Shown here piece after piece: positions 1 through 64,000 of a stretch of 64,000 nucleotides of DNA. Within the stretch, counting starts at the first letter, position 1. Each line of letters begins with the position of its first letter. The translations under genes and the position numbers were made by a program. The stretch is from Henckelia pumila. Lineage: Eukaryota > Streptophyta > Magnoliopsida > Lamiales > Gesneriaceae. The stretch is taken from the NCBI RefSeq assembly GCF_033568475.1, contig NC_133121.1, positions 50,753,905-50,817,904 of the forward strand, given 5' to 3'. Below the pieces are notes generated by a model. That model was not told where the DNA came from. It did no database searches and was given only the letters and a program-made list of their open reading frames with translations.

Positions 1-369
1 TCTGAGAAGAAGCCTTTGGCTTCTTGGCTTGGGCCATGGCTCGGGCTGAGCCATGGTGGGTTAGGACCGCCCAGACGTGGGCTACGTCTGGGTGGCGGCG
101 CTCCGGCCAGGGGCGGCCGAAGCTGGCCGGCAGCAGGCCAAGAAGGCCTGCTGCTCGCGGCCGAGAGAGGAAGAGGGGGGGGAATCGAGTTTGGGGTTTG
201 GAGGTTGCTGGGTCGGGTCTGGGTGTTCCGGGTCGGGTCTGTAGGGTATTGGGTCGGGTCAAGTGAGTCCGGGTCCAGGTTAGGTGGGCCGGGCTCGAGT
301 ATTTTTTAATTTTAAAGTGTTTAATGTTTTAATTAGTTTTTGGACCAATTAATTTGAAATAAAACTATT

Positions 370-612
370 TGGGCCTCCAAATAATTTTATTTGGGCTTTC
401 AAAATTATTTTTAAGTTAGCCCGATGATTTTTATGGGCTTGTGGGCCCATAGGAATTTTTGGGCCAATCAGTGATTTTATTGGGCCAATCCAGGAATTTT
501 TATGAATTAATTAGTTATTGGGCCTAAATATTTTTATTTAATCCCAATAACATTTAAGTATTTTATTTTAGTAAAAATTATAATTTTTAAAATTATTTAT
601 TAATTATGGGCT
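370..612 (+). promoter_or_regulatory. Cluster of TGGGCC/TGGGCT (site II-like) motifs in the LTR
   Basis: Eight TGGGCY hexamers lie at about 370, 392, 434, 442, 460, 481, 519 and 607, all in the same orientation. TGGGCY (site II) boxes are TCP-factor binding sites in promoters of plant growth-related genes. The cluster is conserved in the 3' LTR. A regulatory role is inference. Confidence 0.4.
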
Positions 613-887
613 TTAAGTTAGTTAATGGACTTTAAGTCAGTTAAGGGGTTTAGTAGAGAGACCAGCAGTCTGGACCAACCCATGAAAAATAAATAAGTCC
701 GGAATATATATTTAATTATTTTATGCATAAAGTTTATATTTTAAGTATAAGTATATTTATTATAAAAATAAATTAAATATATATTACGGACATATTTTCA
801 GTGCATGCATTCATGAAATTTCTTATGTATATAATTATGTAAATGATGAGCAATAAAATATTTTGGTGGAAATTGAAGTATGTGTGA

Positions 888-992
888 CATAGGGGTGGTT
901 TTCCACCATATGATTCGGTAGTTTTACTACCATAGGGGTGGTTATCCACCATATGATTCGGTAGTTTACTACCATAGGAGGTGATTTATCAC
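888..992 (+). repeat. Tandem 42-43 bp repeat with hairpin-forming units in the LTR
   Basis: Two full units (888-930 and 931-972) and a decayed partial third (973-992) each begin CATAGGGGTGG. Each carries two small inverted repeats (GGTGG..CCACC and GGTAGT..ACTACC). The same array is at 8345-8449 in the 3' LTR. Confidence 0.85.
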
Positions 993-1589
993 GGCCATCG
1001 TACGTTGGTTCAGGAGACTGATCAGTCGACACATGAGCGTCACACTTACGGATAGGACCATCTTCAGGTTTCAAAAGCATTGCTCAATTATGTTATATAT
1101 GATGATGAAGTAATATGTTTATGATTATGGTTATGATTCAGTTTATGATTCAACAATTTTATTATGTGATGAAAATATTTCCATGCATGCTCATGTACAT
1201 GTATATGTATTAGTAATTATGTGATGCATTATTTTTAACCTTGTTATAAAGGATTAGACATGTTGTGCCCCTAGGCTCACTACGCTTATATGGTGCAGGT
1301 GAACATGATGACGTTTATGTAGCTCCTACCGGTGGTGAGGACTTATGAGTTCACGGAGCAGTGGACCCCGTGACCGTCGCAGCTATTTAGTTTATTATGT
1401 TGAATTTTGAAACATGTTTTATTTTAAATTGATGCATGAAACATTTTAAGGATTTATTTATTTAATATTTTTCAGGTTATTTAAGAAAAAGTATGTTATT
1501 TTTATATACATATATGTATGGGCATGTATGTATAGTAGTATTATTTTTAAAAAAAAAATTTCGCATTTATTAGTAGTAGGTGTTTCATT

Positions 1590-1601
1590 TGGTATCAGAG
1601 C
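1590..1601 (+). other. Primer-binding site, initiator methionine tRNA
   Basis: TGGTATCAGAGC, the standard plant initiator-Met tRNA complement, begins three bases after the LTR terminal CA. Minus-strand DNA synthesis would start here. Confidence 0.95.
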
Positions 1602-1790
1602 GCGGTCCTTGGAGGGTGTCCTACTGCCACGTGAAGCTCAGAAATCCTACTATCGGTCTGTAAGTTTTAATTGTTTTCTTATGATTTATAAGGAGCATAT
1701 GTAATGATTTAAGATTTTCATGTTAGAAAAGTTTTAGAACCCTTAAGTTATGCATTGCGATTTACGTAAAGAAATATGTGGTGGTGCAGA

Positions 1791-4700
1791 ATGCCTCCGA
1801 GACAGGTTAACAGACGCGGGGGACCTCCACCTCCACCTCCGCAGAATCCGCTTGCAGCATTGGAGCAGGCCAATGCGAATATTATGGCTGGGATTACTGC
1901 TTTGTTGGAGCAGCAGGCGGCACGTCCTAGGCTCACACATGATGAGGATGTTGCCGAGCGGTTCCAGAAGAAGAGACCTAAGGAGTTTGTCGGCACCACT
2001 GATCCACTCATTGCTGAGGGGTGGATTCAATCACTGGAGTCCATATTTGACTACATGGGGATCACTGATGCTGACAGGGTGAAGTGTGCAGTGTATATGA
2101 TGAGAGGTGATGTAGCCTCTTGGTGGGAAGGTGCGGTTCGAGGTGTGAATCTACCTACATTGACTTGGATAGAGTTCAGACGCATGTTTTATGCCAAGTA
2201 TTTCACTGAGGATGTGCACAGTCGCATGATCCGGGAGTTTATGAGTCTCCGCCAGGGAGACAAGTCTATGGTGGATTACATCACCCAATTCGAGAGAGGG
2301 TGTCGTTTCGTGCCTCTTATTGCTGACAGTGCGCCGGATAAGTTGAGGCAATTTGTGGATGGTTTGCGGGATGACATCAAGCATGACGTTCGCATGTTGG
2401 ATGTCACTACTTATGAGGCGGCAGTTAGCAGAGCATTACATTCTGAGGAAGGGAGGCGAGAGATGCAGCGAGAGCAGCAGAGTAAGAGGCAGTTTCAGCC
2501 AGGGTATCAGACGGCGACTTCGCAGCCTCCTGCGAAGAAGCCGTATACTGGGCCGTCTAAGGGTCCGAATCAGCAGGGACAGCAGCAGAGGCCCCAGGGG
2601 CGTCAGCCACAGCAGCAGCAGAGGGGCGGGGCCCCTAATACTGGAGGAGTTTCGATCTGCCCGCAGTGTCAGAAGCCGCACATCGGGAAGTGTCTAGTGG
2701 GGTCCAATGTATGCTATGTTTGCAAGGAGCCAGGGCATGTTTCATATAACTGCCCGAAGAGGAAGAACACCACTGGGCGGGTGTTCGTCATGCAGGCTGA
2801 GGAAGCAGACCCAGATACCTCCTTAATCACCGGTATTTCCTAAACTTCTTCTTTTAAGAAATTTTTGGGAATTTACTTCATGATTTTAAATTGCATGAAT
2901 TATCTGTTTGTTTGGTTAGAGTACGATGTTCATTTTATTCGTGTTTAATTAAGAGAAATATTTTGTAACTTGTATTGGGAGAAAAGTAAGTTTAGTATGC
3001 GATTGTTGGGATTTTCTGCGTGCAGGGAGAATTTTAGTGGGAGGAAATTCCACGTTTGCGTTGCTAGATTCAGGAGCCACGCATTCGTTCATCTCCCTAG
3101 AGTTTATCAGGTGGGTAGGCATCAAGCCTGAGGTTGCTGTTATAGGTTACGATGTCACTATGCCATCTGGTCAGATTCTTACTACCACTAGCGTCTGCAG
3201 AGATTTAGAGATGGAGTTACAGGGACATACTATCAGAGCAGATTTTGTGGTTTTACCGTTGACTGGATTCGATCTGATTTTGGGTATGGATTGATTATCA
3301 GTCAACGGAGCAGTGATTGATTTTTGGCAGAGGACAGTGGCAGTGAAACCAGTGGTAGGCGACCAGTTTGTGTTCTATGCATCTTCAAGCAGTGAGATCT
3401 CGCCTGTTATCTCTTATACACGTGCGAGGAAGTTATTGAGACGTGGTTGCCAGGGGTTTCTCGCCAGTGTAGTCACTTTATCAGAACCACCTAGCAGATC
3501 ATTGTCAGATATAAAGGTGGTTTGTGACTTTTCAGATGTCTTTCCGGAGGATGTTTCGGGAGTCCCACCAGCTAGAGAGGTGGAGTTCAGTATTGATCTG
3601 ATACCAGGTACTGTGCCTATCTCTAAGGCACCGTACCGACTTGCTCCTACTGAGATGAAAGAGTTGAAGGAGCAGATTCAAGAGTTGTTGGAGAAGGGCT
3701 TTATTCGTCCTAGCTTTTCTCCTTGGGGAGCTCCAGTGTTGTTTGTGAAGAAAAAGGATGGTAGCATGAGACTTTGTATCGATTACCGAGAGCTCAACAG
3801 GGTCACTGTGAAGAACAAGTATCCACTGCCGAGGATTGAGGATTTGTTCGATCAGTTGCAGGGAGCTTCGGTTTTCTCCAAGATCGATCTGCGATCTGGC
3901 TATCATCAGTTGAGGGTCAGAGATGCAGATGTGACCAAGGCTGCTTTTCGGACACGCTATGGGCATTACGAGTTCTTAGTAATGCCGTTTGGATTGACCA
4001 ATGCTCCAGCGGTCTTCATGGATCTCATGAACCGCGTATTTCAGCCGTACTTAGATCAGTTTATCATAGTCTTTATTGATGATATCTTGATCTACTCGAG
4101 GAGCATTGAGGTGCATAGATAGCACTTGCAGACAGCATTGAAGACTTTGAGGGAGCATCGACTGTATGCAAAATTCAGTAAGTGCGAGTTTTGGCTAGAG
4201 CAGGTGGCATTTCTTGGCCATATAGTTTCGAAAGATGGGATAGCGGTGGATCAGACGAAAGTGCAGGCAGTGCAGGATTGGGGAATTCCGAAGAATGCTT
4301 CAGAGATTCGCAGTTTCTTGGGTTTAGCAGGCTACTACCGGAAGTTCATCAAGAGTTTTTCTTCTATTGCAGTACCCTTGACTTCCTTGACCAAGAAAAA
4401 TGCGAAGTTTATATGGAGTTCAGACTGTCAGAGGAGCTTCGATCGGCTTAAGGAAGCACTCACATCTGCGCCAGTGTTGGCGATGCCTGTTCCACATGAG
4501 TTAGTGGTTTACACGGACGCGTCTAAGCTTGGGTTGGGTGCCGTATTGATGCAGAGTGACCGAGTCATTGCCTATGCGTCGAGACAGTTGAAGATTCATG
4601 AGCAGAACTATCCGACGCATGACTTGGAGCTAGCAGCAGTGGTTTTTGCTTTGAAAATCTGGAGGCACTATCTGTATGGTGAGAAGTGCAAGATTTTCAC

Positions 4701-6396
4701 AAACCACAAGAGTCTCAAGTACTTCTTCACACAGAAGGAGTTGAACATGAGACAGCGCCGATGGTTGGAATTAGTTAAGGATTATGACTGTGACATTAGC
4801 TACCATCCGGGTAAGGCTAATGTAGTGGCTGATGCGTTGAGTCGGAAGACTTCAGTGGTATCATGTGTGACAGTTCAGTTGCCACTTCGGGAGGAGATTC
4901 AGAGATTCGAGCTGGAGTTGTACTCGAGCGGTCAGGAACCAAGTTTGGCAGTGTTAGTGGTACAACCGAATCTTCGGAATCGTATCAGAGTTGGACAGCC
5001 TGCAGATGAGGAGTTGCAGCGATTGAGGCAGAGAGATGAAGCCAAGGGCGGGCTTCTCTATACAGTTGTTGATAGTATCGTTCAGTACCGTGGTCGTATG
5101 TGGGTACCGAACGTTGATCAGTTGAGGATTGAGATCTTGACAGAGGCTCATATATCTCCGTATTCCATTCACCCCGGAAGTACGAAGATGTATAGAGATT
5201 TGCAGTCATTGTATTTGTGGCCCGGCATGAAGAGAGATATTGGCCGATTTTTATCAGAGTGCTTGACTTGTCAGCAGGTCAAGGCAGAGCACCAGCGTCC
5301 TACAGGGTTACTTAAGCCTCTACCCATTCCGGAGTGGAAGTGGGAGAACATCACGATGGACTTTGTAGTTGGCCTTCCGAGGAGTACTAGAGGATGTACA
5401 GCTATTTGGATGATCGTGGATAGACTCACCAAGTCAGCTCATTTCTTGCCGGTGAGGACTACTTACTCATTGACGCAGTATGCAGAGCTTTACATCAAGG
5501 AGATTGTTAGACTGCATGGCATACCAGTGTCGATAGTATCGGACAGAGATCCGAGATTTACCTCTGCATTCTGGAAGAGTTTGCACATAGCTTTGGGGAC
5601 TCGGCTATTATTCAGTACAGTGTACCATCCCCAGACAGATGGTCAGTCGGAGAGGGTGATCCAGATTCTTGAGGATCTACTGAGAGCTTGTGTCATTGAT
5701 TTTCAGGGCTCTTGGGAGACTAGACTGCCATTAGTGGAGTTTACCTATAACAACAGTTTTCAGTCGTCTATAGGTATGACTCCTTATGCAGCTCTCTACG
5801 GGAGGAGATGTAGATCGCCAGTGCATTGGGATGAGTTTGGCGAGAGGATTTTACTTGGTCCTGAGATTGTACAGCAGACTGCCGATATTGTGACACAGAT
5901 ACGGGATCGTATGAGGACAGCTCAGAGTCGTCAGAAGAGTTATGCTGATACTCAACGACGAGATCTTGGGTTTGTAGTTGGTGATCATGTGTTTTTGAAA
6001 GTATCACCTATGAAAGGGGTGATGAGATTTGGTCGTAGAGGCAAGTTGAATCCGAGATATATTGGGTCATTTGAGATCTTGGAGAGAGTTGGGACTTTGG
6101 CATACCGTTTAGCACTACCGCCAGGGCTTGCAGCAGTGCACAACGTTTTCCATGTATCCATGCTTCGGAGATACATCTCTAATCCGACGCATGTGTTGGA
6201 TTACGAGCCCTTGCAGTTAGCACCAGATCTAGCATTTGAGGAGAGACCTGTTCGGATCTTAGCCAGAGAGGAGCGGAGATTGAGGACGCGGGTCATACCG
6301 ATGGTCAAAGTCCAGTGGCAGAATCATTCAGAGGAGGAAGCCACTTGGAAGACCGAGGCAGACATTAGGACTCGCTACCCGGAGTTATTCGAGTAA
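1791..6396 (+). pseudogene. gag-pol polyprotein, split by a probable intron and two nonsense codons
   Basis: Start ATG 1791 (MPPRQ), chosen because the gag N-terminus follows directly. Gag has a proline run, the retrotransposon gag core and zinc-knuckle cysteines (CYVCKEPGHVSYNC near 2710-2752). Protease has LLDSGATHSF near 3061. RT has FIDDILIYS near 4074, RNase H has VYTDAS near 4507, and integrase has an HHCC region plus catalytic core to about 5800. The C-terminus (about 6300-6393) looks like a chromodomain. Removing 2833-3025 joins gag to pol in frame: 1042+3371 nt = 1471 codons including the stop. Premature stops are TGA 3292-3294 (family has Trp) and TAG 4120-4122 (likely from CAG). 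Without splicing, gag ends at TAA 2841-2843. Confidence 0.9.
2833..3025 (+). other. Candidate spliceosomal intron between gag and protease
   Basis: This 193-bp AT-rich segment interrupts an otherwise GC-richer coding region. It starts GTATTT and ends TTTTCTGCGTGCAG. Excision joins G(2832) with GG(3026-3027) to give continuous ITGRILVGG, the sequence expected between Gag and protease in this family. Unspliced RNA stops eight to ten bases into the segment, so splicing could set the Gag to Gag-Pol ratio. Splicing itself has not been observed. Confidence 0.65.
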
Positions 6397-6428
6397 GCAC
6401 TTTAATTTTGAGGACGAAATTCAATTTA

Positions 6429-6441
6429 ATAGGGGGAGAAT
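6429..6441 (+). other. Polypurine tract
   Basis: A purine run AGGGGGAGAA directly precedes the TG that opens the 3' LTR. It is the plus-strand priming site. Confidence 0.85.
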
Positions 6442-9045
6442 TGTAACACCCGAAAATTTTAATACGTAAATTTGCATGCATAATTAAGGAAAATGATTAT
6501 TTAAAATTTATATTTGGGTTAAATGACATTTATGTGTTATTATGTGAATTATATGCATGATTTAATTTATTTTAGCATTTAACCCGCTATTTTAGAATTT
6601 TTAGATTTTTAAGGAATTATTGGTTTTGATCGCGTAGACGGGACCGTGGACGGACGAGATACCAAAATTCTTAGCCAAAAATATTTTATGAGTTTTATGA
6701 GCCTTAGAATAATATTTTAAGATATTTTGTCAAGAAAATTTTAGTATTTAGTTATATATTTATTTAATAATTGATTTTTGGCCAAAATAAGTCATTTTAT
6801 GAACTTTTATTAATTTTTAAAAATCCTCTATATTATAATTTCGAGATTTTTGATTTGTTATCAGATTGTTAATATTTTAGGAGCTTAAAATTTTTATCTT
6901 TAAGGTATAATATCTATATATTGATTTAATGGGATTTTAAACCTATTATCTACTCAAATTTAAACCTAAACTAAATCCCTATGACCGATTAAAAAAAAAC
7001 CATCAGCCGCCTCCAACCCCTTTCTTCAACCTTGTTCACGCTTTATTCAGCAAAAAACACCCATAGTCGATCAAACCAAGCTTCATCTTTGAAGATTTTG
7101 GTCCGTTCGTCGTCCCGGAGACCCGTAAACGCATCAACTCTCGTCAAATAAATTCAAGGCATGTCTAAATCCTTCTCTTGGCCACCATATAAGCTATTAA
7201 TCATGCATGATGGTTTTTATTTCAGAATTTATCAGGAACTTTTCGTTTTATGCAAGAATGTATGATTTGATGCATGTTTGTTGATGGTTTCAGTCATGAT
7301 TCACGTTTTCTTGTTGCATGGTTCAGTCCAGAGGCTAGGGCTCAAGTCAGAGGTGGGCTAGGGTCCTAGGAAGCGAGCCATGATCGGATTACAGGGGCTG
7401 GAGTCGGCTAGGTTCAGGTCTAGGGTCGAGTTGGTCAAAGAGCTGCAGTTTAGGGTTTCTGAAAAGAAGCCTTCGGCTTCTTGGCTTGGGCCATGGCTCG
7501 GGCTGAGCCATGGTGGGTTAGGACCGCCCAGACGTGGGCTACGTGTGGGCGGTGGCGCTCCAGCCAGGGGCAGCCGGAGCTGGCCAGCAGCAGGCCAAGA
7601 AGGCCTGCTGCTCGCGGCCGAGAGAGGAAGAGGGGGGGGAATCGGGTTTGGGGTTTGGAGGTTGCTGGGTCGGGTCTGGATGGTCCGGGTCGGGTCTGTA
7701 GGGTAGTGGGTTGGGTCAAGTGAGTCCGAGTCTGGTTTAGGTGGGCCGGGCTCGAGTATTTTTTAATTTTAAAGTGTTTAATGTTTTAATTGGTTTTTGG
7801 ACCAATTAATTTGAAATAAAATTATTTGGGCCTCCAAATAATTTTATTTGGGCTTTTAAAATTATTTTTAAGTTAGCCCGATGATTTTTATGGGCTTGTG
7901 GGCCCATAAGAATTTTTGGGCCAGTCAGTGATTTTATTGGGCCAGTCCAGGAATTTTTATGAATTAATTAGTTATTGGGCCTAAATATTTTTATTTAAGC
8001 CCAATAACATTTAAGTATTTTATTTTAGTAAAAATTATAATTTTTAAAATTATTTATTAATTATGGGCTTTAAGTTAGTTAATGGACTTTAAGTCAGTTA
8101 AGGGGTTTAGTAGAGAGACCAGCAGTCTGGACCAACCCATGAAAAATAAATAAGTCCGGAATATATATTTAATTATTTTATGCATAAAGTTTATATTTTA
8201 AGTACAAGTATATTTATTATGAAAATAAATTAAATATATATTACGGACATATTTTCAGTGCATGCATTCATGAAATTTCTTATGTATATAATTATGTAAA
8301 TGATGAGCAATAAAATATTTTGGTGGAAATTGAAGTATGTGTGACATAGGGGTGGTTTTTCACCATATGATTCGGTAGTTTTACTACCATAGGGGTGGTT
8401 ATCCACCATATGATTCGGTAGTTTACTACCATAGGAGGTGATTTATCACCGCCATCGTACGTTGGTTCAGGAGATTGATCAGTCGATACATGAGCGTCAC
8501 ACATACGGATAGGACCATCTTCAGGTTTCATAAACATTGCTCAATTATGTTATATATGATGATGAAGTAATATGTTTATGATTATGGTTATGATTCAGTT
8601 TATGATTCAGCAGTTTTATTATGTGATGAAAATATTTTCATGCATGCTCATGTACATGTATATGTATTAGTAATTATGTGATGCATTATTTTTAACCTTG
8701 TTATAAAGGATTAGACATGTTGAGCCCCTAGGCTCACTACGCTTATATGGTGCAGGTGAGCATGATGACGTTTATGTAGCTCCTACCGGTGGTGAGGACT
8801 TATGAGCTCACGGAGCAGTGGACCCCGTGACCGTCGCAGCTATTTAGTTTATTATGTTGAATTTTGAAACATGTTTTATTTTAAATTGATGCATGAAACA
8901 TTTTTAAGGATTTATTTATTTAATATTTTTCAGGTTATTTAAGAAAAAGTATGTTATTTTTATATACATATATGTATGGGCATGTATGTATAGTAGTATT
9001 ATTTTAAAAAAAAAATTTCCGCATTTATTAGTAGTAGGTGTTTCA
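6442..9045 (+). repeat. 3' LTR, full length (2604 bp)
   Basis: It runs from TGTAACACCC after the polypurine tract to GTGTTTCA, matching the 5' LTR end. It contains the same hairpins (7464-7482, 7491-7513), TGGGCY cluster and 42-43 bp tandem repeat as the 5' copy. Reading frames near 7380-7723 on both strands are composition-driven and have no recognisable domain. Confidence 0.93.
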
Positions 9046-9630
9046 TTATGTGTTTGCATGGTTTATTTGGTTATATGACATGATTTTATCTTCATATATT
9101 ATGATATGTTTTTATGCTGCATGCATGATCATCTTGAGCTTGTATCCTTGTGATATCCTGTAGTATGGTGTTTATCCTATCTTGTTAATGGATGGTTGGA
9201 CACTAGGACTTGTGTCGGGTCACCATCAGTTGGATATGTAGGTCACCTCCTGATGAGATGGCACAACGTGCTACCTACCCAGGGCCCTAGTTTGTTTTCT
9301 TCACCCTCGTGTCTTGGTATCCAGATCACTTGCATTCATGCTCATATAATATGTGTATACTCATACTCTCGTGTTGAGCGTTTTATGCTCACGTCCTCGT
9401 ACTGTTGTTTTTTGACACCTCATTCGATGAGGCAGTTGCAAGTAGTTTTCCTGAGGATTTGGAGATTAGGTGGTAACCAAGACAGGATTGCAGGGTTGAC
9501 CACTAGATTATACCATGCTGGTATTAAGTTATTTAGTTTCCGCAGTTTATCTCTGATTATATTTGATTATTGTTTAAATTGCATGCCTAAGTTTTCTGAT
9601 TATTAGGTGATCACGGTGCGGGTCACTACA
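9046..9630 (+). repeat. Fragment of an older Gypsy LTR (host of the element above)
   Basis: The sequence resumes directly after the 3' LTR and resembles the U5 part of the LTRs at 51545-52230 and, in reverse, 16850-17647 (shared phrase around GTATACTC..CTCGTGTTGAGCG, then ACGTCCTCGT). It ends with GGGTCACTACA, a usual LTR end of this group. The 136-residue open frame inside has no domain. Confidence 0.65.
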
Positions 9631-9995
9631 TTACACAACATATAATTCAAATTGCAAGTGATTAACATACAGAATTTACCACTCACATTGAACAAAAACT
9701 TTGTCAGGAAGCATTTTGAAAAATTGCTCGACCCTATATTTCCAATCTAAGGAACTGCAGTTAACATGAAGTTAAGAAAAATACAATTTGGTCCCATAAA
9801 ATCCATGCTCTACTAACCCTATTCTGCATCAAGACGTACTATAAATATGTATTTTTAAGAGTAGAAATAATCTGCAACTAACCAATTCCAAGTGGTCTCA
9901 TATAGGCATGTTGTGTGTAACCCTGAGACTTGTCAGCAATCTTGCAGTATGGATACAAACAGTATGATTTGAGTGAAACTGAAAAATTAAACGTT
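9631..9995. other. No gene seen
   Basis: Low-complexity AT-rich sequence between the old LTR and the U-box fragment. I see no coding or repeat signal. Confidence 0.5.
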
Positions 9996-10462
9996 TTAAG
10001 AAAACATCCAAACATCGTAATGTGTCCTCAAAATCTCCCTCACCTTATCCTTCGTATGCGCTTCGTGATCAGCCTGCATCAGCAGGCAAAGCTTCGACAT
10101 GATCCCAGCACTCTCCAGTTCTTGGATTACCCCATTCGTTCTAGAGTACATGCAAATCTGCCAGATTATTCTAACTACTCGATCATCCACCGCCGAAGAA
10201 ACCTTCAAACCTCCTCGTGACAACCGCGAAACCCAATGCGTGATTTAGGAGCTGAGCCCGACCGTCTGCGCTCGATCACAAGTGACATAAGATTCCCAAA
10301 ACAAGTTCCGTCGTTTTCTTGTTCGTTTTCCTGAGTTCAACGTCGATCAACCAAGAAACCGCGCCCGATTCCACCATGATCACGCGGTATCTTCCCTAGG
10401 GGCAAGAATCGAGCAAGGCGTGAAGAAGAGCAGTCGTGCCCTGTTGGCAGAAAAAGTTGCTG
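9996..10462 (-). pseudogene. U-box/ARM-repeat E3 ubiquitin ligase (plant PUB type), C-terminal remnant
   Basis: On the minus strand, pieces in two frames read as the C-terminal ARM repeats of a plant U-box E3 ligase: QQGTTALLHALLDSCP, then ADGRAQLLNHALGFAVVT, then SRGGLKVSSAVDDRVVRII and MSKLCLLMQAD up to REILRTH. The functional family ubiquitinates stress-signalling proteins in the cytosol. Here there is a TAG at 10396-10398 (in place of the Trp expected after CP), a TGA at 10276-10278, a frameshift near 10220, and no U-box. It is therefore a dead fragment. The assignment rests on family recall of the ARM motifs; the exact PUB subgroup is uncertain. Confidence 0.75.
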
Positions 10463-10938
10463 CCAAAACCAGCCAGTTCTAAGAATTTCACCAGAAAAAG
10501 CAAAATAAAATTTTCCCATGAAATTTTCACAAACTAGATTCACTTTACAGATTAATGGTTTACTTAATAAACATTGCAGAACATCTGTAAAGCCCAACCC
10601 CTAACCTTACTCATCCTCTAATTCGAAGATAAAAAGTTGGGCGATTAGGGTTAGAGCGCAGACGATGTCAAGATGAAGAGAAATCATAGTAATATGCGAT
10701 GATCCGTTGATTTCCGAGAATCTGCGATGGATTTGGGGAAAAAATTCAGCAACAAATTAGGGATTAAAGATGGGTGAAAGAGGCTGGACTGTTCTTTAGA
10801 ATGGGTTGGGTCCGATTCCTAAATGGATGGGTTAATTTGAAAGTGGGTCGATCCGTCTCACGTATATTGATTCGTGAGATGGTCTCACGAGAGTATTACT
10901 CTTTGACTATTAGTCAATAATAATGGGCCTATATATAA
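10463..10938. other. Intergenic; short GTCTCACG/CGTGAGAC palindromes near 10855-10892
   Basis: No coding signal beyond the U-box fragment. Around 10855-10892 the words GTCTCACG, CGTGAGAT and GTCTCACG alternate with short spacers and can fold into small hairpins. This looks like a piece of a dispersed repeat, but I cannot assign it. Confidence 0.4.
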
Positions 10939-11277
10939 GGCTCAATTTGGTTTGAGTGATAAGTTAGATAATATATGGATTAGTAATGTAATGTAAATAA
11001 AATAAATAAGAAATGATAGTTAATTTAATTTTTAATTTGATTTGATTGGTTAAATTTTATATATAAATGATAAATTACCATTTTGTTCTTTTAATAATAA
11101 ATAAAATATGAATAATATTATTTATAAGGGGTAATATAGTAATTTCAATTTAATTATTTGATTGATGTAAAATAAATAATTAATAGATGAATAAATAATT
11201 TATCAAAAAAAACATAATATTGAATAAAATAAATTATACTGAGATTAAAATAATAATATAATAATACCAAACGAACC
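10939..11277. mobile_element. Tourist/PIF-like MITE
   Basis: A 339-bp AT-rich segment with imperfect terminal inverted repeats (left GGCTCAATTTGGT, right reverse complement GGTTCGTTTGGT) flanked on both sides by ATAA. The GGNTC..TTTGGT terminus and TAA-type target duplication are typical of Tourist/Harbinger MITEs. It has no ORF and lies just upstream of the MLN51-like promoter. Confidence 0.55.
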
Positions 11278-11330
11278 ATAAGTCCAACCAATTAATTAAT
11301 TATTAAATATTGAAATCCCATAAAAACCCT

Positions 11331-11337
11331 TATAAAA
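11331..11337 (+). promoter_or_regulatory. Possible TATA box of the MLN51-like gene
   Basis: TATAAAA lies 230 bp upstream of the chosen ATG in an AT-rich stretch followed by pyrimidine-rich CTCACCTACCTC. Position and context suit a plant TATA promoter. Confidence 0.4.
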
Positions 11338-11566
11338 TCGTATACCTCACCTACCTCTTTACCGCGTCCGTGAATGAATATGTACAACCTAATCTCTTTG
11401 GATGCTGGAATCTAATCATAGCATAAATTCCAGGAGAATTGGTGTTTAGGGTTTTTTATTTGATTCAATCACCCAAAACCCCAATAGTTGAACCGGCGTC
11501 CTGACTGGTTGCAATCTTGCGGTTCAATATTTGAATCGTCTTGTGAAATTGAATAGATTGGTTTGT

Positions 11567-14500
11567 ATGAGTGGTGGACTGATGGCGGAGGAGGACATTG
11601 AGTACGAGAGCGATCCGGAGGAGACGAAGATGTCGCTGAAGATGCGGAGGAGGGAAGCTAGTGATGACGACGATGATTATGATGATGATGATGAGGAGGA
11701 GGAGGAGGAGGCTGGAGTGGTCGATGGCGGGGAGAAGCCTGTCCGGAGGGTTGATGAATTTGATGGAGAATCTGAAGGTGCTGCGGCGGATTATGAGGAT
11801 GATTTGGAGGAAGATTGTTATGATTTGGATGAGGAGTATGTGGAAGAGGAAACAGAGGAGGCAAAGTATGGAGAGAGTGGAAGTGAGATGGGTGGTGGTA
11901 TTGTGCCGGTGAAAGCAGATATAGGGGAGGAGATAGTAATTAGTACTAATGATGAAATTCGTTTTGATGGTGGTGGGCATGAGGAAGAAAAGAAGGAGAT
12001 TGAGCCATATTCAGTGCCCACGGCAGGTGCATTTTACATGCACGATGACAGGTTCCAAGACAACACCCGCGGAAGAAACAGGTATCAACTTCTTTGAATT
12101 GATACAATGTTTGGTAATGGAAACTTTGGATTTTTGGAGCTTGAAATGAAAAGATATTTGTTGTTCCTTTATGGTGGGTTTTGGGCCTGAGTGTCGAGTT
12201 TATTATTTCAATAGAAGCTTTCTATCTCATGTTGGTTCTCTCTCTATGGTAGGGCTGCAGCTATGGCATTAATTTTTTTTTTTTATAGAATAAGCTTACT
12301 CAATTTTAGATTCTTGCTATACAGTTATATTCCATCATCCCCTTTGGGAAAGGGGAGAAAAACATTTTGACAAATGATCAGTATTAAAATTTCTAAGTTG
12401 TGTTAAAAAGTTCTACTAGAGGAAAATACATTCTTTTAGAAACCAATCCTGTTCATTCTAAATTTTGTTTTGCTTAGGCGAATGCTGGCTGGAAGAAAGC
12501 TATGGGAATCTAAAGATAACAGGAAATGGGGGCATGATATGTTTGAGGAGCTAACTACGTCTGAAAAGCGTTATGGAGAGGTGGATATTTTTCTTATGTC
12601 CTTGCTAACTTTGAGTGCACTTTCTTCTTCTTATTCTTTTATTTATTTATTTTTTTAAAAATTCTGGCTTATACATATTAATATCATCAGCGGAGGAGAT
12701 CAAGGGGAAGTTTTCGAGGTCGTGGGAGAAATAGAGGCACAAGTCTTGGGTATGCACGAGGATATAGGTCTGATAACTACTCTAATAGTAGCTCTCAAAA
12801 TAATAATAATCATAATAATGCTCCTAAGAGAATGAGAGGTCGAGGACCCCGGAGGTATCAGCCATCTTCGAATAACATTAATGAGGGATCTCCCACGCAA
12901 AATAAACAGTGAGTAAATTTCTTTTCCCTTGCCTTTTTTTTTTCTTCGGTATTGATCATGTTCTAATTCACTATTCAATTTTTATTTGTAGATCTAGGAA
13001 ATCAGTTGAGAAGTCTTCCAATGTTGCTTCTGTAAAAACCAGTGAATCTGCTTCAAATGCTGAGATGGGCGTGATTCTGCCTAGGAAACAAGGGTTCACA
13101 TCTAATTTGAGCATTGCTTCTCCTCCATTTTATCCCTCTGGTTCTTCTACGAAGCATAATGCTGTAGAACATAAGAAGGATGTCCAAGCTGGCACTAGCA
13201 ATCGAAATAGCCCACAATCTGCAGTAGATGAGAGTTTTAATGGGACACAATCCTCTGCAATGCTGAAGGGGAAGAGTATAGTAGATTCTATTGGTGTTGA
13301 GAAGCTTTCTATTGATGATTCTCTTTCTGCAACGGCCAGGAAACCTTCAAACAATATGCATATGCTGGCGTCTGGCTCTCTCTCTACTAATGCTTCTCAA
13401 CCTCAAATGAGGGGTCATGGAAGTGGAGAAACTTCCTCGACAAAGTGGGCCTATCAACCAATAAACTCTAATTACCAAGTCAACAGAGTCCCTCCGCCAA
13501 ACCAGCGACAAACTGTTTCCAGATATCCTGGTCGAACTCCTGCTCAATCTTCTGTGCAAACTCCTGATCTGCAGCTTGCACGTGTGTCCAGTGGTGGTTC
13601 ACATACTTCTTCTCCACCGAAGGTTGCTGTGCTCGAATGTAGCAAGCTCGATTATCCTTCAGAATACAGTAAATCAACGACTGCGTTGGTTGCTACAGGA
13701 ACAGGAAAAAGCAATGTGCAAGGCAGGGGCTCCTTCCTTTATGGTGGAGCTCATGTCATGGGTGCCTCAGGCAATCTGGGAGCTGTTCATGCTGATAAAA
13801 AATTTTCAGCTTTCTTGCCAGGTATACCATTCACCATCTATGGCATCTTCTAGATGGAGAGATGGAATTTTAATCAGTGACATTGGTATGCAATTTTTTA
13901 AAATTATATATCTTTATTTACTCCATAAAGAATGTGTTGTCTTTGGCAGGCTTATCTATTTTATTTTATTTTTTTATTATTATTATTTTTTTGGCACTTT
14001 TCATTTGAGAAACTTAAGACTGCCTATTCTTTTTCTCTGTTATTTCTTGGTGGTAATTATAACCCCTTTTTCCTAAATGATTAATTACGAGTCTGCTTCC
14101 TCTTTCTTCCATTAGTTTTACTTTTCCTGCTGTTGAATTTCTAGTCATGCAATTTGGAGGCAAGCATCCGGGCGGAATGGGAGTCCCTGCAGTTGGAATG
14201 GCTTTTCCTGGATATGTTGGTCAACCACAACCTGGATTAGGAAATTCTGAAATGACTTGGTAATAACTACTGATTATTCAGTTTTTAAGTACGTTCAAAT
14301 ATGCTCTATGAAGTCCATGTGATTGATAGCACAGTTGTTTCAGCACCATTTTGCTCAACATTTTTTTCCTTGTAGCCTATACCAGTATCATGTAAGCAAT
14401 CAGGATTTTGGAATTTTAGTTTAAGAATTATTTCAATTAGTTATCGTTTCCTACTTTTTATGATATCCAGGTTACCTGTCATAGCTGGTGCTGCTGGAGC

Positions 14501-14927
14501 ATTGGGAGCACAGTATTGCCCTCCATTTATCGCTGTTGATGGTTCGTATCATGCTCAACCATCCGGAAGGGTGTCTACTATTACAGCTGCCTCAAGGTAG
14601 ATTGGATAATACACATGATTCCATTGGTGCATTTTAGCTTTCCTTTTGCAGTTCTTGGATTTTTTTTTTCTTATATTTTAATCCCACAACTGTGATTTAA
14701 TGAATTGATGCAACCGGAAACAATAACCCTAACAACTTTCGTTGCAGCAAAGAAAATAAAGTAGTATCTGCAGAGCTTGCAGATGATGAGTCTGGGCAAA
14801 GGCAAAAGAATCTGCGCAGGCAAGTTGGGATTGTTAGTTATACCTCCACTTTTATATATGATGATATGATTCCTGATCAATGTAGTTACTGGCTTGCAGA
14901 TACACTGAGATGAAGTTTGACCAGTGA
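11567..14927 (+). CDS. MLN51: MLN51/CASC3 (Barentsz)-like exon-junction-complex protein, 8 exons, 668 residues
   Basis: MLN51 is a core exon-junction-complex partner that clamps eIF4A-III on spliced mRNA and acts in nucleus and cytoplasm. Exons: 11567-12081, 12478-12580, 12691-12908, 12992-13821, 14145-14259, 14471-14596, 14748-14819, 14900-14927 (2007 nt). The N-terminus is very acidic (D/E runs, residues about 30-120). The SELOR/Btz signature is split over exons 1-2 (GAFYMHDDRFQDNTRGRNR, then RKLWESKDNRKWGHDMFEE). Exon 3 is RGG-like and Asn-rich, exon 4 is a long low-complexity Ser-rich linker, and exons 5-6 hold the plant-conserved block MQFGGKHPGG..GMAFPGYV..WLPVIAGAAGALGAQY. An in-frame ATG at 11582 is an alternative start. 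Intron 7 is GC-AG. No disabling change is seen; exon 4's 3' border is the least certain. Confidence 0.9.
14820..14899 (+). other. GC-AG intron 7 of the MLN51-like gene
   Basis: The donor reads CGCAG|GCAAGT and the acceptor GGCTTGCAG. This 80-bp intron is needed to reach the family C-terminus RYTEMKFDQ and stop. AG|GCAAGT is the usual consensus of functional GC-AG introns. Confidence 0.75.
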
Positions 14928-15437
14928 AATAACCAAATCGATTTTACTGGTTGCAATAAACAATTTGATCCAAGAAAATTCAGTCAATATTGTCCATCTG
15001 TTTGGGTACTCAGGAGTTTCTTCATCATGCTATTGGTGCTGCTGACCTTTTACTTAGGCCCTTTGCATTTTCCAGTTGATCTGGAGCACTTTGGGCTGCT
15101 AAATTCTGAGATGATTTAGGTATTTGCTCTGTTCTTTAGCTTTGTGTTTTGAGTTTGTTGATTATTAGCTTATGTTTTCAAAATTCCAACCATTCATCAA
15201 TATACCCAATCTCAATGTAATGGTGATCAATATATGGAAGATTGTATAGATAGGAAGAAAGAGGTATGCAACTTAAAACAACCCCTGAGTAGGTTAGGTA
15301 ATCAAGTTGGTACAAAAACAAAATTACAAGAAAGAGAACTCCTAGCCACTGCCAGTATAATTGAAACTAGCGATCTGGCACACGCTTTGCGTGTGTAACA
15401 CACATATCTTTAAATTTTATTTTTAAATATTTGATTT

Positions 15438-15484
<47 letters not shown>

Positions 15485-16849
15485 CAAATGAGACATAAAA
15501 GTTTAAAAATTAAGAAGCAAATATAACGTGTAGTGGGGGGATTGGGGGGAGAAAATGGGTGAAAGTGGCTTAGGGGGGTAATTCAGTCCTAACACATAAA
15601 AGACCAAACAGTTATTCTAACGCATGGAGCTATTATCTTATAAAAAGATTTGGAATGATTTTGGAATACCTGCACCTGTAGATTACTGGTTGAGAGATTA
15701 CTGGTTTCCTCGTATGGTATGGAGTCTTTCCTTTGTCTCCTTGCCCTGTCATTCAGATTTAATACCAAGGAGCTCAAGCTTACCCCTCTGATTGTTCGGT
15801 GGTCATTTTCTTCCCCTTATAGTAAACTGGAAAGCTATCAGTTACTCGGACATATTACATCCAACCCCACCCCCAAAAAGAAGAAAGAATACAAGTTTAT
15901 TTGCTCGCATTAGTATCAAGTATTATTTATTCTCTGTTTATTTTTAAATTTTTTTTTTATCATTATAGGTATATGCTAATAAATGCCTGATCTTGCTCCT
16001 AAGATTAAAAGGAGTAACTTTGCTGCATATTGAAAGGTGGTATTTCCTTTGCAATATGTTGTAAGAACATCAAAATAGCGAATGATCTTGATCTTGTATT
16101 GAAATTGAATTTCCAAGGTGGACGAGCGTTGGCCTTTTCGTGAAAATTCTTTGAAGAAGATGAAAGGGAACAACAGTGAAGATGCTGCTTGCTTTGTCTA
16201 ATCGTATGATTTTTTGGTATACTAAATGGTTGGTTCGTGATAATCTTTTTGTTGTGTGTATCATTTTTTAGCGTTTTTAAGATAACTTTCGTGGTACGGT
16301 ATGTTGGTTTCGGTGTAATCATATTTGTTTGCCGTGATAAGTTGCTTGGTATTCAACATTAATACTTTGTTGGTGAACGATATTATGGTACATCGGAGTT
16401 AATGTAATTCTTGTATTATTTGAATTTTTGCTTGTCCGCTTCAATACTTTTATTGGACATTTTATGTCACAAGAATCAGACCGTCTCTTCTTGAATCATG
16501 AAGTGATATTTGTGATAATTTTCTCAATTAAGTATCCGAGTGATCTCTTCACACGTCATCAAAGGCCAAACTAATGCCCTAACCAGTAATCCGAGTTAAT
16601 TTACATTACGGAATGAAATATCCACATAGTTTGGAGTCTTCCGTGGCTTCGTGGAGATCGGACAGCGGCAGAGGGAGATATTAAGCGCAGGGTTTCTTTC
16701 AGAAACACTAGATTCTCTAGATCAGATTCTTGAACCCTTTGTCGAGTGCCATCCCTTTGTGGGCAAGATTCACGACTTCCTTGTGTTCTACTAGAAGTGA
16801 TAGATAGCCCTTGTTAGGAACATTGGAGGATATTTCCCAACTAAGAGTA
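14928..16849. other. 3' flank of MLN51-like gene and intergenic DNA, no gene recognised
   Basis: This stretch contains the likely 3' UTR (to about 15200), a short palindrome GGCACACGCTTTGCGTGTGT near 15376-15395, an (AT)n run and T-rich sequence. Open frames up to 105 codons on the minus strand (16005-16322) have no recognisable domain. Confidence 0.5.
15450..15483. repeat. (AT)n microsatellite
   Basis: About 17 AT dinucleotides follow an A-run. Confidence 0.95.
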
Positions 16850-17647
16850 GGGATCCGCACCGAAAGCATCTACTAAGCGTAATTATTATGCATACAATTT
16901 AATATTAATGACAGTAATCGCGTTATATAGCGAAAAACATAATCCCAATCGAATAGCATTATAACAATCCAAATCAGAGTAAAACAATAGAATCTAATAA
17001 CTGGAGATCTCAACGGTGTTGCTCCTCGTCTCGGGGCTCACTCCTGTCTGCGTCATCTAACCTAAGGCCTTCCCCATAGAATGGGGTGTCTAAAAAAAAC
17101 GAGGACGTGACTCGTGAGCGCTAACGACCATTACAATAAATACGAGTATATGAACCTATATGTACATACAAAATGACGGGGACTGAGTGATTGGATCGAC
17201 GAGAAACTCGTGCTCAGACTGAAGACGCCAAAGTGTCTAGTGTCACTCAGAAGTACCCCTCTGAACTACTAGCACAACATCCGAACGTGGATTGGGAAAT
17301 ATCCTGGAAACATCATAGACCTCCGTGCTCGTCGGGCACGTGACTCATGATGTCCAATCGTCCGCAAAATAAGGCTGAGCGGTCCTTCTATACTAATGGC
17401 TATCTCGAAAGAGATACGACTCAACGTGATAAATGATCAATGGTCATATGAACAGTAAATACATGCATATCATGACAGATAAAATACAACACATAAGAAT
17501 GCATACTCAGCTGGATATCTCAGTCAGTAATTGCGTACCTCTATAGGTCAAGTCAGGTGAACAACCTAGTATCCAATCCTGCGTCCGTCGACTGTCCAGC
17601 TGATGACGATGGCTTCACAAACTAGCCACAACCTCGCTACGATCCTG
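16850..17647 (-). repeat. Gypsy LTR fragment, minus orientation
   Basis: The reverse complement follows the same order of landmarks as the LTR at 51545-52230: GACGGACGCAG, TGACTGAGATATCCA, ACCGCTCAGCC, a GGACATNNTG-type block, ACTCGTAT, ACGTCCTCG and TTAGGTTAGATGACG. It is a diverged relative of the LTRs at 9046-9630 and 51180-54600. Borders are approximate. Confidence 0.6.
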
Positions 17648-17935
17648 AAACGCCCGAAAAATCCATATATTCACTCACGAGTATTAAAGTAATTTAAAAT
17701 AAATTTTAAGTTATTTTATTCTATTATTTATGATTTAATGGTTATTTTAATTAAATGTTTATATGTGATGTATTAATGATTTAAAAGATCGTGTTAAAAA
17801 CTTTCTCATGCTATTTATTTTGCGTGAGATTTTATGTATCCAAGTTGAGATTTTAGGTGTTAAAATATATATTTAAATGTTGAACTAAACGAGACAAAAT
17901 CTAAACGATGAAACGAGCAGGAAACTAAAATGAAA
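17648..17935 (+). repeat. LTR-like 5' terminus (TGAAACGCCCGAAAAAT)
   Basis: The start resembles the opening of the Tekay-like LTR at 6442 (TGTAACACCCGAAAATTTTAAT), followed by AT-rich DNA. The remainder is missing. It is probably a truncated LTR in plus orientation. Confidence 0.35.
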
Positions 17936-18644
17936 ATAGTTCAAAGTTTGTGAATACCAAAAGATTAACAGTCAATTATTTAACATGCCAACAAAACAAA
18001 TCGCAGGGAAGACACATCATGCAAACTAACTCTGATAGGAAAACATAATGTTGCTTGATTCATTAATACAAATAACTAATGCGGAAAAGAAAGCATCGGT
18101 CGAAGGGTAGTGCACTGCCAGGTGTCGTCAGCCCAAGAAATCCTGCCCCTCAGCACTTACATCAACCTCACTTGCACCAAGAAAATGTAGTTAATCTAAA
18201 GACTCAAGAAGTATAAATCTTTGATAGCAAATACTAGATAATACATGCACATGCTACAAAATATTTGTAGTAAACTACTTTGAAACTTTACCCCAAAGAT
18301 GTGTGTAACTAAAATAAGATTTGAACTAAAAGAGGTCGCATGCATTAAAACTCACTCAACTTGAACTTAAAACTTGAAACTTTAACTGAAAATTATTTTT
18401 GAAACTTTAACTGAAACTCATGCTTAAAACTTTAACTGAAAATCATGCTTGAAATTTTTCTTTAAACAAACAACTCAAACGAGAATAAATTTAACTTATA
18501 AAAGATCATATGCATAATTGAAACTGAATTTGAACTGAGCCGATTCAAACTAAAACTGAACTGAATTGAAACTGAGCTGTGAATTTAGATCCTCGATTGT
18601 GACTTCTGTTTTGATTGATCAATCTATAAACCATATACTAGGTT

Positions 18645-18955
18645 GGCAAGGACACCGAGATTTATCCCGACTGCACATTGCCCTGAATGGCAAGGACACA
18701 AAAATTTTTTCCGACCCCACATTGCTCTGAATGGAAAGAACACCGATATTTCTCCCGTTCCCACATTGTCCTGAATGGCAAGGACACCGAGATTTCTCTA
18801 TTGACCCCACATTGCCCTGAATGGCAAGGACACCAAGATTTTTCCCAACCCCACATTGCCCTAAGTTTGGTAGCGAAACCAAGATGTCTCCCGACTCCTC
18901 TCTACTATGAGTTTGGAAAGGACACCGAGATATCTCTCGGCCCCACATTGCCCTG
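18645..18955. repeat. Seven-unit tandem repeat, 44-46 bp
   Basis: Units start at about 18645, 18689, 18733, 18777, 18823, 18867 and 18912. The consensus contains GGCAAGGACACCGAGATTT and CCCCACATTGCCCTGAAT. Unit six is the most diverged. Overlapping open frames here are a by-product of the repeat. Confidence 0.9.
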
Positions 18956-19333
18956 ATATATAGTCACAACCAACTCTCCTCATTCAAAAATATTTTTTTC
19001 CTTGACTCAACTTGCGAAAAACGTAACTTATCAAGAAAAAGATTTCTTGAAAATAACTCAAAAACTCAATTTTTAGATGAAGAAAACATGATTTCAACCA
19101 AGGAAATGCGATGGTTAAGTGGCTGCCCCAAGCTAAGCTAAACTAACTACAACTTCCTTTTCTTCTCAAACAAGACTTACTATGAGATTTCGACCCATAA
19201 AATCCCTAACTCGACCCTTCCTTAACCGAAATGACTTCTTCTCGAACCGACATCTCCTACTCTTCCTAAACTAACTAGGGACACCATCCAATAACCCTCA
19301 TGTATACCTGAACATTCTGCCCTACAAGGTTTC

Positions 19334-19421
19334 CGGGCAGCAACTTCATCTGAGCAACATTCTGTGCCACTTCCATTCGGGCAGCAACTTCATCTGAGCA
19401 ACATTCTGTGCCACTTCCATT
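19334..19421. repeat. Perfect 44-bp tandem duplication
   Basis: Two identical 44-bp units (19334-19377, 19378-19421), each starting CGGGCAGCAACTTCATCTGA. The lack of divergence points to a recent event. Confidence 0.9.
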
Positions 19422-20367
19422 CGTTAGGCTAAAACCCAACCAATTCTCAATCGAAATGACTTCCGCTTGAACCGAAATATTCCTAACACCCTTAAGTATT
19501 TCCAGAACCAGCCCCTTAACCAAACCTTGAGTCTAAACTTGGCCTAGTCATCAAATTCCCAACAGCTACAATCAACAACCAAAAATCTGCACACCTCACT
19601 ACTAACTTAGCCCCCTTCAAACCCTTCATCAATAAAATCCTCCAACTTTCAGCCTAAATTCTAAAACTATCACCAACTCTTAGACCACGCAGAACCCTTG
19701 AATCAAGTCCTCCCAACCGAACCTAGCTCAAGACCCAACCCTTGGCCGACACAACCCCTTCCAACTCCCTTCACATGACCACCACTACACAACCGGGCAG
19801 CCCTCTTCTCCAGCCTTTCAGCCACCTTAAACCTCTCCCAAGACACCATTCAAACTACAAAACCCTAGCCTAGGTAGCCTCTTAAGCACCATCCATCAAG
19901 AAATTCAGAAATGATCTCAAAAACCACATACAAAAAAAATCTGAAAATTTCAAAATCAAATGCAAGCCTTCAAAAACTCAATCAAAACACATAACATGGC
20001 TCATTCCAACACCAAAAATACATCAATTTCGAAATAATGAAAGAACCCATACTGTTTTTATGTCCAAAAAAAAAACAAAACCCTAGCTTGAAATCACCAA
20101 GAATTTCGAAATGGAAACAAGAACGAGGCATAAAACATAATATATTTGCTGGGTGGCCAAAAGAATGACTTATACTTGCCTTAGGTCCAAATAAAACCAA
20201 GAAAAAGGCTGAAAACATGAATGAGGAGTCCCCCATTCTTCTCAGTCACGAATTCCGGCCGCTGAAGGGGCGCAACGGCGGCAAAAACGTGAGGTGGAGG
20301 AGCCAAGCTTGAGAAGGGAGGGGATGGAGGAGCCGATTTCTTTGGGTGAGAAAATGGAAGGTGGCGG

Positions 20368-22135
20368 TGCTACAACTTAAATTTTAATTCACCCAAGTGT
20401 AGGTTGTCTGCAAGTAATATACTCGTGAGTACGAGATCGATCCACGGAGAGGATGCTGTAAGTTTAATTTTAGCAATGATATATTATAGATGGAAATATT
20501 ATTATAAAACTTAAAATACACAAATTATAAAATTGTCAAGGCTTCAAAGGTTCATTGTTGGTTTATTTAAGATTGCTTAACAAAAATAAATAAAAAAACT
20601 AATATAAAAATAAACAAAAAGAACAATTAAATATTTATACAAATATATTATATAATATAGTTCTCACTATATTAATATCAGATTAACCGATATTTAATAC
20701 ATGATACCCATAATATATATATATAAATGCATAAATATAAACATAAAAGAACAATTAAATATTTATACAAATATATCATATAATATAGTTCCCACTATAT
20801 TAATATCAGATTAACCGATAATTAATATATGGTACCCATAGTATCTATATAAGTGCATAAATATAAATTGACATAAAATTAAAAGTTAGATTAAATCACT
20901 ATATTTCATTTAGAACAACCGGCAGAGCCACGCTATCGTCTAAATAAAATATATGACTTTTGTTTTATGTTAGATGAGAGAAAGTAAATGTTAGTTGCGG
21001 AAAAGTAAATGTTAGATGCGAGAAAGTAAATGTTAGTTGCGAAAAAGTAAATGTTAGATCAAATCACAATATATTATTTAGAACAACCGGCAGAGTCACG
21101 CTATTGTCTAAATAATATATATGACTTTATTATAAATTGATACATATATTTATAGTATATAATTATTGTAGTATTTATTGTATCATATTAGACAACAAAT
21201 CAAGGTAACCACATTCAAGGTACCAAGTATTTGATGTAAATAGATAACAATAAATCATTCAAATTATACCTACAAATAAAGATCAATTAGTAAAACAAAA
21301 TAAAAAAAGAAAAGGGAAGAATATACAAAATATAAAAAATCTTACTTGACCAACAATGAAACCTTTTCACCTTGACATAAAAGGATTTAGCTTGCCATGA
21401 ACATAAGACTCAAGAGTAAGGATAAAAGAAATTTCATACTTAAACTTGGAGAAATATGCACACTCAAACTCTTATTCTTATACACACAATATTTATTTTA
21501 CATGTGAGGAATTTCTCTACATTTTTGCACACTTCAAAGCTTATACAACACATCTATTTATAGGCCAAATGAGAGCAAGAGTCCAAGACTCATTAAATAT
21601 GGAATAGTAAAGTTGGTGAGTGCTTGTCTTCTTGAATGTCAATACCATGACCCAACTTTAATTGACATGTTTGATATCTTATACCACCGATTCAGCCTTT
21701 TCATTCAACATAGAACACGTAGAAAATTTTGTGTACATGTGTTTGGACATATATTTCACCTCTTTTGGATAAAAGTGAAATAGTTATGATATTTTTACTA
21801 CAAGCTGGTCATAGTAAAAGTAAATATGTCTCCTTTTTTATTTTTGATAATTTGATCATCTTAATGAGGTTTTTGAAATTTCTTATATTCTAGAAAGTTG
21901 AAGATCCCTCTTTTGTAATTCTACAGGATTTAATATTACTCCAATATGACCTCTGTATCTTGAGTAATTTTATTTTTATCAAACTTGCGCAAACCGTAAA
22001 ATACAACATTTTTAGTAAAACATTTAAATATAAACACATAACACTAAAATAATACAACTTCATAATTTTAAGGAAACTTTAATTTTAAAACACAACTTTT
22101 AACATATAAATAATTACGAATTTTAAGTTTCATCA
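20368..22135 (-). repeat. 3' LTR of a minus-strand, Athila-associated element (1768 bp)
   Basis: Read on the minus strand it starts TGATGAAACTTAAAATT at 22135 and ends AAGTTGTAGCA at 20368. A purine-rich tract (GGTTTGGGGGTG) lies just upstream. Its first about 250 bp match 63745-64000. It holds a 128-bp tandem duplication (20621-20873), short GTAAATGTTAG repeats (20970-21060), and a second duplicated block (about 20885-20960 and 21055-21130, core AACAACCGGCAGAG). Confidence 0.75.
20621..20873. repeat. 128-bp tandem duplication inside the LTR
   Basis: Both copies begin GAACAATTAAATATTTATAC (20621 and 20749) and share TTAATATCAGATTAACCGAT. They have diverged slightly. Confidence 0.85.
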
Positions 22136-22152
22136 CACCCCCAAACCGGTTT
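22136..22152 (-). other. Polypurine tract of the minus-strand element
   Basis: The minus strand reads AAACCGGTTTGGGGGTG, abutting the LTR start. This fixes 20368-22135 as a 3' LTR. Confidence 0.6.
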
Positions 22153-23614
22153 ATTACTAGTCCCTTAGTAATAAAATATCATAAAATCACAAGTTAGATT
22201 TTTATTCCTTCTTATATATATTCAAATTTGCAAACTTTGAAATTTTAAAACACACTTGTGAAGAGATCATATGTTTATTTATAAGTCTTATTATCAACCA
22301 ATATATTAATATATAATTGGATGGGTATACATATATATTTTCACACAATATCTAAATATTAAATATATATATAATTTTTTTATATAAATATTTTCTAAAA
22401 ACTTTGAGAATAATATAATTAAAATGATAATAGAAATCATTTTCATAACATGTATATTATCAGGAATATTAATGTAAAAGTCTCAACTCCATATTCTCTC
22501 GGGTTAAAGTATTTCATATATATATTTTTTTCACTCATGGAGTTGGAAGAAAATTATACACTCATTGAAAATGGCTAATATGTAAAGTAGACAATCAAAT
22601 AACCTAATATTAAAAATAAGATAGGATAATTTACAAAGAATAAACCCATTTTGTTTTTTTGTTTTTCTATTTTTTTTGGTTGGCTGCAAAATTGTTTTTA
22701 CATAACCAAATACCTCCAATAAACTTTGAAAAAGTAACATTTTTTTTTCAAAGTTTATTTATTTGTTTATTTTTTTATGAGGTAAATCTATTACATTGAT
22801 AATTATAGTAGAGATATTAATACTCTACATCTTTACAATCAAACTTCGAACAACTTTGCAGCCAATTTTTATAATAACAATTTTATTTTTTTATGAGGTA
22901 AATCTATTACATTGATAATTATAGTAGAGATATTAATACTCTACATCTTTACAATCAAACTTCGAACAACTTTGCAGCCAATTTTTATATAAACAATTTT
23001 ATATATATATATATATATATACTCATAAAAGTTTTAGAAAATATGTTATTTTAAAACACACAAATATATATTATTTATAACATATATCCCAGAAATTATA
23101 TATTTTATATTAAATTGATAGAAAGAAGTATAAATAAACATATATACAAAAAAACTTCATTTTCTTAGTAGTTTACAATTTAAATACATACGGAATATTA
23201 AAATTTAATCTATTGTGATAATATGATAAATAAAAACTAATGCGTGCCAGGAATTTTTTGCTCCTTACTCTGCCATTGAAAAAGAAAAATAAATATTATT
23301 ATAGCAATATTTTTTTAATTTTAAAATTTTAATAATTTTTTTAGAGATAAACCCTCTCCCAAACTTGAATATGACATTGTTTTTAAAACAAAACGAATAA
23401 ATAGTAAATTATGAAAGAGATATCACCTGGGGTTTATTGAAGATGAGGAACAAACACAAACCATTTTCTGACATGTTGAATCAATGATGACTTCAACATC
23501 TTCTTCTGAGTTGAGGGTTGGCTTACCATCTAATTTTCTTATAAATTGGCAAATAGTGTCTTTTTTAGTCAGATTTCCAAGATCATTAGCATGACACTAT
23601 GCTTGGAATAGTTT
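22153..23614. other. AT-rich spacer between the small ORF and the 3' LTR
   Basis: No coding signal is seen. It carries the 116-bp duplication listed separately and an (AT)n run near 22999-23020. Athila-group elements usually have a long spacer or env-like region in this position. Confidence 0.5.
22771..23002. repeat. 116-bp tandem duplication
   Basis: Two nearly identical copies share ATGAGGTAAATCTATTACAT through AACTTTGCAGCCAATTTTTAT, offset by 116 bp (22777 and 22893). The units differ only near their ends. Confidence 0.9.
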
Positions 23615-24055
23615 TCATAAACGGAGAAATTGACCTTGCAAATCTCCACTAGAATGCGTCTCAAAAGTCAATGAGATATCATCTAATGACTCTTTACTCA
23701 GCACATTCTTAATGAAATCAATTTTATCTTCTCTATTTGTGGAAACATATCCCAAAGATCTGCATCGTCTATCACAAGTCCATCTGACACATTTATAACA
23801 AACATCTAACCTCTTGGCCCTCTTTTTTTTCGCATAGGTGCTTTTTCCTTGTCCAGACATATTTCGAACAAGTAAGAATTTTGAAACTTCACCACCTAAT
23901 CGAACCTTGGCTTCAATTATAAGAAGAATATCCTCCGGAGTTCTTTTTTGCATAAGCATTCTTAATATTTCACATCTGCCTTCATAAATCATTCTCATAA
24001 CTTTTTTAGAAATAAATGGAAAATATTTACCATGTTCTTTGATAGCTTCATCCAT
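23615..24055 (-). CDS. Small ORF with basic/cysteine-rich motif resembling plant-virus NABP/CRP proteins
   Basis: This is an intact 146-codon frame between the integrase remnant and the 3' LTR. Residues about 70-100 contain GKSTYAKKKRAKRLDVCYKC and then two further cysteines (WTCDRRC). A basic arginine/lysine stretch next to a Cys cluster is the hallmark of the cysteine-rich nucleic-acid-binding proteins (often silencing suppressors) of carlaviruses and relatives. The N-terminal half is predicted helical and unrecognised. It could instead be a lineage-specific retrotransposon accessory gene with a convergent motif. Expression and function are unknown. Codon use is AT-rich like the surrounding element. 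Confidence 0.5.
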   Translation of the reverse strand: MDEAIKEHGKYFPFISKKVMRMIYEGRCEILRMLMQKRTPEDILLIIEAKVRLGGEVSKFLLVRNMSGQGKSTYAKKKRAKRLDVCYKCVRWTCDRRCRSLGYVSTNREDKIDFIKNVLSKESLDDISLTFETHSSGDLQGQFLRL

Positions 24056-24146
24056 TTTGAAAATAAAGGAATTTTCTTTTTCAATTATTTTGGAAAATTG
24101 AAATAAAACCGACTAAAAGAAGTCACGGAGTACCGTTATACGCCAC

Positions 24147-24690
24147 TTAACCGGGAAGTGAACTCAATTCTGCAAAAATAAAATAAAAATATAAGTAACA
24201 ATTAATTTGGATCATATAAAGACATAAACTCATCATTAAGAATTTCATTTTTAAAAATGGTTTAAGCCTTTGCCCATTAACTTTAAACACATTATTATTT
24301 TTAGGATTTTCAACATCAACAACACCATGAGGATAAACAAATTTAACAATAAATGGTCTAGACCATCGTGATCTAAGTTTTTCTGGAAACAAATGCATGC
24401 GAGAATTATAAAGTAAAACTTTTTGTCCGATTTCAAAAAATTTCTCATAATATTTTTATCATGAAAGCCTTTTGTTTTATCTTTATAAATCTTTGCATTT
24501 TCATATGCATCATTTCTTAATTCTTCTAGTTCATTTAATTGCAATTTTCTGAATTTAGATGCATCATCTAAATTAGTATTAAATGCTTTAATTTCCCAAT
24601 AAGCTTTATGTTCAGTTTCAACAGGTAGATGACAATGCTTACCAAAAAATAATCTATATGGTGACATCCCCAATGATGTTTTAAATGCAG
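24147..24690 (-). pseudogene. Integrase C-terminal part, Athila/Tat-like, frameshifted
   Basis: The minus strand reads [20 protein letters not shown] then [18 protein letters not shown] and [19 protein letters not shown]. After a frameshift near 24410 it reads [20 protein letters not shown] to [10 protein letters not shown]. The sequence GMSPYRL..GK.CHLPVE.EHKAYW is diagnostic of the Athila/Tat branch of Ty3/Gypsy integrases. The catalytic core upstream is missing. Confidence 0.85.
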
Positions 24691-24699
24691 TTCTATATT

Positions 24700-25242
24700 C
24701 CCAGAATCATGCAATTCATCCAACATATCATCTAGTTTAGGAATAGGATGCCTATATTTGATGGTAATATTGTTAATGGCTCTACAATCAACACACATTC
24801 TCCATGAACCGTCTTTCTTAGGTACTAACAAAACAAGTACAACACAAGGAGACATAAACTCACGCACAAATCCCTTATCGAGAAGTTCACTTACCTGCCT
24901 TTGTAGCTCTTTTGTTTCCTCCAGATTACTCCTATAAGCTGGACGATTCGGTAATGCACTTCCGGGCACAAGATCAACTTGATGCTCAATTCCCCTCAAA
25001 GGTGGTAATCCTTGAGGTAGATCCTCCGGAAATAGTTCTTCAAATTCCTGCAAGAGAGAAACAACACTACTCGAAAGATTTTCGGCTATATCACTTGTGT
25101 TAAGGAGAATCTCCTTATAGAAAATCAACACAAGTGGAGTATGCACATGTAAAATCTCTCGCAACTCACTCTTTTGGGCTATATATATATTTTTTATCGG
25201 CCTCTTTCCTCTAATTTTTTTCTTCATCTTTTTTTCTTTCAT
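24700..25242 (-). pseudogene. Reverse transcriptase N-terminal part, CRM/Reina-like chromovirus, truncated
   Basis: The minus strand reads [54 protein letters not shown] and [15 protein letters not shown]. It then stops being RT and continues in Athila-like integrase sequence. The catalytic F/YxDD block, RNase H and integrase core of this lineage are absent. It is in the same frame as the upstream gag but separated by stops between 25242 and 25344. Confidence 0.85.
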
Positions 25243-25341
25243 TCTTTTTTTCTAAGGCCATCTCACTTTTTTGTTCACTCTTTTTTTCGGCCTCTTCTCT
25301 CTTTTTCTTTTTCAAATGATCCTCCAATACTTGTTTTGGAG

Positions 25342-26871
25342 TCACAACAACACAACAGACTCTTTTTTCATAGTAAAAGAATAACGATTCTTAAAATCAT
25401 CATGTGTCACCTTCCTATCAAATTGACATGGTCTACCCAACAAGATATGACAGGCTTGCATAGGAACAATATCACACAACACTTCATCCTCATATTTACC
25501 AATTGAAAAAGGCACCACAACTCGCCTAGTCACTCTCATTTCAGAACTATCATTAAACCACTGCAATTTATATGATTGAGGATGCTTTAAAGTAGGCAAA
25601 CTCAATTTTTCAACAAGCTCACTACTTGCGACGTTGGTACAGCTACCCCCATCAATGATGACACTACACACTTTGTTTTTCACAAAGCATCTAGTATGAA
25701 ACAAATTTTCCCTTTGATCTTCTTCCTCCTCCTTTTGTTGCACATTCAACACTCTCCTAGTCACCAACAACTCACCAACAACTGCATTACATCCCTCGTC
25801 ATCGGGATCCTCCAACGCAGGCATATCATCATAATTCTCCTCCTCACTCTCCGATTCAATCTCACCACCATCATTCACAATAATTATTTTTTTATTAGGA
25901 CACTGACTAGCAATATGACCAAGACCTTGACATCTAAAGCATTTAATGTCCCTAGAATGATTATTGGGAGTTTCAGATTTACCTTGCACTCCTTGCTTTG
26001 GCATTTCTTGCTTGGTGTCAACTTTTGGTTTGGACACCGTCTTGACATCCTCTCGTTTTCCAACGTTTGGACGCCAAGGTATAGTAGTTCCTCCACCTGA
26101 GGGCACTCGACCAATGCCTCTCCTTTTAAGTTGTAGCTCCACTTTCATAGCTAATTGTACCATCTCCTCAAGATCCACACAATGTCGTAGCTCCACTTGG
26201 TCTTGAATATTTCTATTAAAACCACACAGAAATCGAGCCATGGTTGCCTCACTATCCTCCTCAATGTTAGCCCGAATCATAGTAATCTCCAACTCCTTGG
26301 AGTAGTCCTCTACACTCCTCGAGCCTTGCTTCAAATTCTGCAATCGCTTAAACATATCACGATAATAGTAATTGGGATCAAACCTTTTCTTCATTATTTG
26401 CTTCATCTCTTCCCATGTTTCAACAGGCCTCTCACGATTTATCCTCCTAGTTGTAACCAGCTGATCCCACCAAATTAGAGCATAATCCATAAACTCAACA
26501 ACCGCTAACTTTATTTTTTTTGAATCGCTGTAGTTGTGGCAATCAAATACCGATTTCACTCTCATCTCCCACTCCAAATAAGCCTTCGGATCAGATTTCC
26601 CATGAAACGATGGAATTTTCATCTTAATCCCACTAATATTCCCATTTTCTCTACCCCCTTCAGTATATCTCCCTCGCATTGCTTCTCTTCTACTTCTTCC
26701 ATCCTCCTGACCTCGCTTATTCCTACCCGAATTCTCACCAAAACTCTCATCATCCTCACTAACTTCAAGTTTACTTATTCTTTCATGCATCATTTCCAAC
26801 TCAGCTCTCATCGCTTCCCTTATCATCGTACTCAAATCTTCCTTTGAAAAATTTTGACTGTTAGAACTCAT
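25342..26871 (-). CDS. gag-protease of a CRM/Reina-like Gypsy element
   Basis: A 509-codon frame starting at MSSNSQNF (26871-26869). The longer frame from 26913 adds 14 residues that lie in the leader. It has a coiled N-terminus, a retrotransposon gag core (KMKIPSFHGKSDPKAYLEWE to LKQGSRSVEDYSKEL), one CCHC zinc knuckle (CFRCQGLGHIASQC), an acidic stretch, and an aspartic protease domain with IIDGGSCTNVAS, the DGGS form typical of this lineage. The reading frame is intact, but the downstream pol is truncated, so the element is defective. Confidence 0.85.
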   Translation of the reverse strand: MSSNSQNFSKEDLSTMIREAMRAELEMMHERISKLEVSEDDESFGENSGRNKRGQEDGRSRREAMRGRYTEGGRENGNISGIKMKIPSFHGKSDPKAYLEWEMRVKSVFDCHNYSDSKKIKLAVVEFMDYALIWWDQLVTTRRINRERPVETWEEMKQIMKKRFDPNYYYRDMFKRLQNLKQGSRSVEDYSKELEITMIRANIEEDSEATMARFLCGFNRNIQDQVELRHCVDLEEMVQLAMKVELQLKRRGIGRVPSGGGTTIPWRPNVGKREDVKTVSKPKVDTKQEMPKQGVQGKSETPNNHSRDIKCFRCQGLGHIASQCPNKKIIIVNDGGEIESESEEENYDDMPALEDPDDEGCNAVVGELLVTRRVLNVQQKEEEEDQRENLFHTRCFVKNKVCSVIIDGGSCTNVASSELVEKLSLPTLKHPQSYKLQWFNDSSEMRVTRRVVVPFSIGKYEDEVLCDIVPMQACHILLGRPCQFDRKVTHDDFKNRYSFTMKKESVVLL

Positions 26872-27396
26872 CGTACCTGCAAGAAAAGTTAGTAAAAAAA
26901 ATTCCTCACACAATTGTCACAAATCCCTCCAAACGAATTCACTCAATCACTCTTTTTTTTCACTCAAATATAAGAATAGCTTATGCTTTGTGACTTTAAA
27001 TCAAACTCAAAAGTTTAGAACTTGTAAACATTTGTCAATCGACTCAGGTAGACTGCATAGAAACAAGCAAAGGACTTTATGAAGATTGAAATAAACTTTT
27101 ACCCAAAGACTCACAAGACACAAGAACTTTTTGCCCCACAAGTTATTTTGCTTCCTTTATTTTTTTAAGCTTTTTCGGTCTTTCAATTTTTTTTTGGACC
27201 GATCTCGAATATTTTTTTTTTAATTTATAACTTGTAACACAAGACACGAGACTTGGATAACAGGTTTGAAAGAAACGACACAAAAATTCGACAAAGGAAA
27301 TATTCCAACGAATAACGATGAAGAACGGATAAGAAGAACAAAGAACGCGAAGAACAAAGATAGATGAAGATAGATACTTACTTGATTCAAAACCTT

Positions 27397-27409
27397 GGCT
27401 TTGATACCA
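27397..27409 (-). other. Primer-binding site, initiator-Met type with one change
   Basis: The minus strand reads TGGTATCAAAGCC two bases after the LTR terminal CA. The usual sequence has G where the middle A is (CAGAGC). Confidence 0.8.
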
Positions 27410-27411
27410 AA

Positions 27412-28082
27412 TGATATGAATTCTTAACGTATGGAAGGCAAACACGATTATATTAAAATCGTACCCTCAATCCAATAACAAAAGAAATCAAGAAATTGCC
27501 CAATCTTGAAAACAAGTAAAGGTTTTGGATTATTCACTTCTAGTTTACTTAAAACTAGGAACAAACAATCACGAAGAGAAAACAATTGATCACAACGGGA
27601 CCTTCAAAAAACCTGTTTCTGACAACCCACGAGGATAATCAATCGACAAACGCCACAAAGTTGAAAACTTTGATAAGTTTGATTTTTGAATAAGCAAAAT
27701 CTTAATAAAAATTCTAGAGAGAATTTTAATTGATAAATATCAAAATCTGAATTCTATATCAATAATGAATGTTTTTGTTGTATTTATAATACAACTACAA
27801 ATAATAAAAGATATCGCGAAATAACTCAAAAATATATCTAAAGATATGATAATATCTTCCTAAAAGTTTCCTAATAGGAATAAAAGACTTAAATTAAGAA
27901 AATAATGCCTAAAATATCAAAAAGTCTCGCACACACACAACACGCCAAATTGTGTGTAAAACTCGAAGGCGCGGGCGCACATGGCTCTCTGGATCGACGC
28001 GCGGGCGCGCGTAGCGTTCTGTCAAACAGGCACGGGCGCACGAGAACAAGGCGCGGGCGCGCATGCGTCTCGGGTTGTGTCA
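27412..28082 (-). repeat. LTR of the CRM/Reina-like element (about 671 bp)
   Basis: The minus strand runs TGACACAACCCGAG to AATTCATATCA. It is followed by the PBS and gag, and preceded by AAAAATAGG (polypurine-like) and a pol C-terminus. A TATAAATA box lies near 27785-27792 within a short palindrome. The U3 start is strikingly GC-rich with GCGCGGGCGCGC words (27968-28065). Confidence 0.65.
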
Positions 28083-28318
28083 CCTATTTTTGTGTTCTTC
28101 TTGACATTTTCTCCACTCTCTTGACTTCTTTGGACTTCAATAACATTGTAGCATCCTTCAAAGTGATCTTCAAGCATTCCAATGCCTTCTTGACAATTCA
28201 CCATCAACGATTGAAGTGCTTCCTTGAACTTCTTAGCTCGACCTCTCGTAATGGGTCCTCTAGGCATCTCCAACGGATCCTTAGCCACGTGGTCAACATG
28301 CGAGCTATCCATGATCGC
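28083..28318 (-). pseudogene. pol C-terminus of a CRM/Reina-like element
   Basis: The minus frame reads DPLEMPRGPITRGRAKKFKE followed by ALQSLM, then hydrophilic sequence to the LTR. The GP(M/I)TR.RAK(K/R) motif closes pol in many chromoviruses. It lies upstream of an LTR that is itself followed by a PBS and gag, suggesting the join of two tandem copies. It breaks off at about 28318. Confidence 0.55.
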
Positions 28319-28319
28319 A

Positions 28320-29550
28320 TCAGTAAGAGTTTTGGATTGATTGTATGATTTTTTTTTCCAAAACTTGAGAAATAGAAAGAAGAAAATTGGAAGAATGCTT
28401 GATCAACTGATTGAAGACTTTGTTTTGTACTTGAGTTTCTAGACAAGATACTCAAATAATTAGGATTGTTGCAATCCAAACTACGTTAGATTAGTTTGAA
28501 AAGATTAAAGCAACATTGAGATTAAATCAAGCGATTAGAAGTTGGTTGAGAATGCTAGATTGAGTATGAAACAACAGATTATATATCGATTCAGTTGTTC
28601 AAAAATGTTGTATGAATTACTTGGAAATCAGTATTGGCAAAAGAAAATGGAAGACGATATGACATAATTGAGTTTCCAATACCTACGTTTCCAGTAATAG
28701 AAGCAGAAAAGAAGAGACTGAGTGATCTATGAATCAGTTTAGCAAATCTAAAGTCAAAACAAGAATAATTTTTTGACAGATTTTAATTCGAAATTACTCA
28801 AATCGTCATGAGTTTGCGATTTGTATTGAAATAAATTCGTCAGATTCAAGAATACGCTGTATTAGCTGTAATATCGATATGAGTTGCTAGCTGTTACGAA
28901 GTTGGTGATATGATGAAATTACAGGAATTGTTGAAATTTATTGTCGAGATAGAGATTTTAGATATAGTTGGTAGATTGTGGCATCGATTTTCAGAAATTC
29001 TGAGTGTTTGGTTGTATGTGATTTTATTATGCCACCTTTTGATCGATGGATTGTCTGAGGTGACTATCCAGATTTGAGGAAATGCTCAGAACTATAATAT
29101 CTGATTCGATACTAACTGATAGATTTTGCTACTTGCTTATTGCAATTTTTGTAACAGTTATTCGATTGATATAGAGATCGTGTTTTTGACTAAGAAATGA
29201 GAAGAAAAGCAGAAGTTTCTTTGTGATAAGACGGTATTGCAAAAGTATCGACAATCAGATCAGATGTGGATTGATAAAAGACAGAAAATATGAAGATTGA
29301 TTCGTACCGAATTTGAACAGAGCAGATTAGACAGAGTCAGAGTTTGAAGCTTGAACAGAATGTTCAGCGAGAAATGTTCTTTTTGGAGCAATATTTGATT
29401 CAGAAAGAAGAAGATAAGATATCAGAAAAGATATCTAAAGCTCTTAGAATTGAAGTAAGAAATACTTCAGTCAGCTTTACAGTCTACGAGATTCAGTAGT
29501 ACGATTGAATGTGATTTCGAGGACGAAATCATTCCTTAGAAGGGATGAAT
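28320..29550 (+). pseudogene. Decayed 3' internal region of a Gypsy element (plus copy)
   Basis: No intact frame. It matches the reverse complement of about 35433-36990 over most of its length (for example TGTGATTTCGAGGACGAAATC before the LTR in both). The end CTTAGAAGGGATGAAT is the polypurine tract. The 5' part of the element is missing at the junction with 28318. Confidence 0.65.
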
Positions 29551-30636
29551 TGTAAGGCCCTGAAAATATGAATATTAATTACGAAATTATAGATTTAAAT
29601 TTAGTATTTGGAAAATATTCAATTTAGAGAATATGGAAATTAGAGATGTCATTTCTGAGCCGAAAATATTTAATTTGAGAATTTACGGATTTTGAGAATT
29701 AAATTCCGGGATTCTTAAATTAAAAAGGAAAAATATTTGAATTGAATATTTGTAGGATTTAATAATTTAAATGGTGATTTTGGAATTAAAAATAATGAAT
29801 TAGAAGAAAAAGAATTGGATAAGGACCGAATTGCAATTAGCCAAGACTTTAAGGGCCAAAGTGCAATTTTAGCCATTTTAAATGGATTACACGTGTGATG
29901 TGTATAAATTGCATGAAATATAGATCTCCATCAGAATTGCAGCCAAAAAGTCGAGAGAGGAGAGAACAGATTCCGAAGCCAAGTTTCTTCATTTCAGTTG
30001 GGAGTTGACGATTATCGACGTCGAAGTCAATGAGTTCAAGTTGATTTGAATATTTGGATCAAAGTGGCATCAACTTGGAGCTTGGACTATCAAGAGGGAT
30101 ATGAGCAGATTTTGATTTAAATGCAGATTTTTGGGACAACTTGTATGTGATCAAGAAGTGCCAGAGTTCAGAGATTTGAGTTCAGAATAAAGGTATGATT
30201 CGACATTAACCTCGACAGATAGAATAACTCGAGAACGTGGTGGTTTTCGAGTTTATTAAATCACATACATGCATGATTAGTTGTTTTACTTAATCTTATA
30301 TGATCTAAATGAATTCCTTGACTTAGTTGATTTGGTTGATATATGAGTTGTTTGATTTAAACATGATTACTTGTTGAGATTGATGATTGATAGTTTATTT
30401 GAGATTGATAAGTTTAGATTATTTTGAATTGTTGAGTTATGGTAGATTGGATATAGAATTGAGAGTAAACCTCTTGAGCCATAATTCTTTCGAAATCTTG
30501 AAAACAGAATCGAAAAGAAAATATTGGGCATGGTAAACTTATATATGAGAGGCTAGAGATCTGACTTGATTTCTTTTTGCCACGGTTCTCAGTATAGTGT
30601 TCACAGTCCAGGGAATACAAGATTGACCACCTCGAG

Positions 30637-32752
30637 TGTAACGCCCCGTTTTTATCTTAATTGAATTTATTTGAGTTAATCAGAGATTACAGAGTTCTCG
30701 AGCCGGTTTGATTTTGATCAGGGTCCTTTTTGCAAAAATTGGATTTTTCAGGGACTAAAACGCAATTATCGGTTTTTATAGATATTTATAAGGCTTTTGG
30801 GCTCATTCTATTCTCCATCACCTCCATTGCATCGCCTCCCTCCATTGAAGTCGATTCATTGAGCTTTCAAGCTTTCTGATTTCAGTCCGAGCTCGATCCG
30901 GCCGTTGGAAATTATTTCTGAAGGCAGATTAGCAATCACAGCAACGAGAGCTTCGTTATATCGTAAGTTCTTCTTCGATCGGATACATTCTAGTTTTTGG
31001 ATGTTGTTAGAATCGTTTGAGATTCGAGTATGTTGTTCTCTACAGAGTTCTGATCGTTTATTATCTGTCGGTTTTGAATTAGAGCGACGTTCGGATTTAT
31101 TATGATTTTTGGAAGCCATTTTCGAAAATGTGGTTTTGAGATTTGTTGGGTTTGTCTTGTTGTTGTTGTTTGGGCATTGATATGAGTTGATATCGGTATT
31201 GAACTGCTGTCTGCATTTCCGGTTTGTTCAGTTTATAGCCGTTATGCCGTCGGTTTGAGTTTTGGGTTTTCGAATCGTGTTTGTATTGATTGGAGTCTTG
31301 GCGTGTGAGTGATCGTGGTTGTTGATCAACTCTTGAATTCTTACAGATTCGTTGGAGTTTGTCGAGCCCTGTGTTAGCAGCATTGTTCGTCGAGAGTTGG
31401 ACGAAGAACGGTATAAAGAGTTTTCCTTGAACCGTTGCCTTGTTGTTGTTAGATTGTGTAGTTGTTTATACAATCTCTTTTGTAGCTTATCCAGAGTTGG
31501 AGCTACTGCATTGAAAGGTAAAAGCAGTCATCGTAGCGGGATAGCATACTCGGGACTGTTGGTTCTCGAGTTTCCCTTTTTAAATCACATATTGCATTGA
31601 TACTTGTTCTAGCACGTGGAACTTGTAATTGTTGATTGATTGAGTTTTTGTTATGTGGCTTATGTTTATGTTTCTGTTATGCATTCATCTTGAGCCTACT
31701 TTGATTTCAGCGGGCAGAACCGCCCTTTTTGTTAGACGTTTGGGAACTATGATTGAGTGGCCTAGGTTGTAGTATTTCGCCTAGTGCTAGCATACTCATT
31801 ATGGTTGCTCAAAGTTTAGAGGAGTGGGATACGTGGCACCACCTCGATTGGGAGAGTCGGTGAGTCGTTACGTGATCTCATCCTCGGGATCCCAAAAGCA
31901 GAGCAATACTCCCGTGTTTATCAGAATCGATATCCTGGTTTTAAAGTCATGCATATCATTAACTTCGACTTGAATATGTGGTTTGATAGCATGTTGTATA
32001 TTCATTACTTGATATGTTGCTTTTACTGGGATTATCATTCTCACCGGTTATCCGGCTGTTGCTTTGTTTTGTATGTGTACTTGGCAACAGGTGGGGCAGG
32101 AACAAGTCAGAAGAGGCATGGTTAGCTTCGAGGGCAAGTAGTAGAAGTGAGACTCGGTTTAGAAGTCGAATTAGCATGTTTATCTAGTTTAAGATTGAAG
32201 CATGTTAGAACTCGAACTTGATATGTTTTGTTATTCGAATTAGTTTGTATTCGGATTGTAATCTGAAATCGAAGTATGTTGTTGTTGTATCGATTTAGGC
32301 CTTCTGTAAGCATGACTTGTTATGGCATGTTTCCCTACACCCTGTTATTGCATTTGTATTTGAAGGCATGTCGGACCAAGCGCGGAATCCTTTCTTTTTT
32401 TTTTTTTTTTTTTTAAAACGCCGCGCGCCCGCGCGAGGAACCAAGCTCGCGCGCGCGCGAGGCCTCCGTTGGGCCTCGGATTTGTTTGCCCGCGCGCGCG
32501 CGAGCTTGGTTCCTTGCGCGGGCGCGCGGCGTTTTAAAAAAAAAAAAAAAAAAAACTTTGACTTGTTTTACTCTTGGATTCTTGTTCGCTTAATTGTTGT
32601 TTAATCCGAGATTAGTGGTTTAGAATCGAGGTCTCACATTAAGAATCCAATTTTTGCAAAAAGGACCCTGATCAAAATCAAACCGGCTCGAGAACTCTAT
32701 AATCTCTGATTAACTCAAATAAATTCAATTAAGATAAAAACGGGGCGTTACA
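30637..32752 (+). mobile_element. LTR insertion carrying an inverted copy of its own 5' end, flanked by TCGAG duplication
   Basis: LTR 30637-32638 (TGTAACGCCCCG to GGTCTCACA) is followed by TTAAG and then 32644-32752, the reverse complement of 30637-30745 (109 bp, one mismatch seen). The whole block is flanked by TCGAG (30632-30636 and 32753-32757), the 5-bp duplication expected of LTR integration. The unit therefore has long terminal inverted repeats despite being an LTR. The internal frames have no domains. Confidence 0.8.
32395..32555. repeat. Very long GC-rich hairpin (about 65-bp stem)
   Basis: A run of 20 T (32395-32414) plus 45 bp (32415-32459) is the reverse complement of 32491-32535 plus 20 A (32536-32555). 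I see a single mismatch in the 45-bp arm. The loop is about 31 bases. Arms start AAAACGCCGCGCGCCCGCG. Confidence 0.95.
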
Positions 32753-33817
32753 TCGAGCGGGAGCGTAGGTGGGAGGCTTGATTTTTTGCCTTATTATATT
32801 CCCGGGATCCCAACGAGATGATTTTTGAAAATATCGATTCTGTGAGACTTGAATCCTTTAACCCTCGACTTGTCTTTGAGTTTTTATGTTATTGAATGAA
32901 TTTTCTTTGAAAAATATTTGACAGGTAAGGGTATAAGGAAATGATGATTGTGATAGTAGATTACTTGTTTGAGTTATATCTACTTGATTTATATATATAT
33001 CTTTCATATTGAGATTTATTCTCACCGGAGTTATCTGGCTGTTGTTTTGCTTGTATGTGTGCATTGCATCAGGTTGAAGGGTAAGCAAGTCAGACTTGAC
33101 ATGGAAGCGAGAAATTGAGAGATTAGAGTGGAGACTCGGGTGATAGAAGACGTCTATGTTCTTTTGTAATGTCAAGCATGTTAGAGTTGAAATCCAATGT
33201 TGATATGTTGATTTCATTGGTTTAGTTTATCCTTTCATGTTTGATGTTTGTATTAAAGGCTTGAGGTTAGACTTTAATCTAGATGTTTATGTTGTTGCTA
33301 CATTTGAAGTTTAGTTGAGTCACTTTTGTAGATTCTACATGTAAACTTGATGTGGTTTATATGAAGAAATGGAACTTATTTGTTGTAGCATCATGCTCTT
33401 TTGGTTATGAAGATACTTGTACAATTTATGCCATTAGCTTTGATATATCTTAGAGAAGTTGGCATGAACATGTTTGTATTATCTTGGATAGGATTATGTT
33501 AGCATTGGCATAACTTGTGAGATGTTTTAGATGGCTTGAGAAGGCTTGGACAGCAGCACCAACTGCTGCAATTTATTTTCTGTTGTGCAGACCCGCGCAG
33601 GGGCGAGCCAGCCTGCGGGGCTGCTGGCCCGTTGGCCTGCGCTCGCGCGAGAGGTGAGCCTCGCGCGCGCACAGGGCAAACTTTTTTTAAAAAAAAAATT
33701 AGGCCTTTGGATGCTTGCTTGATTGCTTGATATTAATTCATGTTTTTGGATTAAATGTTCTTATTTGATCTTGGATTAACCGTTATGATTTGAGAGATTA
33801 GTGCCCGAGTCCTCACA

Positions 33818-35432
33818 TGACTAAATCTGCTTCTTTCAACTCTTGCTCGTTCAATCGTCTAGTTGATCTATTTCTTAATTCATCTTCTTGTCGACTTGAA
33901 TACTTCGACTCGAGTTCGATGATTTTCAACTTAAGTTTGAAAGAAAGTATTGTACAATTCACAATCAGCTTCCAATCTTATTCAATGCTTAACAATCTCA
34001 AAACTTGATTGAATGACCGGAATTCAAACCGGCGGCGTAACGGTTCCGAAATGGAAATTCCAAAAGCATAAACATTATCTTATCAATCATCTAAACTCAT
34101 TATCATCACCAATTAGCAGCTAAATTTCAAAATCATCAGCCCCAAAAATTCAGAATTGCAAAAATTTTCAAAAATTCATAAACATGCTCAAACTAGGGAT
34201 GGCAATGGACCCGACCCCGCATTGAACCCGGCCCGGCGGGACGGGTTAAGACCCGGCCAAGCGGGTCCAGATGCGGGTTCGAGTTGGGTCCCGGGTTTGG
34301 CCGGACCCGCCCTGCCAAAAAATATATATATTAAATATAAATATAAATTATATATGTATATATAATTATATTATTTATATTACATAATCAATACTTTATC
34401 TTTAATTTAATTTTATAATATTTTTGGATTTAAATAATTTTAATATATTATGATATTTTTAATATAAAAATATATTATTATGATTTTTCCTTAGTTATTA
34501 ATTATTATTTAAATTAAAATGATATATTTTAACTTGTAAAAATATTTTTTTACATTAAATATTATTAATATAAATTTTAAAAATAAATTTAATAATGATT
34601 TGTTAATTTTTTAACTTATTTAAAATTTTATTTAATATAATTTAAATTATATTTAATTTGGCGGGTCCAACGGATCTAACCCGGATTGGACCCGCTGGGT
34701 CCACGGGGCGGGGCGGGTCTCAGGTTTGCCCAAACCCGCCCCGCTGCCATCCCTAGCTCAAACGACGATCTTTTTTCAATCCGTCTTATATATGCTATCG
34801 TCGTATATAATAGAACATGTTTATACAATCAAATCTTAATTCTAACAACATCCTAAAATTCAAACATGATAAAAAAAAAATTCTTAAAACTTACGTCAAA
34901 ATATAGCACTCGAAGCCGTGATTGCAAATATACGATCAATTTAAAATTCTACCGGGCGGATTGATTTATACCAAATTTGGAAGTGAAAGAATCGGTTGAA
35001 ATCTGATTTTTTCCTCATGGCTTTCGGTTCCTACAATGAAAATCTGATGAATTCCATGCCTATACACGTTTCCATGTATTTATGTAACATGTGTCATCCA
35101 CTTGACTTGACCAAATTGCACTTTGGTCCCTAAACTTCTCAATATTTGCAATTCGGTCCATGCGCCATTTTCACCTTCCAATTAAATCCTTTTTAATTTC
35201 AAACTCAACATTTAAATCTTAAATCCCATAAATAATCAATTCAAATATTCTAATATTTTAATTTAATAATTCCGGATATTAAAATCTTAAAATTCGTAAA
35301 TCCTCAAATTAAATGTTTTCGACTCAAAAATTAAATCTCTACTTCCGTAAATTCTCAAATTAATATTTTCTCGTATTCAAAATTTAAATCTCAAATCTCG
35401 TAATTAATTATTAAATATTTTCGGGCCTTACA
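33818..35432 (-). repeat. 5' part of a Gypsy LTR, minus orientation, split by a hAT MITE
   Basis: The minus strand starts TGTAAGGCCCGAAAATAT at 35432 and includes a leader-like region. It is cut at 33818, where the plus LTR ends. It belongs to the same family as the LTR at 29551. Confidence 0.6.
34194..34755. mobile_element. Non-autonomous hAT element (MITE)
   Basis: Terminal inverted repeats TAGGGATGGCA are followed on both ends by GC-rich GGGTC/CCCG words. It is flanked by a perfect 8-bp target duplication GCTCAAAC (34186-34193, 34756-34763). The centre is AT-rich and encodes no transposase. TIR and duplication length are those of plant hAT elements. Confidence 0.92.
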
Positions 35433-38400
35433 ATTCCTCCTCTCTAAGAAATGATTTCGTCCTCGAAATCGCATTCGATCTTATTACTGAATTTCATAAA
35501 CTGTATAGTTGATTAAAGTAATACTTACTTCATTTCTGTGAGGTTTAGATATCTGTTCTGATATCTTCTCTTATTCTTCTATCTGATTGCTTCTTCAATC
35601 ATGTCTATTTCATTGCTCTGTAGTCATTGATTCATCTTACATCTAAGCTGCTCTTCCTCTTGATCAAAAACTGCATCGATTATTTTGCTTAGCTCAAAAT
35701 CTTATCGGCTTCTGTTTCACTTGATCGAAATAAGGATCAATTATTGAATCATTTTCTGGAATCACTTTCTGAATTGGATAATGCTCTGAAAAGAAATTTT
35801 TTGCTGATCATTATGTTCACACATCAAAATTTGTATCTGTTATTTTTCTGCTAACTCTGTTGATTCTGCTTTGTTCTTATTCTGTTCGGATCAATCTTCA
35901 TATTCTCTATCTTTTCTCGACTCATATCTGGTCTAATAGCTGATATTTCTAAAATACTGTCTCAACATAGAGACAATTATGCTTTTCTAATCATCTAGTA
36001 ATCAAAAACACTATCTTTATATCTATTAGATAGCTATCATAGGAATTACAATAATCAAGTGGCAAATGTCAATCAGCTAGTACCAAATATAGTACTATAG
36101 TTCTGAATATATCCTCGGAAATCTGGATAATCACATTTGATAGTCCGCTAATCGGAGGATGGTATAATGAAATCTCATACAACCATACACTCAGAACATC
36201 TGATAATCAATGCCACAATCTATCAAATAAATCTAAAGTCTCTATCTCGACAATAGATTTCAATGATTCCTGTAATCTCATAACATTACTCATTTCTTAA
36301 CAGCTATCTCATTATATCTTTATCGCATCTAATACAACATATTCTTGAATCTGTTGAAATCTACCACAATCTAAATCGCAAAATCATGACGATTTGAGTA
36401 GTTTCAAACTAAAATTATTCAAAAAGTTAATCTTATTTTGACTCTTAAGTAACTAAACTATTACATCGATCATTGGATCTCTTCTTTTCTGCTTCTTTTA
36501 CTGGAAATTTAGTATCGGCAATTTCAATTTTGTCGTATCTGCTTTTATTTTCTTTCACCAATACTACTTTACAAGTAATTCATATATGTAATTCATACAT
36601 TTTCAAACAACTTGATGGATATGAAATCTGTTGTAATATGCCTCTTTCAGAATCTGATGTCCTAGTACTAGAACATCTAGCATACTCAAATGATTATTCA
36701 TCGCAAAATTCATCTGTTCTGATCTGTTGTCTTGTCTCATATCCTGATCTAGCATTCTCAATCGAATTTCTACTGCTTGATCTAATATCGATGTTGCATT
36801 AATCTTTCCAAACTAATCTATCTTAGCTTGGATTGCAACAAGTCTGATTATTTGAGTATCTGTCTAGAAACTCAAGCACAAAAGTACAAATATGCAATCA
36901 CTCGATCATGTAGTCATCTAATTTCTTCTTTCTATTTCCTAATGAATGGCAAATCATGCAATCAACACATAAATCTTGCTGATACTCTATATCAAAATTT
37001 CTATCAGTTACGAGCCAAAAAATTCAAACTATACTGAATATATACATTAAACGATCAAAAATTCTTGAATCTTGACTCAAAGGAACACGCTCAAATCAAG
37101 GTCATCCAAAATCACATATTCTGAATGACAAAATCTGCTAAGTGAAAACAACTCACTTGCATCATAAAACTCAAAAAGAATGAATCAAATCAGACTCCAA
37201 CAAAGAAATAAGAGTCAATCAAGATCGACCGAGGTCGAATAACAAAAACCTCAGAATCGATATCAAAAGATTCAAGAATCATGATTCTATGATGTAATAG
37301 CTTCAGCAAAATTGAAGAGAAGGCTCAACTGTAACTGATTTTTTTTATTCTCTCTTGATATGAGTTTATCTATTAATTCTCTTTTGACAATAGTCGAATA
37401 TCATATTTTCAACTTAAATTATTGTCGTAGAATTAATAACCACTTCGGTACTAGGATAATTCTTCTTTAATCAATATTCTAGCTATTTCCGGAGTTCTTT
37501 AGTTCATGTAGTGCTCTTATATATGAGTTGTCATAAGACCTTCGTACTAGACACCACTCTATATAGAACTCCTTTCATTTCGTAGAAAGGTTGGAATATT
37601 TCATCTGAATATTTCTGAACATTCTAACCACTGACATATCTGTCAATTTTAGGTTAGTTCTCTACTGATCTAGTACAACGACTAAAATTCTTCCGACATT
37701 CTTCTACTTTAATCTTGATATACTCAGTACCGACATAAAAGGAATTTTAGTTCTGAAACTCATATCATAAATCTCTAGTCATTTCTATTGCTGATCTAAC
37801 TTAATCATTGCCCGGATTCAATCAGCTGTTAACGGATACTCAGTTATTGCATTAATATCTTTAATGCATCCTAACTTAATACACTCAAGTCTTATATTAT
37901 CGAGTTCAATCTTATTTCCTCAAATCTGTATTTCATCTTTTCTGACTACTCTTGCAAATGTTTCCATCTACTCAAAGGCAAAAACTCAAAAAATACAATT
38001 AATAAAGGCTCACCAGACAAAATTGTAGCATAACAAATCACTGATCTATGAATGTATACAATGCAATCAATATATAAGCAGGTTAATAAGAATTAACTCA
38101 ATTACCTGCAATATTATTATCTGATGCATTTTGAGCCCAATCTGTACTTGCTTATTGCCTGTGAGATTATTCTCTATTCGAATTTCCTCTTGATCTGCTT
38201 CAGCTAAGGATGATATTCTCATCTTTCTTGAAATACTGACTCTTAAACTTAATCGATCTTTGCTGCTGTTGTCACTACCTCTTGCTTCATAGCTGTACTG
38301 CTATGAAATCTATAGTGATGGTGATGATCATATTTTTCTCAACTACGGAGGCGTGAATAAAATCCTATTCTGCCTCGTACAAATGATTCGTGGTTTTTTT

Positions 38401-39195
38401 GTTATGTCAATGGCTTCAATAAACTCATTCGAATTGCCATTATTTTAGTTTGGAAAATTCTGCTATTTTATCTTCTCTATCAAATACAGAAAGAAATTTC
38501 TGATAATAATTTTGTTTACATACCTGCCAAACAATTTCAGTACCTCTGCTCTTCAAAAATCTCTTCTTCACAATTCACCAACTGCTTGCTAAGCCATGGA
38601 GTTGATATACAATCATGCTAGTTTTATGTTCATCTGAATATTCTTCACTTGAACAATTAATCCAGCTCTTCAATTCAACCTCTTCTAGCATAGCATATTC
38701 TGTATCTTGCTGAGTTGGTGATTAATAACTCTAAATTTGTTCATCTAACATCCTCCTTAGTGCAATCATTGTATCTATCGGTTCAAAACTTACCACAACA
38801 CTGCTCTGTTCTGTCTGAGGTTCTCATTCTGTCTGCAAAATCTGTCTTATTCTATAACAGAAGCAATATATAATGCAGAGATTATAAAATACAATTCAGT
38901 ATAACATACATATAATCTCATGCTTCTGAATATAACATATGCTTGCAAGTTCTTTTGTTTTTCAAAGAATACAATCTTGCAATGAATTCACTTACTCTTA
39001 TAAATTCAATAAATCGTGCATGCATATTGACATATAAGCATGTAATTCTCATATTAGTAAAGCAAGCAGCGTTCAATCAATAAATCATGTTCTCATACAA
39101 TTTATCAATTCAAGTAAAGCATAATCATGCAATACTATAAATGCATGCGACTCAATCTACCTTGCTCAACTTCTATATTATTCCAAGAACTTTCC
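35433..39195 (-). pseudogene. Decayed internal region of a Gypsy element (minus copy)
   Basis: It runs from the PBS side (39196) to the polypurine tract (about 35433-35450). All frames are broken, but a gag core relic is readable near 38570-38650 (SDEHKTSMIVYQLHGLASSW). The segment 35433-36990 matches 28320-29550 in inverted orientation. An ORF at 36828-37037 is a shadow. Confidence 0.6.
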
Positions 39196-39207
39196 GCTCT
39201 GATACCA
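39196..39207 (-). other. Primer-binding site, initiator-Met tRNA
   Basis: The minus strand reads TGGTATCAGAGC right after the LTR end ACCCACAACAGG. Confidence 0.85.
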
Positions 39208-39209
39208 CC

Positions 39210-40045
39210 TGTTGTGGGTAACTCGGTTGCTAATTTAATCTTATGGGACAATTAATAAATAAGCATCCTTAATTAAACAATTAAGAAAAAAGATCAAAGT
39301 TTTTTTTAAAAAAATGTGGTGCGCTCGAGCGATCAAAAACTACCGCTCGGGCGCTCCTTCAAAATTGTTCCGGGCAAAAACTTAGGCACAGGGTTGCGCT
39401 CGGTCTGCAATTTCTAACCGCCCGTGTGCGCCCTAGCCCCTAACCCTGAAAAATGCAGTTTTTGTTCCAAAATTCCCAAGCACTAGATCAAACATATCAT
39501 GCTAATTTCATCTAAAAGCTACACAAATATATATATATATATTAAGTGACACGCATAAATACATGTATTCCTTACGTCATCTAGTAGTCCAAATACATGA
39601 AAAAGCTAGAGCATACAAAGTGTTCAATATGTATTCTCAAACATAAACAACAACTCTTGACTTCTAACATGTTTGATCAACATATATGGAACAAGACATC
39701 TGCTATACCCGAGTCACCACTTCTAATCTTTCAATCTCGAGCTATCCAGACCATGTCTAACTCTCTCATGCCCCAACCTGATGCAATGCACACATACAAA
39801 CAAAGCAACAATCGGATAACTCCAGTGAGAATAAATCTCAGTGTGAACACATGCATATACATCATTTAAGCATATTAAATCTATATGACATAATAATCTT
39901 AAATCACAAAACATGTAATAACATGTAAATCATGGAAGCATAATCAATTCTTAAATTCTTAAAGCATAACTATTCATCTATGGTAATATCATACCAAGCA
40001 TATAAACACATTCATATCTTGAATGACATATAATAACATGCTAGC
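39210..40045 (-). repeat. 5' LTR (3' part) of the minus Gypsy copy
   Basis: The LTR ends CCCACAACA before the PBS. The stretch near 39770-39840 is the reverse complement of the 33020-33075 region (TCTCACCGGAGTTATCTGGC / TTGCATCAGGTTG), showing kinship with the 29551 LTR. It is cut near 40045 by the pararetrovirus. Confidence 0.6.
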
Positions 40046-40049
40046 ATTG

Positions 40050-40762
40050 TCCTTTTATTTAGAGTTACTTCATGACATTTCTTTGTTATTATATCTTTGA
40101 TAAATTTAACAGCTCCTCTTAACGTTTTGGCATAAGAAGTAGTTATAAATTCATCTTTACTGTTTATTGGTATATCGGGTATATTATTAAAGATACTTAA
40201 TTTATAATGTTCATTTTTATCAATGTCTATTAACTGATAATAGTTTGTTTCATAATCACAAATAAATTCTTCTCGATAACATAAATTGCATAGTTTGATA
40301 TTGTTCAGAATAAAAATTTCACTATTTTGCTCTATATTTTTAGCTACTAAATTAGCATCATTATTTGATAATTCTAAAATTCTTGATACAAGGCATCAAA
40401 AAATCAAAATATCGATGTCCTGTCATTCCTTGTGGTAGATTAGTAATCACTAGGTTTTCAGCTCAAGTTCTTACTGCTCCTACCAATGTCATTTTTATCA
40501 TCCCATGAGTTAATACTTGGACATTCTCAATTTTATCCAATAATGGGGTTAATTGAATTTGTACTGATAGTTCATTTGCCCAATGATCTATACTTGATTT
40601 TCTTTCTTTAGCCGTTGAACATCCTAAATCTAAAATATTTTGTTTTACAAATCCTGATGTTTTTGATTCTCTAAGAATATCTCTAACATATTTATATGTT
40701 CCAGAGTAATGATCTTTGTTATAATCGAATTCATTCTTGACTCCACTACTTTCTTCATTCAT
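40050..40762 (-). pseudogene. Pararetroviral ORF remnant after the movement protein
   Basis: A 99-codon frame (40762-40463) and, after a stop, a continuing readable frame to about 40050 (with CNLCYREEF). It is probably the continuation of the same viral polyprotein. I do not recognise a specific domain. Confidence 0.4.
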
Positions 40763-41562
40763 TTGAAATGTTAATTGCGGTCTAGAATTATCTTATGATT
40801 CTGATTCTGAGATATCCATATCTCTATATTGTTCTGATTTTTGATGAGAATGATATAATTCTTCTATATTTATTCTTATTTGGTCATAAATTGATTGATT
40901 TGTTTCACTAAACATCTCCATACTTAGTGTTTCCATAAATGAGAGGGTTTCTATACCATGATTCAATTTTGAATGGAGGTTCTTCTTCTAGTTTTCCTTT
41001 TCCTTTGTCCTTTGGAAAATTTCCTTAAGATAGCTTAATATTTTCTTACTATGTCTTTCTTGTTTTATTAATAATCTAGTCGTAGCTAAATCAATGTATT
41101 CTTTGAATTTTTTTCTCTAATTCTTGTATTGTTAGATTAATATTGTTAATTTTGTTTTATAATTCTTCTAGATTTTTTTTCTAATTTTATTAAAGATGTC
41201 ATTATGATGAAGTTGATTCGTTAACAATAGCTTGTTTAATTTTAAGAGTATTTTGGTTCATTGTTCCAATTTTCTCGAGGATATCTTCATCATTTCTAGC
41301 AAATGATAGTTATCTTCTCAGTAATGAAGATGAATGTTTCGTTAATTGAAGATCATCCGAACTTCATTGTTTGTTAGAATTTATTTCTTCAATGAAAACT
41401 TTCTTGGGTGTTTCAACCCTTGTGATGTCTTGAAATATCGTTGGAATCTCGATCATTTCCTTAGATTGTGAACTGTGCGAATGCACACTGTTTGATAATG
41501 TTAATCCAACAACATAATATATGTTGATTGGTGCATTTCCTGACCTCATTAGATCTTTTCTT

Positions 41563-42388
41563 TTAAAATGATATTCTAATGTTAATATATTTATCTTGTA
41601 TAGATACTGAGAATTTTGGATATAAGTAAAATTTAAGTTTTGAATAACATAGATTACCTATAATTATTCCAAGTATAGAGTCGTCATAGTTATTTATTTG
41701 TTTGTCTCGTATAATAATTTCAATTGATGAATCAATTCCTTTCCTAAAATGAGTTGAGACTATTATTTCAAGTCCTCCAATATAGATATATTTTAGTTTA
41801 TTTCTTTCTGATTCTTTTTCTCGTCTCATAATTGATTCTACTTATATTGCTTTTAATAGAAGTATTTCATTTTTATGTTCAAGATTTATTCGTAAGGATT
41901 TTTTTTTGTTTTTAAAGAATAAAATATATGATTATTTCTTGGATGTAATGTTTGAGATATTTTATTAAAAATACCTAGACTAATTAGAAATTGTTGCGAA
42001 GAACTGTCATTTTTGAGTTTCTTAATTTCTAAGAACTTCTATTAGTTGAATGTGATATTTAAATAATATTCTTTATTATTCTCAATCTCTTCTATTTCTA
42101 GATATGTCATTAGTAAATGAGTGAAGACCTTTTATTTTCAAAATATGTAAGTTTTTGTTCAATATGTGCTCTATCTTGAATTATTATATCATTTTCTTCA
42201 GGAATAGAAGAGTGTTTTAGTGCTCTTATATGAGTCTTTAGCAGATCTTTAGTCATATTTTTTCTGAAACTGATGTTCTTAGTTGCTAAGTTAAATATGC
42301 TAAGTTTATAATTTGATCGTACTGATGTACATCCTTTATTCATCCAATACTTTTGTTCTTGGATCCTATTTTTAGATTTTATATACAT
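41563..42388 (-). pseudogene. Pararetroviral movement-protein remnant
   Basis: Two frames (42388-42110 and 41829-41563) together resemble a 30K-superfamily movement protein. The second contains KYIYIGGLEIIVSTHFRKGI and a following IRDKQI..LGIIIGNL block. Movement proteins line plasmodesmata. A frameshift and stops separate the parts. Confidence 0.6.
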
Positions 42389-42517
42389 TCGTGTTTCTTT
42401 GAATCCTTCTCCTAACGGTGATCCTATTTCTAGATTTTATATACATTCGTATTTTAATCTTTAAATTTTCATCAATCTTTCCTGTTTTCGAGATAATGTC
42501 AATTAATGTTTTTATTC

Positions 42518-43492
42518 TTATCTCCAGAAATTTTGAGATGTCCATGACTGGTTTCTCTTCATTTGATCCTTCGAATAAGACTTTTCTTTATTCCTTCGAC
42601 ATTGAATGTATACCATTGGTTGGTAGAATTTGTCATTATCCCAATCTGGAAGAGTTGAATAAATGTTCAATGTTAATACTGGATCGTCCTTGAAGACTGC
42701 TTTCTTGAATTGGATAATACTATTTCTCAGTTGATAGGAAAATAGTTCTATCTCGTGGTTGTTTGGACTGACTTCTAATTCACTTAATAATCCGTTTGAG
42801 AAAAATCTTGCGACTTCATGTGTTGGTGCTCCTTGTAATGTTCTTGCTCTGGATATGTTTTGTGTGTCACAAGTTTGTAGCCAAAATTCTGCAGATGTTT
42901 TGACTGTTCTCAAATAGTTTAATGTTTCAAAGAACTCAGTCTTGAATTTTTCTGTAAAATTTGTTTTTTCAAAAATTTGTTTTTGTAGTCGTAGATTGAC
43001 CATCTTTCTATCTCTTTTTTCAAGGGCGTTTTTGAGCGTCCTTTCTTTTTCTTTTTCATTTTTCTCGATGCTGGCTGTGACCACCGGTTCTTTTCCATTT
43101 TCTTTTTCTTTTTCTTTGTTGTCAGTTTTGGCTATGACCACTGACTGTTTTTCTTTCATCACCATTATTTTGTCAAATGGATTTGCCATTTTGATGGATG
43201 TTCTTGGCGAGGTTGATGACGAGGTTGTCATTTTCTCTTTTGCCCTTTGGATTTTTCTAATTAAATTCTTTTCCTTTTGTTGAAGAATTCGAATTTCTTC
43301 CTGTAAGTCAGTCAGTTGTTCTTTCAATTGACTTAATTGTTCATCTTGAATATATCCTGCACAAGAAAACATATTTATACATATATATAAAATTGTTAAT
43401 AATTTAACTCTTTTCGTGAGTAATTTGGATAGTTTTATTATGCATATCATTGCATTTATGGATCCTTTTACAAGAATCGAACCAATATTCAT
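42518..43492 (-). pseudogene. Pararetroviral ORF downstream of RT, possibly inclusion-body/transactivator
   Basis: The longest open frame of the insertion (324 codons). It contains a coiled-coil N-terminal third (QLKEQLTDLQEEIRILQQKE), a Lys/Glu-rich linker and a more globular C-terminal half. Its place directly after RNase H is where the inclusion-body/transactivator gene lies in several genera. The first about 45 residues look like read-through. Assignment is positional, not motif-based. Confidence 0.4.
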
Positions 43493-43779
43493 AAATGAGA
43501 TTGATTATTTTACTCATAGAGTAATTTATGTTTTTGAATATAAATATATTTTCATCAATTTATATTCTTCATGCTTTCTGAGGCATGTTCAGATGACTTA
43601 AAGTTATAAAATAATTCATGTTTCTGAATATAATATCTTTTCATCAATTTATATTTTTCATACTTTCTAAGGTATGTTCGGATGACTCGAAGTTATTTTC
43701 AGGATCTCTTTTGTTATTTCGTTACTACGGATAGTATAATTTGGGTGAAGTTATCTGGTTAATGCATCGGATAATGAAT

Positions 43780-45620
43780 TATCTGTTCCTTTGATATGCT
43801 GAATCTCTAACTGATAGTGGTTCAATTCTAATTGCCATCTAATTAGCCGTGTTGCATTTATTCCTGCATTTTTTGATATTTTTCTTGATTTGAAATATGT
43901 TAAATTCATATTATTTGTTCGAACTAAAAATGATTTAGAGATAAGATAAATTTCATAAGTTCTAATTGTAAAAATTAAAGCTAGTAATTCTTTTTCATTT
44001 GATTGATAATTTAGTTGTGCGCCTTGGAAAGTTATTGATGTATAATTACATAATTTTTCATTATTCCTGGTAGTTGTTTTAGTAAGTTCTTCTAAATTTT
44101 TTTCTCCTGTATATGCTTTTAAACATGCTCCCCAATATTCATTAGAAGCATCATTTTCAATTATTATTATATCTTTATTTGGTGGAAAATATAATTCAGG
44201 GAGATTAATAATTATTTTTCTCTTAATTGTATCGATGTAATTAGTATCTTTTTTTGGCCATTTCTATTTATAGTCATGTTTAAGTTTTTTTTGTAGTGGT
44301 TTTTTTTTTTAATCTCTGCTAGTTTCTTAATGTAACTTTCAGAATATGTTAGTAATCCTAGAAATCTTTTTAGTTGGTCTTTATCTTTGATTTCACTAGG
44401 AAAATCATGAATTTTCTTAAGTATATGCTGTTATAAACAATGTTTTCCGTCTTCAATTTATAATCCTAGATAATTTATTTTGGTTTAAACAATTGTGCTT
44501 TCTTTTCAGAAAGTATAATTCCATCTTTATGACAAATATCTAGTACTGTCATGAGGTCTTTATAATGTTGCTCTAATATTTTTGAGTAAATTAATATATC
44601 ATCTATATAGACACAAAAAAATCTACATATTATTTAAATGATTCATCCATATATCTTTGGAAAATACCTGGTGCTTGTTTGAGCCCGAAAGATAATATTG
44701 TCCATTGATATTGTCCTTTTGGATAACTGAATGCTGTAAGTAATTGTGTTTGTGGATCTAAATGTATTTGCCAAAATCCTGATTTACAGTCTAAACTGGA
44801 GAAATATTTCATTCCTCCTATATAAGATAGTAGATCATTTTTGTTTGGGATGTAGTATCCATCCATAATTGTTGCATTATTCATTTTTCGATAATCAATT
44901 ACCATTCTTTTTTTGTCAGTGTCTTTCTCACTGACATAAAAGGCTGGTGAAAAGTGTGGACTTTTCTTGGAATGATTATCCTGAGTTTGAGTAATTCTTG
45001 GACCTCTTTTTCGAATATTTTTACATCATCCATGTTACATCTTCTTGGTGCTTCACGGATTGTGATATTAAGATCTTTAAGTTTTATTGAAGCAATAAAT
45101 TGTTTTTTTTTTTTTTAATTTTGTCCTGAGGATTTTCAGAACAAATATCATGAAATTTCTTCATAATTTTTTTTCCGGATTAATAGTTAAAATATTCTCT
45201 ATTTTTAATTCTATTGGATTTGTATTTCGTTTATGATAATTCTTTGTAAATCATTCATTTCCTACACGAAATGTCGTTCGTATTTTGAGAATGTGAATCA
45301 TTGATGATCTCTTGTTTAAAGTTATATGATTTTCAAATTGTGTAAAAGTAAGGTATTGTCTTAAAAAGTTATTTCTATTATAATATCAATTCCTGATTCT
45401 ATTGGTATTATAAATTTTGTTTCTTCTATATAAATATTTTTAATTTTTCTGCTACTTTATAAAGCATAATAATTGATCTGTCTTCTATTCGAACTTTTAA
45501 TCCTTTCTCGTATTTCTTCCAATAATGATCTGGAAGTATGTGTTTACTTGCTAGATATATACTTGCTCATGTATCAACATAAACATGCATATGATATGGT
45601 TTATGCTCTTTTATTTTTAT
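43780..45620 (-). pseudogene. Pararetroviral protease-RT-RNase H remnant
   Basis: A protease DTG-like site (VDT followed by a stop, then AS) lies near 45560-45590. The RT block 44905-44630 reads MVIDYRKMNN, FSSLDCKSGFWQI, FGLKQAPGIFQRYM. The RNase H end near 43780-43920 reads GTDNSLSDAL. Several stops and frameshifts separate these pieces. This segment is enough to place the insertion in Caulimoviridae. Confidence 0.8.
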
Positions 45621-45700
45621 TTGAATTTTAATATAAATACTATTTGGATTAGTCTTGTTTTTTTATTTCCATTCTCACTTTTTTTTTTAATTTTTAATAT

Positions 45701-45927
45701 CAATGAAAACGGCCTATTTTCAATATTTGGGAAGTCGAGGTTATTTATCTAATTTGTAAAGACAAAAGTGGGAATTGTAATAAGTGGGGTTAGTTTTTGA
45801 AATATAGATTAGTAAAGTGCTACCTAATTATCCCGAAATTTAAATCAGAGTAAGATTCGAGCCTTTGATGGCACACTGTATTGCTTATCAACAAAAAATC
45901 AGAAAAATGTAGAAAAAATTATCAGCC
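45701..45927 (+). promoter_or_regulatory. Short upstream region of MFP1
   Basis: Only about 230 bp separate the pararetrovirus from the MFP1 start codon. No clear TATA box is visible. The insertion must lie inside or at the edge of the promoter. Confidence 0.35.
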
Positions 45928-48900
45928 ATGGTTGGATCTGTGATAGGGAATTCTTGCTTTGTGCATTCTCCCCTCTGCCATTTCCTCGTCTCCGAGTCCT
46001 CTCGGCTCCCATTTTATTACCCAAGAAATGCGGTGTGTCGGAGAAAGAATAAAGCCACCATGGCATGTCTGCAGGAAAATTCAAAAAACGGCAATATTTG
46101 TAATTGTACGAGGAGAGCGATTCTGTTCGTGGGTTTTGGTTTAGTTCAGTTTCTTGGGACGAGGGCTGATGCTGTTGATGGCTACGTTGTAGGTCAGCTG
46201 GCATTTGTTTTGTGGTTGTATTGTTACAATTTGGTGCTTGGTGAAGTTATTCTGTTCTTGTTTACTTAACGGGAGAAGGAATGTTTTATGCATTCCTGGT
46301 TTGCTATCAGGATGGAACCGGCGAGGGCGGGCAAGGAATCGACTCTCGATTGAAAGTAACATCAACTTTTACTTGCTCGTTTATTTCTAATTCTACCTTC
46401 CACCTTATACATTGTGACATTGTTAATAATCGTAAATCAAGATTGATATTTTCAACAACGGAAGTTGATTTCTTGGAAGGTGCCCATTAGTTTTGTTATG
46501 GTTAGTCACTGAAGATGGTAACAGAATCTCCTTTTAAAAAAATAGCACAATCAGTACTTGTGTAGCAATGATTTAGTGTTTCATATGGCCTGCCTGCCTG
46601 CCTGCCTGCCTGCATTTTTTGTTTCCATTTTTGTAGGTCATCGACAGTGCGCGTCTTTATTTAAAGTTACATTAGTAACTACGATGTGTTTCAATTAAAG
46701 GTGAGGTTCGGTATAAACGATTGGAAATGATTTAAAAATAGGTTTCTAACTTCTATCAGTCGACGAAATTTAAACTTGTTCAGATCAAAAGAACTTGCAT
46801 AGTTTAGTTGAAGATATGGAATATGTACTCCCTCGTAGTCCAAGTCTTGAAACATAACTTTAATCTCAAATGTGCTGAAGGATGGAAACAACTAAGAAAA
46901 AGGAGACAAGGGTGGGGTGTGTAGGACTTCATCTAGAGTCGATCAGTGGCAAGGGGACGGGACTAGAAGCGGCGTGCTGCCTCCCAACAGTTTTAAATTT
47001 TCAGTGCCCCCTCTCCCCCTTGGAGAAGAAGTCCTGGCTCCATTTCTTGTGCTAGAAACAGATTGTGTTGTTCGAACCAGAAAAGGAAGAGACTAAAGTG
47101 GTGATGGGTGAGCTAAGTACAACATTATGCGACCAGTATGGCTTCCCATTTGAAAGGCGTGTTGTTCCCAACAGTGTTGTCCCCAACACAGTGGACGAAG
47201 AGTTTGGCATCCATCGCTCTGATATAGAAGCCGGTTATTAAATATTGGAGTCCAATTAGTTTTCCAGTTACTGGGCTGGTTAAGGAATGGCCAAGCAGAG
47301 CCCAACCCACTCTCTGCAAAAGTTCAGAAGAAGAAATATGTTTGTGGGATTCATGGAACCTTGATATATAACCAGGGTTTCAGGGCTGCTAAGATATGCA
47401 AGCCCTTTCTCGGCATCAAAACTCACCTTCATTCGGAACATCCAAGATAATGGTGGAAAGTAAGATGCCATCCCAAAATGATGAATTTCCTTGTTTTTGA
47501 AAGCTTAAAAATTGTTAATTGGGCCTAGGGCTTCTTTCACCCCTTTCTCTTCATGGGTCCCATGAATAAAAATAATCCATGCCTGGTTCATCAGCCGAAG
47601 CCCACCTTCATTTTGTCCAATACTCAGCGCTGCTGCATCGTGAAGCCCTAACATCAACGGCTTCCTCACAGAAGCGACAAACTCTACCGCCCTCTCCCCC
47701 TGTAGCTTCACAGCAACCAATCCACTAGGTTTCTCTGTCTTCCTTTCATTGTGGGGTCCTAATAATTCCATGGCGCCATTTTCCGAGTAATTTCCACCCC
47801 TAGATGTTTGTTCAATCTAGTCTCTCTCTTTCTAATTGTCAAGAAGTATGAACACACTATTGATCTTTCCTTAACCTCTTTTTCCCCGGAAGTTCTTAAT
47901 ACTTGTATTAAATATGGGCTACGCTTCTCGCCACAATTCTGAATAACCTTCTCAACCAATTTCTTTGCATTTGGAACCTCCTCTTTGTCGCTTTTCACGG
48001 CAACCATAAAAGGAGTAAGGAATGCTAAATTTATGTCCTCACTTTCGTCCAAAACCTGAGTCATTACTGTCTCCATAGATTCAAAAATAATTTCTAATTG
48101 ATCAACCCTCATAGCACTGAGAAAGTGCTGGAACATTTCAATAACAAGCTAGTCACATTCCAAATCCAGCAAGATAACATAGTATCTGACCTTAGCCATC
48201 ATCTCGGGAATAGAAGCCCTCTGATTATAAGATATGCTAATCGTGTCAGATAAATCCTCAAAAGAAGATATGATCAAATGAAAAAACTCTTTCATTTTGT
48301 TATCATCATATGGATCATCAGGTGCATTGATTCTAACAATCTTACTGATGCAAGAAGCAACTCCAACATTGACATCAACATCAGAATGGTTCATAAATTT
48401 TTGTTCTATCAATATCTCCATTAGCGGTGAGAGAGTGACTGCTCCACTCTAGACAGGAGTTCCTCAGTCCGATCTAGGCAACATAGTAGCTTATCTCCTT
48501 GAGTAGGTTAGAACATATTTTCTTTGGGATACATAGATTCTCTTTCTTGATCTAGCATCTTCTATCCCTAGAAAATATCTCAAGGGTTCAAAATCTTTTA
48601 TCTCAAATTCCAACGCGAGACAATCTTTTAAACGGATTATTTCCTCTTCGTCATCTCCTGTGAAATTATGTCATCGACATATATGTTTAAGATTGCCATC
48701 TTGCCTTCTCTGGTATGGTTTACTGATTTCGAAAATTTCTCAAACCAAACCTGTGGTGACTATTTCAATCCATACAAAAACTTCTTTAATTTGCATATTT
48801 TTCCACCAAATTGTTTTTCGAAGCCTGGTGGAGCATCCATGAACACTTCCTCCTCCAATTCTCCATTTAGGAAGACATTTTTTTATATCCATCCGATATA

Positions 48901-51900
48901 GGGGCCAGTTAAGATTTGCCGCCAAAGAGGAAAATATTCTGACAGTGTTCATTTTTGCGATTGGTGCAAAGGTCTCTTGGTAGTCAATCCCATATGTCTG
49001 TGTAAAATCCTTAGCGACGAGTCTTGCTTTATAACGTTCCAACGATCCATTTGAATTAAGTTTCACAGTAAATACCCATTTGCATCCCACTGATTGTTTT
49101 CCGTCAGGCAGGTGCATTATTTCCGATGTTTCAGTTTTGTTAAGTGCATTCATCTCCTCAAGGACAGCTTTCCTCCATTCTGGAACACTTAAACCTCCTG
49201 TATAGTCTTAGGAACATCCACACTTTGGAACTGAGATATAAAACTCGAATAGGGTATAGATAAATTTTCCAAGACGTGTGATTTGAGATTGTGTGTTGAG
49301 TACAAGTTCTAACACCTTTCCAAAGTGCAATGGGAAGTTACAACGGCATAGAGGAGTCTAGTACGTTAGAGGTGGATTTGGGTACATTATCTGAATTTGG
49401 GTTCGAATGAATCTGGATTTAAGGTTCTGTCCTTGGTTTAGACACTTGGTCGTGTGGAGTTGTGAAGTCTTGCTTACTTTGGAGCCTTCAACTTATCATC
49501 ATCAACTCTTGTTCTAGTATCAGAATTATGCTCTAACACTACACGAGGTGTATCTATAACCAACAATTCAGTTCTGTGTACATTCTCTAAGTTTAAATCA
49601 AATATCGAGTCCAACTTACTCTCCCCCCAAAAAGGAGTTGTAAAAAAAATTTAGATTAAAAAAATGTGACATCAATAGAAACAAAAAATGTTTTTGTTCA
49701 AGGTTAAAAACATTTATACCCTTTCTGGGTTGGAGAACATATATCCTAGAAACACACATTTTACAACACGAGGGTCTAGTTTATCACGAGTACGATGATG
49801 TACATGAACAAAAGCCACACAACCAAACACTTTGAGAGGTAAATCAGAATATAAGCGAGACATGAGAAAGGAATTTTTGAAAACAAATAAAGGTGAATCA
49901 AAGTTCAGCACTCTTGAGGGCATTCTATTAATTAAATATGTAGCAGTGAGAATAGTTTTCCCATAGTATTTAGCATTAATGGTAAACATGAGTGACCTAG
50001 CTACTTTTAGAAGGTGTCTACCCTTCATTTTTTCCACATCATTTTGTTGTGGGGTTTGAGTGCAAGAACTATAATAAATTATACCCTTTTGTTGAAAAAT
50101 TGAGCCAAAATTTTATTGAAATATTTTTTCCCATTATCACATCTGAACACTTGAATTTTTTCATAAAATTGTGTTTCAACCATTGCATAGAAAACTTTTG
50201 AAAATTTGTTCAACTTTTGATTTATCAACAAGTAAACCAAACTCAAACGTTTGTGATCATCTATAAAGGTGATAGACCATCGTTATTTTGAAGAAGTTGC
50301 TGTTTTAAATGGTCCCCAGACTTTGGAAACAAAGCTTCAAATGATGAAAATTCGGGTGTCCTAATCTACGGTGCCAGAGCATTATCGCATCGCTACTAGA
50401 ACTAGAGTTTGGCATGATACTAGATTGTTAGGCTTGTCCACACGAGAGACTTTTTTCCTCAAAGTAGTAAAGGCCTCCAAGGTCCTTAGCACTGCCAATC
50501 TCCGCCCCCGAGTCCAGATCCTGAAATACACAAAAATTTGAGGACAACTTAGCACAACACTTTAAATCATGAATTAATTTGCAAACAGAAAGCAAATCAC
50601 AAGAAAGATTAGGGACGTGCAAAACATTTTGAAGAGTCAAATTTTTTGAGATGACAATAGACCCTTTTCCCAGCAATAGCAGATAAAGAACTATATGCTT
50701 TTTTAATTTTCGGATTTCCTGCACTTGGGATATAGGATTGAAACAATCTGGAGGATCCCGTCATGTGACTAGAAGCACCTGAATCTATTATCCAAGGACA
50801 TATGGATAGGGTGGAAACATTAAAACAATAGATTGCAACTCAGTACCTTTATGTTCTTTGGAACAAGATGCTGGTGTAGATTGTGAAAAAGAAGTGAATT
50901 GAAAAAACTTATATAGTTGCTCTAATTGTTCCTTACTGAAAGAGGCAGCCCCCGAATATTTTTCAGCATTTTGGTTCCTCCTGTCCAGATTGATAAGCCC
51001 TTGAACGCCCACTGTCTTCTTGTTTGAAAGACTTTGGTTTCCAGTTAGGTGGTTTGTCATGTAAGTCCCAACATGTTTCTGCAGTATGCCAGGTCTGAAG
51101 TTTCTGAAACTAATGATATCTTCTCGCTCAACATGATTTTCCTTCAGCCGTCTTGTAATAAACTCAAATCCTTATTTTAATAAAGTACAATTCAAGACAT
51201 GATTAAAGAGTTATTATAAGCTTTGTTTAATGAATCGATTAATTGTGGATCAGCATGTTGGGATCCACCGACCATTCTAATTCAGATTATCTTATCCCAA
51301 GTAATCCAACTAGACGAATGAGATTGTGCCACGTGTTAGATAAGATAAAGTTCGGATATTCTGAACTAGTCCGGATACAACCTATAAATAGGAGTCGATT
51401 TCATTGGTTTCCTTCACCGATTTCCCTCAGCTTCTCCCTCGAGTTCTAGCCATATACCTTAGTTTTCTAGTGACAGTTCAGTGTTGGGAAAGCTTCGAAG
51501 TTAGTGTCTTCTTGAGGAGGAGTCACCATCAGATCGAGACATCATCAGCGGGCTGACGACGGACGCAGGTATAACCCTAAAACCTTCAGTAGTGAGTTAA
51601 GAAGCATATTTAGTAATTTTGTATTTGGTATGATAGTAATTTCAGTATGTTGGTATTGTTTAGGTTCAGACGAGTTGACTTTTGTCAGATTGTTTAGTGA
51701 AATACGTGATGTACTGACTGAGATATCCAAGCGTAATATACACACTTATATGTTGCAATCTTATCTGTTGCATTATACCTGATTTACTGTTTCGGCATAT
51801 TATGCATGACATATCACGTTGGACCTGATATCTTTGAGATATACCTCATTTGTTTGGGCCGCTCAGCCCTTTTCTGTATTGTGAATGGTTGGGTATCGAG

Positions 51901-54900
51901 GGCTACAGTGTCCGACGGGACCCCTGGGCTCTGATGACCCTGGACATTGTAGGTCCACGTCTTGTTGATGAGTCTGAGAGCCAAACCATGCCTAGGACAG
52001 ATCAGAGACTACATATGCAGGCACCTCTAGACTGAGCAAGAGATTCTAGACTTAATCGTTGATATCCGAGCATATTGCATTTGCATGCATCATATCGGTT
52101 TGTATACTCGTACATTCTCGTATTGAGCGATTTTCGCCCACGTCCTCATTTTCATCTTGGATACCCTATTCCACGAGGCATGTCTTAGGTTGGACGGATC
52201 GGATGGCCAGGCGATGGCTAAAGAGGTTAAGTTCTCTACGGCGAAGTATTCTCATTTTCTGAATGTATTGAACCCAGAAATTTTTTATCGAGTTTCTGAT
52301 TGTAACGATCCGACCTCCTATGAAGGGTTGGTCAACCGTTGTCGTGAAGCCGAGATCGGTATTGCTAGGAGGAAAGCTATACAAGCTAGTAAGAGTTCTA
52401 GTTCGTTGGGACCAAGAGACCAGTCTTAGAAGTCTGCATCTTCTTCTCTTCATATTCATGAGGAGTGTACAGTTTTGGTCGGAAAAAACAACAGTGTGGC
52501 CATTGCGGAGGCAATCACCAGACAGAGAAATGTCGCAGGGTGATAGGTGCTTGTTTCCTTTGTGGTGGTTTTGGTCACATGAAAAAGAATTGCCCTAACT
52601 TGGAGGATCAGAGTGGAGCCGCGGAGGCTCAATGGCAGGGTCTTGAAGTGGAAAGCCATCGGAGGCCACTGTGAAGCAGAAAAGTTTTCTTGCTCAGAGT
52701 TCCCGTCGTGGAGGGACATCACAAGGATTTCAGCAACGCACACAAGTCCAGTGGCAAGTGTTTGCCTTAAACCAAGAGCAAACTATTGAGGAAAACGAGG
52801 GAGTCATTGCAGGTAATTTCCTTTTATGATGTGGTATTCCTGCATATGTATTGATTGACACTGGGGCATCACATTTATTCATAGCATCAAGATTTGTTAA
52901 GAAGTATAAACTACCCTACGTGTCATTAGATGTTTTGATGTCAGTGTCTACACCTATGGAACAAGAGGTTTTAGCCAAGCGATTAGTAGTACGCTGTTTA
53001 TAGAGTTTGAAGGAAAATACTTGTCTGCCAATTTGATGATATTGGCCATGGAAGATTCCGATTATATTATGGGAATCGACCTACTGACCAAGTATAGAGT
53101 GACTTTAGATTGTTATCATCGTCTCGTTCAGTTTCGTTCAAAAGGAGACGAGAATTGATTCTTCTACGTTGAGGGAGCTCGACCTCCAATGCCAGTCGTG
53201 TCTACTTTAAATGCACATCAGGCTTTGGCTGAAGGAGGGGAAGGATATCTCATCTATGCTGTAGACGTATTGAAGGATGTAATCGACATGAAGAACATTC
53301 AGGTTGTCGATGAATTTCCTGATGTTTTTCCCGATGAAATTCCTGGATTTCCTCCAGAGAGGGAATTGGAATTTGAGATAGAATTGGCACCTAGAATTGC
53401 ACCCATCTCCATTGCGCCTTCTAGGTTGGTACCATCAGAGATGAAAGAATTAAAGCAACAGTTACAAGATCTTCTTGACAAGGGGTACAATAGACCTAGT
53501 GCAACAGTTACAAGATCTTCTTGACAAGGGGTACAATAGAGCTAGTGAGTGTGTCTCTTTGGGAAACACCAGTGTTGTTAAGGACGGGTCTATGCGGCTT
53601 TGCATAGATTATCGGCAGTTGATCCGAGTAACAGTCAAAAATAAATATCCATTACCATGGATGGATGACTCGTTTGATCAACTGCAAGGAACTTCAGTGT
53701 ACTCGAAGATTGATTTACGTTTTGGATATCATCAGCTTCGAGTTCACCAACGTGATATCCCTGAGACTGCAGGTATAACCCTAAAACCTTCAGTAGCGAG
53801 TTAAGAAGCATGTTTAGTAATTCTGGATCTGGTGTTATAGTAATTTCAGTATGTTGGTTTTGTTTAGGTTCAGACGAGTAAACTTTTGTCAAATTTTTTA
53901 GTGAGGTACATGATGTACTGACTGAGATATCTAAGCGTAGTATACACACTTATATGCTGCATTCTTATATGTTGCATCATCCCTGATTTACTGCTTTAGC
54001 ATATTATGCATGACATCATGTTGGACCTGATATCTTTGAAATATACCTCGTTTGTTAGGGCCGCTCAGCACTGTTATGTATTGTGGACAGTTGGGTATGA
54101 GAGCTACAGTGTCCAACGGGACCCGCGGGCTCTGATGACCCTGGACATTGTAAGTCCACGTTTTGTTGATGAGTATGGGAGCCAAAACATGCCTATGGCA
54201 GATTAGAGACTACACACTCAGACGTCTCTAGACTGAGCATGAGATTCTAAACTTGATCCTTGTTATTTGAGCATATTGCATTTGCATGCATCGTATCGGT
54301 TTGTATACTCATGCATTCTCGTATTGGCGATTTTCGTTCACGTCCTTGTTTTCATCTTGGACACCCATTCCACGGGGCAGGTCTTAGGTTGGACGGATCA
54401 GACGGGTAGGGTAGCGGCAAGAGCAGTTGAGTTTTCGGTGGTGATCCGGTTGAAGTTTATTTGGTTTCTTGTATTCTCATGCAGGATTGTGATTACTGTT
54501 ATGGTTATATTAATGTTTAAGACTGGATTATCGTTTGTTTTTGTTTGGCGTTGTAAAAGTACTTAAGTTGTTTCCGCTGTTTATTTGATGTTGTTTAGTT
54601 TAATTATGAATGCTTATTAGTCTGTTTAGTAGTAGCTCCCATTTATCATTATAGCATAGATCCAGTTCCTGCCACAATCCTTTCTTTTCATTATAGTGTT
54701 CGATGACAATTTTTCCTCCTTGTCTAGACTGCCATAGTCTAGTCTTCAAGCCAAATATCTGGGATGAATTCTCCAAATCAGAGTAAGTCTCCCGAACAGC
54801 CTCCCAAACCTCTTTTGTGGTGGGTAGAAATAAATACGTCCTTCCAGTTGAAGGTTCCATTGAGTTAACGCGATTACCATGGAGTTTTCAGATTTCTAGC

Positions 54901-57900
54901 CCGTCCACTTTGGACCGTCTTGGGCAGGCTCTGTGATTTCTCCCGTCAGGTAACATAGACGCCCTTTTCCGTCAATGACAAGTTTGATTGACTGAGCCCA
55001 CTCCAAATAATTTTTGCCATTCAACTTATGGATGATCAATTGAATGGAGCCTTTGAACCCAGTAAAATTCATAGGATATATGTTCGGTGCTTTAGCACCT
55101 ATCGGGACATTTTAATCTGGTCTTCGTTGGTTTTACATGCTAGCCTCTTTTTCGTGTCAAACATGTAGCGGTTATACAGAGACTAGTCTCTGATAGAATG
55201 AAGATGAACAAGAACGATAGAGCCAGCCATATGTGTGGTAAAAACATATTCTTTTCTGAATGAATAATCAAAATACAACCCTACAACATATATACGAACT
55301 TATTTCTATATTATATTCACAGTCTAACCTTAATTAATAGACAAACCGTAAGGAATAAATATCAATGAACTATTTTGATACTAACTAAATTTTTTTCTTT
55401 CCTCTTTCTACAATACTTTATAATGTTCACTTGCATGTAAATCAGATACGGGGAATAATTAATGTAAGGCGGCGTACACATGCACATTGATTGAATATTA
55501 GGTATCAAATGACCAACTAAATGAAATACGTAGGATTTTCATGCACCAAGGTTTTGAACCTTTCACTCTCACTCTAATACAATGTTGATAACCACTTTTC
55601 TCCAAAAACACAAACTCGTGGGAGGTGGTTGAAACAATAGCTTTACTTTCACAAAATATGTTCTCTCTCCAACCATGTTCTGTGAACTTGCTATTCATGC
55701 TGAATTATATAGACCTAAACTTTTCCGCACAATTAAAGAATTGTTTGAAGAAGTACCAAGTGAATTATATTCTTCCTGTGTTTATAAGATAGTTGAATGC
55801 TATTCAATTCATTTAGCTGGCATTTCCAAGGCTGTGGGAAGCTATATTTTAGATGATGGATGAATCAGTGACTTACGGTTTTTGAATTTTGGCAATTGCT
55901 ATTATGTGTATAACTTGACTACTTGAAAGCAAATTCATACCAATCTTGCCAAATATCGATATTTTTTTACGGTAAACTACTGCTAACAACTATCTTCCTG
56001 GGTTTTTTTGCGTTTCAGAAAATACTGATACGAGAACACAAGAAAATACTGAACCGAGAATGCAAGAAAATACCGAGTCGGAAACACAAGAAAGCACTGA
56101 ATTGGAAACACAATACAGGATTCAAAATGCAGAGGTCTGCATCTCTGCTTTATTTAGCATGGTGTAGAAACATTATTTAGCTACTGGTTTTCGGTTGTAA
56201 GGTTGATAGTTTGTATATAATTTTCCAGCATTTGCCTAAAGATTAAGTTTCTTGTGCCCAGCAAACAGTTACGGAAACTCCATCCCCATCCACATCCACA
56301 TCCTCAAACCCGACCTTTTCAGTTATAAATTCAATTGGGGTATTGTCGTCTGGTGTTCTTGCTGCTCTCTATTCATCAACAATGAAGGAAAAGGCCACTT
56401 CTGATGCAACCATAGAATCGGTAAGCCATTTTAACGGAGTTTATATTATCTTTGTTATATTTGTGAAGTTGTCATCAACAAGTAGCCTTGAAACCACTGA
56501 TCATATGTAATAAGAAAAAAACTTCTTTATTATTCTTTGATTTGATTGCATTTGATATCGATATGCCTTCTTCTCTGGTGTTGGAATGGATTATTTTTTA
56601 TTTCTTTGTTGTATTTGTGAAATCGGCATCGACATGTAGCCTTGAAACCACTGATCAAGATGTTATATAAACTCATCTACTTCTCTTTTATTTGATTGCA
56701 TTTGATGTCAATATGTCTTCTTGTCTGGTGCAAACTGAGTAGAAACTCGAGTTCGACCTTCGTGATATTTTGTTCAAGAACTTATTAGTTGATTATCATT
56801 CAAGTTTTTACTATTAGAGCAAAATGAAACAATCATAAATCAATTTTTTTTGCACGGAGTTCTCTAATGTTTGTTTTCGTGAATAGAAATAAATAATGTA
56901 ATAACACAATTTATAATTTTATGATATAAAGAATTATTTATACACAAGCTCAGGTCAAGCTCAATAAAATTTTTCTACTTGAGCTTGAGGTTCTACCAGA
57001 AAATTTTGCTATACATGGCTTGAGCTTTGCTCTTTAACCCCCTGTTCTCTGTGTAAAATTCAGGAATTAGGATTTTTTTGGAGTTTGTTGGTTTTCTTTC
57101 TAAATTATTATTTACTTCTTGTTTTATTGGGCGCTCAGGTGAAAACTAAACTGAAGGAAAAGGAAGCTGCGATCACTTCTCTGGAAAAAAAATTTGAGTC
57201 TAAAATGCTAAAAAATGAAGAAGCTCGGAATAAGGACTTTGCAAGAGCAAATGAGATGCAACAATCTTTGATCAATCGATTGAACACTGCAAATGGTACG
57301 TTAACAAACCTGGGAAAGGAGGTGCAAAATGAGAAAAGATTAAACCAAAATCTAGGTATACAGATTGAGAATCTGGAAAGAAACCTCAGTAAGTCTCAAA
57401 ACGAGAAAAGGGAACTGCAAATACAGCTGCAGGAGAAGCTAGATTCTATAGCCTCCTTGCAAGAAAAGATCAAAATGCTTTCTTCAGAGATCACGGTCAA
57501 GGAAGATGATCTTCAAAATCTCAACGCAAAAGTTGCTGAAAAGGAGCAAGAATCTCATGAACTGAGATCTGCATACCAGAAATCCCGAGATGAACTGACA
57601 CGGTTGGATTCCAAATTCCAAGAACTGAAAGTTACAGTATCGAAGAATGAAATGGAGTTGGAAAGGAAGAATTCGACATTGAAGAATTTGAATGAACAAT
57701 TAACTTCTTTAATTACTGAGAGAGATGAATCGAGCAAAGAGCTTGATGAAATTTTAAAGGAGTTTGATGAGTTTAAATTTTCTGCAGAAAAGAAGATGGC
57801 TTTTCATGAGGAGCAATTGGGTGAAAGGGAAAAGCAGTTTCACGAGATTGAGGAACGACTTATCGTCGCATTGGATGAAGTGAAAAAAGATGGGGTCTTG

Positions 57901-58848
57901 ATTTCTAATTTGACTCAAGAGAACCAGGATTTAAGTGAGAAGTTGGAAGCTGAACTGAAAAGTGTGAAGATTCTTGAACAAGAACTCAAGATTGCACTAG
58001 AAATGTTAGAGAAATCAAGAAACGAGGCCTCTGATCTGTCAAAGCAACTGCAGAAGTCCAGAAGCTTGTGCTTGGAACTTGAAGCTGAGGTCTCCAAGGT
58101 TAAGGCTGAGTTTACAAAAGCATGGGAAGCATTGCAGAGGGAAATTGATGAATCAAAAGAAGGCGAGGAATCCTTAGCAGGAGAACTATTGTCGGTAAAG
58201 GAACTTTTGGGCGAAATGAATGAAAAACTGCGAATGACGTCCCAAGAAATGGCAGCTGCAGAGCAAAAGTGTGATAGCTTAGAGAAAGAACTCATTGATG
58301 CCAGCAGGAAAGCAGAAGCAGCTGCTGAGGCTCTTATGGAAGAAAGGAAAATTGTATCTTCTTTGAACTATGAGTTACTGGTTCTCGAGACGGAAATTTC
58401 AAGAAACAAAGAAGCCCACAAAATTCTTGAAGCTGATTTAGAAGCAACTACAAGATCACTTGGTGAGAAGACTCTGAATGAATCAACTCTTTTGAGGAAT
58501 CTCGAGTCTGCTAACTCTACAATTTTCAGTTTAGAAGATGAAAATAATGCACTCCACAAGTCTCTTGATGAGCAAAAACAGGCGAATCATGAAGCGCGGA
58601 AAAATTTGGAATATGCCACCAATGTGGTGATGGAACTGGGAAAAGAACTGGAAAGTTTAGAAAAAAGAGGGAAGAAACTACAACAGGAATTGGCTTATGC
58701 AAAGGGAGAAATACTACAGCTAAAGAGTGGAATAAATGCATCGAAAACTGCAGAGAATAATCAGAACCAGCAAAACCATGAAGCTGGGGGTAAATCAAAT
58801 AAAAAAGTTTATCGGAGGAGAAAGGAGACAGAGACAGATATTAGTTAA
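45928..58848 (+). CDS. MFP1: MAR-binding filament-like protein 1 (MFP1), 4 exons, 749 residues
   Basis: MFP1 is a long coiled-coil protein of thylakoid membranes that binds plastid nucleoid DNA and positions starch-granule initiation factors. Exons: 45928-46192, 56019-56134, 56262-56420, 57139-58848 (2250 nt; phases 1, 0, 0). Exon 1 gives a Ser-rich plastid transit peptide, then a twin-arginine-type thylakoid signal ([22 protein letters not shown] shortened: RR at about residue 64, hydrophobic core, A-D-A). Exon 2 encodes an 8-residue repeat. Exon 3 has a membrane segment ([20 protein letters not shown]). Exon 4 is about 520 residues of heptad coiled coil ending in a basic tail. Length fits the family. 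Intron 1 is 9826 bp and full of transposons. The ATG 45928 opens the transit peptide and no earlier in-frame ATG is seen. Confidence 0.9.
46588..46613. repeat. (CCTG)n microsatellite
   Basis: Six CCTG/TGCC units in tandem. Confidence 0.95.
47125..47771 (-). other. Unrecognised minus-strand open frames in MFP1 intron 1
   Basis: Frames 47771-47505 (88 codons, [20 protein letters not shown]) and 47471-47125 (two overlapping frames) follow the PDS5 fragment. They have ordinary amino-acid composition but no motif I recognise. They may be decayed gene or transposon sequence. Confidence 0.2.
47860..48445 (-). pseudogene. PDS5-like cohesin regulator, internal fragment
   Basis: The minus strand reads [57 protein letters not shown], then LLDLECD, a TAG, and [17 protein letters not shown] to [12 protein letters not shown]. 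This matches the conserved HEAT-repeat region of plant PDS5 cohesin-associated proteins. About 190 codons run without an intron. It has no start, one in-frame stop (TAG, probably from a Lys codon) and is fused to Copia sequence on its 5' side. It is not a working gene. Confidence 0.8.
48446..51150 (-). pseudogene. Copia element, gag end to RT, minus strand
   Basis: In minus order: gag C-terminus with [11 protein letters not shown] (about 51080-50790), protease/pre-integrase region ([17 protein letters not shown], 50640-50580), integrase C-terminal part ([20 protein letters not shown] near 49960, VFLGY near 49740), and RT ([40 protein letters not shown] near 49080-48970). RT breaks up after [12 protein letters not shown] and its C-terminal scraps reach about 48460. 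Stops and frameshifts throughout. RNase H and the 3' LTR are missing. Confidence 0.85.
52240..53764 (+). pseudogene. gag (C-terminal)-protease-RT remnant of the nested Gypsy
   Basis: Gag C-terminus with two zinc knuckles ([27 protein letters not shown], 52497-52592), protease ([14 protein letters not shown] near 52850), linker to RT ([20 protein letters not shown], 53318-53377), then RT ([26 protein letters not shown]) ending at 53762. Multiple stops and a 46-bp duplication disrupt it. Confidence 0.8.
53455..53546 (+). repeat. 46-bp tandem duplication in RT
   Basis: Units 53455-53500 and 53501-53546 both start GCAACAGTTACAAGATCTTC and differ at one base. The length is not a multiple of three, so the duplication shifts the frame. 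Confidence 0.95.
54600..55195 (-). pseudogene. Copia gag N-terminal part and primer-binding site, 5' half of the split Copia
   Basis: The minus strand reads YLEWAQ-like, [17 protein letters not shown] (frame-broken), [20 protein letters not shown] and [18 protein letters not shown], the UBN2-type gag of Copia. TATCAGAGACTAG near 55181-55193 is a plausible PBS remnant. The gag is split from its downstream part by the nested Gypsy. Confidence 0.7.
55196..56018. other. End of MFP1 intron 1, with probable Copia LTR remains
   Basis: AT-rich sequence upstream of the Copia PBS is likely its LTR, but I cannot fix the border. A second PBS-like word near 55575-55600 (minus GGTTATCAACATTG) hints at another decayed element. 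The short plus-strand frame 55675-55863 has no domain. Confidence 0.35.
56019..56113 (+). repeat. 24-bp coding minisatellite in MFP1 exon 2
   Basis: Four units start at 56019, 56043, 56067 and 56091, each AAAATAC(T/C)GA..AAG-like and encoding ENTE/D-X-R/E-T-Q. The length keeps frame. Confidence 0.9.
56451..56740 (+). repeat. 154-bp tandem duplication in MFP1 intron 3
   Basis: Two diverged copies (starting 56451 and 56605) share TAGCCTTGAAACCACTGATC and TTTGATTTGATTGCATTTGA. Confidence 0.8.
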
Positions 58849-59828
58849 ACAACGCTTTCTTCATCCACGTTGATTGTGAAATCTTGTAGTCATTTATAAA
58901 TCGGCAGGAACAATTGCGTTGTTTTATCATTACATTTTCTGGACGATATTGAAAACATTGCCTACAAGCAATACTGGAGTTAATTTTAACTTCACGAATT
59001 TACAAATCATGGATCACCCTTATGATTATTAAGGTTAAATTTGTCATAAATCATTATTGGTTTTTTTTTTTATTGTTTATTTGGTAAAAACCCCCTTGAT
59101 TAGCTAAAAAATCTTGAACGGATAAATTTGCAGTTGAAACCCCTTCTAAAAAGTTGATACATTAAAAATTCCTTTATTGTTATAAATATATAATATATTT
59201 ATAGCTAAAATCCTCTTGTTTATTTGTCATGAGTTTATTTATAGCATTCCCATTGTGATTAATGTGCATGTACATATTATCTTGTCATAATCCCCAACTA
59301 GAAGACAAACTTACCACGATGACAGAATCATCGTGCAAACTACAGTGCATAACAGCCACTCTAATTGTGTACTCGTACCAAAGAGAACCAATCTTAATCT
59401 TTATCTATGTGCTTGCATGGTGGTAATACAGCTTTTAGGAAATAAATATATTTAAATTAAATAAAAAAATTTACATTAAGATGACCAAAAAATCTCACAG
59501 CCAACAGTTCATTTGTTGGACAGCTGCTCTTAACATCATGTTTGTGACCTCCTCTGAGAAGTAGAGTTTAAATTTTCTTTAGAAAGAGTCCGAAGTTCGA
59601 CGTTCTTGAAACAGTGAAACATACATAACGCATCCGTTTGCTGCTATTTGTGAAATTGTGTACTGCACTTGGTCAGTTGCTAAATGACATTTCAGAAAAT
59701 TTACAATCTGCAAGTGAAAGGAACATGAGAAAGCTGCATTTTTCTTCTAGCTGACAAGATGGGGAAAGGCCAGCATTGCACTCTGATCCAAAAGCAATTA
59801 TTATGTTATGCGTAGTCTTAACAGGATT
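58849..59828. other. Intergenic region between convergent MFP1 and PPR genes
   Basis: About 980 bp holding the 3' ends of both genes. No coding signal or repeat is recognised. Confidence 0.6.
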
Positions 59829-61922
59829 TTACGCTGCCACAAGCTTGCCATCTTCATCGACTTGGCCAACAGCCTCCAGCATTGACGAGTATGTTATGAG
59901 ATCATATTGCAAGCCATTCGAGCGCATCTCTCTCATCAAATTTGCAGCCTCTTCAAACATACCAGAACGGCTAAGACAACCAAGAACCGTGTTGTAAGAT
60001 ATAGCATCAGGCTTCATCTTGGAATTCTTCATCTTTTTAAGCATATCCATTGCAATTTGAGGACCACCGGTTTTTGCCAATCCATTCAGAATAATGTTGT
60101 ATGAATTAAGATCAGGTGTGCACCCATTTTCTTCCATGGTTCGAAGCAAAAACTGAGCCTCATCCGTCATGCCAGACCTTACCATCCCTGACATGAGTGC
60201 ATTATAAGCATAGACATCCGGAATGCAACCAAGTCTTTTCATCTCACTGAAGAGATCGACGGCCTCTGTCAAACGTCCACACTTTCCAAAATGCTTTATC
60301 ATCACGGCATACACACGAGCACTTGAAGATCCACAGGTTTCCTTCAGTTCCTGAAATAGCTCATGAGCAGCATCATAACGTTTTGTTCGGCCAAGACTGT
60401 TGATCAAGCTGCAGTATGCAGCTGGACATGGGGGAAAGCCCTTTTCATCCATTTCCTCAAGCATCAATAGACCTTTTTCCAAATGATTTTTCTTGCAAAA
60501 TCCATCTATAAGAATTGAATAAGTAAAAGAACTAGGACTGACACCACTTGTTTTCATTTTCTCATACCATGACATGATCTCAGATAATGGGTATTTCGAA
60601 TCAAACAAAGATTTAATAATTGTATTATAAGTCACCACATTTGGTTTACAGTCCAACGACTCCATCCTTTCGAAAATCTTAATAGCATCAGCCAGACGTT
60701 CTGCCCTTCCCAGGAGATTTATGACATTATTTATGAGCACCACATCTGGCTTACAACCTTCGTTGAGCATATTCAAGAATATAGAGTAAGCTTCTTCAAC
60801 CCTCCTAAAAGCACCAAGCCCTCTAATCAACTCTGTATATGTATATACGGTCGGTGCACAACCCTTATCTTTCATCTCTTTCACTAATCCTAAAGCTGTT
60901 TCAACCTTACCCAATTTAAAGTAAACACCTAACAAAGTGGTATAGATTTTTGGATTAGGATCTAATCCATTCGCTTTCATTTCATCAAACAACCTAATGG
61001 CAAAATCATCACGGCCTAGTTTCGAGAATGCTGATATTAGAGCACTGTACGTTAGCGTATCCGGAAAACAGTCACCGTCACAGCACATCTCATTATATAG
61101 CTCTTGAACTTTTTCAAGACGGCCCTCTCTCATCAACATCAAGATTATAGAATTATATGTGCTCGAGGATGGTTTGCACTTGCGATTTTTCATCTGGTAA
61201 AAGATTGCAAGAGCTTTATCAAGCATCTTCATACTGCCCAAAATCCTTACAATTTCCGACAGCTCAGCTGGGCTAATGGCACATGAGCTCTTTACCATAT
61301 CTTGAATCATCCTACATAGCCCGCCAACCATCTCCGCTTCCTCGAGGCAGCGAATTAAAGTCATGTATGTGCTTGAATCGTGCTCAAAGTTCCTTCTTTT
61401 CCCAGCCCATTTGAAAAACTGTATTTTTACATTGATGTCAACATCTACTTGCAAAACCTCACGAACTAATCTATGATCAACCTTTAATTTAAGAACATCC
61501 AGAGCCTTTTCGGCATCAGGGCCCCATTTAAATATCTTCAAAATCCTAACAAACCTCTCATCAAGAGTCCTCGAAGAACTGTTCTTTCGTTTCTCGAAAA
61601 GTTGTTCATATTTTGGATTATCATCTTTTAGTCGTCCCGGCTGAAACATTTGAACTATTTCATTTTCTGCATAGATGCAAGCAAAAGTCGTCACCTTTTA
61701 AAAGCTATATGACGCACACAAACTTATTTCAAGACACCTGACAAGTTTCTCTCTAAAATTACAGTAACCAACGAGAACAAAATGCAAAAAATCCTAGATT
61801 CCAAAGTCAAATTCTGAGGACGAAATTTCACCTGTTTGCTTGACCCTTGCAAATACACAAGAACAGGTGGATATCCCACGCTTCGATGTAGTCGATTTGG
61901 CAAGATTTTCCGCTTGAATCAT
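59829..61922 (-). CDS. P-class pentatricopeptide repeat protein (At3g16010-like), 2 exons, 642 residues
   Basis: PPR proteins of the P class bind specific organellar transcripts and affect their stability, splicing or translation; mitochondria are the likely site here. Exons on the minus strand: 61922-61832 and 61666-59829 (1929 nt). Exon 1 (MIQAENLAKSTTSKRGIST) is basic and Ser/Thr-rich, as in a mitochondrial presequence. Donor ACAG|GTGAAA and acceptor CTATGCAG|AAAATG join in phase 1 (TENEIVQMF). The family-specific N-terminal block (RFVRILKIFKWGPDAEKALD, KIQFFKWAGKRRNF) is followed by about a dozen 35-residue repeats with the usual ..YN.LI..L.. and PD..TY signatures. No E or DYW domain. No stop or frameshift inside. 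The exon-1 ATG is the only start that keeps frame; a further upstream exon is possible (GTAAGT at about 61952). Confidence 0.88.
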
Positions 61923-62371
61923 CACGTTCAAATTAAAAACTTACGCCACCACAAACTCACGAATCGTAAAGTTCCATCCTTCAGGATCCTAGCACGAGCA
62001 ATGTATAAAGTAAAAACGAGACCACGTCTGCCACCGCCGGAGGGAGCAGAGGGAGGTGGCAATGGCGGCGGTAAAAGCTGGAGAGGTAGAGGGATATATT
62101 GTTGGAATTGTACTCACTATGCAGAATCAGAAAAAGATGAAATTATTAAAATAACTAGTGATCAGAAGCACACCGCGTCTTTTAGAGTATTTTTTTAATA
62201 AAATTTGTTTTTTATTTGAGAGAAAGAACGTGTGTTTGAGAATTACGTGAGAAAGACGTGAAATGAAATTACAATTATGAAAGTTGGGTAAAAGGGAGAA
62301 GAAAATTGGTGTCATCTTGACACATCAAAAATAGTTATTAAAAGGTGTCTAAGTTTTATATAATAGTATTG
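61923..62371. other. Upstream region of the PPR gene
   Basis: This contains the probable 5' UTR or a leading exon (GC-rich 61980-62080) and promoter. A plus-strand frame 61836-62198 is the antisense shadow. Confidence 0.45.

Positions 62372-62409
<38 letters not shown>
62372..62409. repeat. (ATA)n microsatellite
   Basis: About 12 trinucleotide units. Confidence 0.95.
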
Positions 62410-62835
62410 TGTTATAAGTGAAAATGATCAATAAATCCTATAAGCAAACTTATCTTTGCCTTCAGTCCCCATGCCAGCAAATAGTTATTCCCACTTTCCG
62501 ACAAAGTTTTGGCATTTTTTTCAACTCCCTATTTGAGCAATAAATACGAAAATGCCCCCACTTTCTTTTGAAACCCAACAATACCCCTTACTCTTTTAAA
62601 ATAAAATAAAAATTACTTGTAAGACAACATACAGTATGAGTTTCTTTCCCTCATTTTTGTTGAAATTCTCCACAAATTTATCCATCAATCGTAAACGACT
62701 AATCCACCGATCGCAGTATTGCAGATCTGCTTCGAATCGGATTGAAGATAGTTGTTAATCGTTGTGAATTATTTTTGGACCATGAAAATCTTTTTGAAGA
62801 ACCATTATTTCAAATATTTTAAGGTACTATTGTTG

Positions 62836-63744
62836 TGAAAAATGCTCGAAAGCGTACGAGTGTCAAGTTTTAATAAAGTGATAATCAAGTATCGTTCCCA
62901 CAGAGAGTAAAATGAAAATAATCAGTTTTTGTAATTAAAATAGTCCTAATTTTATCTAGAAAATCAATGATCAAGAATTTTGCAGAAAAATAAAATAATC
63001 AAAGAGTTTTTGATAGCACACACACAACTTTCAGATAAAAATCAATTAGAGAAAAAATGGTCTAGAGGTTTAGATTTCACCTAGTTTCAACAACAATCAA
63101 TCCTAATTAATTTAGTTTCATGAATTCCAGTCAATTAATAACCAAGAACACTTAAGTTTATTATTTTCCTCTCCCGAGCAACAAATAATATTTATCAACT
63201 ACAATTCAATTCCAATATCTCTATTAAGAATCTACTTGCAGTGATTTATCACAGAACAATGTTCTTTTTAAAGCTCTGTTAAAATTATACACTCTCCCGA
63301 GTTATATAAAAAATTAACAGTGTATTTTCTATTGGTCCTATTCAAAAACTCCTCTCCCGAGTGCCATATTTCAAATAAATATTACAATTCAATTATTGAT
63401 CAGGTAATTGAAAAGACAATCAATTCTAGAAAAATAATTAATCTAGAAGAAACTCAATTCAATAAAATCAAAAATTCATGAAAGTGTTTACACCAGGTTC
63501 CATCCAACCTCTAGACTCTAAAAAATTAGTTCATAATAAAATTCTGAATAAAACAAATCATGTTCAAAAATCCAAACATATTCAGAATTAAATAAAAAGT
63601 AGAAAACAAATCCGTCGTCAACGTCGTGTTCGCACTCTCGATCTCCGTCTTTGTTCTTCAAGTATGCCTAAAATTCCAGAAAATCACACATTCAAGCTCT
63701 CTGATATTTCTCTGATGTACGCTCCTGTTGTGGCGGACCCCCCC
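62836..63744 (-). repeat. Probable LTR fragment, minus orientation
   Basis: It begins TGTGAAAAATGCTCGAAAGC and contains AAGTATCGTTCCCACAGAGA, analogous to the GATCGATCCACGGAGAG phrase at the start of 20368. A repeated CTCTCCCGAG phrase occurs four times (near 63170, 63292, 63350). No coding signal. Identity and borders are tentative. Confidence 0.4.
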
Positions 63745-64000
63745 TGATGAAACTTAAAATTTGTAATTATTTATATGTTAAAAAGTGTGTTTTAAATTTT
63801 AAGTTTAATTAAAATTATGAAGTTGTATTATTTTAGTGTTATGTGTTTATATTTAAATGTTTTACTAAAATGTTGTATTTTACGGTTTGCGCAGGTTTGG
63901 TAAAAATAAAATTACTCAAGCTACAGAGGTCATAATGGAGTAACCTCAAAACCTGTAGAATCACAAAAGAGGCATCTTCAACTTTGTAGAAGACAAGAAA
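63745..64000 (+). repeat. Start of an LTR, same family as 20368-22135, cut by window end
   Basis: TGATGAAACTTAAAATTTGT and the following about 250 bp match the reverse complement of 21885-22135 with few differences. Orientation is opposite to that copy. Confidence 0.85.

What the first reader, a model, noticed from the sequence alone, without database searches (positions are those of the whole stretch)
2833..3025. A spliceable intron separates gag from pol in a Tekay-like chromovirus
Seen: gag ends in a stop just inside a 193-bp AT-rich GT...AG segment, and pol resumes in another frame. Removing exactly GT(2833) to AG(3025) restores the family-typical ITGRILVGG junction and makes the whole gag-pol length a multiple of three. 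Known: chromoviruses usually have one continuous gag-pol ORF; introns near this place are described for Ogre-type Tat elements. Inference: unspliced RNA would give Gag only and spliced RNA Gag-Pol, so splicing would replace frameshifting as the Gag:Pol ratio control. This is the strongest candidate for an undescribed mechanism here.
Basis: partly seen in the sequence, partly recalled or inferred. Interest (0 to 1): 0.78.

Follow-up and report, generated by a model that had tools for sequence, protein, structure and literature searches.

The report
Retrotransposon with alternatively spliced Gag/Pol intron
A family of plant jumping elements carries a small removable RNA segment between its coat-protein and enzyme genes, and the same cut site also fits a second landing site in the element's terminal repeat, which suggests that RNA splicing sets how much coat and how much enzyme is made.

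Summary
Confirmed and extended. The 193-bp GT...AG segment (2833-3025) is present in 39 of 39 other fetched copies of this Ty3/gypsy chromovirus from the same genome (inferred Henckelia pumila); GT is kept in 38, AG in 36. It has stops in all three frames. It is not a one-off insertion: a family with about 50% identical Gag (P0014) has a 227-228-bp intron at the same codon and phase. In that family 12 copies lack the intron at the predicted junction against 209 with it; in the P0006 family 9 of 122 scored copies read through. New part: the same donor fits, in phase, an acceptor inside the 3' LTR (AG 8754-8755) followed by a 15-codon frame and stop. Five related Gag gene models end in similar tails; for P0014 the tail lies in both LTRs, about 6.1 kb beyond gag. 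So one donor probably has three outcomes: retention gives short Gag, the near acceptor Gag-Pol, the LTR acceptor Gag plus a tail. No RNA reads were available. The window's own copy has two further stops in pol.

The parts
1..1587 (+). 5' LTR, cut by the window start; contains the same acceptor (AG 1297-1298) and tail frame as the 3' LTR
   Evidence: 1-1589 matches 7458-9047 at 97.3%; sequence
1245..1250 (+). TATA-like box (TATAAA) in the 5' LTR, twin at 8702-8707; would place the transcript start shortly upstream of the LTR acceptor
   Evidence: function inferred
1590..1601 (+). primer binding site TGGTATCAGAGC (tRNA-Met type; that assignment is recalled)
   Evidence: exact in 5 of 8 loci, the window's included
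1660..1789 (+). candidate leader intron (GTAAGT donor at 1660, alternative GT at 1656; GTGCAG acceptor ending 1789, gag ATG at 1791)
   Evidence: donor and an acceptor GTGCAG/AATG present in the 5 of 8 loci with an exact PBS, the other 3 not examined; gene models P0003 and P0004 fit the matching acceptor with donors 4 nt apart (my reading)
1791..2843 (+). gag, capsid and one zinc knuckle; stop TAA 2841-2843 lies inside the intron
   Evidence: Pfam Retrotrans_gag 2.5e-14, zf-CCHC 1.9e-5
2833..3025 (+). 193-bp phase-1 GT-AG intron between gag and protease
3026..6396 (+). pol: protease, RT, RNase H, integrase parts, sub-threshold chromodomain; two in-frame stops in this copy (3292-3294, 4120-4122)
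6431..6440 (+). polypurine tract before the 3' LTR
6442..9045 (+). 3' LTR (TGTAACACCC...TTTCA), about 2.6 kb
8756..8805 (+). candidate alternative 3' exon inside the 3' LTR: after GTGCAG, phase-compatible with the gag donor, reads (G)EHDDVYVAPTGGEDL then TGA 8803-8805
   Evidence: tblastn with tails of three related gene models, best E 2.6e-4; of 20 fetched stretches 12 matched, 11 of the 12 keep GCAG/GTGAG and an open tail; 9-nt in-frame length change in a family 79% identical in pol

Best explanation
This is a Ty3/gypsy chromovirus that expresses its genes by alternative splicing from one donor at the end of gag. Three outcomes are predicted. (1) No splicing at this donor: Gag ends in G-I-S just inside the intron; this RNA can also serve as genome. 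(2) Splicing to the near acceptor (193 bp): Gag-Pol polyprotein. (3) Splicing to an acceptor inside the 3' LTR removes all of pol and gives a Gag with an acidic LTR-encoded tail of 12-18 residues, in the window-type families mostly ending [IV]xPT[GS]GED[VIL]. Shown here: intron structure, its presence across the family, the same intron position in another family, intron-less copies in two related families (boundaries sequenced in one), and the phase-matched LTR exon. Inferred: that the RNAs are made from this family, their ratio, and that this ratio sets Gag:Pol.
For: Intron in 39 of 39 fetched copies, GT 38, AG 36; 40 of 40 scored span it. P0014 family, same codon: four intron-bearing junctions sequenced (227-228 bp), six read-through copies sequenced, all six lacking the GT..AG stretch (one has a substitution in the first exon base). 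Genome-wide at up to 3 mismatches: 209 with, 12 without, controls 0. The read-through copies do not form one tight group: L091 is nearest to intron-bearing L097; L092 and L094 are nearest to each other and to intron-bearing L100, which suggests at least two losses or recombination. P0006 family: 111 of 122 matches stop at residue 313 and 2 at 312, the LITG junction; 9 reach 315 with open frames of 616-1480 aa; 4 of those 9 overlap a printed intron-less junction (list cut at 100 of 135). LTR exon: window frame matches the tails of P0001, P0002, P0012. The P0014 tail coding sequence occurs 275 times, control 0; of 40 gag copies compared, 38 have one 0.4-0.7 kb upstream and 27 one about 6.1 kb downstream; 103 of 109 gag matches end at the junction, so the tail is not contiguous with gag there. 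Of 67 anchored junctions among 158 proteins, 28 end within 40 residues: by eye 14 acidic tails, 11 retained-intron-like, 3 other.
Against: No RNA read was examined; gene models may rest on prediction. In the window's own family no exact intron-less junction was found (0 exact; 2 at one mismatch, of which the one read is a sister family, 86-91% identical), so loss there is not shown. The intron-bearing junction of the P0006 family was not sequenced, so exact loss there is inferred, and loss was not told from gain by a tree. In the P0014 family CAGGTA stands at both intron ends, so a microhomology deletion could mimic splicing there. No retrocopy of the gag/LTR-spliced RNA was found for P0014 (0 at up to 3 mismatches), though such RNA lacks the polypurine tract and would not be expected to copy well. 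Eight of 20 fetched LTR stretches gave no hit for the exon region, and one of the 12 hits has lost the GT after the acceptor. No AATAAA-type signal (four motifs) was seen in 8756-9045. The donor ACCG/GTATTT departs from the plant consensus (recalled). Elements without the intron are common in this genome, so it is dispensable over evolution. 91 of 158 proteins could not be classified at the junction.
Confidence: 0.75

Rival explanations
1. A plain facultative intron as in Ogre: retained gives Gag, removed gives Gag-Pol. The LTR frame and the tailed Gag gene models are annotation by-products with no biological role.
For: Intron evidence as above. Tails are seen only in gene models and unnamed assemblies, and automatic annotation can add terminal exons.
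Against: Tails recur at the same residue in several H. pumila Gag models and in Primulina and Zingiber models. The LTR frame is phase-matched, keeps its stop, and changes length by 9 nt (L075) or 3 nt (L003) in frame. The end PT.GED[IL] is kept between the window and L075, whose LTRs are otherwise about 72% identical.
Confidence: 0.18
2. A non-functional insertion that hit one ancestral copy and was amplified; the GT..AG ends are accidental, and pol comes from other copies.
For: A sister element lacks it with a continuous frame (L101: 113 of 124 and 127 of 147 flanking bases identical). Introns of the window and P0014 families share only 96 of 192 aligned bases.
Against: Same codon and phase in a family with about 50% identical Gag, where near-identical copies occur with and without it, cut at GT..AG.
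Confidence: 0.04
3. Intron-less copies arose by microhomology deletion or are the older state, so they say nothing about splicing; pol is reached by stop readthrough or frameshifting.
For: CAGGTA repeats at both intron ends in P0014; no tree was made to tell loss from gain.
Against: The segment has stops in all three frames, so one frameshift or one readthrough cannot cross it. The window-type junction has no such repeat (ACCG then GGAGAATT).
Confidence: 0.03

Closest known systems
Ogre (Tat lineage, Ty3/gypsy, non-chromovirus)
   Same: A facultative intron splits the polyprotein frame, and splicing joins the two parts (PMC6317226, passages read)
   Different: [quoted passage not shown] here it lies before the protease, in an element with a weak chromodomain match, and the donor has a second possible acceptor in the 3' LTR
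Tekay/Del chromoviruses, e.g. Bongo3 of Beta vulgaris
   Same: Domain order, 3'-terminal chromodomain, tRNA-Met type primer site
   Different: Beta chromoviruses incl. Bongo3 have one continuous gag-pol frame (PMC3605345, passages read)
Copia-type Gag-only splicing: Drosophila copia, BARE1, EVD/shGAG
   Same: Splicing makes an mRNA dedicated to Gag; copia removes nearly all pol (PMC3735527, passages read; PMC12786077, passages read)
   Different: In BARE1 splicing destroys the pol frame; here the short splice creates Gag-Pol, and the long splice would end inside the LTR with a coded tail
Bianca (Ty1/copia; that placement is recalled)
   Same: Two frames separated by about 172 bp (PMC6317226, passage)
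   Different: Different superfamily; splicing was not stated in the passage read
Cer1 of C. elegans (Ty3/gypsy, CERV protein)
   Same: A spliced RNA shares gag-frame exons and makes another protein (PMC10309623, passages read)
   Different: CERV is a separate 517-aa regulator from five exons, not Gag with an LTR tail

Membership tests
Spliceosomal (GT-AG) intron | GT...AG ends, T-rich body, relatives' protein resumes across it | tested here: met
Spliceosomal (GT-AG) intron | Exact absence in copies made through RNA | tested here: inconclusive
   Seen in the P0014 family (6 sequenced, 12 by pattern; CAGGTA repeat is a caveat) and supported in the P0006 family (9 of 122); not found in the window's own family
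Spliceosomal (GT-AG) intron | Spliced reads | not testable with these tools
Chromovirus, Tekay clade | GAG-PROT-RT-RH-INT order | tested here: met
Chromovirus, Tekay clade | Chromodomain at the end of integrase | tested here: inconclusive
   Pfam Chromo E 7.3e-5, 23.0 bits against a cut-off of 25.1, at the C-terminus
Chromovirus, Tekay clade | Placement by RT/INT tree with Tekay references | not tested
Ogre | Intron between protease and RT | tested here: not met
   Intron lies before the protease
Ogre | Splicing shown in RNA | not testable with these tools
   No RNA data
Copia-type shGAG splicing | Spliced Gag-only mRNA | tested here: inconclusive
   Phase-matched LTR acceptor and gene models only

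The most novel reading that the evidence does not exclude
A splice switch shared by chromovirus families of eudicots and possibly monocots: one donor at the end of gag chooses between retention, a short splice to pol and a long splice into the 3' LTR. The LTR then does double duty as promoter region and as coding exon for a conserved Gag C-terminal tail found only on the Gag made from pol-less mRNA, so capsid-forming Gag would be chemically distinct from the Gag inside Gag-Pol.
Probability: 0.6. Interest if true: 0.82.

Novelty: new variant of a known kind. Interest (0 to 1): 0.73.

Why it matters
How single-promoter retroelements make much Gag and little Pol is an old question. The survey passage I read says most plant groups use one frame (PMC6317226), and a 2025 review says plant LTR elements generally lack introns, with Ogre and EVADE as notable exceptions (PMC12786077, passages). 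If this reading is right, an abundant group of plant elements uses splicing instead, and its LTR is under coding constraint. Copies with and without the intron sit side by side in one genome, so the cost or benefit of the intron can be compared directly.

Tried and rejected
Rejected: one-off insertion. Rejected: a single frameshift or readthrough across the segment (stops in all frames). Tried without result: relatives in viral contigs (none); a third protein search on the Zingiber tail (4 proteins of 9 candidates, all Zingiber, the query included); retrocopies of gag/LTR-spliced RNA. Selection on the splice sites inside the young family cannot be measured: difference from the window copy is 1.5% in the intron and 2.4-3.3% at flanking coding positions. 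Three papers looked up by id were not held. A second sunflower paper was searched for splicing and intron words and had none (PMC11728184). L075's junction lay under a nested element and was not recovered. Random sampling of 20 stretches of 10 kb gave few Tekay-type junctions.

Full report
What was checked. Pfam places Retrotrans_gag and a zinc knuckle before it, and protease, RT, RNase H, integrase parts and a sub-threshold chromodomain after it. Of five related proteins in which gag and protease are one chain, three align up to 2834 and resume at 3025 at the same residue (P0010, P0018, P0034) and two overlap there by four residues (P0055, P0059).

Where it lies. The genome handle has 885 Mb, and two of its contigs have exactly the lengths attached to Henckelia pumila proteins, so I take it as that species (Gesneriaceae). 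The two LTRs are 97.3% identical over 1.59 kb; the 3' LTR runs 6442-9045.

Family-wide presence. A search with 2600-3300 scored 40 of 2397 first-look candidates; all 40 (the window included) span the segment at 97-100% identity. In the 39 others GT is kept in 38, AG in 36, and the in-intron stop in 38. The gag/intron boundary occurs 164 times at up to 3 mismatches, control 0. First-look candidates far exceed those scored, so counts are lower bounds.

Other families. Gene models of relatives change course at this residue. Searches gave 158 distinct proteins (one search listed 120 of 306). Of these, 67 could be anchored at the junction by script: 25 run into protease, 28 end within 40 residues, and 14 are otherwise placed, some of which also run into protease; 91 were not anchored and are not counted. 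Of the 28, by eye, 14 end in acidic tails beginning GE, GD or GTD, 11 end as a retained intron would, 3 otherwise. Three more tails (P0020, P0112, P0113) were read among 24 unanchored proteins. Host names: Henckelia pumila, Primulina tabacum, P. eburnea, P. huaijiensis, Dorcoceras hygrometricum, Zingiber officinale, plus unnamed assemblies.

P0014 (Gag about 48% identical to the window) was searched in the genome: 109 copies scored of 33,971 candidates; 103 matches end at residue 362, the junction, and 6 run past it. Ten junctions were read: four have an intron of 227 or 228 bp between CTCACAG and GTAGGATT, and six have none, the exons abutting (in L096 with one substituted base). By pattern the genome has 209 with and 12 without. 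The intron-less copies do not form one tight group: L091 is nearest to intron-bearing L097 (1 + 1 differences), while L092 and L094 are nearest to each other and to intron-bearing L100 (whose script ended in an error after that table). That is few sites, so I claim at least two losses or recombination. CAGGTA at both intron ends leaves a deletion by microhomology open.

In the P0006 family 122 copies were scored of 31,693 candidates: 111 matches end at residue 313 and 2 at 312, 9 reach 315 with open frames of 616 to 1480 aa. Four of those nine overlap places whose printed junction is ACCG/GGAGAATT, a type listed at 3 mismatches from the window probe. The intron-bearing P0006 junction itself was not sequenced. 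For the window's own family no exact intron-less junction exists in the scan (0 exact, 2 at one mismatch, 6 at two, of 135); the one-mismatch place that I could read is a sister family, 113 of 124 and 127 of 147 bases identical on the two sides, with a continuous frame. A more distant gypsy element, L089, passes from gag to protease without an intron.

The LTR exon. Tails of Gag models P0001, P0002 and P0012 match one frame in each LTR of the window, at 1298-1345 and 8755-8802, best E 2.6e-4; P0006 and P0023 carry similar tails. The three other tails tried, of P0014, P0015 and P0019, gave only scattered weak matches (best E 0.055), as expected of other families. The DNA reads GTGCAG/GT GAG CAT..., so an acceptor at 8754-8755 joins the phase-1 donor at 2832 to give G-EHDDVYVAPTGGEDL-stop. 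All three candidate acceptors of the element, before gag (1788-1789), before pol and in the LTR, end in GTGCAG. Of 20 fetched downstream stretches, 12 matched the exon region and 8 did not; 11 of the 12 keep GCAG/GTGAG (10 of them GTGCAG) and an open tail, one has ATGA there. A family 79% identical in pol (L075) keeps the acceptor and reads (G)EQVDTDVEHIAPTSGEDI-stop, three codons longer; one near copy is one codon shorter in its 5' LTR (L003). For P0014 the tail's coding sequence, preceded by AG, occurs 275 times, control 0. I compared 40 of the 109 gag copies (those on C1, C2 and the start of C3) with 68 of the 100 listed tail places: 38 have one 0.4 to 0.7 kb upstream, 27 have one 5.9 to 6.2 kb downstream, 25 both. 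That places the tail in both LTRs and makes the P0014 model a gag-to-LTR splice. A TATA-like box sits about 50 bp upstream of the LTR acceptor, which fits an acceptor inside the repeated R region; this is inference, and no AATAAA-type signal was seen downstream in the LTR.

Mechanism. The simplest account is one donor with three fates: retention (short Gag, and genome), near splice (Gag-Pol), LTR splice (tailed Gag). Shown: structure, family-wide conservation, intron-less genomic copies in related families, phase-matched LTR exon. Inferred: the RNAs in this family, their ratio and the role of the tail. Tailed RNA would lack the polypurine tract, which fits the absence of retrocopies (0 at up to 3 mismatches in the P0014 family).

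What is known. Passages read: Neumann 2019 names Bianca and Ogre as having two frames with a spacer and says most groups have one frame (PMC6317226); Beta chromoviruses including the Tekay-clade Bongo3 have one continuous frame (PMC3605345); a 2025 review names Ogre and EVADE as notable intron-bearing exceptions (PMC12786077); BARE1 and copia make Gag-only RNA by splicing (PMC3735527); two sunflower copia elements give spliced short GAG forms, and Tekay was absent from the expressed set (PMC7730604); Cer1 makes CERV from a spliced RNA (PMC10309623). My searches for a chromovirus, Tekay or gypsy gag/pol intron were made; in the listings and passages I saw none described for a chromovirus. Subscription papers are largely outside that library, so this is not proof of absence.

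Verdict. The intron is real and very probably spliced; the LTR acceptor is the more surprising part and rests on phase, conservation and gene models. It is a new variant of splicing-controlled Gag and Pol expression.

Noticed in passing
1656-1789: Candidate leader intron between primer binding site and gag ATG, with tandem donors 4 nt apart and a GTGCAG acceptor touching the start codon; gene models P0003 and P0004 (isoforms X5 and X4, taken to be of one gene) fit the two donors.
   Followed up: partly
1297-1303 and 8754-8760: The LTR acceptor sequence GTGCAG/GTGA(A/G)C is at the same time donor-like; in the 5' LTR it could act as a donor in the leader.
   Followed up: no
51562-54399: Direct repeats 51562-52200 and 53765-54399 (88%) flank a distant gypsy RT-like match near 53.0-53.5 kb: probably another, older LTR element.
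   Followed up: no
28369-36938: Inverted repeat pair (28369-29869 against 35113-36938, 77-84%) enclosing about 5 kb.
   Followed up: no
24823-26625: Weak matches to gypsy gag and pol proteins on the minus strand: probably a remnant of another Ty3 element.
   Followed up: no
691-797: Imperfect self-inverted repeat in both LTRs (also 8148-8254).
   Followed up: no
L070:1-800: Element whose gag and intron start are followed, after a little over 100 bp, by the LTR: pol deleted, intron start kept.
   Followed up: partly
P0085, P0093, P0124: Primulina Gag models (one cluster of 26) end just before the junction, in ETELTLH or similar; this ending is not explained by the three fates.
   Followed up: no
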